64,000 nt of DNA, from assembly GCA_963971425.1 (NCBI GenBank), contig OZ020518.1, positions 31,006,770 through 31,070,769 of the forward strand. Reading direction: 5' to 3'. The notes under the pieces were generated by a model. The model did no database searches. It saw only the letters and a program-made list of their open reading frames with translations, and was not told the origin of the DNA. This DNA comes from Bryoerythrophyllum caledonicum (lineage: Eukaryota > Streptophyta > Bryopsida > Pottiales > Pottiaceae). Shown here piece after piece: positions 1 through 64,000 of the stretch. A program made the position numbers and the translations under genes. Position 1 is the stretch's first letter. Each line of letters opens with the position of its first letter.

Positions 1-770
1 CTAATGGATGCATTAAATGCGGATGAACTCTTCCAATGGAGTACTTCATCCATTTAGAAGTCGTTGGTTCTTTGTCGGATTCTCAGATGCCATATCATTC
101 CGAAATTTGCAATATAATGTCAAGAGCATTGTGTATAAGAAATATAGATTTTCATATGAACGAGGAAGTCCGATTCTACCGGTCCAACACTTCATCTTTT
201 AACTTTTGCACTCCTTTTTTTGATTCCAAGTGTGTTTAGAAAGTTCAACCCTGGTTCAAACCCCCAACTTCCAATTCTATCTGAAACACAAACATTGCCA
301 CCCCAAAATGGTGTAGAGTTTGGAAATATTTTAAGACATTTCTAAGGTAATCACATTGTTTGTAGAACATTATCAACATTATGATTTTGGAAAGTATCGT
401 AAAACACTGGCACCTTTCTCCAAGTTTCAAGTTCACTACATACATCTTTGCAAAAATAATTACTCCTTTAAAATGTAATGTTGGAGACATTAGAATGCAT
501 AAAATTTTCTCATTCCACACATCCACTTATACAAAAAATAATCAATCAAGTTTATTTAAAAATGGATAACATACAATGTACATTCTTTGTTTACATTGAC
601 ATGGCCGCAATGTAAAAATAAACATCCACTAGAAGATCTTAAAAAACGACTTCCGGAATTTACATAATAGTGTTCATGCACCAAGACATTCTCCACAATG
701 ACTATATAACAACGTGCCCATGTACAATTAATCTTCATCTAAGTTAGTATCATGTCTTGGACTTTGCCCA
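1..770. other. Intergenic, no gene seen
   Basis: AT-rich sequence with only short overlapping open frames on both strands. I see no conserved motif, repeat or RNA gene here. Confidence 0.6.
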
Positions 771-774
771 ACCT

Positions 775-2110
775 CACTTGAGATCGCTCAGGCTGTCCAA
801 TGGCGGACGGACTTGGCCATAATGCTCGATCGGACGGCTGCGCGGTCGGCACCATCAATCGTAGCCGTCCCATCGCTCTCATCCGTGGCCGTTCGATTGC
901 GGACGCACTCGACTGCGCCCGCCTAATCAGACGGTCTCGCTCCACCCAATGCCGATTGAACATCCTTGATCAATCGACTTGAGATCAATTGGTCGGCACT
1001 AGGTGGTCGACCGCCATGCCGTCTGCCCCTAGAGCTTTGTAGACGGCCACCACGCCACCAAGCCTCAAATTTCAGCAACTCCTTCCCCTCTCCTCCACTT
1101 CTCTCTGCTCTTTGGCAACACAAAAGTGGTTTACAACTTTTCTTTTTTGGGTAGTTTTACATTGCATGTGTAGTCAAAATCAGAAGAAAGAGTCACATGC
1201 ATTATTAGTCAGAGGAGTGTTTGGAAGATTTTATGCAAATATAGTTGGATATTTCATTCCAAATATCTTATGCGCTTGGAAGTATATGAAGAATAGAATT
1301 TGTGAACAGTGGTTCTACGTAAAATAGACTACATAAGAAATGTTGATTCATTTTCTTCCTTTACTAACGACAAACATATTGGAATGGCCGACCGCTTGGT
1401 TCTCCGCACGGCGGTCAGCCACCCGCCATCCGCTTGGCGGTCGGTTTTTTCCATTTGGGCGTCCCCTCTGCCGTTCGCCTCGCCAACCGCACATCGATTG
1501 GTCATTGGGCGTTTGCTCGTCGGACTCAAAGCCGACCGCCGTGCAGACGGCCTTTAGGCATCCGCTGCGCGCTTTATATTGTTGGAAGCGAATTTTCAAA
1601 ACGCTTTCAATGGTATATTATACATTCAAAAACTCCCAGAAATGAAGGAATTATGGCCAGAAAACCCGTGGGGACGGCTAGGCAGTCAGCCGCAAGGACG
1701 GGTGAGGGCCGACCGCTGTGCGGACGGCCCTTGGGCGTCCGCCGCGCGCTTTATACCGTTGAAAGCGCATTTTTAAGACGCTTTGAATGGTATATTACAA
1801 GTTCAAAAACTCCCAAAAATGAGGGAGTTATGGCCAAAAATCCTTGCGGACGATTAGGTAGTCAACCGCGCGGACGGGAGAGGGCCGTCCGCCGTGGCGG
1901 ACCGCGGATGGCGGACGGCGGTCGCCCCAAGCGGACGAAATGGCCGTCCGTAGCGTGGTCGCCTCCAGCGGTGGACGCCCGGCGCCGTCTGCCGAGCAGT
2001 CAGCTGGGGTAATGGACGGCTATTTACCCCGGGTAAACTAACCAAAGTCGTTATGTCACCGGACGTCGTCATGGGGCCGAGGACGTCCTCTGTCCAAACG
2101 ATCGGACGTC
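775..2110. repeat. GC-rich intergenic block rich in CGGACGG/CCGTCCG words
   Basis: Two GC-rich patches (about 775-1060 and 1385-2110) are full of short CGGACGG, GACCGC and GGCCGTCC words on both strands. They stand out sharply from the AT-rich flanks. A 192-codon open frame over 1434-2012 comes from the GC bias and repeat structure and resembles no protein I know. The block contains the 177-bp tandem repeat listed separately. Confidence 0.6.
1531..1910. repeat. Tandem repeat, about 177 bp x 2.2
   Basis: Units begin at 1531, 1708 and 1884 with GCCGACCGCYGTG or a close variant. Each full unit then has a CGCGCGCTTTATA segment, an AATGGTATATTA segment, a run reading CAAAAACTCCCA and a conserved TTATGGCCA. 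The third unit is only a start. Two units differ by scattered substitutions, so the duplication is not very recent. The 177-bp length is in the range of plant satellite monomers, but only two copies are present here. Confidence 0.75.
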
Positions 2111-2254
2111 ATGGACGTCGAGCGTCCTGACAACTCTGTGGTAAAGTAACAATTTTTCAACCTTCAGGAGGGTGTCAAAGTTGACAGCAATACATGACAC
2201 TATCCCTGAAATTGCCAAAACGCCAATTTGAATGTCACCGTACAATATAGTAGG

Positions 2255-2505
2255 GGGACAAAAAGTTTGGCGTTTTTGCATTCTAACAGAAGAAAAAATC
2301 AAGCCTACAATCTTTTAAAATGCACCAAAGGCACAAAAATCTTCCCCTACCTACCAAATTAGAAAATTGGAATTTTTAATAAGCTAATTACATGTTTGCA
2401 AAGTTTTGTGACCTAATAATTTATCAAAGTGGTTTTATAGCTGTAAACTCCAAACTATTACCCATTTCAAAAAAGTTTGACGTTTTTGCATTCAAACACT
2501 AACAT
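2255..2505. repeat. Short direct repeat, about 210 bp apart
   Basis: The words AAAAAGTTTGGCGTTTTTGC (from about 2259) and AAAAAGTTTGACGTTTTTGC (from about 2470) are nearly identical direct repeats just upstream of the retrotransposon coding region. They are too short to be called LTRs. I found no long terminal repeat pair around the element. Confidence 0.5.
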
Positions 2506-2567
2506 TTATTGCTTTCATTATAAACCAAAACAAGATGCAATAAAGATCCTCTAAAATATATTGTTAT

Positions 2568-3864
2568 TTGATGAAGTATAACTACGTAATTGAGGATAAA
2601 CCTGCTAGTCGTATCTTCACCCCGGGCCCTTACCATTCACATCCCCCTCTTTTCTTTATAAATCAAATTTTTACAATGTGCCTTTGTTTGTTTGACAACA
2701 ACAGATATGAAGAATTCGAGGAGGTTTACCTTGCAAAAGTCTTAGCATGGAGAGATTTCTACGCATCAAACTACATGGATGTTTTTGGTGGAGTACCAAG
2801 GGTGCCATCACTGGGCAACGGGAAGACGGAGGACGACACAAGCGGTGCTGAAAAAGTGAGCCAACTTGTGGACATGGTGGCTACCCCACCTCCATAAAAT
2901 CCTATCAATAGATTCTTTAAACAACTTCGTCGAGACTACCAGGGTCAACAATCGGACAAGATGAAGGCGTTGAGGTCTTTCGCGCGGGAAAGAGATAAAG
3001 TTTTGCGGGAAGCTCATGCGAGGTTGCAGAGACTGATCTTTGCTACTCATGGGGTCACGGAGCAACATGCAATACAATGTTGGTACAATATCCTTGAGAA
3101 GAAGTTAAAAACTATATTATGGAATGACGCATTGCAATTGGGTGAGCCACCAACCTTGTGATTTGTGTTTGAGACTTCATAGCAAATTGAGATCAATTTG
3201 TTGGAGAAGAAAGCAGCCATGGGATTTTTCAAACGTGAAGAGAAGGTTTTTGGAAAGGCAAAGGTTGCCAAGGCTGCCATTCCCTCCAATGCTACTGACG
3301 TTGAGGCCTTATCCTTTAGTTGTAGCAAGCCACGATATTTGAAGAAGGATTGCAAGGAAAGCAAGTCCCCTATCCCTCAAACTGGTGGATTTTACTCTAC
3401 TTGCGGCGCCAAGGGGCAATCCTGAGTTGAAGCCTTTTGGAGGAAAAGGAGGCAAGGCAAGGAGGATGGACAAACAGTCGAAGGCTTCTAGAGAGGAGAA
3501 GAAGAGTTGGAAGGCCAAGTTCGCAGAAGTGAAATCCAAGATGGAGGCAATGAGTGCAAAGACCGCTTCAGTGAGTGATAAGCCTCAAGTCACTCCTAGT
3601 TTTCATGCTGGAGGCAAGTTTAGATCCAATGATGACGAATTTGAGGATTACATGCTGAGTGGCACAGTACCTGCTATCACAGATGGCTTGCCGGAGGCTT
3701 ATGCCTTTATACAGAGTTCAACATCCGTGATCAAGGAGACGCCACGTGGAGCAAGCTCAACTCTGGATCGTCAACATGGGAAGGAAAATAGGCAAGCTCG
3801 ATTGCCGGAGTCTTTCACATCGGAAGAAATGGTGCCAACATCTTCCATGGAATCTCCAATTTAA
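2568..3864 (+). pseudogene. Gag-like region with degenerate zinc knuckle
   Basis: Frame 3 stays open from 2568 to 3425 apart from a few stops, then the coding potential moves to frame 1 (3385-3864). The part at 2961-3160 (FARERDKVLREAHARLQRL) has the charged, helical look of a plant retrotransposon Gag. Near 3315-3350 the peptide SCSKPRYLKKDC resembles a CCHC zinc knuckle that has lost ligands. The downstream part is rich in Lys, Ser and Glu, as Gag tails often are. The true start and any fusion to pol cannot be fixed because of the decay. Function, from the family: packaging of element RNA. Confidence 0.6.
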
Positions 3865-4013
3865 TGGGGGGCGCTTCCAACACGCCCCACGGTTGGAGTT
3901 TAAGAGCCAACAAATACGGTGGTAGTTGAAGCGGCAAACGTGGTTGGCAGGCTTTATTATTTTCTGCTTAACTGACGTCACAAAAGGGCTTCATTTTAGC
4001 AGTAGTCTTCAAG

Positions 4014-4650
4014 ATGGCGGCCACAATGTATGAATTAGATAACTCCATGGGCATCAATGTGTTGAAGATGGAGGTGATTGAGTCAGAGGCGGATGCGAGT
4101 CATGAGAACAACATGGAGGGGTTGTGTTTAGCAGCCATGCGTGTCAAGACCATGACCGCTAGACTTGCAATCGAGAGGTCATCCCTTACATTTGATGTGG
4201 TGGTGGTTGACAACTTCCACGGGATTTTCCAACTTATTGGACCTTATAGGAGGGTTTTGTACCTTGACGTATGCTTTTGGATTCAAGAGCTCAATCGATG
4301 ATGTTGAGAACATCTACCATTAAGGTGTTGGGCTTAACTTAGAACATTTTTAAAAAGTGTCCATGGACAACTAGTACGTCTATGGGAGGTATGGAGCACG
4401 CTACGAGCATTGCAATATTGGAGTTAATGATGCAATCCAACAAAGATGATGTCAAGGATGCGAGCTTCATGAAGGTGAAAGCTATAGTCACGAAGGCCAA
4501 GTCATATGATGTCTTGGTAGGCTCGGCAGTGCTATACTCCATAGGATCTACCTTGGATTTATCGGAGGAAACAACAAGCTATAGAGCACGGTAGTAAGCG
4601 GGAGAGATGGCCAGAAGGCCCAACTACCAGCTCAATTTATTTGAGTTCTG
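4014..4650 (+). pseudogene. Retropepsin-like aspartic protease region
   Basis: Two open pieces (4014-4301 and 4382-4594) lie between Gag and the methyltransferase. The second contains VKAIVTKAKSYDVLVGSAVL, which matches the C-terminal half of Ty3/gypsy retropepsins, where a hydrophobic Y-D-V-L-[VI]-G strand follows the active-site region. The active-site D-[ST]-G is not visible. After a frameshift the sequence goes on as GQKAQLPAQFI from about 4609, in exactly the frame of the methyltransferase that follows. This suggests that protease and methyltransferase belonged to one polyprotein. Confidence 0.6.
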
Positions 4651-4689
4651 ATTGATAACCTTGCGGATGTATTCACCTTCTCAGGAGGT

Positions 4690-5880
4690 ATGGACATGAA
4701 ACCACCATGGATTCAGGAGGATTTTGATAAGTCTTCTATGACTACTTCTACATTTGATGAGGCTGATGCTCACGTGGGTGACATGAGTGTTGGAGATACG
4801 AAGCCGTATCAACCCGGCATTGAAGCAACATTGAGATCCACGACTCAGCTTTAGAAAGATGCTGAGCAAATTATCAAATATGCTTGGCAGCATTTGATGC
4901 TCCTACAAGTGCAAGAGGAGTCTGGAGAGGACCAAGATTTATGACCATCTCTTGCCACTTCTAGCATTCATTGAAAGGCACCAAAGGATGATATTGTCTT
5001 GTTGAAATTATTAGAGAATATTGGAAGTGGCTTGGCGGTAGTGCCGCAAGTGGGCATCATGGTCAAAAACTACATCTATGAAGGTGTTGATGAAGCAACT
5101 AGGTAAGCCGCCAAGCGACATTCACAGCAATTGAGGACACAATTCCCGGACTTGTTGGCTACTAGTGTCATCAAGACTTCCTTCTCCATCCTTGTTGGTG
5201 ATATTGCCTTGCATTCAGCAAAGGACATTCACCATGTTCTCCATATAGACCTTATCATTGCGGGTTGGCCTTGTCAAGGTATGTCTATGGCCGGACATTA
5301 GAACGAGTTGAAAGATACATGTTCCTTGTATTTTTATGATATGATCCACATGTTGCGTTTGCTTCATACATCTCAAAAGCGACAACCAAGTTATATTGTG
5401 AAGAATGTACTAGTGGTGAGTAGCTGCAAGTTGAGGACCTTAGAGGGCATGCACCACATACACTAAACTTTGGGTTTGCTAGTGTTCTTGGATGCGGATG
5501 CGGTGGGATCACGTGCACATTGCCCGCGGATGTGGTGGAAGTATTTAGCACCTCAAGAGTTGCTACAGTCCACCGTGGGTCGTATCAAACAGCCAGATGT
5601 CTATATGAGTGATATTTTGGATCTTCAAAGGGCACCTCGGTGCGTTTACGATGACAACCAAGCACCTTTGGCGGTGGTTAATCGCAAGGGAGAACGGTGT
5701 AAGGCATTGCCTACGTTGATTAGTTTTGCTAGGTCGTTTGCCTTTAAGGATAATGACCCTGGCTTTGTTTGGGCTTTAATGTCTCAAGAGATAGTAGAGC
5801 CCAATGCGGATGAGCAGGAGAGAGCCATGGGCTTTTCCACGGGCACTACCAATGCGCTCGGGACTTCAGAGCAACAATAG
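4690..5880 (+). pseudogene. Cytosine-5 DNA methyltransferase domain within the gypsy polyprotein (DNMT3/DRM-like), broken by stops
   Basis: One frame (frame 1) carries the whole domain without a frameshift. Motif I, the SAM-binding loop, reads LLENIGSGLAV (about 5008-5040), followed by GVDEA (5083-5097). Motif IV reads IIAGWPCQGMSMAG, with the catalytic Cys codon at 5272-5274. Motif VI (ENV) appears as IVKNV, Glu changed to Lys at 5401. Motif VIII appears as GSRAHCPRMWW (5506-5538). A motif IX-like ERAMGF lies near 5818-5835. The motif spacing and the GSRAH..RMWW and ERAMGF forms resemble DNMT3/DRM-type enzymes more than DNMT1 or CMT. In-frame stops are at 4852, 4942, 4972, 5104, 5299, 5464 and 5878. 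Known role of the family: transfer of methyl from SAM to C5 of cytosine. This copy cannot make a full enzyme. Confidence 0.85.
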
Positions 5881-6142
5881 CGATTTTTACATGAGCAAGC
5901 AATCGCTGGTGGTTGCCGAATATAAGCGATTAGCTTCTAGTTTGACTGGTTAGGCGGGCTTTTTTGAGTTGCAGATAGCTAGAAAATCATTTGTCTTTGT
6001 CAGTTTAACAGACAAAGTGGCTGGGAGCGAGAGGGCCTTGGTACTTCATCCATGAAACATGTGAGGTACTGCAAATCTTTTTGTGGAGGCCAAGGCTAAG
6101 GATCCTCAACATGGAGTAGAGGATTGAAACCAGAGTAGGGGA
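5881..6142 (+). other. Linker between methyltransferase and reverse transcriptase, degenerate
   Basis: The methyltransferase frame continues after the stop at 5878 as RFLHEQAIAGG, reminiscent of the last motif of DNMT3-like enzymes. It then breaks up. No further domain is recognisable before the RT-side open frame at 6143. Confidence 0.4.
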
Positions 6143-7284
6143 TTGGTCCACCAGAGGAAAAATTTGGAGGAAGCTCTGGAGAAGATGTTTATGGAAGAAT
6201 ACACAGCTTACGAAATGGAGGAGATTGGCAAACTAAGCCAATTGGAAGGACTTGGAAGCATGATGGGGATAAGGGAAGAAGAGCTTTGTCTATCCGGCAT
6301 TCAACAGCAACCAAGGAAGGAAAATCCTTCTCCAACGAAATCGAAGGAGGTGGTGACCAAGGATACTTGGAAACCAATCGTAGGCCTAGCGGATGGAATA
6401 GTTGATGTAGAAAAACATCAGTTCCTCAAGGAGTACATGGATTGTTTTGGCTTTAGTCTAAAAGATCTTGAAGTGTTGAAGGGATAAGAAGTACGTATCA
6501 ACTTGACAAACAAAGCACCAATCTATCGCAAGCCGTACAAATTTAGTGATGTAGAGTGGAACATGGTTAGTCCTCGAACGAAGGAGTTGGTCGCTACAGG
6601 GCTAGTGGATTTGGCTCCACCGGATTGTGAGTATGCATCGCCAACGGTTATGCCATCCAAGAAAGATGTCTTTGATAATTGGACCGAGAAAAGGATGTGC
6701 GGGGGCTATAGGAGGATTATTAAATTCACCAAGTCGGATCGTAATGCCATGCCAACGCCGGAGGAGAATTTTGAGGCTACTGGTCAAGCCAAAGTATTCA
6801 GTACAGTAGACTTGCGCTCTGAATACCACCAATTTGGACTGAGAGAAGAAGACAAGGAGAAGACCACGTTCTGGGGCATTGGCAAGATGGAAAGGACTGG
6901 TTGTTTCAATGAAAGTTTTTACTTTTTGGATTGAAGAATGTGCCTGCCAAATTCTAGAGGGTTATGGATGGAATATTCTTAGGCTTGGACTTTGTCAGAT
7001 GCTACATTGATATCATCGTTGTCTTTAGCAATGATCGAAGACAACATAGGCTACACTTGATGGAAGTGTTTGCTAGACTACGGCTCCGCCGTTTGAAGTT
7101 GCACCTTGGTAAGTGCAAATTCTACTTCAACCGCATCGAATACTTAGGCCATATGATATATCTAAGTAGATTGGATGTGGTAGTTAGCAAAATTGAAGTA
7201 GTGATGTCTATTACTAGACCAAAAGATGTTGGTAGACTATGTGCATTTTTGGGATTATCTAACTACTATAGAAAGTTTGTGTAG
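6143..7284 (+). pseudogene. Ty3/gypsy reverse transcriptase, inactivated
   Basis: Open pieces at 6143-6487, 6503-6934 and 6964-7284 give the RT fingers and palm in order: PIYRKPYKFS (entry motif), ASPTVMPSKKD, RMCGGYRRI, FSTVDLRSEYHQ (motif A Asp present), then LGLDFVRCYIDIIVVFS and LHLGKCKFYFNRIEYLGH. The catalytic box that should be Y-x-D-D reads YIDI (about 7003-7014), so the second metal-binding Asp is missing. A frameshift lies near 6890-6960, in the segment that should read like FGLKNAPA. Known role: copies element RNA to DNA. This copy would be inactive. Confidence 0.9.
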
Positions 7285-7830
7285 ACTCTCAATGCTATTG
7301 CAAAGCCATTGACCATGTTGACAAGGAATGATCAACCTTGGATCCGGGGAGATGAGCAAGAGGCGGCCTTTCATGAGTTGAAGGTCCGCTTGGCATCAAC
7401 ACCTGTACTTTAAGGCCAATAGCAAGAAGGACTTATGAGCTACGTACGGATTGGAGCACATTGGAAATTGGCGCGGTGCTGACGCAAATGGATGATGACC
7501 GGAAGGAGTTTGTGATCGCGTACGCCAGTCAGTCTACCAACAATGCCCAGGCTCAATATAGCTTGTATGAAGGGGAATGCTTGGCCGCAATATGGGCAAT
7601 TGCTCATTTTTGGTATTATCTTTATGGTAACAAATTTCTATTGGTTATAGATCATCAACCTTTAAAGTGGTTGACGGAATCTGACAAACTAATAGAAAAA
7701 CTAGCGTGATGGGCCTTGATGTTGATGGTGTACAACTTCAAGGTGGTGTACAAAGCGCGATTGGTTAATATGGATGCCTACGGACTTAGCCGCAATCCAA
7801 TTCCAAACCAAGTGGATTCTACAGGCGCTA
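7285..7830 (+). pseudogene. Ty3/gypsy RNase H domain
   Basis: After the RT stop at 7284 the connection segment is recognisable (AIAKPLTMLTRNDQPW). The RNase H domain follows at 7461-7709 (LEIGAVLTQ, IAYASQSTNNAQAQYS, ECLAAIWAI, VIDHQPLKWL), and after a stop at 7707 comes MVYNFKVVYKARLVNMDAYG. The motif order is that of gypsy RNase H, which removes the RNA template strand. The Asp expected before the first motif (TDxS) is disturbed by a frameshift near 7410-7460. Confidence 0.85.
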
Positions 7831-7989
7831 GGTGGCACGGTGAAGATGAGGCCAATCCATTACCAAGGTGGCATTATTTGGCCTTTCTAAGTGTATTGAT
7901 GACGCGTGGAGATGACACTAAAAGAGCTACTGTGACTACAATAGATGAAGATGTCGGTGAAGAATTTGGGTCGCCAAAGACATTTTTGA

Positions 7990-8900
7990 GGGCATGAACG
8001 TGATGCGGTTTCTAAATAATGGAGAAGTGGTGTTTACGTGGTCTGTTAAGGAGAGAGATCGGGTCTTACAACAAGCCAAACGATTTGTGTGAGAGAGGGC
8101 TTGTCTTTTGAGAGTGTGGCCGGCTGGCACCCGGAAGGTTGTGCCGACTGCATTGGATAGACTGAAGCTTATCAACGACACGCATGAAGACCTTTGGCAC
8201 TTTGAAGTGCGGAAGACTTACAACTTGCTCCAACATCACTATTGGTAACGAGAAATGGGGTCACAAGTTCAAGCTTTGGTGGCCCGGTGCATGGTTTATG
8301 ATTGTGTGCGAGCATCTTTTAACGCTTTGATGCCACAATTGCAACCATTACCAATTATTGGCTTGGGTTACATGTGGACTTTGAAGGTCCACTGCCAATG
8401 ACACCTCAACACAAAGGTGTGTATTAGTGATAATTGAATACTTCTCGAAGTGGATAGAGTTGGTAGTCTTGCTTGACAGATTCAGTGAAAGAGCCGTTTA
8501 TTCTTTCCTTGATTGTCTTCTGAGTCGCTTTGGAGCTCCAACCAAAGTTCTCAGAGTCCAAGGAAGTGAGTTTTTGGGTGAGTTTAAAACGTTGTGTGAG
8601 CAAGCGATGATAGATCACTACACTACTTCAAGAGACCACCCCGAAGCAGCTGGATTGGCAAAGCGCATGGTGCAAACCGTCAAGAGGGGACTTTGGAAGT
8701 ATAGTTTGAAGAAGGGACATCATCAGGATTGGGACTTGCAATTACCGTGGAGAGCCATGGGCTACCGGTTTAGCAAGGAAGCATCCTTGGCGTCCGTTTC
8801 TCCCTACTTTTTGTTGTTTGGAAGGCATCTAGTGTTACCGAAGGCCATTCAAGAAAATGTTAACACCATGTTCGCTAACATGGACAATACAAACACCTAG
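7990..8900 (+). pseudogene. Ty3/gypsy integrase with lost catalytic residues
   Basis: The zinc-binding part is visible at about 8180-8320 (HEDLWHFEVRKTYNLLQHHY, VARCMVYDCVRASFN), giving the H..H..C..C order. The core follows: VDFEGPLPMTP with the first Asp at 8377, then the open frame 8427-8900 with YFSKWIELVVL, VLRVQGSEFLGEF, RDHPEAAGLAKRMVQTVKR and DWDLQLPWRAMGYRFSKEA. Family members have D-Q-G where this copy has V-Q-G, and E-R where it has K-R, so the second and third residues of the D,D,E triad appear lost. Stops and a frameshift separate the zinc part from the core. Confidence 0.85.
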
Positions 8901-9077
8901 GCTCAAGTGTATGAGCAACGGACGAATTTATTCAAGCGGTTAATGCCTATGGCATTGGAGAACCTCTCCATTGCTCAACATGGGGATACCTTGCACTATG
9001 CTATGATAAGGGGAAGAGGTTATCAATTGCAAGTGCGGTATTTTACTCTTGGAGACTCTGTGTATTTACAGTAAGCA

Positions 9078-9420
9078 ATGCCCATCACCTTAGATGTGAT
9101 GGCGGGACGGGTGATCTTGGGAGTTTGTGAACTGAAAAACTCAGGAATGTTATTGTTCGAGGGTTGTAATGGTAAGGTATGGAAGAATCACATGCGCAAT
9201 TGCGCGCCTTGCCATTTGCCACACATTGATGGCACGATAAACCTAGTCTTTCTCACATCTCTGCCAGAATACGATGTCCGTTGTGTAGTAGTGGCAAACG
9301 GGCAACCACAACGGTCATTTGTGACTTGTGCACTATGAGTGGCATCTAGAATGTCTAACTCCATTTCTTTTAGAGGTACCAGTGGGTCAATGGTCGTGTC
9401 CAAAGTGTTTGGGACATTGA
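9078..9420 (+). pseudogene. Element C-terminal tail with a PHD zinc finger in three frames
   Basis: The tail begins with GRVILGVCELKNSGMLLFEG and MRNCAPCHLPHIDGT in frame 3. A PHD finger follows in frame 2 (RCPLCSSGKRATTTVICDLC, first Cys codon at 9275). After a one-base deletion near 9337 it continues in frame 1 (WHLECLTPF, EVPVGQWSCPKC, from 9340 to the stop at 9418). With the lost base allowed for, the ligands fall as C-x2-C-x11-C-x2-C-x4-H-x2-C-x14-C-x2-C. This is the C4HC3 PHD pattern, with the usual Trp two residues before the last Cys pair. PHD fingers commonly read histone H3 tails. In this position it could have served for target choice, as chromodomains do in other gypsy elements. 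Confidence 0.85.
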
Positions 9421-10130
9421 GAGTCTACATAGACAAGGTCTAACAATTTAAAAAAATGTTGGAGGCGATTAAAGATGACGCTCCCATTGCACCCGACCTA
9501 TCTTTTGTCTATACAGTTTGTTAATGTCCTTTCTGTAGATCGACTTGATTTCTCTAGACTTGAGAGGTTTTCATGATTGGTCGCCCCTCTAGTTTACGTG
9601 AATAATGTAGTTCGCCGGTGTGAAAGGGGCTTCAGCACGGGTAAAGAGGGCAAGTAAAGGGGTCCTTGTAGACCAATTACTAAATGTTTTGGTCTAGATA
9701 TTTATTTCTATTTTCCTAACCTAAGTTGCTAAGTGGTGGATAGTTTCTTTTATAAACTATTATTTTTGATGTTTAAGGAGGCAATAGTGATGGTTTAGTC
9801 ATTGTTGCTCCGGGTTTGTTTTCGATTTTGTGCTCTCATCTATTGGCACAATGTTATCTTTGCACAATGTGTTGGTGCACGACAAAAAAAATTATCTAAA
9901 AAAATATACTTCATTTTAAATCAATTCTGAATATGGAAAGAAATGGAAAGGAAACTTTGTTGCAAAAAGGTCGCATCTACAATAAGTTGATGCTTCCGTT
10001 GTCGTGAAGGAAGTCAGCTGATATTGTAAAAATATAGAAAAGAGAGAAAAGTGAATGGTTAGGGCCCAAGGTGAAGACATGACTAGCGGATTCATCCTCA
10101 TTTATGCAGTCATATTTCACCTAACAACAT
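9421..10130. other. 3' flank of the retrotransposon, no gene
   Basis: This begins with a segment that probably belongs to the element 3' UTR. It includes a purine-rich run around 9640-9658 that may be the polypurine tract. I could not identify a 3' LTR by comparison with the sequence upstream of 2568. Confidence 0.4.
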
Positions 10131-10134
10131 CTTT

Positions 10135-10322
10135 ATCTTAGAGGATCTTTCTGCATCTTGTCACTACCTCAAGGCTTAGGAGCGTCCACCAGCTGGTTTT
10201 CATGCTGATTCCAGCAGTCTCCTGACCACGCGTGCATCAGCCGCTCTGACAAGCCAAGGAATCGAACCCAAACCGACGAGGTGCAACAAAATGCTCAGCC
10301 AACCAAACTGAGCCGCGGTCGA
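10135..10322 (-). mobile_element. tRNA-derived SINE relic
   Basis: Read on the minus strand, 10317-10292 gives GCGGCTCAGTTTGGTTGGC, a good match to a tRNA A box. 10268-10258 gives GGTTCGATTCC, a near-perfect B box. The box spacing, about 30 bases, fits an internal RNA polymerase III promoter. The sequence does not fold as an intact tRNA and continues past the B box into unrelated body sequence, as plant SINEs do. The 3' limit is uncertain. Confidence 0.6.
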
Positions 10323-10329
10323 TGACAGT

Positions 10330-12060
10330 GCGTGGGCTCTAATGATATATTAGCCATTATCTAACTCTTCTAAGATCAAAAAACCTAAACAGAGCGCTAT
10401 GGTATTTTAGTTTGTAGTAGAAGTAAGAAATATTAATGTTTGGAGTCAAGTTAAAGGAAAAAAATATGGGCAGCTACTTATAAATATTATAGATAAGATA
10501 TAAGAGAGAACCTAAGATTATATGGGAAGATATGGGCAATGATTGGAGGTAAATTGACTTAGGTGACCAAACTTTTGTCAAAATAAGAGGCTTGAAGGCG
10601 TGGGCTGATGTTGATCCTTGACTTTCTTGCCCTTCTCCCCTGCTCGAACTCTTCTCCCCTGCTCGAACTCTTCTCCCATGCTCGAACTCTTCTCCCCTGC
10701 TCGAACTCTTCTCCTCAAGACTACAAATAGCCCTCGGGTTTCTGGTAGTAGCATCGCAAGTTTTTAAAATTTGATTGTTAATTTTTGGAGTATTGTTCCT
10801 CTTGTTGTTAGCGTTCCAGTGATGTATCACACGCTCCAATCGAAGTCGTAGTAAAGCCATGGTACGGATTTGAATAAAGAGGGGTTTAGAAATTGAGGCA
10901 GTAATGTATAAAGACTTTGAAGGAGTGGTGTTCGACGATCATTGTGAATTTGATAGTGAGATTTTGAGGGTAGTATTTCAATTTCCTTAAAAAGCTTTTG
11001 TCGAAATCTTCGATGCATTAGGACTAAAATCTAAAAGCTATGAGGTAAATTGTAACCGGGATTTTGAGAGGGATTCAAGGGCAGAACTTGGTATACAGAA
11101 ACTACGCTTTGGGAGATTATTGATAGAGACTTTAATATTAATTTTTTTGAGGAAGTGTTCTTTGTTATATAAATGACTTATATACAAATTTTGAGATCTT
11201 TGTCCGTAATAGAATTGGAGTGATGAAGAGTTGAAGTAAAGAGGGCCTGAAATTAGAGGCAGAGGAGTTTAAGGCCATGGATCTTATTGAGAATTGATCC
11301 AATAGTAATGAAAACTTGTATATAGCTTTTTAACAAGGTTGTAAAGGTTGTGTCAAAATCCTAGAATCATTGGACTTGTAGATAAAAAATTATGTAAAAA
11401 TTAGTGATGGGATTTTTAGGGGCAGTGTTTGAAGATGGGAACTTCTAGATTTGAGAGTGTTATGGAGATAGACTAGAAGCAAAAGAAAGACATAGTAGCT
11501 ATTTTTTATGTTTGTTGAAGCCATACATACAAGATAAGTCTTGCACTTAACTACCTAAATGCAAAAAAAGACCGTGTGTTTCCTAAAGCAAAGTTCTCTC
11601 AACACGACACCGTGCTCATTATTTGATCCGCCTGTGCCGGCTCTTTACACGTAACCTAGTAGAGATATATTGTCAAACACGGAATGTGCAAGTTTAGCAT
11701 TTAATAGCAAACACATGACCAAAATCCATAATGCGGTGGAGAATTCAAATGGTCCTTCGGGCATCTGCATCCATCTTGCCAACCAACATGCCAAGGAGCA
11801 CATGGCGTGTTTGATTCCCAGGAGCTCTCCACCATGCATAAATTTCATCCCTCCAAATATACCGAGACGTCAAAATATGGCATTTTCATGTCAACTTGAT
11901 GTGAGCTTTGGAGGCATGCCATAATTTTCGGGTCAATGCAAATTGGTGGGGAAAAAACAGGATTAGATGAGCTGGGGTGAATATTTCTTGCGGTGAATGA
12001 GGGGAATATCAAAATTTTAGGCGGGTTGCTTTGGTGCTCAAGCGGAGCAGTCATAGTTCA
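10330..12060. other. Intergenic, no gene recognised apart from the small repeat noted
   Basis: AT-rich sequence. Short open frames on either strand (for example around 10474-10860 and 11645-11924) have no recognisable domain. The 3' part, 11650-12060, may belong to the LINE relic that follows, but I see no RT motif. Confidence 0.4.
10632..10715. repeat. 19-bp tandem repeat, about 4.4 copies
   Basis: The unit CTTCTCCCCTGCTCGAACT repeats at 10632, 10651, 10670 and 10689 with one substitution (CCAT for CCCT) in the third unit, then a partial unit. Confidence 0.95.
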
Positions 12061-12063
12061 AAC

Positions 12064-12615
12064 TTGGTAGCCCAGAGGTCATTATGTCCATGTGCCAAAT
12101 CGTATGGGGACTCAACACCGTGAGGAGCGGCGCAGATGCTCATAGTGGGCTAAACCCAACAAAAGACATGCCATCTTTGCAACCACGTTGCCCACGAAGT
12201 TCATAGACATTAGCAGGATTTGGCTCCTATTGAAGGGGGTTACACTGTGGCGCTCTGGATTGCTAGGAATGATTGGATGTTGAATCAACACCGATGGACT
12301 GAACACAAGGTTTAGAATGTTATTTGGCAAGGCTTGGCGGATTACAAGAGGGTGGCATCGGGCCGTGCTATGACGGTCAACTCCAATCAAAGTAGGGTAA
12401 AATCCACCACCCATTTTGACGCCAATCGGGGTTGCTTCAAGGATGTGTGCGTTAGACATGGTGAACGTGTGACATGGATTAGAGAGTTCCATTAGTAGCT
12501 CAGTCTCTTTGTCGCATGGCTGGTCAAGGTGCGCTCCTTGTGTTGTTTTTGTGTTATTTTCTTGCAATTGAATTTCAATTTAATTTGTGCCAAAACAAAA
12601 AAAAAACAAAAAACA
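12064..12615 (+). mobile_element. 3' end of a LINE (non-LTR) element with A-rich tail
   Basis: On the plus strand, 12245-12365 reads ALWIARNDWMLNQHRWTEHK, a stop, then VIWQGLADYKRVA. This W-[IS]-x-R-N-x-x-[FL]-N....VIWQGL.DY pattern is typical of the C-terminal region after the RT of plant LINEs. About 230 bases later there is an A-rich run (12594-12612), as expected of a LINE 3' tail. The RT itself is absent, consistent with 5' truncation or decay. The 151-codon open frame on the opposite strand (12112-12567) is a shadow. Confidence 0.5.
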
Positions 12616-12619
12616 TATA

Positions 12620-13585
12620 TAAGGCAAAGTTTATTGTTTAACTCCGAAAGCATCAAGGCATTTTAGATGAATCTCTACTCCATTGATTGAAAACTGCCAA
12701 AACGAATCTTTTGAGAATGTAATAGTATGCTTTTCTTTTCAACTAATATGAGATGATGTGGTGAAACTTTTGGAAGTTTAATCGTACAGATTGAAAGATA
12801 ATTGCAATCAAAGTAAAAAAAATTGTCCCTCAAAGAAACACTTGGTCCTTTAGGAATTAAGGCCCCATACATGAGCTATTGCACATCAAAATAGTGCCTT
12901 GAGTTCTCAACAAATCTTATCATGTGAGTACCAACAAGCTTGACCAATAATGCCTACTCAAACTTACTCTGCTACTTTGTAGATATACCTAATATCCTTT
13001 AAATGAGTTCTAGTGGCAACTTTAAGAGCAACATCTATTGAACAACCTCCTTAACCCCTACATTCTGCCAAAATGAATCTTTTGAGAAAGACATTTTGCC
13101 CTTCGGAGGACCTTTGTCCCTTTAGGCAACTTCTTTTTATGTCAATTTTGATCACAAACATATGGATCCATTTAAAAAGAAATGCATAGTAATAGCTTCA
13201 TTAAGATATAATTTTTTCATATTGGACTTCTAGAATAAAAGTTTTGCTATTCTCAAAACAAATTTTGTCTTTAGTGTCAAACTTCCCACTTAAAGGCAAG
13301 TCAAAGGTTTTGCCCTATGCTGGACAAGGTACCAAAAAGGCATTCTATTCTACATGAAACATACATATTTTTTTTATTTTTCTATAATATTTTTTCTACT
13401 TCAGATTGTATAATGAAGGATTGTTTTGACTAATTGGATTTGAATTTTATAAGGCATTGCGTTTACAAAAAAAACAATGCAAACTAGGAATTTTTCAAGC
13501 CTCCAAATCTAGTATAATATATATTTTAATTGTTACGGCCCTCTTCTACCTTTAAAAACTGGTGTATAAGGACCTAACATCACAC
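12620..13585. other. Intergenic, no gene seen
   Basis: AT-rich sequence with repeated CTGCCAAAAYGAATCTTTTGAG words (12695 and 13067), which suggest a decayed dispersed repeat. No coding signal. Confidence 0.4.
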
Positions 13586-13890
13586 ACACCATGGGCGTGG
13601 ACAGGATATCCCCCAAGCTCGGACTTACCCGAGGTGGGCCCAGGTCTTAATTGCATGGGCTCATTTTTCTGGCCCTCCCATTTTGGGGGGGTCAGAGGCT
13701 TTTTTTGGCTTTTTTTTACAAAATTGGGGCCTACGGTCCTAGTTTAGTTCTAGAGACCCTCTCTTGCTAAATTTAGTACCCCATCCAAAAACAAAATAGG
13801 GGCCAAGTTTTGGCCCCACCACCTCCTCTCCCACCTGGTAAGTCCGAGCGTGGGGGATGTCTTGTCAAATCGCACACCATGATGGTGTAA
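13585..13890. mobile_element. Foldback/MITE-like inverted repeat
   Basis: The arm at about 13600-13630 (ATCCCCCAAGCTCGGACTTA) is matched in inverted form at about 13840-13869 (TAAGTCCGAGCGTGGGGGAT). Similarity extends to the flanking CACACCAT and ATGGTGTG words. The loop of about 200 bp has no coding capacity. The superfamily is not assignable because I cannot fix a target duplication. Confidence 0.55.
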
Positions 13891-14659
13891 AATTTAGACC
13901 TTTGGTACTGTAGAAATTTGACACCAACTAAAGTCAAAGTGTGTTGACACACTTCATGCATGGATGATAAAATATATCTTTCTTCACTTCAAACACTAAA
14001 ATCGTCCAATCCATGTAGTCAAAGTTTATGAATTTTTTAAGATCTTTTGGTGATAAATGGTCAAGGAACTTAAGGTAGGATCAAAATAAGAAGAACTCCA
14101 TTCCTCACTTAAGGGGGCTAGAGTGAATAAAGTGTTTGTTCATTCCACCACTAAACCAATGTCCTCTAGACTAAGGTAGGATCAAATGGTACGTGAGTAT
14201 GGTGAACTCACTTACTTGATTACAAGTTGTTAAGTATGTAAGTACATACATACTCCACCCCTCAATGGCATCTCACAAAGACAATTCTAGACACACGGGC
14301 AGGGTGCTCCCTCCCTTGACGACTCTGTAGCCCTCCACAAGGGCTCTTCTTCCCTCTCTGTTTGCTCCTGCTTGCACACCCAAATTTACTCTAAGAGGTA
14401 GTTCCTCTACGACCGTCGATAGAATCACATGAGCGATAAACCTAAGGATGATAGTTGGAACATATTTTCTTTATGTTGTTGAACCAGGTTCTCCAGGAGA
14501 TGATGCATTGATGATTGATGTGTCTAAGACCCCCTCGAGAACCTGAAAATGATGGATAGATAATAGTTGGTGGGGTTAATTCTTGGAATTCTCCCTCAAC
14601 CATAGTGGTTTGTCCTTTGGTCAGTCCTTTGGTCTGTCACTTAGTTACATTGGCACTTA

Positions 14660-15172
14660 GGGCCGCTTTACACCTAGAGGCCGGGCCAATTCATTGTGTC
14701 ACAGGCTTGAAATCCTCCCTTCCGATTGGTTGAATGCCTGAAATTTGCCCGAAGCCCTTTACACCTAGAGGCCGGGCCAACTTGGTTGTCAAAAAAAATT
14801 TCTAAAAAACTATGATCTGACATGGCCCGAGCATGGCCCGAGCTTGGTGAATTGGGTGCACCAAGAATGGAAGGCCAATTCTTGGCCTAAAGGCCAATGC
14901 CATATTCAAATTTTAAAAACTTTTTTGAATCATTTTTTTTTTTCTTCAACAAGTCATACCCAAAAAAAAGAGAGAGAAGGGCTAAAATTCTCTAGATTTA
15001 TTGAGTCGGCCCGGCTTCTTGGCCCCAAGGGCTTTACATATGGGAGAATTGGCCCCGGTTATAATCTTATTATATGACTACTTGAGGTCGGCCTCTAGCC
15101 CAAAAATGGGCTGAAATTTTGTGCAATCGGCTTGGAGATGAATTGGCCCGGCCTCTAGGTGTAAAGCGGCCC
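14660..15172. mobile_element. PIF/Harbinger-type MITE, 513 bp
   Basis: The terminal inverted repeats start GGGCCGCTTTACACCTAGAG at 14660 and end with the exact reverse complement at 15172. They match over about 35 bases. Both ends are flanked by TTA (14657-14659 and 15173-15175). A 3-bp TTA duplication with GGG-starting termini is the hallmark of the PIF/Harbinger superfamily. There is no transposase, so it is non-autonomous. A second copy of the terminal sequence lies inside the left arm near 14755-14783, with a diverged inverted partner near 15006-15055. Confidence 0.85.
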
Positions 15173-15175
15173 TTA

Positions 15176-16861
15176 GTTACATTGACTCTCCCCCTCCGCT
15201 CTGTAATTCTGTGGCTGAGTCATGGCTCGTGATATCTATTTTGGTAGTTGGGCAGCAAGGGTTTATTGGAACCCATGTGGTTCTTTGTAATTTGGTTTGT
15301 ATTTTTATCCTGGAACCGAGGCTTTCAACTGCACCCCTCAATAGCTGACATGTTTACAGTAGCAGAGTACCTGTTGAGTACACATACTCTAGTATGAGTA
15401 CATTTACTCTGTGACTTTGAATTAAGGGATTAGCATTAACCACTATTAGCAACCATATCATATCTCACTTTAAAAAAAAAGTGTTGTCCTTAGCTCATTG
15501 AGAATGCGGAAAAGCTTCCTTTATCTGGTCCTTGTGACTAAACTCGTGCACTCACTCAAAAAAACCCTCAAACTAGGTTTGCAAGTGGGAATTTTGGGGT
15601 CAGACACTTCTGTGAGTTTTCCATTACTGATTGATTTCACACAGCACGATTGATTGACCACATCAAGAAGGGAAATGTGAAGCTTTGGATCATGAAATTT
15701 GCTTGGTGTGTGTAGAAACACATCCACTCTCAACTCATGTGGTACAATCATCTTGTACCCAAACCTTAGTACATGGAGCAAAACAAGATGCTTTGATTCA
15801 CCAGGTTACAAATAGCAATGAATCATGATACTTGAATGGTTCCAGAGGACAGCATTTGGTGAGGTGATCAATTATTCCTTTCACAATGGAGAACAAAATT
15901 GTGAGATAACTGTGAGCTGGTTTCTGGTAGATTTTTGTGGCACAAAATGAGTCACTACTCACTACAGCAACCAGCTATGAAGCTTGTATTGCCAAAGGTT
16001 GCAGACACTATTCCCATTTGTTCAAGCCATGCAACTTACAAGAGATATTGATCTTCACATAATAAATAAGGTAAGCCACCCATGACCAACAACTTAACCC
16101 CTAAATTTCCCTGACAATTTCACACCTAAAATGCTTCAAAACTGTTAATTCTAGTGCGATGAGTAAGGAAGGAAACAAAAAATAAATAAAGATAGTTTTA
16201 ACCGTAGGATCTAATTTACACTTAATAATGAACATACTCACAAAATTTCATCAACTTTGACCACACGGATTTAAAGATTGTAGTGTTTCAAGTTTAAAAA
16301 ATGGTTCATTTTCATCCCTGCGTTGAGTGGACCAGCAGACTTTGACTTCACTTGGTGTCAAAGTTTTGCACTAGACAAGGTCTAAATTTTAAATCATCAT
16401 GTGGATCATGATACTAACTCCTTGTACACTAATTTTTAGGGTTAAAAAAGGGTGAAGCATATTGAAAAAATTGTGCAAGGAGTGGAGTTTCAAAAAGAGC
16501 CAGTTCACCTTTTAATTTTTTGGGAACAATATGTGTTTTAGATTGATACTCCAAACGGTCAGTAAGAAGGTCTGTACCACATCTTGAATAGAAAAAATAA
16601 AAAGTGAAAAATATGAAGATCTTGAAGTTTTATGTGGAAAAGAAGAAGTTTTTTGGTCTTTTGCCCAACAATGTATGGCAATGTCTACAAATTCTTGATT
16701 AGGGATAAAATGCATAATTCCACTAAAGAAAAAAAAAATTGACAATATGAAAGGAAAGAATATTACCTACTACGGTGCTATTGAAAATCTCAAATCTACT
16801 AGAGTGTCCTAGAAAAAGTTTTTGGAGTTGCTCGACGTGCCCGCACTCAACAACTTTTTCA
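15176..16861. other. Intergenic, repeat-derived, no gene
   Basis: No coding signal. The segment 16180-16440 shares words such as GTGTCAAAGTTTTG and TAGTGTTTCAAG with neighbouring repeats (13910-14060, 17640-17930), so much of it is probably decayed transposon sequence. Confidence 0.4.
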
Positions 16862-18020
16862 TTAACCCCTAAAGGACCAGAGTCTCCTTCGGGGGGATTT
16901 CAGATTTTGGGCAGGTTCCTAAAATTCGAAACAAAATCCTTTTTTTAAAAAACTTTTGATCTAGATCGGCCCTGATAGAAGCTTCGTGGAGGTTTTTTTT
17001 TTTATAAAATTGGATTTACGGTTTGAAAGTTAGTACCACCTATTGTCAAAAATGGGGAGGCTGGGCAGCCTAGGCACCCCTGATAACCAATAAAACACAT
17101 GTGTGAAAGAGGGGCACTAAATAGGGGCACAAAGGGTGGAAGGAGGGTGGGACAACCCAAATCAAGGGGAAGAATGGTGGAAGGGAAGACCCCAAGAATT
17201 CCAAGAAAAGGGATAAATAGATTTTTTTTTTAAATAGCATAAAACTCATGGCAAGTGGCGCATGGCAGGGGCTGTGGCGGGGCCCGGGTAATGAAACAGA
17301 TGGCACGTGTGAAAAAAAAAAAAAAACGCCTCCTTGCAGTGGCGGGCCACCTCGAGGAGCTGCACGGGTCCCGCACATGGGAGTGGGTGTGGCCCTTCAT
17401 TTCTTGAATGGTCCCCATTTTGAAGCCCTGCCCTCACCTATAATATTTGAGTATTTCAATAAATTCATTAAAATTAGAGATTTTACCCGTTTTGGAAATT
17501 AAAAAATCTTGAATAAGTAAAAAATTAAATTCCACATTTCAACCGAACGGATTTCTAAATTTAGAAATTTGTAGTTAGCAAATAATTTCTCACTTCATTT
17601 GTAGTCATTTGCATTCTTTTATACCCCCTTTCACTAAAGTATTTATTTGAGCATGATGTACCACTCGAGATGACCTCAAATTTTGCACACACTTAGCTAA
17701 CATCATATTCTTTGCATTGGTAATGGTTTCCAACACAATGTACTGTAAAGACTAGAAAATATGCTTAGTCAAAGTGAGCTGACTTTGTCAGGCAAGAGGG
17801 TAAAAAAACTACTTCTTGCACTTCAAACACTATAGTTTTCACATCCGTGCGGTGGATTGCAACTAAAATTTTACAGGATTATTTTACATGAGTCTAGTTT
17901 TAGAACTTATGGTTAAAAGTTGAGAATTCTTCTAAAAAATGTGATTATTGCGGCCATGTTTGACAATGGCAGTTTTGGACTAGTTTTTGACAGAAATTGT
18001 CAAGGAACTTTAGGGGTTAA
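16862..18020. mobile_element. TTAA-flanked inverted-repeat element, 1.16 kb
   Basis: The left end is TTAACCCCTAAAGG at 16862. The right end is CTTTAGGGGTTAA, ending at 18020. The ends are inverted repeats of about 13 bases including TTAA. No transposase is present. It shares the TTAA + CCC start with other elements in this window (18407, 19464, 23342). A TTAA target duplication with a CCC-starting terminus is characteristic of piggyBac; Sola3 elements also use TTAA. Confidence 0.55.
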
Positions 18021-18406
18021 GATGGCATAAATTTTTTTCTATAAGTCCAATGAGAATTAAAATTATACTCCAACGTACCTCTTGTTGTCTTGCATCTCAG
18101 AACAAAATTTCAAGAATTGCAAATATAAATTCCAACCATGGGAACGTGCACAAGATATGCAAAAGCCCACCTTGTGACTTTTTGCATTTAGGGGTTGAGC
18201 AATGTGCATATTTGGAGAAAACATATTAAATGTAAAAAGATTCAATGATATCCAAGACAATTACAATTTCACTCAAAGTGATATAATATTTTTTGTGATG
18301 AAATGTGAATTAGTCATGAATTTTTTTAAAGTGTGTTGCCATGTTTAGCTAGTGGCCATCAATATGTACGCCTTTTTAGCGCCAACAAAAAGCAAGGGGT
18401 TCATCA

Positions 18407-18726
18407 TTAACCCTTTAATGCCAGAGGTCTTATGAAGGCACGGGAGAATCCGTGAGTGTGCTTAATCGTGCACAACAACAAGTACATAATGCACAACAAT
18501 ATCTACACATAAGGTACATTTCACATGGACCCCACTTCACAAAAATCATTGTAGCTTTCCAATGCTTGCACCAATGGGCTCGGAAATTGTTTCATTTCAA
18601 ACCAATGAACTAGTGTCACACACGTTTCCAACAAAAAAAAATGCATCAAACATACACAGAAGGAGCTATATCTTGGAAAGCACCAGAATTGACCCAAGAA
18701 CAACCACCTCGGCACTAAAGGGTTGA
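18407..18726 (+). mobile_element. TTAA-flanked MITE copy 1, 320 bp
   Basis: The left end is TTAACCCTTTAATGCC and the right end is GGCACTAAAGGGTTGA, giving near-perfect inverted termini (the right TTAA has become TTGA). The body contains CATTGTAGCTTTCCAATGC, matched in inverted orientation in the copy at 19464-19783, which has the same total length of 320 bp. Confidence 0.75.
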
Positions 18727-19463
18727 TAGCAAACCTTCATTTGGAGGTGAATGGATGGTAATGGGATAGAAGTGGGTTGGATATACCGCAATTTTTTAGG
18801 TGTCGGCTATAGGTTTTGATTGGTTACTATGGGGATTATCTTATATCCACACTTACAACTTCAAGTGAGAAGCTCAAATCTATAAAATTATAAATGAATG
18901 GAAGAATTGCTTATCAATATGTTTCTATGAATAATTGAAGTAAATGTTTGTAGATCCCCGTAGTTGTTAGTAACTTTTCCATTCTTAACTAACATGACCT
19001 TCCAATCACTTACCACCATTTGAGTAATTGTTTTGATCCAAAATCAAATAAAAGGTAATTGTGATAGGGACTAAGAGAATTAGATACAAGTGCATTTACA
19101 AGAAACCACTTTTAATCAAACATTCTAATAGTATCCTCCACCTTATTGGAAATTTTTGGCTTCACTACTTGGGATTGGCCAATATATTTAATATGACAAT
19201 TTGTGTGTAAGTCTTTACTTACGATGAATAATGTGAATTTTCCAATTCAATTGGATAATATGCTATCTTCAAGAGATGAAAATTTAAGGGCTTCTCTATA
19301 TACATGATTGTGAATTTAAATGAATCTCTGGATTCAAGTGATTGAGTGATGAGTATGCAATTGTGTTGTTCTCATGTTGTGGTGTTCAAGTAGGAATCTC
19401 ATTCACAATAGAGAAGAATTCCAAATTTAGGGTTTAGATATGAAACCATGTAATAGAGATGGA

Positions 19464-19783
19464 TTAATTCCTAAGTGTTGGGATGGCATTTTTGGGTCAA
19501 TTCTAGTGCTTTGTGGGGTATAGCTCCTTTGTGTAAGTTAGATGCATTTTTTCCCGCAAGGATTGTGTCTCGCATTAGTTCATACGCTTCAAATGGAACA
19601 ATTTTTGGGCGCATTGGTGCAAGCATTAGAAAGCTACAATGATTTATGTGAAGTGGGATCAACATGAAATGTACCCTATGTGTAGATATTGTTGTGCATT
19701 ATGTACTAATAATTGTACATGATCTAGTACACTCGTGCATTCTCCCCTGCCTTGTGTTCAAGACCTCGGAGTTACTGGGTTAA
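19464..19783 (-). mobile_element. TTAA-flanked MITE copy 2, 320 bp, inverted
   Basis: It starts TTAATTCCTAAGTGTTGGGA and ends GTTACTGGGTTAA. The body read on the minus strand matches copy 1 (for example TTGTAGCTTTCTAATGCTTG), so this is the same family in opposite orientation about 1 kb away. It encodes no protein. Confidence 0.75.
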
Positions 19784-20220
19784 GAAGAGCTTCAATGATG
19801 GATATGGTCATGGAAACGTCTTTTCCTAAAAAAGGTGTTACACCCAGAAATCTGTAAAAAATATTTTTAAAAATGTTATTTAGAATGTAATTTTAGAGTG
19901 TTATTTCATCTACTTGAGATCACATTCTTTCTTAAAAGCATGCATGGTTGTGTGCCATGTGGGGAACTAATCTCATCATCCTCAACCTCAACTTCCATTC
20001 TTCACCTTGGGATGAGTAGATGTTGAAAGTAATTATGGTGAGATTACTTTCCCAGATGATGCATGGACATGAATTTTTAGATTAAAACAGACTTCCATGT
20101 AGCAAGAATACTCAATGATAATCTCATATTATATTTAGCTGGCTTTATACTGCATTAAAAAAGTTAAGCAATCCAGAGATGGTATTCCAAAGAAGATGAA
20201 AAGACAATAATAAAAATGTC

Positions 20221-21250
20221 TTAACCCTTTAACGTCTACGAGGCCCTTGCAAGGTCAATTTTGGTGTTTTTTTCTCTTCGAACTCATTTTACAACTGGCC
20301 ATTGTCTCTCACGTCCTCCAAAAGCATTTCAAGCTCCTCGTTAACATTCCAATGGATCTCTTCTATCTGCAATACATACAAGCATTAGCAAACTCCTAAA
20401 TTTGGCACACAAGAGGCTTGCATTATTTTCCAGATATTCTTCAAAAAATAGGATGATGGTACACTAAGTAATGCTATAGAGAAGGTAAATTTCTAGTGAA
20501 AGAAAAACATTATATTTCCAATTTTCCTTGGTGTTTATCAACCCCTGTGACACTCAATTGAGAGAGCACACATTAAAATGTATGTAACACCAAATCATGT
20601 GAGTTGATAACTTACATAATGATAAATGACATATTCTAACCTAAGTTTTTCAATACAATACTGAGAGAATTAGCTTGAGCAGTAGTTTCTTTTGTTACCA
20701 GGTTTGTGCCAAGCAAGGTCTGCAATGTGTAGAATATCATAAATTTTCCATGTGGATGGTATTGTCAGCATGAATGTTCCCCATATGAATGAATGTGGTT
20801 AAGCCATCATTTTTGAAGGGAGTAAGTTGTCCACTCACCACTGTCCTGACCGTGCAGAATTATTAATTCTTTGACGCCTCATTGGACCACCAGGCCCTGG
20901 GAGAATCTACGAAAGTCATAGATTACGCACAATATCATGCACACAATGGTTACATTTCACCCTGACCTCACTTCATGGAAATCGCTACAGCTTGGTAATG
21001 CCTACATAGATTGGAGATCAGGGAGATGCGTTGGAAAGCCACAGCGGAGCTCAAAGTCCATACTCAAGACCACAAAATCAACAATCAATCATGGGAAAAG
21101 TTACAACACCTAGAGCACCAAAATTGATTCTTTGAGGCCTTCATCTGTAGAGAGTGATGAGCTCACCAGGCCAGGGAAAATCTACTTGAAGCGTAATAGA
21201 TTATGCATTACATCATCTATAGAACAAATACATCTCATACCTTTTGAGAC
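20221..21250. repeat. Further fragments of the TTAA-flanked MITE family
   Basis: A terminus TTAACCCTTTAACGTC lies at 20221. Another, TTAATTCTTTGACGCCTC, lies at 20863 and is followed by the family body (GGAGAATCTACG, then TCACTTCATGGAAATCGCTA). A third partial start lies near 21130 (TTGAGGCCTTCATC). These are diverged or truncated copies whose exact limits are unclear. Confidence 0.5.
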
Positions 21251-21327
21251 CAAAAAACTTAAATGCTCAGAATTTGTGGAAGTGGGGTAATACAAAAATT
21301 ATATGGAACAAAATAAATATTGATGAG

Positions 21328-21417
21328 TTTGAAGCATGTTGAAACGAAATTCCTGCAGCACTACTCTGATGGTTTGAAGCATGTTGAAACGAAATTCCTG
21401 CAGCACTACTCTGATGG
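21328..21417. repeat. Perfect 45-bp tandem duplication
   Basis: The unit beginning TTTGAAGCATGTTGAAACGA occurs twice back to back with no mismatch, which points to a recent duplication. Confidence 0.95.
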
Positions 21418-21545
21418 GTTGTTAAGCACCTACAATATAATTGATAAAAGCTAGCCCATGGTTACATTACCTATAATATCCTTTCTAAAAGTTGTCATGC
21501 ATGAAACCTAATTCCACCGCACTTACGCGAGGATGAAATCATATA

Positions 21546-23158
21546 CAGTGGCAACCAAAAGTCTTTGGATAGTGAACTACCCCTCTAACAGGTGTTGACT
21601 GTAGCTTAGTAGGTAGGTAAGTAAGAGATTTTTTTGGCAAGTTTTGATTAGTACACCACCTGGCACCTAATTAACATTGACTCCCTCAAAACTCGCCACT
21701 TGTAGAGATTACATATGCACATCAGTTGTACACACCACTATCTTTTCATTACAAGTGCACTTATGAGGCTTTTTGTTTTGGATTTTTTTTGTAAGATTTA
21801 GAGAGGCCTTAGGTGATTTGCTATGGCTCCTAGAAGGTCTGAGAATCAACGTAGAGCAGTTCTTGAGATGTTTGAGTGAGGCAACTCATACGGTGAGACT
21901 TCAGCAGTTTTGGGCATTCCTCAAAGCACTTTTTTTTGACATAATGGGAAGGTATCGTGAGAGAGAAAGAGCCTGAAAGACAAAACTTCACCCGGTAGAC
22001 CTAGAATTCTTGATGAACGAGGTGACCGTGACATTGTGACGAGATTAAATGATTCAAATACGAGTACAATGGCAACTATAGGAAGAGTGTTACGATCTGA
22101 GGGCTTGCGATTAAGTGATAATACAATTAAAAGGAGTCTTCGGAGGCAAGGGTTGAGAGCATGTGTGAAGACCAAGGAGCCAATTTTGACAAAGAAACAT
22201 CGAGCAGGTCGTTTGCAATGGGCAAAGAAGTGCAAGCATGCATATTGGGAATTTTGGGCTCATGTCATTTTTTCTGATGAGTCTAAATTCAATCTTTTTG
22301 GCTCACTTGAACGTCAATATTGTTGGAGAAAGAGTGGAGAACGTCTTTTAAATTAGCATGTGCAATCTGCAATCAAACATGGAGGAGGAAACATAATGGT
22401 TTGGGGTTGTATGAGTTGAAAAGGAGTTGGCAAGCTTCATCTGATTGAAGGAAAGATGGATAAATATGTATATCGTGATATTTTAGAGACGGAATTTATG
22501 GGCTCTATAGAGATGCAAGGTTTAGAAGAAGATGAGGTTATTTTCCAACATGACAATGATCTAAAGCATACTGCACATTATGTTGTAGATTGGTTGCGTC
22601 CTCAAAAATTCCAGCTTATTAGACACCCTCCACAATCACCCGACCTCAATCTAATAGAACATCTTTGGAATAAAGTAGATCGTCGTCTGAGAAGGTCTAA
22701 GAGGAAACCCACTAGTAAAAGTGACTTATGGGAGAAGATCCAAGAAATTTGGTATGATGTAGAGCCTGATGTTGTTAGGAAGTGGATACGCTCTATGCCT
22801 CAAAGAGCTCTTGATGTCTACCAAGCAAAAGGTGGCCACACATGGTGGTAGTGTTTGTGAGTGCTTATGAGTTGAATCAGTGAGTTGAAAAGGTGTTTAG
22901 TAATCTTTAGTCTTGTTTTCTACATTCGATATGCAATAAAAATCAATTTGACCGTAGAGAACCGTACAGGCTTGTTGCACATTTGAATTATTGTGTGTTT
23001 TTCTAATTCATATTTTCATTGAAAACTTTGTGCTTTATGCTTGTTGCAACTACATATGCTTGAGGGTGTGTTCTTGCTATGTTATGATAGTTCATGTAGA
23101 TTTGGTAGCTGATTTTGTAAAAAAGCTCCTCTTGTACAACTATTTCTGGTCGCCACTG
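21546..23158 (+). mobile_element. Full-length Tc1-like (DD34E) element, 1613 bp
   Basis: The left terminus is CAGTGGCAACCAAAAGT. The right terminus read inward is CAGTGGCGACCAGAAAT. TATA abuts each end, consistent with insertion at a TA dinucleotide. Its length is typical of a complete Tc1 element. One degenerate transposase gene fills the centre. Confidence 0.9.
21823..22851 (+). pseudogene. Tc1-like DD34E transposase, lightly damaged
   Basis: The start ATG at 21823 begins MAPRRSENQRRAVLEMFE, an N-terminal helix-turn-helix. The frame then has a stop at 21877 and two compensating frameshifts (near 21930 and 21975). After these come SPGRPRILDE and a second DNA-binding region (IGRVLRSEGLRLSDNTIKRS). 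The catalytic residues are present: FSDESKF (first Asp), FQHDNDLKHTA (second Asp) and PPQSPDLNLIEHLW (Glu). There are 34 residues between the second Asp and the Glu, hence DD34E. Later stops at 22354 and 22420 (Trp to TGA) break the frame. Known role: cut-and-paste transposition at TA. With only a few lesions this is the youngest of the Tc1 relics here. Confidence 0.9.
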
Positions 23159-23341
23159 TATATGTTTCATAGCGTGTCGTTCTCTCCTCCAACCTCAATG
23201 CATAATTGACAATCCATGCTCTTGGGATGATGGAATGCCAATTCTTCCAAAATGCATTACAATTGGAGGAAAGAACAAGGCCGGATTTCATGACATGCAA
23301 AAAAACTGCAATCCAACGTGATTCTCACGAAATGCATTCAC

Positions 23342-24156
23342 TTAACCCTTTAACCCTTTACAGCCCAAGGAGCCCAAAATGGGACTCCAGAGGTGCTAAA
23401 ACTCAATTTGCATGAAATCCATGAGGTATTAGGCTTCAAGATACAAGGTTTAGATTTGCGCACACATTACATGAACACTCTCCAACAACCAGATCATGAT
23501 TTGGAGTTATAGAACTCTTAGAAAAGCTAGGAATACAACACAAAACACATCAATTAAACTAAAATACACTGAATAGAGTGAAAACCATGCCACATACTAT
23601 GTTGTATTTCACACACATGCACATTGATTTTGGTCTTAAATTTTGATTGAACTTCATCTTTAAGACATTTTGCATTCTTTTGTGATTGTTGATCTCTCTA
23701 CTCACATAAGAAAATTCCGTTTTGATTCGTATAAGGTTGGAACATTTTTGTATACAATCAAGTAGAAAAAAGCAAAAAAATCACCAACAATCGTGTGAAA
23801 ATATTTTCTTCACATATGATATGTCAATACAAAGCTATCAACCTAGTGCACATGTGAACCACTCTAATATAAAGTAAAAAATTCTTGCAAGAATCTATTG
23901 ATGGTTAAAGTAGTACACCCTCCAAATTCCACAGTTTTCACTACTAATTTACGGTAACTTTAAACACTATAATCTATTCCATCAACCGTTGGATGTTGTG
24001 CAAAATTTACCCAAAGTTAAGGTCATGGGTTAAGTTCAATTTTGTAAGGTTAGATATTAATAATAGGCATTGTATTTCCATCAAATCCGGTGCAAAGAAA
24101 GAAATCAGCTGAAATCTTGGTTTTTCCAAAAACATAGCTGGGCGTTAAAGGGTTAA
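23342..24156. mobile_element. TTAA-flanked inverted-repeat element, about 815 bp
   Basis: The left end is TTAACCCTTTAA at 23342. The right end is TTAAAGGGTTAA, ending at 24156. Inside the ends, both sides have a related GCCCA word. The right half of the body matches 32290-32655 (CACAGTTTTCACTAC, CATGGGTTAAGTTCAATTTT), so it is a repeat family with at least two members. No transposase is present. Confidence 0.65.
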
Positions 24157-24159
24157 CCC

Positions 24160-27100
24160 AGAGTGACCAAGTTTAGGTCATTTTTGCACAATGATCTTGA
24201 TAGTAATTGCTCTAGGCCACCTCCATGAAAGACTGAAACTATGACAAATGGGATGGAGGAAGATGGGCATCTATTGAGACAAAAAAACCACTAAAAACGG
24301 GTGTAAGCATCGGCGAGCCACAATGATATCCGTGAATGGAGGTCGTGATGAAATGTACCCTGCGCGTACATGTTATTTTGCATGATCTAGAACACAAGTA
24401 GATTCTTCCAGACTAAGAAAGCTCATTGGCCTTAAAGAGTAAAGGATGGGGCTTGTCTAGCACTTGCTAAAGACTGCAATCGTAAACCACTATGCTGATT
24501 ATTGTATTTAGTAATAGACCAAGATTTATTATTATTCCTTCCAAGTACACTCTCACACTGATTGTGATTGTCAACTCATGTACATAGATAGCACTATCCT
24601 AATTAGTGCACTTGTTTTGTACTACAATTTCTTTTTTCTCTTGTTTCAAATAGTTCAAATCCACAATGCATGGCAGCGTATATTTTTTTGAAAGTAGAGC
24701 TTGTATGGCCACATACACATTTTTGGGAGCGAAAGTATGGCTATATATATTTTTTGAATTAGCGAAGAGTACTAGTTATAGAAAGGAATTTTTTTTGCCA
24801 CTACTTGGGGACAATGTAGTTTTTGTTGCGACACATTTTCAAATTCCCTGGCAATAGACTAATGTTTGTGAGGGGAAGGTGGCGACAATTGGAAAAAAAT
24901 CAAGTTTGGAGTAGGGTTTGCAATTACAAGCATTTACAATAGTACAAGTGAAACGTGATAAAATTTCACATCAATCAACATATTTCTAAAGAACTTAAGC
25001 TTGTAGAGACACAAATATTCTGTTCTTGCTAATCAGCTCAAAAGATAGGACGTCTCCCATTTTGAATCCATTCTCTTTGTAAAACGCAGCCCAACCGCTA
25101 AGGATTATACGTTGGTATGCTCGCCTTCTTGTACACCACCGTCTTGACCTCGCCCTTTGACGCTAGCCCAATGAAAGGAAAAATTCCTTCTCAAACCCCT
25201 CTGTGCCATGTGCGTGCAAAAAGTGCGTTGGAATATCCTGCGCAGAGGTGCACACTACAAAGTGTGAACAAAAGAGCAGAAGAACAAAGTTTGGTGGGCA
25301 TTGCAAAGTTTGAACATAAGAACAAACTTACTAGCCTTGTTGTTTCGTTTGGGCCATGCAAAGCCCGCAATGTCTTAATGAACAAAAGCGGAAGGGAGTT
25401 TGCCTCGCAGTCTAAGTCAAAGCCATTGAAGTCAAAATGGCTACTCTCTTTCACCGAAAAAATGTAGACTAGGAAGAAGTCCACATCCACGAGCTTCAAC
25501 ACAAGGTAATTGTCCACACCGACGGAAAAGTGAGTTGTGAACTCTTTTGAGGCAATAGAGGATGCAACACCCCGAGACCTACAGACAGCCAAAAGCAATC
25601 CCCCGTAAGGATTCAAAGAACTTAGGAAGCATCAACAATAGAGTGCAAGAAGCTTGAAGCACAACGTAATGAGGATTCACGAAGGAAGAGCACAAGAAGC
25701 GAGAAGAAGTCTACATTCGACACTATTAGCACCAGAAAAAAACATTGTGAAGAGCACAAAAAGCATAACACATTATAAGCACGGTAACTTGTAGTGAGGA
25801 AATGTAGCTGGTCATCACATCAATTATATATTCATTGGTCAATGCATAAGTCATGTAAAGACATGCTAGGAAAGGTATAGAAGGGACCGATATTGGGTCG
25901 CTGGTAAGTTTTGGGTTGTCCTACCTTATTGCATTTTGGACCTAGATACAAGTGGTAAATAATGTTGTTACGTGCATGTTGATGAAATGCATGAGTTTGG
26001 AGGCTGTTGCCTGTGAGAACTGGCTCGTATTGATGACAGCCCCCTTCAATTCAAGCCTGTCCATGACCAACTACAGTTGACAAAAAGCAGTAACTCCAGA
26101 AACCAAAGTCCTCACCCATACTTCAACAGCATTGAGACTAACAGCAATGAGTAATAAGTTTACCAAACAATGACTAACTTTTGTATAAATTGTTGTTATT
26201 TGTTGTACTCAATGATCATCTCACACCAACTTTCTAGTAGTATTCACATCTCTAGAATTGATCTCACACTCAAATACATGACTTACACTAGAATTTGATC
26301 AAGGGTTAGTCCTCAAACGTCAATCTGGAACCATATATACAGGCACATATTCATTCTGCAGAAAAGTATTACAATTTAGCAAGACTTACACCTTTGGATT
26401 AGAGATTCTTCAACTAACATCTTTCATTCGGAGGTTAGTTCAATATTTAAACCTTATCATGTTCGCATACAACACCATACATTCATAGTATTGTGGCCAC
26501 GACTAGGCCGTTCTGACAATTAAAGGTTAAGGCCATGTTTTGAGAGTGATCATATTAAATTAGGTATATTATCTTTTCCAATACTAATGCTAGAAACAAA
26601 AGCATACTATAGCCTCCAAGCAGCTTGGCCACCTTCTTACTTATTATTGGTAAAAATACTAGAGTGAGTTAGGCAATCCGAAAAGTTGTGTGGTGAAATT
26701 GGGAAAATTTGAAAAATATTTCAACCCCAAAGTCCAAAAATCTTGATGTGGGCTTTTGCAAAACTTGGGCACATTTCCATGATTGCAATTTGTATTCCTA
26801 ATATCCTCAAAATTATGTGTGAGGATGTAGGAGGATAAGAGCTACATGAGAACATGATTTTTAATTTCCATGGAACTATTATTTTCTTAAATAAAATTTT
26901 CTAGAAAAATTGTTGAAAGTAGGCATGTAGGGCAACTCCAAAAACATTTGCTACAACACTTTGGAATGTGCGACTTTAAATACAAGCAAGTGACATGATT
27001 ATACTTGAGATTGTAAAAAGAAAAACATCCTACAATTAAAACTTTCACTCCAAGACAAGTCAAATTTCACTCACCTTTTCCAAACAGAGTGCAAAGAAAT

Positions 27101-27730
27101 AAATTCATTTACTCGTAAAAAATTAACATCTTGGTTTTATTATTATTATTGAATGTTATTTGCTTCAAAAAGAAGCATGAATCTTATTTTTGACAATTGG
27201 ATTTTTGATTTACGCAAAGAAAGATTAATAATCCCCGAAGAACCTATTGTTGCCTTCGGGGACAACTAAGAGTTTGGGGAGGTTTCAAAAAACTTAATGA
27301 TTTTTTGGAACTTTTATTGATCATAGGCATTTTGTTTTTCTCTTGGTTTTAGAGGGAAAAATTTATGTTGCTTCAAACATCAAAAGTTTGACTTTGGCTT
27401 CATCTCAACAGGGTATTGCAGATTTAATAGTGCAAATTTTTGAGGAGGGCATCAGAGAAAGAAAGCTTTTGGCAACCCTTATTTTACAAAAAAATTAATG
27501 CATAGAAATTAAGGATTTCAATTTTCAATTCGTGGTGCCCAAGGATATCATTTAGATACCCTATGTGATACACGTGAATACACTGTCGCTTGGTGAAGCT
27601 TGCACCAATTTTTGTGGCGCCGGTCTCAATAGATGCCCATCGTCCTCCACCTCGTTCAAGTCTGGCATGGAGGAGGATTATAGGGTTTGTATGAAGGATT
27701 ATCATGCCGAAACGACCCAAAAATGGTGGC
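24160..27730. other. Intergenic, no gene recognised
   Basis: AT-rich sequence. 24180-24440 has words of the TTAA MITE family (GATGAAATGTACCCTG). Open frames on both strands at 25117-25616 (116 and 141 codons) overlap each other, have no recognisable domain and are probably chance or a very old repeat. I see nothing else. Confidence 0.45.
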
Positions 27731-28755
27731 TAGTGTGTAATGGTTAAGGCCGTAAAGCGTCGGGGTAAAGCGCAGCGAAAGGCCGGTGGGGCCCGATGGA
27801 GGCCTCCACGTCGACGCTGCGGGGCCCACCGACGGAGCCCATGAAAAGGCAACAGGAACTCATCCACGATATCAGTCACGAAAATTGCCACACTGAGCCT
27901 TCAAGGCAGTGACTCGTCGTCCTAAACAACTCGCATGTTCATCACTGGCGACGCGCTCAGGCCTCTCGTCACTTCTCTTTATTGGCCTCGCACCAACTTC
28001 CCATCCCAGGTGACTGTCCATATCATTCGTGGCCAGGCTCTTCAATTGCGCCTGCTTCCTGTTCGTATTTCTTTTTCTGAAGCGCATCAATGAGGAGGTT
28101 AGGGGTGGTTATGAGCCGGTGTCATGAGTGGTGGTGACAGACGTCCAGTAACTCTGCTAGTACCACTTGGTTTCCACTGCTGGTGGACGTGGTCCATAAG
28201 AGGATACGTCAGTACGCGGACCCATTGTACCATGGATGCCGATGTCGATGGTAGAGTCTTGTCGATGTGGTCTTTTTGTAGCCGCTCTGCCTGCTGTTGC
28301 CTGCTGCAGGTTCGAAGCGTGCGGCCCGCTGGAGCACTGATCTCGCTTTCCTGATGAATGAGCTATTTGTCGCACTGTGTGTGCTCTGGTGTGTCGACGA
28401 CGTGGTTCGGTGCCAATCGGTACTTGTCGTTGCTGGATCAGATTGATGTCCGTACTGCAGTGTTGAAGGTAGATAACGTCATTTGCTTAATAGCGATCGA
28501 AGTGTCACCAGCTGCTGCTTGCAAACTGTCTAGCTTCTGCCTTCGATTTTTCTGTGTTTTTTACTCGGGTGGTTCAATCAATTGCTGGTTTTGGCGCTTG
28601 TGAGGTAGCTAGAATTGGTTTGGTGGCTTGATAAGCAGAGAGGCGGTCGTGGGAGGGGAGTATTCTAGAGCTGGAGGTTTTGGATACCGAAGGTGGGCAG
28701 TTGGTTGACGAGGGTTGTGTGAAGGCTTCGGAGCGGTTTGTGTAGACTGCTTGAC
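27731..28755 (+). promoter_or_regulatory. PAL upstream region (promoter and 5' UTR)
   Basis: About 1 kb of more GC-balanced DNA directly upstream of PAL, without coding potential or recognisable transposon. It includes a GC-rich imperfect hairpin (GGTGGGGCCC at 27785, GGGGCCCACC at 27821). Near 28702 the plus strand reads GTTGGTTGACGAGGGTTG; its reverse complement is rich in CAACC words, as in the AC elements bound by MYB factors in PAL promoters. The transcription start and TATA box are not determined. Confidence 0.4.
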
Positions 28756-31170
28756 ATGTTGATGAACAAGAGGGCGAAGATGGGAGCGATGGTGGACGGT
28801 GAGGCAGTGGGCGCCATTTTGAGCCACTTGACGCACATTGGCCATGACGCGAACGCCCCGGCCATGGCGTTCCAGCTGGAGCCGTCGCAGCCGCACACGA
28901 ACGGGCTCATCGGGGCCACGTTTCCGGAGAAGTCGTTGGTGGAGCTCTGCGACGTAGAGGCGCAGCGCGACGATCCTCTGAATTGGGGCAAGGTCGCGGC
29001 GGGGCTGGCGGGCAGCCATGTGGAGGAGGTCAAGGCGATGGCGGCTACCTTCTTCGACTGCCGCGAAGTCGTCCTCGAGGGCGCCGGGCTGAGCGTCGCG
29101 CAGGTTGCCGCCATTGTGCGCAGGCCAGAGGTGAAGGTGGTCCTCGATGCGGCCACCGCCAAGGCGCGCGTGGACGAAAGCTCCAATTGGGTGCTTTCCT
29201 GCTCCATGAAGGGCACTGATACTTACGGCGTCACCACAGGTACGCCAAATTCCCTTTCACATACGAAATAGAGTCAATGTGTAATGCGCGACGGTCTCAT
29301 CACATTGTGAATCAAATTTGGAGAGAATTTTGTTCTGATCGGCGATCGTTTTTGTTTTGGGTGTACAATAGGGTTTGGCGCGACGTCGTACCGCCGGACG
29401 ACGCAAGGGGCGGAGTTGCAGCGCGAGCTGATTCGGTTTCTGAATGCCGGCATTGTGGGGAAAGGCGATGGCAACACGCTCCCGTCGTCCACCACGCGCG
29501 CCGCGATGCTGGTGCGTACAAATACCCTGATGCAGGGGTACTCCGGCATCAGGTGGGAGATTCTGGACGCGATGAAGAAGCTGCTGAACGAGAACGTGAC
29601 GCCGAAGCTGCCCCTTCGCGGGACGATCACGGCGTCCGGGGATTTGGTTCCGCTGTCGTACATCGCGGGGTGCTTGACAGGGAGACCGAATTCGCGGGCG
29701 TGCACGGCGGACGGAAGGGAGGTGGGCGCCGAGGAGGCGCTGCGGATTGCGGGGGTGGGGAAGCCGTTTCAGTTGGAGCCCAAGGAGGGGCTGGCGCTCG
29801 TGAACGGGACGGCGGTGGGGTCGGGGCTGGCGGCGACGGTGTGCTTCGACGCGAACGTGCTGGTGGTGATGGCGGAGGTGCTGAGCGCGGTGTTCTGTGA
29901 GGTGATGCAGGGGTGGCCTGAGTTCACGGACCCGCTGACACACCGGCTGAAGCACCACCCGGGGCAGATGGAGGCCGCGGCGATGATGGAGTGGGTTCTG
30001 GACGGGAGCTCCTACATGAAGGCCGCCGCTAAGCTGCACGCCACGGACCCGCTCATGAAGCCGAAGCAGGACCGGTACGCGCTGCGGACCTCCCCGCAGT
30101 GGCTGGGCCCGCACGTCGAGACCATCCGCACCGCCACGCACTCCATCCAACGCGAAATCAACTCCGTGAACGACAACCCCCTCATTGACGTCGCGCGCGA
30201 TATAGCGCTCCACGGCGGCAACTTCCAGGGCACGCCCATCGGCGTGTCCATGGATCACCTGCGCCTCTCGGTCGCCGCCCTCGGCAAGCTCATGTTTGCG
30301 CAGTTTAGCGAGCTCGTCAACGACTTCTATAACAACGGCCTGCCGTCCAACCTCTCCGGGGGCCCCAACCCCAGCCTCGACTATGGCATGAAGGGCGCGG
30401 AGATCGCCATGGCCTCGTACCTGTCCGAGCTCAACTTCCTCGCCAACCCCGTCACCACCCACGTCCAGAGCGCCGAGCAGCACAACCAGGACGTCAACTC
30501 CTTGGGCCTCATCTCCGCGCGCAAGTCCGCGGAGGCCGTGGAGATTCTCAAGCTCATGACGTCCACCTACCTCGTCGCGCTCTGCCAAGCCATCGACCTG
30601 CGCCACCTGGAGGAGACCATGCAGGCCACCGTGAAGACCGTGGTCGCCAACGCCGCCAAGAAGACGCTCGTCGTGGGCGTCAACGGGGCGCTCCAGCTCG
30701 CGCGCTTCTGCGAGAAGGAGCTCCTGCAGGTCGTCGACCACCAGCCCATCTTCACCTACATCGACGACGCGGCCAGCATGGCGTACCCTCTCATGCAAAA
30801 ACTGCGACAGGTCCTGGTCGAGTTCGCGCTCAAGTACTCCCGCGACGACGGCATGCATATCTTCCACAAGATCGTCGCGTTCGAAGACGAGGTCAGGTCT
30901 CAGCTGGAGGTGAAGGTCCCCGCCGCGCGGGCCAACTTCGATGGCGGAGTGTTCGCCGTCGCGAACCGCGTGGTCGACTGCCGCTCGTATCCGCTGTACG
31001 AGTTCGTGAGGACAGAGCTTGTGACGTCCCTGCTGACGGGCGAGAGGTCGCAGTCGCCCGGCACCGACTTCGAGACGGTCTACGACGCCATGTGCGACGG
31101 CCGCCACGTCGCGCCGTTGCTCAAGGTGCTGGAGGGATGGCGGTGCGCGCCGGGCCCGTTCGCTGTGTAG
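28756..31170 (+). CDS. PAL: Phenylalanine ammonia-lyase (two exons)
   Basis: PAL removes ammonia from L-phenylalanine to give trans-cinnamate, the entry step of phenylpropanoid metabolism; the enzyme is a cytosolic tetramer. Exon 1 is 28756-29239 and exon 2 is 29372-31170, joined across a 132-bp GT-AG intron (phase 1), giving 760 residues, the usual length. The Ala-Ser-Gly triad that forms the MIO cofactor is at residues 249-251 (29632-29640). The catalytic Tyr is in TYGVTTG at the exon junction. The selectivity residue is Phe184 (IRFLNAG), which indicates a PAL rather than a Phe/Tyr lyase, where His stands. [16 protein letters not shown] and the C-terminal lid region are intact. The ATG at 28756 is the first in frame after a stop at 28720; in-frame ATGs at 28762 and 28780 are alternatives. 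Codon use is strongly GC-rich, unlike FAB1 and the flanks. Confidence 0.97.
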
Positions 31171-31520
31171 ATCACGACTAATTATTCGTACCAATTTTTT
31201 GGCCTGGGGTTGCGTAGATCATTCTAACAATTTAATTCATCATTTGAGGGTAGCCACTAGGAACTCCATTGTAGATCTGCGTCGTGGAGGCTGCACGCAA
31301 GCAAGCTGCTACGTCTCCGAGACCAGGAATCAGATGTCTGGTGGCTCCGGATCTATTTTTCACGTCAAGTGTACCCTTGTAATTAATTAACAGTACGATC
31401 CATTCTTCACTTGCAGTTGGTTTGAACTTCCAATTGAGTTATCTGTGATGAAGTTCGTTGTTTGAACCTCTGTAAATGTAAATTACGTTCTTATAATAAG
31501 ACTCGTGTGCTGGTTCTTTC
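31171..31520 (+). other. PAL 3' UTR and downstream
   Basis: AT-rich sequence after the PAL stop with A/T-rich signals such as TTATAATAAG near 31491. No exact polyadenylation site can be named. Confidence 0.4.
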
Positions 31521-31916
31521 TGAGATGCACCACTCGAGGTGATGTTTGTTTGCTTCTGTTTGCTTCTGTAGGAATTGTTTTTTCCTGTCTAGGCTGTGAC
31601 TGGTTGTACCATGGTTTGTTCTGCCAGCCTCTTGAATGCCTGCGCTTTGCAGTTCCAGCTGCGGAGGTGTTGTGGTTCCACTTCAATGCCGCTTCGGATC
31701 TCATTGGTGAGTGTGCCCTCAGCGCTGAGCTGCTGCTGCTTCTATTATTATTGCCCGTCTGTGCAACCACCTCTACCTGCACCAAGACAGGTTTCATCAT
31801 GATCTTAACTAAGGTGACCCCCTGCTACCTAACCAAAACCCTAAACCGACAGTTATAAAATTGGGGTATATCCAACCCACTTCCATCCCATTACCACCCA
31901 TTTCAGCTCCAAATGG

Positions 31917-32032
31917 AGGTTTCCTATTAGTTAGGACCCCTTATGTTTGGTTGGCACTTCTCGGGGGTTCCCTATTGGTGGCCCTTACGTTTCGTTGGCA
32001 CTTCTTGGGGGTAATCTATTGGTGGCCATCGG
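31917..32032. repeat. Imperfect tandem repeat, about 46 bp x 2.3
   Basis: The words CCTATTGGTGGCCCTTACGT and GTTGGCACTTCTTGGGGGT recur with small differences, with unit starts near 31923, 31971 and 32015. Confidence 0.7.
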
Positions 32033-32169
32033 CTAAACATGGGCAACATACTTTGAAAATTTATTATTACTTCACATTTCATCAGAAAAATATGAAGTCA
32101 CCTAGGTTGGAATTGTAATTCTATTGGCTATCACTGAAAAATAAATGTATTATTATTTGTTCTTTCATT

Positions 32170-32658
32170 ATATGCACATTGCTTCCTTTGTCGGACATTG
32201 GGCGGTTGACCTTATATTCACACCAATCTTATTTGAAGTTTGGAATTCATCTTTCTTTCAAACTCACTTTATAAAACTTTTGTTCAAACTTGTATAAGTT
32301 TTGGAACATCTTCGTATACAATCAAGTAGACAGTATATGAAAATTCATCAATCATCATGCATAAATGTAAACTTCACATGTTGTATGTCAATGTGAAGCT
32401 TTCAACATGGTGCACGCCCAAAGCTTTTTCATTTTCTTAATAAACTTTTGAAAATATAATATTGAATGGGGAAGTACTAGACTCTCCAAAATCCACAGTT
32501 TTCACTACCAGTATACCTTGACTTCAAACACTATAATATCAAACATTGTATGCTGTACAAATTTTCCCCAAAGATAAGATCATGGGTTAAGTTCAATTTT
32601 GCACATGTAGATACTAAAATTAGAAGTTCTATGTCCCTGGTCACCAAAGGGTTAAACT
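32170..32658. mobile_element. Second member of the 23.3-kb TTAA-flanked repeat family
   Basis: The segment matches 23690-24060 (GTATACAATCAAGTAGA, CCACAGTTTTCACTACC, ATCATGGGTTAAGTTCAATT). It ends with CCAAAGGGTTAA (to 32656), equivalent to the right terminus of the copy at 23342-24156. The left end is uncertain; a TTAACTAAGGTGACC at 31804 could be a diverged left terminus. Confidence 0.55.
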
Positions 32659-32833
32659 CATGTTGGATGAAAATTCATGGTGATTGTATCAACCTATAAA
32701 AAGAAAAAAAGAAAGTCATGCCGATTGTTCAAAACTAAATTAAAAAAGTCCTGTTAGTTTTCAAGAGCCGAATAAGAAACCAAGTGAGTCTTTGAAAACG
32801 GTTTTACAGAAATTGACTCGTTCAAAAAATTAG

Positions 32834-33330
32834 ATGCAGCTCTCTCTTTCTTATGTCGCTGCATGGTTCCTCTTCTTTAGGACAACCGATACAATTCAAG
32901 AAGCTAATATGTTACAACCGCTCCACATTGTTGATGTCATAATTTCTACGTCATGGGGCTCCAACTCTCCTGTTCACAATAGGTGTAATTCACAAGGCGC
33001 AACTCGTTGGAATCCACCGGATCATTGCTAGATTCTAAGTTCCAAGGTGGAAATACATCAATCCAAGTTACAGTCCTAGCCAAGTTACTTTCACGTGACT
33101 TCAAATATTTGTGAGATGCATCAAAGGCTAGAGAGAGTCCACCAAACTCCTCACAGGCTTTAGACCGAATCCACGAGCCACATCAGGCGATGTTGTCACT
33201 TTAGTTATGAACAAGAGAATGATAAATTCCGTGTACCAGAAACAAAGAAGCATGGCCTTCAATGACTCTTTGGAAAGGGTACACACTCTAATACAGACAC
33301 AAAAGCGCAAGCAGTCACCTATCAATTAGA
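32834..33330. other. Intergenic between the convergent PAL and FAB1 genes
   Basis: No gene is recognised. The part next to 33330 is expected to contain the FAB1 3' UTR. Confidence 0.4.
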
Positions 33331-36300
33331 CTAGTCAGTTTCTAACTCACTTGTTCGGGGGGTTCCAAGGGTGGGGGGGCTCCACTGATCAGGCACCATG
33401 ACGAAGTAGGTCGACATGGCCTTGCGGAACCTCTTTTTGTACTGCAGCGGAGAGATCACCGTTGGAGCTGCGTTCTTTGGGCCTCCGAGTATGCCAGAAG
33501 CTTTGACCCAAGTCTCCAGGTGCTTGTCCCACGTATATTGACGTATGAAATCTATTATACCGAGGACTAGCTCCTGGCGCTCCTCGTCCACTCCAACAAG
33601 CAGAGAGTAGTCCATTACATGTACTCCCTGTGACACAGTTGAGTACCAGTATCAGATATCGAATTATAACACGCCCTAAATGTGTTGAGAATGGAAACTG
33701 CTCATATTGGCAGCCTGTTCCTACATCTATCATGAATTCCCATTCCCAACACGGATTGAGAATGAGAATTCACTACTAGATGTAGGAAATAGCAATTCCC
33801 ATCCTAGAAAACCACACATTTAATAAATGGCTTCAGAAGTCATAAATCACAGGTGTAAAAAAGATTTCCCACTGTTTAATTGAAAGACGATAGAAAGAGC
33901 TGAGTGAAGAAAAGGATATCTGCTAAGAATGTGATCATACTAGTTTCAGAGAATTTACTAACCGCAAGGAAGGCCGTGTCATTCCAAACAGCCCTCTCAA
34001 GCAACCGCTTCGCTTTGTTGCTGACAAAAATTGGAGCTGTTGGCATCATCTCTAGTAAGTTTTCGTCCAGCAGCACCTTGTTGTTTCCTGTGAGGTCAGA
34101 ATTATACCGCGACCGTACGGAGCCCTTCAGATCATAGAGGCGACTTACGTTGCGTGAATAGAGAAGGTTCTCCATCACAAGTAGATCGAGCTCTTTGTTT
34201 CCTTTAGCCTGCTTTACTGTCACCTGCCAACATCGTGCTTACAATAAGAGAAAAAAATCGACATGAATCAGAAATAATCAAGGTCGTTGAGGTGTGTAAC
34301 TCACCCTGTACACTCCAACAATCTTCGCAAGGCACGTCGGACTCCCAGAAGTGAGGGTTTCAGTAAGATAGTTGAAGTACTGTGGTGCGAAGTCGAGAAA
34401 GGAGATTTTCTCAGTACTCGTCACTTGTTTAACCACAAATCGGTCGTCCATGGTCTTCGCGAAAAACACATTGCTTTTTCCTCCGTGAGCTCCCCACTTC
34501 CTGCATCTGCTCATTGAGCGAATATAATCCAAATCTCCTCCACAGCACTTTTTCCGAAGAGCGTCAAACTGTTTCGCATAATAGCAAGTGACGCGGAACT
34601 CTATTTTGGCATTTTGACAGGGATCTGTGAAAGCCACCTTCACATCCCGCTTCTTGCTTGTCAGTACTTCTGTGGACGCCGTCCTCAGCATCACTTCTTT
34701 GTGAATCAAATCACTATCTACATCAAGACTGGCAGTAGAATCGTCCATCTGATGGATTGAATCCATCATACTTGGGAAGTCCGCATTCTCGTTCTCCTCA
34801 TTCTCTCGCACCTTCTCTTTAGGCCTCTCCCTGTCATTCTCTGCAACTGCTTCCCCAAGATCTGCCTGCAATGGAAAAAAAAACCCAATTATTTCAATAT
34901 AGCAAATTATAAAGATATGATCTTCATTTTAAAAACATGATGCTGTTACAATAATACCTACTACGGAACGAGCACAAGAGCAACTAGCACCTAATATTGC
35001 AGATAAATCGAGTGTTATCACATACCTGGTATTTTGGGTGAAGAAGTGCATATGCAATGATACTTGTAGGTTCGTCATCATAGACGCTGATTATAGTATC
35101 ATTGATGCCAGGAGGAAGAGTTAACCGAGGTGCACCGGGCGCAGAAAGATGTCCAGTAAGGGAAACAATCATAGGTGTCGTTGAGATTAACCTTGGCGGT
35201 GATCCTGCAATGCTACTCTGAGTAGATCCTGATCGACTATACATACTTTTACTATACAGATTTGACAATGTGCCTCCACTTGCATCGGATGGTTCCTTGT
35301 CCTTAACGCTTGATCTCAATGGGGATGTCGGACCAATTACTCGTAAGGTGGTATCACTTTTCTCAACCAGGTCCTTCATGTCCAAAGATATATCTCTACT
35401 ATCCACTCCTTGAGAGGATTCGATGGCAATGCTCTCCATATTTGCAGGAGCAGATATCACTTTGTGAAGACTTCCAACTTCGTGCACATTAGAGACATCA
35501 GTATTCTCTGCCCAGGCGACTTCAACATTTTCTGAGTCTGTAGCGGCGGGGCTAAAACCTTCTGGTAGTAGAGCACCTAAACCCACATCCTCTTCACGTG
35601 AACAGTTGAGACTTGGCATAACTGCACACAGGGGCCATAAAATCAGCCCTCACAGTAATGTGCTCAACCAAATCCCATCAATTTATATATATAAATAATC
35701 TGAGTTCAAATAAAACCACCTGAAATCCAGTGAATTGAAGTGTGAGAACGGGGGTAAAGAAAAAGCTCCTCGCAAGCATACCTTTGCTGCAACTCTCTTG
35801 AAGTGGTTCCTCGATTTCTACAGTTGATGTCAAGTCTTCAGAGGCACCAGCAAGTAGAAAGGAACTTGGCAGTCGTGTAGACAGTCCATGTGAGTTGACA
35901 AACTCTATTAAAGGACTATCTTCAGCCTCATCATCAAGCAACAACGGGTGAAGACCAGATACAGCAATCGCCGTCGCGTTCCTTGGTGAAAGAGTCTTCG
36001 TAACACCGTTTGGAACCGCCGAAGAAGCGAAATTCTCTACAACGCCCTCCCCAGCAATACCAGGTTCGATACTGTTCTCTAAAGTACCCTCCTTCTGAGC
36101 AGTCTGCTCAATCAAATTATCAACGTGATCTTGCTCTGTTCGAGGTCCCATCTCTGAATTTGAACTGAAAGCCAGTTCTTCCTTAGCGGCGACGCTAGTC
36201 TCTGCCTCCCTGGATCTTCCAAATGACGTGTTGCCAATTTTGAAAGTTAACAATGCTGAATCGAGAAAACCTGGATCAGAGCTTCTACTCTGCTGTCGTA

Positions 36301-39300
36301 AATGAAGGGAGCAAGAAAGATGATAGAGCCGTACGTCCCATGCAGTAGAAGTTTCTGCAAGGTGTCGTCTTATTTTGTTGAGAGCTAATATGTCAGCCAC
36401 CAGTTGTCCTGGTACTGGGTTCAAAGGTGCAGCCCTTTCTAGTTCCGCCTGCAAGACAGCATGAAAACGATCGTGAAATAATAGGAGCTCAGTAATATGA
36501 CCCACACGAGTCTAAATGTATAATATACGCGATAAAACGAAGATGATATACAAACTGAATGTTGGATGCCTTACCTCGACCTCAGCTTTCTCCTTCTGCA
36601 AGACACCTTCCAATTCCACAATCTGCCGCCTAGCATCAGAGAGTTTGGTGCTGGAATACAAGAACTTTGAACTTGCAATCTTTTCCCCAAGTACACCTAT
36701 TGCGTTGAAGATCTCCGCAAATACTAGATTTGATTTGTCCGCAACCTGTCATACGTTTGAAGTAAAGAAAGCAATACTTCCGTCGTAAGGATTTCAATCA
36801 ATTGCTAAAATGCGGAATTAGATAGGATCACAATTGGATAAAAGATTATTAGCGAAACAAACGACTTGAAAGACGAAGGATATGACATGGAATGTAGAAA
36901 ATTGCAGTCAAAATGATCTTCAGATGGAATATGTCAAATGCATTTATATACTGCCAGAATTTGGATACCTCGCTGGCTTCATTTAAAAGCCAACCCTGTT
37001 GCTTGGAATTATGGAACTCAAGCTGCGGAGGAGGGAGAGCAACAGAATGAAGGTTGATAGTCGCATACTTAAAGCAAGCCACAAAGTTGCCACATCTGAA
37101 CCCACCACAGACAAATAAGAGCATTAGACACTATACAACTAATAAAGAGCACCACCAAAGCATCATTACAAATCTCAAAGAACACAAATTCCATCACTCT
37201 CAACTTGCGGGACATATAATTAGTATATAAATTAGACATTGTACTACCTTATAACCTTCTGGCATTTTGGAGATAAAAACATAATCAGCATTAAAAGGAG
37301 ACAAGAAAATCAGAAAATAAAAACAGAGTACCGAACGCAGTATGGAAACTACAAAAAAATGCAAAATGCAAAATTCAGGACAAGATGCCAGAATACTGTA
37401 CCCATAAAATCTCAGACAGTCTCTGTGCAAAGAGTGACCACAAGCTGCAGCGCGACTAGCTGCAGCATGATTTGAGAAACTCAGTTCTAAGAACTTCCCA
37501 AATGAAAGGCCCCAAGCAGCATCAGACATTACTAGTCTCCTGGTTGCCGGAGGAACGCCATCTGTCCGGGGACAACGAAGACATCGATGCCACATCCATA
37601 TCTTCCCATCTTTCTCTCCTGGCAAAGGAGTAGCCCTTACTCGTTGTACTGAAATTGTCAAACTTCCCTGGTGATGTGTGTAGCAATGAACATGCGAATC
37701 CAGTGGCTCCTCACAAGAACCACAACTGCTGCTCTGTTAAGACCCACAAGATTCACACCTTAACATAAGTCGGAACCGCTTTGCAGGCGCAAAAGATGGT
37801 TAACGTGTAAACAACCTTGACTCAATAACATATCTAGCATCATCATCAGTATCACTAGGCAAGCTGTAGATAATGCAATACGAGAGAAAACAGTAAAACA
37901 ACAGGCACTGGCATTAAAAATAACTTATTACTATCAAGAAGAAACTAGAAGTGCCGGTCTTTCAATATGATAATGGGTAACTATGTAGTAAGTTTAGTCT
38001 TCCAATCAATGTGAGGCATAGGATCTCTGGAAACCACCTTACAAATTGAGCCTGTCACACAACCTCACATGATCCTCAATTCACTTCGAACAGTTTCAAA
38101 GCTGAAAGCATTTAAAAACCACAGGGCCATAAAATTTTCCAGAGGAAATTATGCGATAACTCACAACATTGAAAAGGGAGTCCTTCAAAAACATTCCGAG
38201 AGGCTTGTCAGAACTTCCGTAATACTTGATACGCTTGAGGTGAGGACGTTCACAAACACTTCCTTTCCGTAAACAGCGACTTGAAAGAGAAACCAAAATA
38301 CTTTGATGATCTGACATAGGTGGCTGCTTTAGTTGATGCACGTCTCCAGCGGAGGAAAGTTGGGGGTTAGATCCTTTTTCCTGTCCATGTAAAAGGAATT
38401 TTAGAGTACATCCTCGTGTGCCAACAGTGATAAGTTGCCCAAATTCTAATGCAATTTAGAATTAGTCATCAGAAAACATTCAATTTGAAAAATGACTGCA
38501 GTCATGATACCATATCCAGAAAAGATGCCAGAATAAGTCCGAAAAAATATCATGTTCGGTTCAGCAATGCAAGAGGGTATACGAAGGCCAAAATAATGGT
38601 CAACAATAGCGAAATGAATGTATGAATGCATCGATACACAACAAAAATTGAACACCGATGACCGAAACATATCAAAAAGCATGCAACAAGTGGACGTACC
38701 CATGATGTATGATCACCGTTGTGCATCACATTCTTAGATCCCTGATGAGGACCCAGATCAACACTACCTACAGGGGTAAGACCACTTGATGCTGCCTGAG
38801 CAAAAGAGAAACTTTCCGTTCGAGACTTCTGCTCTATACCGCTCGTGCCATAGTAAGAGAATACATCCGAGACGGCCCCTTTGGAACCTTGAGTTGACAG
38901 CGATGATTGTATTCTGCTGCCATGCTGCTGCGATGAGTCAAATGCCTAACAAGTGGAAGAGAGTTAGCATACCCTCTTTTATCATGTGCCATAAAATAGG
39001 AAACTATTCAAAACAAAATGATCTCCCGAAAGGGAAACTGTGCTAGCCAAAGTGCACCATTCAGATCTGTATATCCAAAGTTCACAAAGTAAATCAGTCA
39101 CAAGTCTCACTAGCATTGAGCAACACATCTCATAAAATCGAAGTGATCATGTCCAACTGCGACAATATGCTTACCAGCGGGTGTTCAGATGATGGTTGAT
39201 TTGTAAAGCCAGACACGGAGGAAGCTGCCCTGTCCGCAGCCCGCTGCATGCCAGGAGTTGTGCCCATTGGCGATGAACTTGAAAGTTCAGGCAGAGTAGC

Positions 39301-42300
39301 ACCTTCGTCTGCCAAGAAGGAGGTCTCCAAAGCTAGATGATATGCAGCAAAAACCGCAAACTGGACAACCTTCTTCACACTTTTCAATTCTTCTGTGGAT
39401 GCTCCTCGAAGCAGGACAGTGCAACCCAAAGGTCTTGGACAGCCTTCAAAAAACATCAAATACTTTGGACCTGGTCTACCTCCCTGACTCTTAAAATCAT
39501 GCTCCTCTACAAACTTTTCAATGTGAAAAAGTTCACATTGACCAGCCGTTGGAGCCATGAGGTATTCTGGAGAAGCAACGATCTGCCAGATTCGAGGATT
39601 CAGAAAACGCCTCAAATTTTATACTCTCCTAACACGTAACCACAGCTTAGCAAAAATCCAATTGCTACCTACTATCTGCTATACATTCTTTGTTTTAGAG
39701 TAATGCATCATAAAATATTAAGAATTTCCACGCAATAGATGAGGCTAGCCAGCTGTCTAAAACTTGTCAGCTCAAAGCAAGATGCAAACACAAAGCTGAC
39801 CTGAGCACCAGTACAACGGGCAATGCGCTCCAAAAGTGGCCTCTTGACATTCAAAACCACTGAAATTTCCTTCTCCAGCAACTTATCCTGTGCATATCTT
39901 GACACTGTTTTCTCCACTAAGAGGACATGAGGGTGGTGAGCTTCAATACGAGCAACTGTCATGCTGAGATGATCCCTCTCCTGCACACAGACAGTGTACA
40001 AAATAACTAAAAGGCCACAGTTGTAATTCTATTCATAGTTTACTTAAAGATTTCCCGGATGATACATCAAAAAAATTGGAGAGGAACATGGCTTGAAAGT
40101 CAATCTCGATCACTTCAACTGTCATACCTGTTGTAATAAAGTGTCTAGAGACGAAAGCTGATTGGAAACACGGTGGTACTCCAATGCTCCACCCAATAAG
40201 AGAAGTCGAGGATTCTTGAAACGAGAAGCCATGCGTCGATTTTGTACGTTCTTATGACATACAATACCCTTCACCACCACGCTGCTCAACACAAAACATA
40301 ACGCAAAGGTCACTCTGAGGACCATGTCTTTCGGATTATGCTTGTTGATGAGTGTTACATGTTTCCATTCGACTATTCAGAAATATTGATTCGTATTCAT
40401 TATCATATTTCCTGATTACACCATGAAGTAATCTCCGTGGTTTTGACCACGTGCAAAACGCAAGGAAGAAAATTTTACCTGTCTTTACGCCGCCCAGATG
40501 CTATACATTTAACTTTAACATAGCCACCTGGATCCATTCCACCTCCTTTACTTGTATCCGGTTTGACAAGACTGGCAGCTTGCAATGATAATGTACTCAC
40601 AATGTCCAACCAGCTGCTTGCGTCACCTTCTTCTCCAAACTGTTACAGCAAAAACTATAGCCTTTGAAAACCAAGATTATCTTTCTAAGTCCTAAATTTT
40701 AAGCAACTCTATCTACATAATACATGTAGTTGATCACAATTTCGTAGTTAACTACATCCTTCTCTAATCATTTTCAAGAGAAGATTAATAGCAGTAGTCC
40801 TGGTATTCCGTGCGAATGAAAGTCAGAAAAGGATTAGACATTGCTGCCTTTTGAAATATACTTACCCGAACATCTTCCGTAATAAGAAGCTGGGCGACAA
40901 GAGCTCTAAAATGACTATCAACTATGGCCCGCATTGCTGCCTTGCTTCTGTTCTCGCTGCTGCTGACACTCCCCGGCATACGGGGCACCCATTCAACATC
41001 CTCATCATCTTCATCGACCTGCACTTGCCAACATCATAGACAACTTCAGTCAGAAGCCCATCTCAGAAGACTAATCAGCATCCACGCACGTCTAAATTCG
41101 GTAATTCAGCTAAATGCATCCCTTCCCTCACTGACCTAAAATACCCAGCCATACGACTTCTAATCACAAGAACAGCTTACCAAGCTCATTTCAGATTCAT
41201 CATCCTCATCTTCAGGAGGCGGTGGGACCCAGATAACTCCATTACTCTCATAGTCAACACTTGGATGGTCAATCTCATATGCAGCAGGTGGCTGAGGAGC
41301 CTCTTCCTCGTACATAGGAGGTTCATTGAGAATGCTCTCATCAAGGCTCTCAATATCATCGCACGATTGAGTACTTCTCCACATTACAGAAGACTCTCCA
41401 TCACCATCCCTGTTCAAGGTACTTGGTAAGGTTGAGCAATTTTCACATGTGAAACCAACAAACTAAAACTCAAATGTAACTAACGATTGTATGTCCTATC
41501 TCAATAACCTGGATGACAACGGTTACTAGATTCATGCCCATTGCAACATTTCAAAAAACCATGTTGAGAAACGAGGAAACGTGAAACATAACAAACTCCA
41601 AACAAAACCCCATACTAAATTTCCAGCTTCACGATATCTAGCTCCTGCCTCAAGTGCAGATCATAGATACACGAGACCAAACTTTCTCACCTGCTGTCAC
41701 TAACTTTATCGACCAACACAGGAACTCCTCCAACATTCTGAGAATCCTCAACGGGGCTACGTGATTTTCCTCGATTGTCATTAGCATATTCGAGATCCAC
41801 AACGCTGTCATCCTCATCGTCAAGGTCCTCATGACTTCTATCAGCCTTCTGGCCTCGACTTTCCTCATCATCACTTCTGCGCAACTCAGGGACATGTACA
41901 AATGACAGCAATGAGCACTTAAGCCCTTAAAAATGAAATTTCCAGGAGCTAGGTCACAGTCAGAGTATTTACAGCACTGCTCCTGTGTTAATTAGCCCCA
42001 AGACACTTCTCCCAGACCTGCTACAAAAATCTATTCAAGCTCTAAAACATGCATATCGATAAACAGCAGTCCATCATGTAACAAAGGCTAATATAATACC
42101 GTAAAGATCAAAACAACAATGAAGATTCAGCCTCTAGTAACAAAAATGAAAATGAACAAGTAAGATAATCAGCTGACCTGCAGTTGAACTCGTAGAGACT
42201 CGGGTCCCTTGATTGCATATGTAGACAAACACTGTTGTTAGGTTGAGTGTCCACACATGATGCACAAACAGGATTTCCACCCACAGAGGCCTCCAAATCT

Positions 42301-42824
42301 ACGGCAGGGCCATCGGATGACGCAGTCAGAGGCCGGGTCGTGGATAACGACTCGGAATAGGCGATATCAATATTGCCTGTGAGAATCCTGGTAGCAGAGC
42401 CTGAGGCATGATTAAAACTGTGGCCTGGCTCAGATGGACTCAAAGTCTGACTCGGTGGAGAATCTGCAGGCAGAATCCCACGATCGGCATAGTCCTGCTC
42501 AACACGAAGCTTGAAGCAAAAGTTGCAAACTCGGACTCGCTCGTTCTCGTCATGACCACTGCGAGGACTGCCATGACTCAGAGAGGCAGGAATAGTGTTG
42601 AGCGTACACCTCCCACAAAAGACGCGGCCGCATATCCGACAGTGATGACGCCTGTTGAAGATTGTAAACTGAGAGTCGCATTCGTAGCACATGCGACAGC
42701 TCCGATCGGGCATCCAAAAATCTCGAGACATGACTGCGGCCTCATCCTCCCTGTTGCCAAAGAGAGGAATCCAGGCACTCACCCGTTCCACAATATCGCT
42801 CAATGCATTGGCTGCTTCTTCCAT
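33331..42824 (-). CDS. FAB1: 1-phosphatidylinositol-3-phosphate 5-kinase, FAB1/PIKfyve type (18 coding exons)
   Basis: Makes PtdIns(3,5)P2 from PtdIns3P on endosomes and vacuole membranes. Coding exons read by eye, all GT-AG: 42178-42824, 41691-41876, 41181-41409, 40866-41018, 40479-40639, 40128-40281, 39801-39980, 39175-39582, 38700-38945, 38165-38380, 37402-37733, 36969-37095, 36575-36745, 35782-36448, 35026-35621, 34305-34865, 33963-34223, 33331-33627. They join in frame to 1863 residues, close to the roughly 1750-1800 of flowering-plant FAB1A/B. N-terminal FYVE finger: WMPD 37-40, NRRHHCRICG 57-66, Cys pairs 43/46, 62/65, 70/73 and 100/103. CCT chaperonin-like domain, about 410-670 (TSKGGGMDPGGYVKVKC, AAYHLALETSFLADEG). 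Cys-rich conserved region in exon 11 (IWMWHRCLRCP). C-terminal lipid kinase, about 1560-1840, with YDLKGSVRSR (Asp1709) and LGIIDFIRQYTWDKH (Asp1791). No lesion is seen. The low-complexity acidic linkers in exons 2-3 and 14-15 fit the family. Confidence 0.97.
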
Positions 42825-42831
42825 CAGCCAT
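42742..42831 (-). other. Upstream ORF overlapping the FAB1 start
   Basis: An ATG at 42831 lies 7 bases upstream of the FAB1 ATG in another frame. It opens a 29-codon ORF that overlaps the FAB1 N-terminal coding sequence and ends at 42742. If transcription starts upstream of it, scanning ribosomes would meet it first. A 5' UTR intron or a different start could remove it. There is no in-frame upstream ATG for FAB1 before the stop at 42863-42861. Confidence 0.5.
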
Positions 42832-44040
42832 GCCAGCAGACCCGCATTCTTGGATTTCTCTTACGCACAAACATAATCCATATACCCTAAAAACCTGAAT
42901 AAATCTGTGAATTTGCAGGCAATGTACTAAAATCCCTTTACCACCGCGGATATCCTCTGCCGTGCGTCTCCAGTTGCTCTTACAAAATGCGGCACTTGGC
43001 CAGATTTAGGCCAAAAGCGCCATCGCCGATCCAAAGTAACTTCGATTAAGACTCTTCACCAAACACTACATCTTCTGTATGCGCAGAGCACCACTCTCCA
43101 CCTCGTTAAACCCTGTCCAAATTGCAAACCAATGAAAAATCGTTCACCAGCACTGCTCTTGTAAATAGCACAGCTACTTCCGAAAGCTGTCCCGCATTTT
43201 AGAAAATGCACCACCGCTCCAAAGTCTAGGTCAATACAAATACCTCCACACGATCCTCAGAAAATGCTAGCGCAAAGTCGTCGATCACAAAAAGCACGAT
43301 GAAACCTCTGCCAAAAGACACACCAATCACGTAAGAACACCGAATCCATCTCACCTTACCAATACCTCGGAATGCGAAGCCATCACCGTGAACTTAAAAC
43401 CTACTCGTGCAGAGAAACCTTCCCGTACCATAAAATCTACCTCCAATTCCAACAAAACGAACTGCGCTCTCTCAGAAATTCCAAAACCTCGCAATGAGGA
43501 AGAAAGATCCTCCTCCAAACTAAAAATCCGACCTCTTCACGACGTGAATCGCGAAGCTTACCGCGACGAAAATCCGAAACCTCACGCATCACAGCTAGCG
43601 CCGCAATCCGGATATTCCGCGAAACCTGCGCCGCCGATCAGTCGCCATCACTCCTCCAAAACTCTGTCGCCAGAGGAAGGAAACAGAGCTGACAGTGTAC
43701 GAAACAAAACACTACGAGGCAGACCTCGTTGGACGCGGAATTGAGCAGGGATACAAGTGCGAGAGGGAAAACTGAAGAAAGAAGGAGAGCTCGGGCGCTG
43801 GAACCCGAGCAAGTGCCGGGACGGAGGAAAACCTGCAAACGCTGGCAGCTATGGGAATTTGGCGATGGCAGTCTGGCCACTCCACCTGAGAAGGGAAGAC
43901 ACAGTTCCCCAGCGTCCCCAGAAGGTTCTCAGTGTTCCCAGACCAGTCCTCCACGCACTCCCTCCGTTCCCAAACGAGCTCTGTGCACGATCCCTCGTTC
44001 CCAAACGAGTTCCCCACTTCGATGCGATGGTGTAGTGTAA
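42832..44040 (-). promoter_or_regulatory. FAB1 5' UTR and promoter region
   Basis: The roughly 1.2 kb upstream of FAB1 has no transposon that I recognise. It contains open frames of up to 118 codons on the opposite strand (43388-43744), but they have a low-complexity, basic composition without any domain. Towards 43880-44030 there are several GTTCCCA/TGGGAAC words. A 5' UTR intron is possible but not demonstrable. Confidence 0.4.
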
Positions 44041-45364
44041 TCTAGGGTCTCAAATGCATTTTTTCTTCGTGCATCCATTTCCGGTACGGACAGTGTTGGA
44101 TTTTGGATAGGAGTGACGATTTTGGTTCTTTGGTTCTCCTTGCTTTTAAATGGTAACTTTAGTTATGTTTCTTGCTGGAACATAACATTCTAAAATCAAT
44201 GTTAAGCCAATGTCTTGAGTTTGTGAAATCATCTCCTTCTCTATTATTATGCCTTAGTTGAGACACATGTTATTAATGGCACATGAGGTGGTCACTTTGA
44301 ATAATTTGCCAATTGGTGGACCAATACTTCAGCTTTGTCTGATCCATAACCTGACTTAAGTTCCTTAGATCCTTGTGCTTCCAATGAAAACATGAGCCGG
44401 AGTCTGACGGGCAAACTACAGTGATATTTGTAGTGACCAATCACGATGAAATATATCGGATACCTAAATGATGTAATGGCCAGTCGCCGTGAAATGTACC
44501 CACTTGTAGCAACTCCTCGGCCACGTCGTAAGTGTCCTCCTTAAAGGGATAATTCTCATTACCCTCTTCAAGACATTCTAACTCGTTCAAGAATCAGTTT
44601 CAGAAACAGGAAATTGCCCTAGTTATTTAATTTTACTTGAGTTTACTATTTCTCAGGCGTTTGGTGGTGATGGTTGAACAAATTCCATTGCAGACAGGAG
44701 GTCCAAATACCATCTAAGTTATGTCACGGCTCTTTGAGATGCCAGGATAAAGGTGGCGGGTTTAAGGGATTCGTTTGTTACTTTTGATTGGTTTGGAGCG
44801 GGTATAGACGGTTCTCTGATGAACCGACTCCATCGTCTTGGGAAATGGGCGTCCACGCTGGATGCGTTCTGTTCCCTGGAGTTCCCATGGGCTTCTTGTC
44901 GTTCTCGGGAGTTCCCTGTAGTTCCCTGGACCATCCCACGCGAATTGCACCGGTGGGCTCTTTTTCTGAGCTTAGCTGGAAGATGTAACTAACAATGCAC
45001 GCTTGCAAGGAATCAACTGAGTTGGTGTGTTTCTTTTTTTTTTGGCTCAAGAGAACCAGAGTATACAATTGCAGGAAAGCGAGCACACAACACAACCAGG
45101 CCAAATGCGGCCCAAGAAACACCTCCGAAAACTCTTTTTATTCAAATTGAATATGATGATTTATATATTAGAGGATTTTAGAGATGCCGCTTTATGTTGG
45201 ATGGATCATGGCAGATTACCCGTATTCTCAGGACAGACTGGTTTGGAATGTTGCCCTTGGAGTGACAAACAGTGTATCTGGATGGAGACTAGACTTTTGA
45301 CCTTACACATATGGCAGGATGTGTTGCATCATTTTGTTGGGAAAGAAAAAACCATTTTGTGCTA
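44041..45364. other. Intergenic, no gene recognised
   Basis: 44380-44560 contains words of the TTAA MITE family (GTGAAATGTACCC). 44850-44940 repeats the GTTCCC words seen upstream of FAB1. No coding signal was recognised. Confidence 0.4.
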
Positions 45365-45366
45365 TA

Positions 45367-46025
45367 CAGTACCCGCCAACAAAGGTTGTCGTTTTTTAAT
45401 TTTCAAACCAATTTCACAGTCGTTTTTGACAAGAAAAACAGCCATTACATACACTTCAAGTTCCATGGCTTTGTAACTCCACACACCTTCTCTAACATAT
45501 TGAGAAGCCTTGGTAGAAAAATCAAGATTGTAGAAGTACTATTCTGTACATACTAGGGTTTTAAGTTGGAGGTATGCTACCATCAAGTCGACCCTCCTTT
45601 TAAAGGAAGTAGAGCTTGGATTTCATCAGGAAGCATGTCTACCAAGCTCTGCAACCATTCTGGGTCAAGGCCTTCCCAAACCGCTTGCAATTGTGCCCAC
45701 ATCTCGTTGTCATTATGAGCTTTATGCCACTTTGACAAGTCTATTTTCATCTTGGCCCAAACATTCTCAAGAGGGTTCAAATCCGGGTTGTTAGCTGGCC
45801 ATTCAAGCTTTTCAATTAGATGCAACTCCCTCCAGAGCTTCGGTGCCTTAGATCAATGGACTGGGTACCATCTTCTATCAAGATAGGGTTTTTGATGGTT
45901 GGTGAAATGTAGATTAACTCACCATCATACACATGGTCCACGGAGTCAAGTAGATACGCGGGCGCCCGGGTACCAGCCAGCTTCACAACCGGCGCTCTCC
46001 CAGCCCAGCGTAGTCGGGCTCTCAC
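45367..46025 (-). mobile_element. Tc1-like element, transposase C-terminal half (minus strand), right part missing
   Basis: The left terminus CAGTACCCGCCAACAAAG at 45367 is preceded by TA. Minus-strand coding runs from about 46025 to 45583 with one frameshift near 45850: LLDSVDHVYDGELIYISPTI, NPILIEDG (second catalytic Asp), KAPKLWRELHLIEKLEW, NNPDLNPLENVW (Glu). There are 34 residues between Asp and Glu, so DD34E. The N-terminal half and right terminus are absent: the sequence changes near 46025. This family differs from the element at 21546. Confidence 0.75.
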
Positions 46026-46029
46026 AAGT

Positions 46030-47084
46030 TGGCGCCCCTTATAGCATCAAAGCTCATCGTCTCCTCATAACGTCGAGCTCTTCCGAGCTCTTCCGAGCTC
46101 TCTCTCTCTCTCAAACGATACGGACTCTCTCAAGCTTCAGTTCTCTTTTAAGGAGTTGGGTTGTTTCAAGGAGTTGGGATTCCAAGGAAGAGGTGAAGAA
46201 GAAGAAGAAGAAGGTTGGAGGAGGTGTTGAAGGAAGTGTGAAGGAAGGGCGCGGAAGCTATGGTTTTGAAAGAGAGTGGTGGCACCTAGGGTTTAAATCT
46301 TTAAACCTAGGATTTAGAAGAAGATTGTGGTGGAGGAGGCTTTTGACACAGCGGAGGCGGAGATTCCTAGGCGTGGAGGCAGTGCAAGGAGATTCACGGC
46401 CACGGCGAGAAGAGTCACAGACTAAACCTAGATTTCAAGGAGGTTGCGGGTGCAACAAGGAGGTTGCGGGTGCAACAAGGAGGTGGCAAGAAGATGTGAA
46501 AAAGGTGATTCTTGCCAATTGATGGATTTTTCTTGTTTGTACAACTTTCTTGTTTCCTAGATCTCTTCTCACTTTTATTTTCCTTGAGTGAACTCCAATT
46601 ATCTTCTTTCCGGTCTAGAAAAAAGTCTCCCGGTAGACTCTACCTAGACCTTATATGTCCTAGATCTTGATTTCTTGTACTTGTGCGTCTACCTTCTTGT
46701 CCCATTATTTGTTTTCCATCGCCCCGCCTCGTGGCAAAGTCTTGTTTTATGTTTCTCTATTCTCTCCTCTTCTTTAGGTCTTGCCTAAATTTTCTATCTT
46801 ATTCTCGCTCTCCTTGGTCAACCAAGAAACCCCCTTTCAAAATTCTTGTTCTCCAAAATCATCTTTTTTTGTTTAAAATCGTCAGTTGTGATGTTGTTTT
46901 GTTAGTTGTGTTCCTAGTTACGTAAGATACCTACATCCACGATAGTCTAATAAAGCGCTCCAGAGAAAGTACACCGGTTGTCCGGAATGATTATGTTTTC
47001 CGGGCCAGACCGGAGTTTATGATAGTTCATAGAGAGATTTGTGGAGGTATAGGCATATCACAGAGCTAGTCCATCCCGGACAAC
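46030..47084 (+). other. 5' non-coding region, probably of unclassified element copy A
   Basis: GC-balanced then AT-rich sequence with a GAGCTCTTCC tandem word and a CT run near 46078-46110. It includes a 207-codon low-complexity open frame (45899-46522) with no recognisable domain. CCGG-containing words such as TTTCCGGGCC near 46995, typical of the element, appear towards 47000. The left end of copy A cannot be placed. Confidence 0.35.
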
Positions 47085-48556
47085 ATGGTTCTAAATTGGT
47101 ATTGTATCACTTACGCTTTCAAAGATTGACCCAAACAAGTGGGAGGGGACTGAGAAAGGTGAACAATTGGACGATGACCTCATCCGGATGGGTTGCAGGG
47201 GATTGTACGAGAAGCCTTGGGTATTCCAGAAGGGACAGGCGACTGCAGAGTTGCTATCTTCTGGGACGCCCCGGGAAGTCTACCGGGCTAACCCGGTCAT
47301 AGACCACGGAAGTATGGCGTGAGATGTATTCCTTTCGTCAAGAGGAAGGGTGGACACCCGGAGTCAAATGGAAGTTGTTGGGTAAGCACGTGTCGAATTC
47401 CTACGACGTGTCACAATGCTACCGGAGTGATCAATTCACAAACCACCGGGTGAGGAGGGTGGTTGAGTCTTTAAACCAAATCTTTCACTTCAACTGATGT
47501 GAAAGGGTCACAGCACGGTTGGCCTCCACCTACACATAGGTATTTTTTGACGATTCCTTCCCGAATTGAGGGTCTTTGTTGGAAGAGGCAATTTTGCCTC
47601 AACTCCGGGCAATTCAACAAGGTGAATGTTCCAAGACTTTCTTGACTCCATATCTCATGCACTTGAATGAGTATCACGACTGTCTGCAGCCGGAAGAAAA
47701 GAAATTATTGAGACAAGGGATGGCTCGTCATGATCATGTTCCCCGGGCATTTCTCCAACATGCTGAGCTACAGTTGGCATGACGGGCAATTCCACAAGAG
47801 GCCTCATCATCACTTGCACTCTCGAATAAGGGTAGGTCTTCCCGGTCTCACTGGGAGAAACTACCACTACCATCTCGGCTATCCAAGAACCTCACTTTGG
47901 AGTGGAAAACACGAGAGACATCTTGGCTGCAATCCGAGAAGACCAGGAATAATTGACCAAAGTGAAGAAAGATCTTCAGACATCTGAGAAGGAGCATCTC
48001 GACACAAAGATCAAGGCTTAAGAAACCATGGTCACACTGACCAAATTACTTGCTGGGCAAAGAAATGCCACCATGGCATTGCAAGCCCGTAGCCTGCCTT
48101 GGAAGAAGAGAAGGTTTGTTTATGACAGTTCTTTTTCTTCAGAAGATGATGATCCACCCACTCAACGTCTAGTGAGTCTAGCGGATTCTCCATCTTTCAA
48201 GAGTGGGGTGTGAAAGTCTATAAGAGGCAATAAGGTCTCCCGATCAATCCTCCCGGAAGGAACCGGTTGATCTTTCTTTCTCACAAACGGATTCTTTGGT
48301 TAAGTCTTCGGTAACTATACTTGTTGATCTAGTGGAGACTCCTCATGTATTGTTAGATATTTTTAATCTACCCATGGATACTTCCAATCTACCGGTGAAT
48401 ACTTCCAATCCATCGATAGACCTCCCGGTTGAGACTTCCAACCTTCCGGTGGATTCTCTTGACCATGTACCCACAAGTACTCCCAATCTTTCAATCAATC
48501 CTCCTATGGATCAACCAGGAGATAATTTCTCTCATCTGGATGAATCTTCCGGTTGA
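47085..48556 (+). pseudogene. Broken copy of the element's 490-codon ORF
   Basis: ATGs at the same place (ACAACATGG context) and similar peptides in order (MGCRGLYEKPW, then ILPQLRAIQQGECSKTFLTP and YHDCLQPEEKK) show homology with the intact ORF at 59168-60640. Stops and frameshifts split it. After the conserved part, a further open frame (48296-48556) has short degenerate repeats of the type NLPVDTSNLPV. Function unknown. Confidence 0.7.
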
Positions 48557-49860
48557 GCCTTTGTTATATGTTATGTGTTATTGTTGATTTATCCTATCGG
48601 TTGATGGCATGTTGTTAAAGTTGCTAGAATTAAGCACTAGCTTGAGAGTAGTGATGTCGATGGGACCCAGTCACTACCACTTGAGTGATTTCTCCGACTA
48701 CCTACTTTTGTTAGGGAATGTTTTACCAGTCTTGGACCGGTAGTCTTCCGGTTTACCGGTCTACCAATAATCCATCGGTGATTAGGCAATCCTTGATTCT
48801 AGGATCTACATGTCATTTTCACCTTTTAGGGATCTAGTTTTGGAGGGTAGCTAGTGACCTTTGTATACTTAAGGAGCCTTAGGCTCATGGTTTAAGTACT
48901 CTTCTCTTTGTTGATTTGTTTGTGTCTTGCCTTCATTGCTTGTATCTAGAGTCTTTGTTAAACTTGTGTGAATAGAGGGAGAGAGGGTTGTGTCCTCTTA
49001 GTGAGTCTTTGCTAGGATGTGCAAGGTTGTGGCTCGTTGAATGTTATGTGATTGAATGTCAGTTGAGGCTTCCAGAGGGAGTAGGATATCCAAGTTAGAT
49101 AGGTGGAGTAAGATTCGGAATCTACTCCAAATCTTTGATCGGTTATACCAGAAATAGTTGCTTACCGGATCGGATCCGGGAAGCCCACGACTATTTATGA
49201 TAGCCTCCCTTAAGTAAGAAGTGTTTGGAATGGTGGGGAGGAGGGGTGATATCCCCCCTCTTGGTATGCCGGGAGAGATCCTAGCTAAGCCTAAGTCCAG
49301 AGTATTTCAGGGTTTCTACTCTTACAATGGATGAGGTCCCTTGATCCCCGTGGAAGGTTGTCTCGCTTATGTGATTTGCTTAGCATTGGAATGCTGTGAT
49401 TCTTGTATATTTTTTGTTTTCATTCATTGGGTGTGATTGTAGTTGGAACCCGACTTTACGAGACCGGTTTACCGGAACTATTTTCTAGTAGATAGTGAAG
49501 GCCGGTAAACTAGCTGCAACTTTTTAATTCTTTGAAGGTGTAGAGTTAGATTGTGGATATTGTGGCCTTTGGATTGTGAAAACGGAGGGTAGTGACTTTC
49601 CGGGCACTATAAAAACTTACTGGAAAACTATTCTGACGCTCAACAGAGTTTAAGCTAAACATTTGTGGTTACCTATTACCGGTCACTGAGGTACCGGGCA
49701 AGCCATCCTCTAGGATGTGGTGAGGTGTTGAGTGTGAGTTGTCCTTAGATTTAGAGAGTTTGACACACGATAAAAATCCCTAGAAACGATCTAGTTAGGT
49801 AGGCTTGCTTAAGGTTAATTTTAATTAACTTTGAGAATTACGAACTACTAGACTACGACA
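47085..49860 (+). mobile_element. Unclassified repeat element, copy A (coding relic and 3' region)
   Basis: Copy A matches copy B (57407-60640, minus strand) along its length: the coding region, a GTGATGTCGATGGG word after it (48651), a CGGGCACTATAAAAACTYAC word (49601), ACGATA(A/G)AAATCCCT, TTAAGGTTAATTTT, and a shared end ACGAACTACTRGACTACGACA. The shared end gives a precise right boundary at 49860. It ends in CA, as LTRs do, and has TATAAAA 250 bases before it, so a 3' LTR is possible. I did not find a matching 5' LTR. Confidence 0.7.
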
Positions 49861-50073
49861 CTGCCTAATTCATCGGACATGAATCCAATAGAGAACATTT
49901 GGATGTTTGTAATAGATTTGCTAAGACATCATAGTAGACCAAAGAATAAGCTAGAAATGGCAGAAAAAATTCAAAAAATTTGTATGGAATACCATATCTT
50001 TAGAGTGGCTTCGTACATTGATTTTGACTATGCATTACAGGGTGCAAGCAGTAATTGCAGCTGGAGGTGGTAG
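49861..50073 (+). pseudogene. Tc1-like transposase C-terminal fragment cut by copy A
   Basis: Directly after the end of copy A the plus strand encodes NSSDMNPIENIWMFV (third catalytic Glu region) and runs to a normal family C-terminus (SSNCSWRW). The upstream part of the transposase is missing exactly at the copy A boundary. This suggests that copy A inserted into, or was joined to, this Tc1 relic. Confidence 0.7.
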
Positions 50074-50498
50074 CATGAGGTGGTAGATAGTATGTAACAA
50101 AAAGCTTTCTTGATGTACAATTTCTCAACTTTATAATGCAAACTAGATTCTGAGAGCGTAACAATGCATTTTATGGTTCAAAAATATATTCATTTCAAAA
50201 AATACAGGAGCTATTTGAAGTGCAATGATTTCAACACTAATTCGCCTTAGAAAAAAAATCGAATTATTGTTGTACTTGCCTGTTTGGTACTAGGCAAGTC
50301 TCATTCGTCCACCCCTGCTGCAGCTGAAATTTAGCAGTGAATCTGTACTTGGAATTGACACCAAAGGCTAAAAAATGTATGGAATTGCAAACCGTAAATT
50401 GAACTTGGAAGATAATGAAGTCTAGTTTCATGGTATGCACTTTTATTACATTGAAATATTCATAGCATACAACAATAGAGCATTTTGTGGCACACTAT

Positions 50499-51535
50499 CT
50501 ACCATCTAGTATCACCGCCCCCCGCATTAATTATGGCCTTCATCCGGTGAAGCATGCTAGAAAGGAGAATTTCAAGAGTCTCCATGGATACAGCTTCACA
50601 TGCCTGCTCAATTCTTTTGATCTATTCATCTTTGTTGTTTGGAATTGTCTCTTTGTGTACAAAGTCTTTTAAAATCATCTAAACATTTTCTATGGGATTC
50701 AATTCCCGTGAGTTTGCACGCTGTGTAATCTTCCTGAACTTATGAGCTTCTCACCATTGTTGTAGTAACTTATTACAATGCACGGGGACACCATCTTCCA
50801 TGAGGAAAAGACTTTGAGGATCATCGTGCATATTGAAAAGCCACTCAATTGACCCTCGTACACAACGTCAACAAAATCAACACTTGTCAATCTATTGAAT
50901 GGCATAATTACAATGGGGCACTTCTCATAACCTATGGAAGCGCCCTAAATCATGACGGATGTGCGGAAAGATTTAAAAATGGGTGCTAAACAGTTCCATG
51001 AATAACATTCATAAGGTCGTCGCCAAACTTTCATTTGCCGGGAATTTTTGCCTATTTCAAATGAAACCTCATCTGTCCATATCACATTCATCCAATCCAA
51101 TGTATTCCAAGACTAATATTTCTTGGCAAAGCCAATCTATCAGCCTTGTGCTTGCCATTAAGAAATGACTTCTTTGCTGCAACACGGCTACAAAATCCAA
51201 TACGTTTCATTTCCTTCCTTGGTGTACTTACACAAACTTTCTTGGTCACCTTTTTTGAAATAGAGACAAGTGGAATGCGTCTATTCTATATTAGAATGCG
51301 TCCCAATTCCCTTCTACCTTAATCAATTAGTTTGCAACGTCAATGTACGACCTTATGATTGACCATTGTTCCGTAATCATTGAATTTCTTCAAAACACAC
51401 TATGATGGTGGTACATGGCATGCCTAACTCTATTGCAATGCTAGGTTGTGACATTCCATAACGACTCTTGCCGACTATGGCACCTTTCCCCTCTCTGCTC
51501 AAACGACGACCTCCTATTTTTGCAAAATATTAAAC
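50499..51535 (-). pseudogene. Tc1-like transposase relic, minus strand
   Basis: Read on the minus strand from about 51535: an HTH-like start (RRLSREGKGAIVGKSRYGMS, then IAIELGMP), a basic linker, VDFVDVVYEGQLSGF, LFLMEDG (second Asp region, in pieces), ELNPIENVW-like residues, and the C-terminus MKAIINAGGGDTRW ending at 50499. Many stops and frameshifts; it is old and inactive. The ends of the element were not resolved. Confidence 0.65.
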
Positions 51536-52297
51536 ACGAGAAAATGCACCTAAAAATGCAATTGAACCTAATCAAATAAATAATAACGTGTAACATGCAA
51601 GACACATCATACCACAATGTTATGAAGACATGTATTATATAACATGATCTGTTTGCCAAAAATAGACTGATAGATTGCCAAATCATCTTCCATTCTTGAA
51701 GCATTCAAGAAATGAATTAATACTCTCAATTTGCAAATCTCTAAATAATTCAAGCATTATTACCTACATGTGATCGATTCAGGTACTCCAAAACTTGTGA
51801 ACTCCACTTGAGAACACAAAAGCTAGCATTAGAATTGAAATTGCTATCATTCACGAGATTTCTAAACAACTCCATAACAACAAAAGGCTAAATTTGCCTA
51901 GAGAGAGAAACTTAAACTAGAAATCTACACATTTTACATCTCCTAAAAAAATTGTGTTGATTGAGCGCATACTCAAGCTTCATTTGTAGAAAGTTTGAGA
52001 TGAAAATGAGCAAATGCATGAATTCCATGTGCATTGATGTTTCTAGAAGTTGTGAATACAAGTTGCCACCACAGTGGCATTGTTTGTTAATTTTGATTTT
52101 TTATGAAGATTTTTCTAGTACCTCATTTATTTGCTTAATGACACATGTTGTAAGACTACTAATCCTACATAATGTTACTAATTAGAGCTCATGAGTTGAA
52201 GAGGTGGAGAATAGGGAGCGTTTTGAAGTAGCATGAGTGCCACTTCACACAAGCCAGTTTCGGTGTGGTGGACAAATGAGACTTGCCGGGTACTATA

Positions 52298-53952
52298 CAA
52301 TACCCGACATCAAAGATATGGACAACCTTAACATGGCCAAAAATAAGGTGAACTTCAAATAAATGCCAAAAGTTATATTTTTATAAAATTGCACGGGACT
52401 CTAGGAGCGGCTATATATTGTTGTTGTTGCCAAGTGGCAAAGGTTACATTAATCTAATTGCAATGTCTATATTAAATAAACATGTGTTGTTATGGTGTTC
52501 ATGTGTAATTTTGGTTGTTCTTATTTGAGACACACATGTTGATATACGTGTGCATTTCAACTGATATGCACAATCTTCTTGTATTTATGCACCATGACAT
52601 ATCCCCAAGGCAAATTGAAAGAGAAATAAGGTGAGAATGGAAGGTTAGTTGAGTGTCCTCTTTTAAGTAGAATTGTGTCATTTCAAAGAAAGCTGGTAGC
52701 TACCTCTTTGTTTGCAATGAAATTGAGGAATCTCACAACTCAAGAAAAGGGTCGCATTGTCGGTATGCACGAAGCAGGAGTCTCTGATGCTCAAATTGGA
52801 CGTGAATTAGGTATAGCGCGTCAAAATTATTTTTACTCTTATAAAGTAGTATCAGTTTTGTCGTACTATTGTTTCTCCAAAGCTTGCAGGTAGAAGATGT
52901 AAGCTTGATTTTGTGTCAAGCGACAACTCGAACGACTTGTACTTGATGATCATCGTACACCTATTGCTGCAATTCAGGCCCAAATGACAACAAAAGTTTG
53001 CATTTGTACATTGAGGCAATATATTGGGCTCTTGGCTTAAATAATTGTTTTGCAATCAAAAAATATTTTCTCAATGATGCACACAAGGCACAAAGGCTTG
53101 CTTTTGCTGAAGCTCGTGTACATAGAAGTCAAGAGGATTAGAAGAATGTCATATGGATGGACAAATCATTATTTGAGGTTGGCAAACATTCACAATCAAT
53201 ACAAGTTTGGCTTCAAGTTTATGAAAGGTACTCATAGGATGGCTTACATCCAACCTTTTAGTCCGGTTGTGTTTCGGTTATGATATGGAGGGCTCTTAGT
53301 GGCTATCCTAAGTCTCCTATAGTCATAATCCCTGCAGGTAGAAGAATTGTTGTTGACTTTGTAAACATTGCGTACAAGGGAGCATTATCTACCTTTTATT
53401 CCTTCCATGATCACCCAAACGACATGATTCTCATAAAGAATGGTGCTCCATGTGCATTGTAGTTCCCTATCTAACAGGTGGAGAGAAGCTCATGGCATGA
53501 CAAAATAAAATTGGCCGCCTAACTTCCAAGATTTGAACCCTATTGAGAATCTATAGAAAGTTGTGAAGGACCATGTTCAGAACAAGTATCGGCCACATTC
53601 TCGGAAGTAAATAGCTTGTGCCATTCAACATGAATGGGAAGGAGTCTCTAGAGATGTGCTAGATACACTCATATTTACAATGCCTTACAAAATGAAGGCT
53701 GTTATTGATGCTCGTGGTGGTAGGACTAGATGATAGACACCATGTCAAAAAATATACAAATTGTTGATTCTTTTGTATTTTCCAACATGACATATTTTAC
53801 AACTTGAAAGTAGTCTCTCTATGCTTTCCATTGCACTTAACGGTTCTCAATTTTATGCACTTATTGAATGGTATACATCATTTTGAATTTTAGAGTTTTT
53901 ATAGGGTTGAGGCTTGAAATTGCTCTGTCCATATCTTAGCTTCTAAGTACTG
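52298..53952 (+). mobile_element. Tc1-like element, 1655 bp, with both termini
   Basis: The left terminus CAATACCCGACATCAAAG at 52298 is preceded by TATA. The right terminus read inward is CAGTACTTAGAAGCTAAG, next to TA at 53953. Both ends share CARTAC and, slightly inward, AGATATGGACA. The size is that of a complete Tc1 element. It is related to the element at 45367, whose terminus is CAGTACCCGCC. Confidence 0.75.
52717..53736 (+). pseudogene. Tc1-like transposase, heavily damaged
   Basis: ATG at 52717 gives MKLRNLTTQEKGRIVGMHE and DAQIGRELGIARQ, a helix-turn-helix. A basic linker follows (AHKAQRLAFAEARVHRSQED), then VIWMDKSLFEV (first Asp kept), MILIKNGAP (second Asp position now Asn), NFQDLNPIENLWKVV (Glu kept) and a family-type C-terminus (DARGGRTR, then Trp to stop). 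Several frameshifts and stops. Not functional. Confidence 0.8.
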
Positions 53953-54001
53953 TACAATGGAGTAATGCTCAAAATGACATTTTTGCATTTCAAAATTTCA
54001 C

Positions 54002-54292
54002 CTCTACCAACTTTGACACCATCCCCAGGGGCTAGAAAATTGTTATTTTACGATGAATTTTTTGGCACGAGATCATCTCTATGATGATAAGATGTGTTCC
54101 AAATTTCAAGGACAAAAGATTTTTGCAAAAAAAATTAAATTAAAATCTACCAACATGTGTAGTTGTGAGCCATTCACTAGTGCCAACTTTGGCACTCTCT
54201 CTAGGGCTGAATTTGTAATTTACCATGAGATATTTGGCACAAGATCATCTCTATGCTTATAATATGTGTCTCAAATTTTAAGGCTGGAAGAT
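54002..54292. repeat. Imperfect tandem repeat, about 177 bp period, two units
   Basis: CCAACTTTGACACCAT at 54008 and CCAACTTTGGCACTCT at 54183 begin similar segments, each with TTTGGCAC.AGATCATCTCTATG and AAATTT.AAGG. A third, weaker unit may begin near 54365. Confidence 0.55.
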
Positions 54293-54368
54293 GAATAAAA
54301 AAAAAGATATTCAAAATTGTTTCTCATGGTTACACATGTTTGTAGATTTTGAATATCGCTTTTTGTAT

Positions 54369-55221
54369 TCATCTTATGGCCTTGAAATTTGGCACACATG
54401 TCATTAACATAGAAATGATCTTGTGTAAAAGACTTCGTGGTAAACTAAAAAAATTCAACCCCAGGGAGGATGGCGAAGTTGGCAGTAGTGAAATAGTTTT
54501 CCCAATTGGGATTATGGGACTTATGGAGTTTGCACCACATGGTGAACTCCCTCTTGAAGTCATTGACCTTGATGGTGCCCGTGGCACCTGAAAATCTCCG
54601 TGCCCCACGCTCTCCACCTTCATATGGTGAAGCCATGTCTTTCCAATCAAAATATGATTGATGTGGCCTCTTGAGTGAATTTGATTCTAAAACATTTACG
54701 TCAGGCTTGTTAAGAAGCTCTACGTCTTCCACTACCGATTGGATTGTGTCCTCCTCCACTTCCGGTTGATTGACAACTTCCTTCACCTCTTTTTTCATGA
54801 AGGCCTACCACGAAGGGGGTGTTTCTTCTAGTGAAACCGGGCCCCTTCTTCGTCTCCAGATTGAAAATTTGGTGGCACAATGAAAGAAGCGCCATGCTTC
54901 ATGTGTGCCCTTCATCTCTGAAACGTAAATGGTGGGTGGTACTTTCCAAATGAGTAGCTCCAAGAAGAGTGTGTCCCACACACTACTGGCACGCTCTCAC
55001 CACGTACCCACTTCCCACTGCCACGTAGTGTGAAAGAGGAAACCTTCGCTCTCAAACTCTATGAAGATGAGAGAGAACGTAGGCAATTGGTTATCCCGGC
55101 GGAAATCCTTGACCTCCACGGCGTACCTTGATCCAACGTTCTTCAAAACAACGGCCTTGTCTCCAACCACAAGATCCATAGATTCAATTTGACCCTGAGC
55201 ACAACAAAGAGGTGCTTGCAC
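54369..55221 (-). pseudogene. Gag-like remnant
   Basis: Minus-strand frame 54798-54445 contains RRFSGATGTIKVNDFKREFT and WCKLHKSHNPNWENYF. This resembles the start of a plant retrotransposon Gag, where a short 'F-x-G' entry is followed by an aromatic and basic helix. The upstream frame 55221-54997 (VGDKAVVLKNVGSRYAVEV) may belong to the same remnant. No pol domain is present. The assignment is tentative. Confidence 0.4.
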
Positions 55222-57406
55222 ACCCTCCTTGGCCCAAAGTGTTTAAACCTTGCGCACACCACCAAGTGAGGTCCAATACTTCACAAAGTCCTCACTCAGC
55301 ACATTTGTGCCTGGCTTTTGCAAATCCTAGGACCCGGTTCGAGACTTGGCTATGGGAGATAGCTCAAAACCTCTACCACTAGAGCTGGCCTAAGAAGATC
55401 AGGCTTTCAGTTGCAAATCTTGAAGGCATGAAAATCAACTGACTAAGTGTCTAAGTGCTAATCTCTACTTTTGATACACTAAATTCTCTTGATTTCTTCT
55501 TGCTACCACCACTATCCATATCCCATATCTTGAAATTTACAACTCACTCTTTTTACATGGTTGTATCAAGTGGATTTACAATGGATGTGCCTAAACTAAG
55601 CCTATGAAAGTAGTTTCCACTCCATTTCCTTCATTCAAACCACAAGTTCCCAAGAGTGGAGAGAGGTGACGTGCTTGTAGAAATAATTATATCATCCCTT
55701 TTGACAATGCACCATCATCAAATCTCTCGATCAATCAATGAATTCTTGGTAGAATTTGGAAATCCAAGCCATGAAACATTCATTGAACTAATCCTCTAAT
55801 TGAAATGGGTATGAAGTGAGTTCCCAAGCAAAACAAACAAAGGGTAAGTTCGTTCTTCTCTAAAAGCTAACGCCCTAAGCGAAACAAAAAGGATGAACTT
55901 GTCATCCTCTAAATGCATTTTCCAGGGCTAGCCACGCACGGAAGATGACTCATCATCCTTCAAACACCTTTTCAATTGGCAAGACTTTCTTCTCCAAAAG
56001 ACCCAAGTCAACCATGGGGAAGTCAATGAACGTCACAAACATGCCATGCATTACAAGAATAGACCAATCCCTCAAGCACCTGACAATCCCCTTTCAATGT
56101 GGCTTCAAATGCTTTACTTGGTTGTAGTCATTCCAAGTCTCTGGATAGCCAAATCTACCACAACTAGGCTATGAATGAAATCTAATGCCACTTGAAGCCT
56201 TATAATGACTCGTCCAAGAGGCTGGCCTTTCTCTAAAACTACACAAGTTTTAGGATAATGCTGTAAAATTTTTAAGTGATTAAAAATCACTTGAATTGTA
56301 CAACTCTTGCACCAAAATGTGCATAAGCTATTGACAAAGAAATCCACAAGTGTCAACCACTCATCCGGTTGCAATGTGGGTGTCGCGCGGCCGGATCGCC
56401 ACCTCCGCTCTTCACATGAATCACTTCACGCAGTGCTCGAGCTATGCCTTCAGTGAGTCTGACAATGAACAAGAATATCAAGATTCCGCAGCCACGGAGC
56501 TTTGATGCACCGCCTGAGTTGACGTCATAGATTGCTTGAAATTCTGCTCTCTCCTTCACATGCATACGAGTTTTTGATTTTGTCTTCACACTTTTCGCTT
56601 GTTCTGTGACCAGGCTCGCCTTCTTGTGCGTGGTTAAGCCCGCGAACAAGCTCGCTTGCAATCTAGAGCACCACCAAATTCTAGCTCTCTAATGCAGTCG
56701 AAGTGTGAACAAGGTTATTCTCCAAACTAGTTCAGCAGATACCTCCAACTGAATGCTCTTCATCAGCTCGTTTCTCTAAGAACGACGTTTGATTGTGGAT
56801 ACCAGCAAGGCTATCGTGCATACAACACAATCCTCCAATACTTCGGACTTCTACAACAAGGCTTCACCTAATTGCTTAATCAACACCTCTAGCTCCGGAA
56901 GATTCAGCAACAACGGAAAAGTTTCAAACTTTGAAGTGCTCGACACCCACAAGGGGCCGCAGGAGGCATTACCACTTGAAGACACAGTAAACACCACACT
57001 TTTCCTAGGTCTGCCTAATGAGCATGTGGTAAATTGCATTCCTTGAGCAAAAAAAGGCTTCTTTTACTACTTCTAAGATCTAGTAAGAAAGTAATTGCTT
57101 GTGTTTTGACATATCACATTACCATGAGTGCAAATCATGTGTGAAAGTCATGTGAGAAAGTCATGTGTCAATGTTCCATGTGTGAAATCATGGTTGCTTC
57201 TTTATCCCATATCATTTGTCTCGGGCAAGTGAAGGGAGGGGTATAAGTAGTGGAGGTGGCCTCAATAGAGTTACTTGTGTGAACATGGTTAATTCTAGCT
57301 CTCCACTTGTTAGGATTAATTTGAGTTCATATTTTGTGGGCATGGCTAGCTAAGTTCTGAAGTCATGGACCGAAAATATTGAAATTAGAAGATTGACATG
57401 GAACCC
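55222..57406. other. Repeat-derived intergenic DNA, no gene recognised
   Basis: Open frames at 56353-56661 (-) and 56789-57046 (+) have no recognisable domain. The segment at 56944-56972 (CACAAGGGGCCGCAGGAGGC...) recurs inverted at 62416-62444, on the other side of element copy B. Confidence 0.4.
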
Positions 57407-58451
57407 TGTCGTAGTCCAGTAGTTCGTATTTCTTAAAATTAACCAAAATTAACCTTAAGAAAGCCCCACCTAACCGGATTAGTTCCAGGGATTTCTATCG
57501 TGCGTTAAACAATTTACTTCTAAACACAAAGCCATTTCAAAATACCTTAGCACATCCCGGAGAATGGCTTCCCGGGCATTTTCATGACCAACAAATAACA
57601 ACCGACTTGTTTAGTTTAAACTCCGTTGAGCGTCGGAGTAGATTTCCGGTGAGTTTTTATAGTGCCCGGAAAATCACTACCCTCCGTTCTCGCAGTCCAG
57701 AGGCCATCAAAAATCCACAAGCTAAACTACCCTTAGATTTAGACAAAAGGTTGTAGTTAGTTTCCCCGGGTTTCACAATCTCCCGGAAGGCTACCCCGGG
57801 GAGGTTTTCCCGGAAAAGCCTTCCCGGTGAATAGGTCACGCAAACCCGGGTTTCCCACCACAACCACACCTAATGAATCAAAGCAAAAATAATGTAAGAA
57901 TCATAACAAGCTAGTGTCATACAAACAAAATGAGCAAGACTTCCTTCTACGGGGATTATGGAGCCTCATCCGCCGCAAGGGTAGAAACCTTAGAATACTC
58001 TAAGATAAGGCTTAACCGGCACCTCTACCGGCGTACCAAGAGTGGGGATATCACCCCTCCTCTCCTACCAATCCAAGCACTTCCCACTTAAGGAACGCTA
58101 TCATTAATAGCGGTGGGTTTTCCCGGATCCCGGATCCGGTGAAAACAACCCTTCCCGGTCCCGGACCGGTCTCTAGGGTTTGAAGTAGGTCCCGGACCTC
58201 CCTTCACCTATTCTAACTTGGATGCCCTACACCCTCCAAAAGCCTCGGGCTCACAACACACACTAGCAAGTCACAACTTCACATCACCTAGGCAAAGACA
58301 CACTAGGAGGACTCACCTCTTTCTATCTTCACTTGCAACAAACTCTACAAAAGTCAAGACAACATATCAATGAAGACACAAAGAAAAGAAAGAAGACACA
58401 AGGATACATATGAGGACACCAAAGACATGAGCAAAGACATAAACATAAGCA

Positions 58452-58773
58452 AAGACACAAAGAGGGAGAGTGAAGATACAAAGAAGGAGTGTAAAGACAC
58501 AAAAACACAAGCAAAGACACAAAGAGGGAATGAAGATACAAAGAAGGAGTGTAAAGACACAAAAACACAAGCAAAGACACAAAGAGGGAATGAAGATACA
58601 AAGAAGGAGTGTAAAGACACAAAAACACAAGCAAAGACACAAAGAGGGAATGAAGATACAAAGAAGGAGTGTAAAGACACAAAAACACAAGCAAAGACAC
58701 AAAGAGGGAATGAAGATACAAAGAAGGAGTGTAAAGACACAAAAACACAAGCAAAGACACAAAGAGGGAATGA
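58452..58773. repeat. 60-bp minisatellite, about 5.4 copies
   Basis: The unit containing AAAAACACAAGCAAAGACAC and AAGAAGGAGTGTAAAGACAC repeats with a period of exactly 60 bases. Units starting at 58501, 58561, 58621 and 58681 are identical over the full 60 bases; the first and last are partial or diverged. Because 60 is divisible by 3, several frames stay open with 20-residue repeats. These are not genes. Copy A has only a single related stretch at the corresponding place (near 48900-48935). Confidence 0.97.
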
Positions 58774-59167
58774 ATTAAAAGGAGCACCAAGCCCCCCTTA
58801 AGTACACCAAGGCCACTCACTAAACTACGAAAACCTAGATCCACAAATCATGGAAAAAAGAATCTAGATCCTATAATCTAGGGTGGCCTAGTCACCGGGA
58901 CACCGGGAAATCCCGGTTTCCCTTCTCGGTAACCATATCCTCAACAATAAGAGGAAAATGGAAGAATTCACTTAAATGGCAATGACCGGGTGCACAATAG
59001 GGCCCCATCGACATCATTACTCTCACTTAGTTCAATCAACCACCTTCCAAAATCTTCCCACCAATGGTAGGAAAATTACATAACAAAACATAACATTTAA
59101 CAAAAAAAACATAACGAAACATAACATGACATAACCAGTAGCATTGAAACATAGACTTCCGGTAAGT

Positions 59168-60640
59168 CTAGTCGGAGAAATAATAAACATCCTCCTCTTC
59201 CTCCGATATAGGAGAGACCGAGAGGCTGTCCCGGAAAAGCTTGTTGTCACCGCATCCCGGTGGTTGATAAACCACCATCCGAAGCTCCTTAGGCTTGTTC
59301 TCCTTAATGTGAGTATCATTCCTCAACTCTTCAAGTATAACCTTCGAAGACTCCCCCAAAGAGGAAGAAGGGTGTCCCGGGACTTTCCCGGTGGAATTTC
59401 CCGGAAGCCCTTTTTGCCTCTTGTAAACTCTTGCCTCCAAACCTTTGGAGGACAATGAGCCTACTTCACTAATAGAATAATTTGGAGGAGAATTACCTTC
59501 CTCCGAAGAGGATGATTGTTGAGGAACATACTTCCTCTTGTCTTGCACAAGATCCCGATGTTGAGCCCGGACAAGACCCGCGGGTGGACCTCCGGTAATG
59601 ACCTCCTTTCCTTCCACATACATCTCCGTGAGTTTGGCCATGGTCTTGCTTGTCTTCTCTTGGGCCTCCTTCGCTGTTTTGAGGTCCGTCATAGCCTTCG
59701 ATAATTTCCGATGTATTTCTCGGGAAGCGGCCACGATGTCCCGGTTGTCCTCCACTTCAAAAATTCCCCGGAGCACCCGGAGAAGACTTCTAGTTTCAAA
59801 GAGCTCGTTTTCTAAATCATTCACCTTGCGAGCACACTTGTTTAAGGTGTCTCTTAAAGTGGATGATCCAGAAGAACGGGGAGACTCCTCCGGTGTAGGC
59901 TGGAGCGGCCGGGAAGACTCCCCGGGAAGAAGTAAAGGAGAGGTCGTCGGTGAGTTTACCGATAGAGTCACCCGGGAGGTTTTCCCGGGAAAAGCTCCTT
60001 GAGATAATGAGGCTAGCCTCCAAATGTTTTTCTCTTCCTCCTCTAAGCATTCAAAATGCTCGTAAAGGTGAAATAGGTATGGCGTGAGGAAAACTTTCGT
60101 ATTCTCACCTTCTTGAATGGCACGAATTTGAGGTGTTAACACTTCTTGAAGAAGAAGTGCCCAATCCGGAGAGGAGACGTCGAAATAAGCTTGCACATAA
60201 GCCGTTGCCAACCTCACCGGGATTCGCTCCTTCCGGTTGGGATGGAAAATCGAGTTTAAAAACTCAATCACCCTTCTCAACCTTAAATCGATGAAGCATG
60301 AGCTATGATATCCCTCGGAGGAATCATAGCTCCGAGAGGTGTGAGAATCTAGCAATACCTTGTTATTTCTCGGCTTCCAACCCTCCCGGTTTTCGAATGA
60401 GTAGACCTTCCTCCATTTCCTTCGAGTCCATACCCGAGGCTTGGCCCGGTAAGCTCCCCGGGAAGTCCCGGGTGATGTCAATTCTTCCACTACTCCACCT
60501 CCCGCCAACTTCCAAGGCTTCTCGTATAATCCTCCACACCCCATCCGAATGAGATCCTCTTCAAGTTGCCTTCCTTCTTCCGTCCCTTCCCGCTTGTTGG
60601 GATCCACTTTCAACAACTTGAAAGTAGCCGGTAGAGCCAT
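59168..60640 (-). CDS. Unknown element-encoded protein, 490 residues
   Basis: An uninterrupted frame from ATG at 60640 to 59168. I do not recognise a family. Residues 1-60 (MALPATFKLLKV, LIRMGCGGLYEKPW) and about 130-220 (RLRRVIEFLNSIF, RIPVRLATAYVQAYF, EVLTPQIRAIQEGE, FLTPYLFHLYEHF) are conserved with broken copy A, so they are probably the functional part. About 260-345 is a charged heptad-like stretch, likely coiled coil. The C-terminus is Ser/Glu-rich and ends in acidic residues (SEEEEDVYYFSD). There is no retropepsin, RT, integrase or DDE motif. It could be a Gag-like or structural protein of a non-autonomous element. The reading frame is preserved despite copy A being broken, so copy B is younger. 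Confidence 0.7.
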   Translation of the reverse strand: MALPATFKLLKVDPNKREGTEEGRQLEEDLIRMGCGGLYEKPWKLAGGGVVEELTSPGTSRGAYRAKPRVWTRRKWRKVYSFENREGWKPRNNKVLLDSHTSRSYDSSEGYHSSCFIDLRLRRVIEFLNSIFHPNRKERIPVRLATAYVQAYFDVSSPDWALLLQEVLTPQIRAIQEGENTKVFLTPYLFHLYEHFECLEEEEKNIWRLASLSQGAFPGKTSRVTLSVNSPTTSPLLLPGESSRPLQPTPEESPRSSGSSTLRDTLNKCARKVNDLENELFETRSLLRVLRGIFEVEDNRDIVAASREIHRKLSKAMTDLKTAKEAQEKTSKTMAKLTEMYVEGKEVITGGPPAGLVRAQHRDLVQDKRKYVPQQSSSSEEGNSPPNYSISEVGSLSSKGLEARVYKRQKGLPGNSTGKVPGHPSSSLGESSKVILEELRNDTHIKENKPKELRMVVYQPPGCGDNKLFRDSLSVSPISEEEEDVYYFSD

Positions 60641-61462
60641 GTTGTCCCGGGAAATTCACCGGGGCACCTATGTCTCAAAAATGCTACTTGACTTACACAA
60701 AAACAACACTTAAGTACAACACCCCTTTTGAAGTAAAGAGGTTTCTCAAGGGTTTACCGGTGACCACCGGGAGACCGGGACGAACTTAGAATTTGTGCAA
60801 GACAAAGTTATGCAAAATTTGCATAACTCTTCTCACAAATCCAAACAATCACAAGCCTTCTTACAAAAGAAGAGAAACAACAATAGAAGTGAGAGTAGGA
60901 GTTTTTATGACAAACAAGGAGATTTTACAAACAAGCAATTGTACAACTAGAAGTTGCACATACACAAAAGATGAAATTTACAAGGTGGAGGCACTTTGCT
61001 TACAAAGATTCAAGTGCCTTGGAGTTACTTCCGCCACTCCTAGTCTCTTTGCGCTTCTCGCACTCTTACAACCTTCAAACCCCAAAAACCCTAATCTAAA
61101 ATAGATTTAGGTTTTTGGGTTTTCTTCCGTCTTCTTCTTCCTTCAAGCTCCAAGCTCCACCAAGGTTTTTAAGATTCAAACCCTAACTCTAAATCTCTCA
61201 AAACTTAGTTTCCTCACTTCTAAAATTTAAAGACACAAAAGAGGAAATCCTTCCTCTTGTAATTGTGCAAGCCTCTTTACTCACAAACCCACCAATTGTA
61301 TCTACCCTAGACACTCCTCGGTCTCTTACTTCCTTGCATCAAAGAGGACAAGAAAAAGGAGAGACAACCCAAGAAGAACAACAAAAAAAAACAAACAACC
61401 TCTCCTCCCCTTGGTGTCTTCGCGGCCCTCCTCTTCTTCCTCCTCTATTAAAATAAAAGCTA

Positions 61463-61640
61463 CTGTCCGGGCCGGGGGATAGGGTCCCGGTCCCGGTCCC
61501 GATCATTTTTTTTTTTTTTTTTTTTTTTTTTTGACACAAAGACCTGTCCGGGCCGGGGGATCGGGTCCCGGTCCCGGCTGGTGGTCGGGCCGGGGGTTGT
61601 GACCCGGTCCCGGCCACCACAGGGTCGGGGTTGGGATCCC
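61463..61640. repeat. GC-rich duplicated segment separated by a T run
   Basis: CTGTCCGGGCCGGGGGAT followed by GGGTCCCGGTCCCGG occurs at 61463 and again at 61543, an 80-bp period. About 30 T residues lie between the two. A further GGTCCCGGCCACCAC block follows. The short minus-strand frame over it, with a poly-Lys run, is an artefact of the T run. Confidence 0.8.
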
Positions 61641-61760
61641 GGCCCTGGGCCATTTATTTATTTATTTATTTATTTATTAATTTTTTTAAATTTTTAAATT
61701 TTTTTTTTTAAAAATTTTTAAATTTAAAAAAAAATCTAATTTATTTTATTCTTTTCTAAT
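61641..61760. repeat. (ATTT)n microsatellite and A/T-rich tract
   Basis: A run of TTTA/ATTT units at about 61651-61680 is followed by a long tract of A and T only, ending near 61740. Confidence 0.9.
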
Positions 61761-63219
61761 TAAATAAAAATCTTAATTCATTTACAAAACAAAACATAAA
61801 GACTAACTAACTGACTAAAAGAATTTGAAAAAAAAACTACAATTACTAATATAACTAATCTATCTTCTTACTAATCTAGTTAAATAAGGTATTAACTAAT
61901 ATGTGAAAACCTTAACTATAAAAATTTGATTAGAATGGTGGTTCCACATAAAGAAGTACCGGGAAGGTTTTCGGACTATCCCGGGAAAGGTTTTCCCGGC
62001 CTCCCGGGCATCTTTCATAGTGTTTCCGGGTATAGGAATTTACTAGTTTAAGACCCGGTATTATTACCATTCTAAAACTAATTAAGAAGTTAAGCATTTT
62101 CCTATTTTACCTAATTCTTATACTAACTAATTATATGTACAATTAACTACTTTCTAACAACAATTAATCAAAACAAATACTTTTAACTCATTTTTTTAGT
62201 GGGGCCTATAAAGTGGGAGTTTTCACACTCCCACAAACCCTATGTGTGAATATTGAAGAAATTATCATATGTGAAAACAAATCAATTTACCATGTGAAAA
62301 TTCCTTGAAGATTCCCAAAAATCATGTGGTACTGTCGCATTTTTCCCACATGGGGTGACTTTACCACATTAGTGTTATTCTTTGCTAAATTAGGAGAGAA
62401 AAACAGTTGGTTTACCATGTGGTAATGCCTCCTGCAGCCCCTTGTGACCATTTCTTTCAGTAGGATCAGTGCCTCTCGAAGGAGGTGGCAAAGCTTTCAC
62501 CGTTGTGATCAAGCACTGCCTAGGAGCTGCCGCCATATCCTCGCTTCCAACTTGAACGCAACGGACAAGCATTCTAATCTCTAACCTATCACGACCAAGA
62601 ATTCTAACTGTAAGGCACATTACCTTCTGCAATCTACAGTTAGGCGTTCAGTGCGACTCCTTGCCTCCGTCGTGCTACCCCGATGGGTCTCTTGCACTTG
62701 CACTTGCTCTGCCCTACAATGCCCGTCTACTCCCTATTGGTGGGTGAACAATCCAACACTTAGTGAACTTTGCTTCGCAGTGATAGGAAGAGCCGACATC
62801 GAAGGATAAAAAGCCAACGTCCCTATGAACGCTTGGCCAGTCATCCCTACGATAACTTTTCTAACCATCGACTCATAAGAGAAACACTGCCTCTTCTCCG
62901 AATGTCCAGCCTCCTTAGGCGACAATATCATCAAGAGTAGTCCTGTGCATACTTGGCCCTTCTGACCTGCACACCTTCTATCTTCACAGAAGGAACATCG
63001 TTTCTCGGAGCTAGGTGCGTCTTGCTCTTGCTCTCCTTTCGATTGCACCCCGCAGACCTCTAGTTAACCACCTACACAAATGCCTCCATGCGCCGATCCT
63101 GACATCTTGCTAAACCTTTATACATTCTTTGTACTCTATGGAGTAAAACACGTTGTGCATGTACATATGGTTCTTGATTGACGTTTAAGGGCTAAACTGT
63201 CGGTCATGGGGTGTATTCC
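61761..63219. other. Intergenic, no gene recognised
   Basis: AT-rich sequence with one CCCGG-rich patch (61960-62050) that resembles copy B sequence and may belong to it. Minus-strand open frames at 62390-62632 and 62734-63048 have no recognisable domain. Confidence 0.4.
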
Positions 63220-63222
63220 TTA

Positions 63223-63400
63223 GGGCCGCTTCACACTTGGCCAAGTCAAGCGACCGTCCATAAAACTTTTTAGCCCAAACAATGGCAAGAGGCCAAACTT
63301 TTTGCTAAAAAGGATACATTAAAATATACATATTAAAGCCTTTTGCCAGTCGTGGTGTGAAGTTCCAAAGGCCAAGTTGAAAGGCCATTGAACCCCATAC
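63223..63400. mobile_element. Second Harbinger-like MITE terminus
   Basis: TTA followed by GGGCCGCTTCACACTTGGCC at 63220-63242 matches the terminus of the element at 14660 (GGGCCGCTTTACACC). Several GGCCAA and GGTGTGAAG words follow, with an inverted relation near 63350-63365. The second terminus and target duplication were not found, so it is diverged or truncated. Confidence 0.5.
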
Positions 63401-64000
63401 CATTTGTAAAGATCCCAATCATTTCTTACAACAGGAATGGATCAGTTTTCTAAAATTTTCCTCTCTCTCATTCTTTTACCATGGATTCTAGAAGGAAACA
63501 TATTCTTGTTCTACTTTTGGTTTTGAGAAGAAAGGAATACATTTCTTCAAAAAAGTATTACTATTGAATGTAGGCTTGTTGTAACGCTGTCTCAACTAGC
63601 AATTGGAAATACTTTAGCTACAATTGGTGATTTCTATGGGATAGGTTTGAGTACTACTTTGGTGATTGTGAGGGAAGGTTTGCCAATTTGTCTTCTTTGT
63701 TAGAAGCAAAAACTTGAATGAATTCCTTGTGGCAAGTTGTGGATGTGCGCTTGAATTTTGAAAGCATTACAACCATCCTTGCATTTAACCTCACCCATGA
63801 GTTGATTCCTCCACTCAAGAGAATCAAAAATTAAGCTAAAATGCTCGAAAAAAACAATTACAACACATATAGGAAGTTAAAACAAAGAACGGATATTTAA
63901 CAAAATGTGGACAAAACGATCAATTGTAGACCAAATTAGATACTTGTGACAACCCTAAACACCTACTAGACAGTCCTAAAATTTACAATTTGTATGGGTG
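63401..64000. other. Intergenic, no gene seen
   Basis: AT-rich sequence to the end of the window without a coding signal or recognisable repeat. Confidence 0.5.

What the first reader, a model, noticed from the sequence alone, without database searches (positions are those of the whole stretch)
4690..5880. A cytosine-5 DNA methyltransferase inside a Ty3/gypsy polyprotein of a plant
Between the protease and the reverse transcriptase there is a full C5-MTase domain, with motif I, Pro-Cys-Gln-Gly, a degenerate ENV, an RAH..R block and ERAMGF in order. It follows the protease tail in the same frame from about 4606. Plant retrotransposons normally carry no methyltransferase. From memory, retrotransposon capture of DNMTs was reported in 2018 for the dinoflagellate Symbiodinium and the charophyte Klebsormidium. 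I know of no land-plant case. An element that methylates DNA could hide itself by self-silencing, or change the host methylome.
Basis: partly seen in the sequence, partly recalled or inferred. Interest (0 to 1): 0.92.

Follow-up and report, generated by a model that had tools for sequence, protein, structure and literature searches.

The report
DNA-methylating jumping gene of mosses
A moss genome holds hundreds of copies of a retrotransposon (a jumping gene that copies itself through RNA) that carries its own DNA-methyltransferase-like enzyme, and selection keeps that enzyme about as strictly as the element's copying machinery.

Summary
Window 2706-9884 is a dead copy of a Ty3/gypsy-type element; 4990-5917 is a DNMT3-class cytosine-5 methyltransferase domain (Pfam E 9.4e-8; relatives' profile best DNMT3A). 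The host is a moss (PAL 91% identical to Ceratodon purpureus). It is no chance insertion: the window is colinear with other genomic copies from gag to PHD finger; 37 of 79 scored copies have no stop in the protease-methyltransferase stretch; and of 8 copies picked by a site outside the domain, 6 carry it (2 lack most of it). The junction pattern occurs 304 times. Seven of seven checked copies show 4-bp target duplications. dN/dS of the methyltransferase is 0.04-0.05, like RT and integrase. New details: the enzyme ends ORF1 (gag-PR-DNMT3), followed by a conserved in-frame UAG in the CARYYA readthrough context, then RT-RNaseH-integrase-PHD finger; repeats are A1...B1A2B2 with a 12-nt self-complementary site after A1. 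Relatives occur in Marchantia, Calypogeia and unnamed metagenomes. Closest precedent: KnitGypsy-Dnmt3 of Klebsormidium (2018); I found no published land-plant case in the library searched. Activity and target are inferred. The host's own DNMT3 could not be compared: the genome search stayed unanswered.

The parts
2706..9884 (+). Decayed copy of the DNMT3-carrying Ty3/gypsy-type element, starting inside ORF1 and ending at the end of repeat B1
   Evidence: One colinear blastn alignment, 80.4% over 7260 columns, to genomic copy L034; 73.5-74.1% to L016, L018, L020, L022, L024, L026, L028, L030; L032 in two pieces
2928..3080 (+). Gag (Retrotrans_gag) region
   Evidence: Mapped from L016 ORF1 residues 229-279 (weak PF03732, E 0.0084, below cut-off) through the alignment
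3312..3359 (+). Place of the CCHC zinc knuckle
   Evidence: Mapped from L016 (PF00098 E 3.5e-5)
4262..4525 (+). Aspartic protease region, broken
   Evidence: Mapped from L016 ORF1 residues 682-769 (PF13650 E 0.0024, below cut-off)
4990..5917 (+). DNMT3-class cytosine-5 methyltransferase domain, broken by stops and a frameshift
   Evidence: PF00145 E 9.4e-8; relatives' profile 377 bits; mapped borders
5263..5289 (+). Motif IV with the catalytic Cys (GWPCQGMSM)
5392..5412 (+). Motif VI, YIVKNVL where intact copies have YIVENVP
5509..5529 (+). Motif VIII block SRAHCPR
5812..5835 (+). Conserved ERERAMGF block (EQERAMGF here)
6305..6307 (+). Codon position that is UAG (ORF1/ORF2 junction) in most copies; a sense codon (CAG) in this copy
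   Evidence: genome-wide 98 of 100 listed matches have UAG
6683..7158 (+). Reverse transcriptase, broken
   Evidence: PF00078 on two pieces, E 0.039 and 4.6e-8; mapped
7345..7733 (+). RNase H
   Evidence: PF17917 E 3.6e-26; mapped
8153..8314 (+). Integrase H2C2 zinc-binding region
   Evidence: Mapped from L016/L017 (PF17921, E 8.7e-16)
8369..8642 (+). Integrase core (rve, DDE)
   Evidence: PF00665 E 1.5e-6, under its cut-off (28.8 against 32.6 bits); mapped
9275..9408 (+). Place of the PHD finger at the integrase C-terminus, broken
   Evidence: Mapped from L016 (PF00628 E 2.7e-9)
9653..9884 (+). Repeat B1 (67% to B of L016); A not found in the window

Best explanation
This is a copy of a large moss retrotransposon family that has built a DNMT3-type DNA methyltransferase into its proteins. 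Shown by sequence: ORF1 encodes gag-zinc knuckle-protease-DNMT3; it ends at a conserved in-frame UAG in a CARYYA context; ORF2 follows in the same frame with RT-RNase H-DDE integrase-PHD finger; integrated copies run from TGTC to GACA between 4-bp target duplications, with a split repeat plan A1...B1A2B2; the methyltransferase is under purifying selection about as strong as that on RT and integrase. Inferred: most ribosomes stop at UAG, so DNMT3 is made in gag-like amounts and goes into the particle, and a minority read through to make the pol part. The 12 nt after A1 pair with a stretch inside A, so reverse transcription is probably self-primed. The enzyme then methylates the element's own new DNA or its landing site, while the PHD finger guides the integrase to a chromatin state, so that new copies arrive already marked. 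The window copy itself is an old remnant, probably silenced: its transitions are concentrated at CG and CHG sites, the footprint of methylation.
For: Domain order; colinear copies; 79 scored copies, 37 without a stop in the matched stretch; 304 junction matches against 0 for the reversed control, 98 of 100 listed with UAG although that base was free in the pattern; CARYYA readthrough motif described in PMC3542737 (one passage); repeats and ORFs; TG..CA ends and 4-bp duplications in 6 of 6 copies plus one more; A/B repeat differences 0-5 of about 603 sites in 6 copies; 12-nt complement in 6 of 6 copies and in a second-subfamily copy, which meets the self-primer rule used in PMC6317226 (10 bp or more, starting 0-5 bp after the 5' repeat; passage); omega MT 0.04-0.05, RT 0.04, INT 0.03, linker and tail 0.22-0.39; motifs intact in L016, L022, L034, one change in motif I of L032; profile against PDB: DNMT3A 3.7e-23, DRM2 2.4e-9, HaeIII 2.1e-9, HhaI 7e-8; transitions CG 126/463, CHG 88/354, CHH 245/2034, A/T 143/2867.
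Against: No activity, expression or methylation data. The Klebsormidium counterpart gave no methylation in yeast, which its authors call inconclusive (PMC5890265 section 10). Some distant relatives have altered catalytic motifs. 2 of 8 junction-picked copies lack most of the domain, so copies can spread without it. L034, L041 and the window copy have a sense codon in place of UAG. Only 6 of the first 10 copies show the complete A1...B1A2B2 plan in the stretch held. A 12-nt complementarity is short. Among close copies omega is noisy: 0.16-0.26 and once 0.81 for protease plus methyltransferase against L016.
Confidence: 0.8

Rival explanations
1. The domain is kept for a structural or regulatory role, like DNMT3L (recalled), and does not methylate: for instance it binds the element's nucleic acid or recruits the host's own DNMT3.
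For: Three distant relatives with integrase and PHD finger (P0209, P0211, P0212) have altered motifs IV and X; the Klebsormidium domain was inactive in yeast, inconclusive.
Against: In moss, most liverwort and L007-type chains PCQ, ENV, SxAHRxR, ERAMGF and LGQA are kept; motif I to IV spacing is 90 residues in 32 of the 34 chains in which a pattern search found both (exceptions P0200, P0204); omega is 0.04-0.05. P0201 lacks motif IV.
Confidence: 0.15
2. The enzyme methylates RNA (the element's genome or the priming structure) rather than DNA.
For: It shares an ORF with Gag, the RNA packager, and the element appears self-primed; RNA methylation was raised for Symbiodinium LINE elements (PMC5890265 section 11).
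Against: The profile is closest to DNMT3A, a DNA enzyme; DNMT2-type tRNA enzymes score far lower (best 2.7e-5).
Confidence: 0.08
3. It acts in trans on the host, changing the methylome to the element's advantage.
For: High copy number and gag-level dosage if the UAG model holds.
Against: Nothing measured here; a host-wide effect should be costly (inference). Klebsormidium's methylome is like that of land plants despite such elements (PMC5890265 section 9).
Confidence: 0.1
4. A host gene fragment fell by chance into one dead element.
For: This copy is dead and its RT lies in another frame.
Against: The window is colinear with ten genomic copies that have the domain at the same place (these were found by the domain); 6 of 8 copies picked by the junction carry it; 37 of 79 have it free of stops; related gag-PR-DNMT3 proteins in liverworts and metagenomes; purifying selection.
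Confidence: 0.01

Closest known systems
KnitGypsy-Dnmt3 of the charophyte alga Klebsormidium nitens (de Mendoza et al. 2018, PMC5890265; sections 9-11 read)
   Same: Gypsy-type domain set with a non-rearranged DNMT3 in the polyprotein, DIRS-like repeat plan, DNMT under purifying selection (their Ka/Ks < 0.2).
   Different: Land plants; DNMT3 ends ORF1 before a conserved UAG; PHD finger on the integrase (PHD does not occur in the main text of that paper); 4-bp target duplications and a self-complementary priming site shown here. Sequence kinship with it was not tested: no hit is named Klebsormidium, both of which scored capped candidate sets.
SymbioDIRS-Dnmt3 of Symbiodinium (same paper)
   Same: DNMT3 in a retrotransposon polyprotein, A...B-A-B repeats; those DNMTs methylated CG in yeast.
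   Different: Symbiodinium elements are DIRS-like with a tyrosine recombinase; this one has a DDE integrase and target duplications.
PAT-like DIRS elements (repeat plan; name recalled)
   Same: Split direct repeats A1...B1A2B2.
   Different: No tyrosine recombinase reported; DDE integrase, 4-bp duplications, TG..CA ends.
Chromoviruses and other plant Ty3/gypsy lineages (PMC6317226, passages)
   Same: gag-PR-RT-RH-INT order; self-priming is predicted there for the moss and club-moss Tcn1 clade.
   Different: PHD finger in place of a chromodomain, and a DNMT3 domain.
DNMT3 enzymes of animals and non-flowering plants
   Same: Motif order and best profile match to DNMT3A.
   Different: No ADD or PWWP reported in ORF1; embedded in a retroelement. 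Plant DNMT3 sequences were not compared.

Membership tests
Ty3/gypsy retrotransposon | gag, protease, RT, RNase H, then DDE integrase in that order | tested here: met
   L016 and L007 ORFs; gag and protease matches are weak, below cut-off
Ty3/gypsy retrotransposon | TG..CA termini and short target-site duplication | tested here: met
   6 of 6 copies, plus the C9 copy
Ty3/gypsy retrotransposon | Two equal terminal repeats (classical LTRs) | tested here: not met
   A1 at 5', B1A2B2 at 3' in 6 of 10 copies, no classical pair in the others; so it is gypsy-type by protein, not a canonical LTR element
DNMT3 cytosine methyltransferase | Motifs I, IV, VI, VIII, X in unpermuted order with PCQ/PCN and ENV | tested here: met
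   Genomic copies and most relatives; degenerate in the window copy
DNMT3 cytosine methyltransferase | Closer to DNMT3 than to DRM, DNMT1 or bacterial enzymes | tested here: met
   Profile against PDB: DNMT3A 3.7e-23, DNMT3B 5e-20, DRM2 2.4e-9, HaeIII 2.1e-9, HhaI 7e-8, no DNMT1 chain at E 0.001 or better; no host DNMT3 could be compared
DNMT3 cytosine methyltransferase | Methylates DNA de novo | not testable with these tools
   No assay
KnitGypsy-Dnmt3 kind | Gypsy domain set plus DNMT3 plus DIRS-like repeats plus purifying selection | tested here: met
   against the description read
KnitGypsy-Dnmt3 kind | Common descent with the Klebsormidium elements | not tested
   No sequence named Klebsormidium among the hits
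DIRS/PAT elements | Tyrosine recombinase and no target duplication | tested here: not met
   rve integrase and no tyrosine recombinase among the Pfam hits, 4-bp duplications
Chromovirus | Chromodomain at the integrase C-terminus | tested here: not met
   PHD finger instead; no chromodomain among the Pfam hits
Type-I (CARYYA) stop-codon readthrough | UAG followed by CARYYA | tested here: met
   UAG CAA CCA in 9 of 10 copies, UAG CAA UCA in L007; motif text in PMC3542737
Type-I (CARYYA) stop-codon readthrough | Measured readthrough product | not testable with these tools
   No expression data

The most novel reading that the evidence does not exclude
Bryophytes host an ancient, still mobile class of retroelements that writes and reads chromatin: a DNMT3 made at Gag dosage by stop-codon control, a PHD finger on the DDE integrase, self-primed reverse transcription and split (BA)n repeats. 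Each new copy would be methylated and placed by its own proteins, making it a mobile unit of epigenetic marking with a replication plan between LTR and DIRS elements.
Probability: 0.45. Interest if true: 0.92.

Novelty: new variant of a known kind. Interest (0 to 1): 0.78.

Why it matters
Why a retrotransposon would carry the enzyme that hosts use to silence retrotransposons was left open by the 2018 report (PMC5890265 section 11). Finding such elements in a moss in hundreds of copies, and related polyproteins in Marchantia polymorpha, a genetic model, moves the question from algae and dinoflagellates to plants where genes can be removed and methylomes read. The strict conservation says the enzyme matters to the element. 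It also warns that DNMT3 counts in bryophyte gene sets may include transposon proteins: Marchantia proteins listed as hypothetical are such polyproteins.

Tried and rejected
Chance or nested gene fragment: rejected. Classical equal LTRs: none found in window 1-12500 at 30 bp or more nor in the ten genomic copies, where the split plan is found in six. Viral contigs: 6 weak loci, best-segment identity 28-40%, were not followed. The prokaryote genome collection gave one contig, L007, filed under a cyanobacterial MAG but carrying the gag-PR-DNMT3 / RT-RH-INT-PHD element; used as a relative of unknown host. A search for host DNMT3 and an RT-first count of copies without the domain could not be done (genome search did not complete). 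Structure prediction was off, so there is no fold comparison. The tree used 49 of the 93 protein hits, four moss copies, L007, the window and one outgroup fragment on a long branch; I use only its starred clades. P0208 and P0210 were dropped from it because their domain hits were scattered.

Literature: read sections 9, 10, 11 of PMC5890265 and section 5 of PMC12344493, plus passages of both; only passages of PMC6453930, PMC9033089, PMC6317226, PMC5784723 and PMC3542737; all other papers were seen as search listings only; no supplements. PAT and DNMT3L remarks are recalled.

Full report
What the window holds. The raw window has a frame between 4606 and 5880 that carries C5-methyltransferase motifs in canonical order. 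With stops as X it matches Pfam DNA_methylase (PF00145, E 9.4e-8), PDB chains of DNMT3A (E 9e-4), and 60 proteins in a 5.8-billion-sequence search, the weakest at E 2.5e-25. Against a profile of its relatives it scores 377 bits; the best of 500 shuffles scores 4.3 bits, and the only window tiles listed (4 of 582) overlap the place. The domain proper maps to 4990-5917. This copy is dead: 8 stops in frame 1 of 4606-5904, a frameshifting deletion in motif X, motif I and ENV altered.

Host. The PAL reading frame at 29311-31170 is 91% identical to Ceratodon purpureus, 84% to Physcomitrium patens and 73-75% to the Sphagnum proteins listed. The host is a moss; its genome as held has 437 Mb in 894 contigs and the window lies on contig C6.

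The element. Searching that genome with the related protein P0002 gave 79 scored places (2431 first-look candidates) at E 4.6e-255 or better, 69-72% identical; 37 of the 79 have no stop in the matched stretch. I fetched ten of them with flanks, 20 kb each, choosing mainly places without stops. Six of ten show the same plan: A1 (about 371 bp), a leader of about 2.8-3.1 kb, ORF1 (stop to stop 1371 or 1364 codons in five of these six, 1305 in L022) ending in UAG, then in the same frame ORF2 (1041 codons where complete: L016, L018, L022, and L030), then B1 (about 232 bp), A2, B2. L030 shows only B1 and B2; L026, L032 and L034 show no pair in the stretch held. In L016, ORF1 carries a zinc knuckle, weak gag and protease matches and DNA_methylase at 6.6e-14; ORF2 carries RT, RNase H, integrase H2C2 and rve, and a PHD finger at 2.7e-9. 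L007, a distant relative, has the same set, PHD at 4.3e-10. The window 2706-9884 is colinear with these copies, 80.4% with L034 and about 74% with eight others; L032 matches in two pieces. These ten were found through the domain, so that they have it is no news; the news is the shared order on both sides of it. Of 8 copies picked by the ORF1/ORF2 junction instead, 6 carry the domain, one of them with a frameshift.

Mobility. In the six copies with all repeats the ends are TGTC...GACA and the flanks carry 4-bp duplications: CCTC, TAGT, AAAT, CCTT, GGCA, GGGG (read off). A second-subfamily copy on C9 has AGTT, and its 3' end is a (BA)3B array. A and B copies within an element differ at 0-5 of about 603 sites. 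These are recent insertions made by a DDE integrase. The first 12 nt after A1 are complementary to 12 nt inside A at about position 220 in 6 of 6 copies and in the C9 copy, although the alignable parts of the repeats are only 74-76% identical between the two subfamilies. I read this as self-priming; it meets the rule by which PMC6317226 predicts self-primers and which picks out the moss and club-moss Tcn1 clade there (passages). B1 and A2 join through the palindrome GACAGCTGTC. How such repeats are regenerated each round is unexplained.

The UAG. The junction reads CAA UAG CAA CCA in 9 of 10 copies; L034 has a sense codon, and L007 has AAG UAG CAA UCA. Of 20 further copies 18 have UAG, one a sense codon, one no match. 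A genome-wide pattern with that base left free and one mismatch allowed gave 304 matches (reversed control 0); of the 100 listed, all without mismatch, 98 have UAG and 2 CAG. These sets overlap. UAG-CARYYA is the readthrough motif named in PMC3542737. That readthrough happens here is inferred. If it does, DNMT3 is made at Gag level and only RT and integrase at pol level.

Selection. Nei-Gojobori dN/dS between subfamilies (L016 against L034 and L032): methyltransferase 0.05 and 0.04, PR 0.06 and 0.08, gag 0.07 and 0.06, linker 0.22 and 0.23, ORF1 tail 0.39 and 0.39; L016 against L034: RT 0.04, RNase H 0.01, integrase core 0.03, PHD 0.08. Synonymous distances are large (0.6-2.4), so the ratios are approximate; the contrast between domains and linkers is not. 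Among close copies numbers are small: protease plus methyltransferase of L016 against five others gives 0.16-0.26 and once 0.81 (L028; 3 synonymous, 8 other changes).

Decay of the window copy. At sites where L034 and L016 agree, transitions are 126/463 at CG, 88/354 at CHG, 245/2034 at CHH and 143/2867 at A/T; transversions are 2.6-5.4% throughout. This fits long methylation at CG and CHG, that is, silencing. It does not say which enzyme made the marks.

Relatives. Proteins of the gag-PR-DNMT3 kind occur in Marchantia polymorpha (P0198, P0200, P0201, P0203, P0204; 44-48% to L007's domain) and with names of Calypogeia fissa (P0032, P0041), and in many unnamed metagenome records. The tree of 56 rows, a part of the hits plus one DNMT3A fragment as outgroup, puts the window with L032/L034 (100/96), the moss-genome rows in one clade of 13 with metagenome rows (98/99), and the Marchantia and Calypogeia rows in a clade of 10 (100/99). 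In P0209, P0211 and P0212 catalytic motifs are altered, in P0202, P0205 and P0207 motif IV reads ECQ, and in P0211 the domain sits between RNase H and integrase.

Results against. Two of the eight junction-picked copies (L056, L057) keep only the last 56 profile positions of the domain; they are 98.6% identical to each other and their first 958 bp match nothing else held. So a derivative without most of the domain, and without recognisable ORF1 before it in the stretch held, has spread too. No expression, methylation or enzyme data exist here, and the host's own DNMT3 was not compared.

Mechanism. Shown: architecture, mobility, selection. Inferred: enzymatic activity (likely, since the motifs are kept), gag-level dosage, methylation of own DNA or landing site, PHD-guided integration. 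The PHD finger's nearest solved sequences include PHF12, KMT2C, KDM5A/B, PHF21A, UHRF1 and AIRE (KMT2C is my name for the listed MLL3 homolog); several of these read the unmodified H3 tail (recalled), which suggests but does not show a similar role.

Known or new. KnitGypsy-Dnmt3 of Klebsormidium is the same kind in domain set and repeat plan (PMC5890265 section 9). A 2025 survey mentions retrotransposon DNMT3s in streptophytes and dinoflagellates, citing that paper, and speaks of LTR Copia and DIRS (PMC12344493 section 5; its species tables were not seen). Six searches aimed at the question and three on side questions (48, 51, 76) showed no land-plant case in their listings. I therefore call it a new variant of a known kind.

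Noticed in passing
P0198, P0200, P0201, P0203, P0204: Marchantia polymorpha proteins in public sets, named hypothetical or CCHC-type, are gag-PR-DNMT3 retroelement polyproteins; P0201 runs on into the start of RT and lacks motif IV.
   Followed up: partly
P0209, P0211, P0212: Distant elements whose DNMT3-like domain has altered catalytic motifs; in P0211 it lies between RNase H and integrase, with a PHD finger behind.
   Followed up: partly
L056, L057: Derivative copies that keep only the end of the methyltransferase and the pol side; upstream is sequence that matches nothing else held, the same in both.
   Followed up: partly
L064, L065, L066 (host contig C9): A copy whose 3' end is B-A-B-A-B-A-B, so the BA unit count varies between copies.
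   Followed up: partly
L007: A contig in a public cyanobacterial MAG (CADCWO010000201.1) is a eukaryotic-type retroelement of this kind, so that bin looks contaminated.
   Followed up: partly
28723-31170: Phenylalanine ammonia-lyase gene on the + strand (frames 28723-29271 and 29311-31170, exon borders not determined); used to name the host group.
   Followed up: yes
34278-42860: FYVE, Cpn60/TCP1 (weak) and PIP5K pieces in order on the - strand: probably a FAB1/PIKfyve-type lipid kinase gene in exons.
   Followed up: partly
58307-58847: Tandem array coding for a repeated peptide (KDTKTQAKTQRGNEDTKKEC); open frames on both strands.
   Followed up: no
59168-60655: Open frame of 495 codons on the - strand with no Pfam match at E 0.01.
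   Followed up: partly
1368-2012: G+C-rich-looking stretch open for 214 codons with a 136-bp direct repeat, 85% identical at 177-bp spacing.
   Followed up: no
10613-10726: Tandem array with a 19-bp unit.
   Followed up: no
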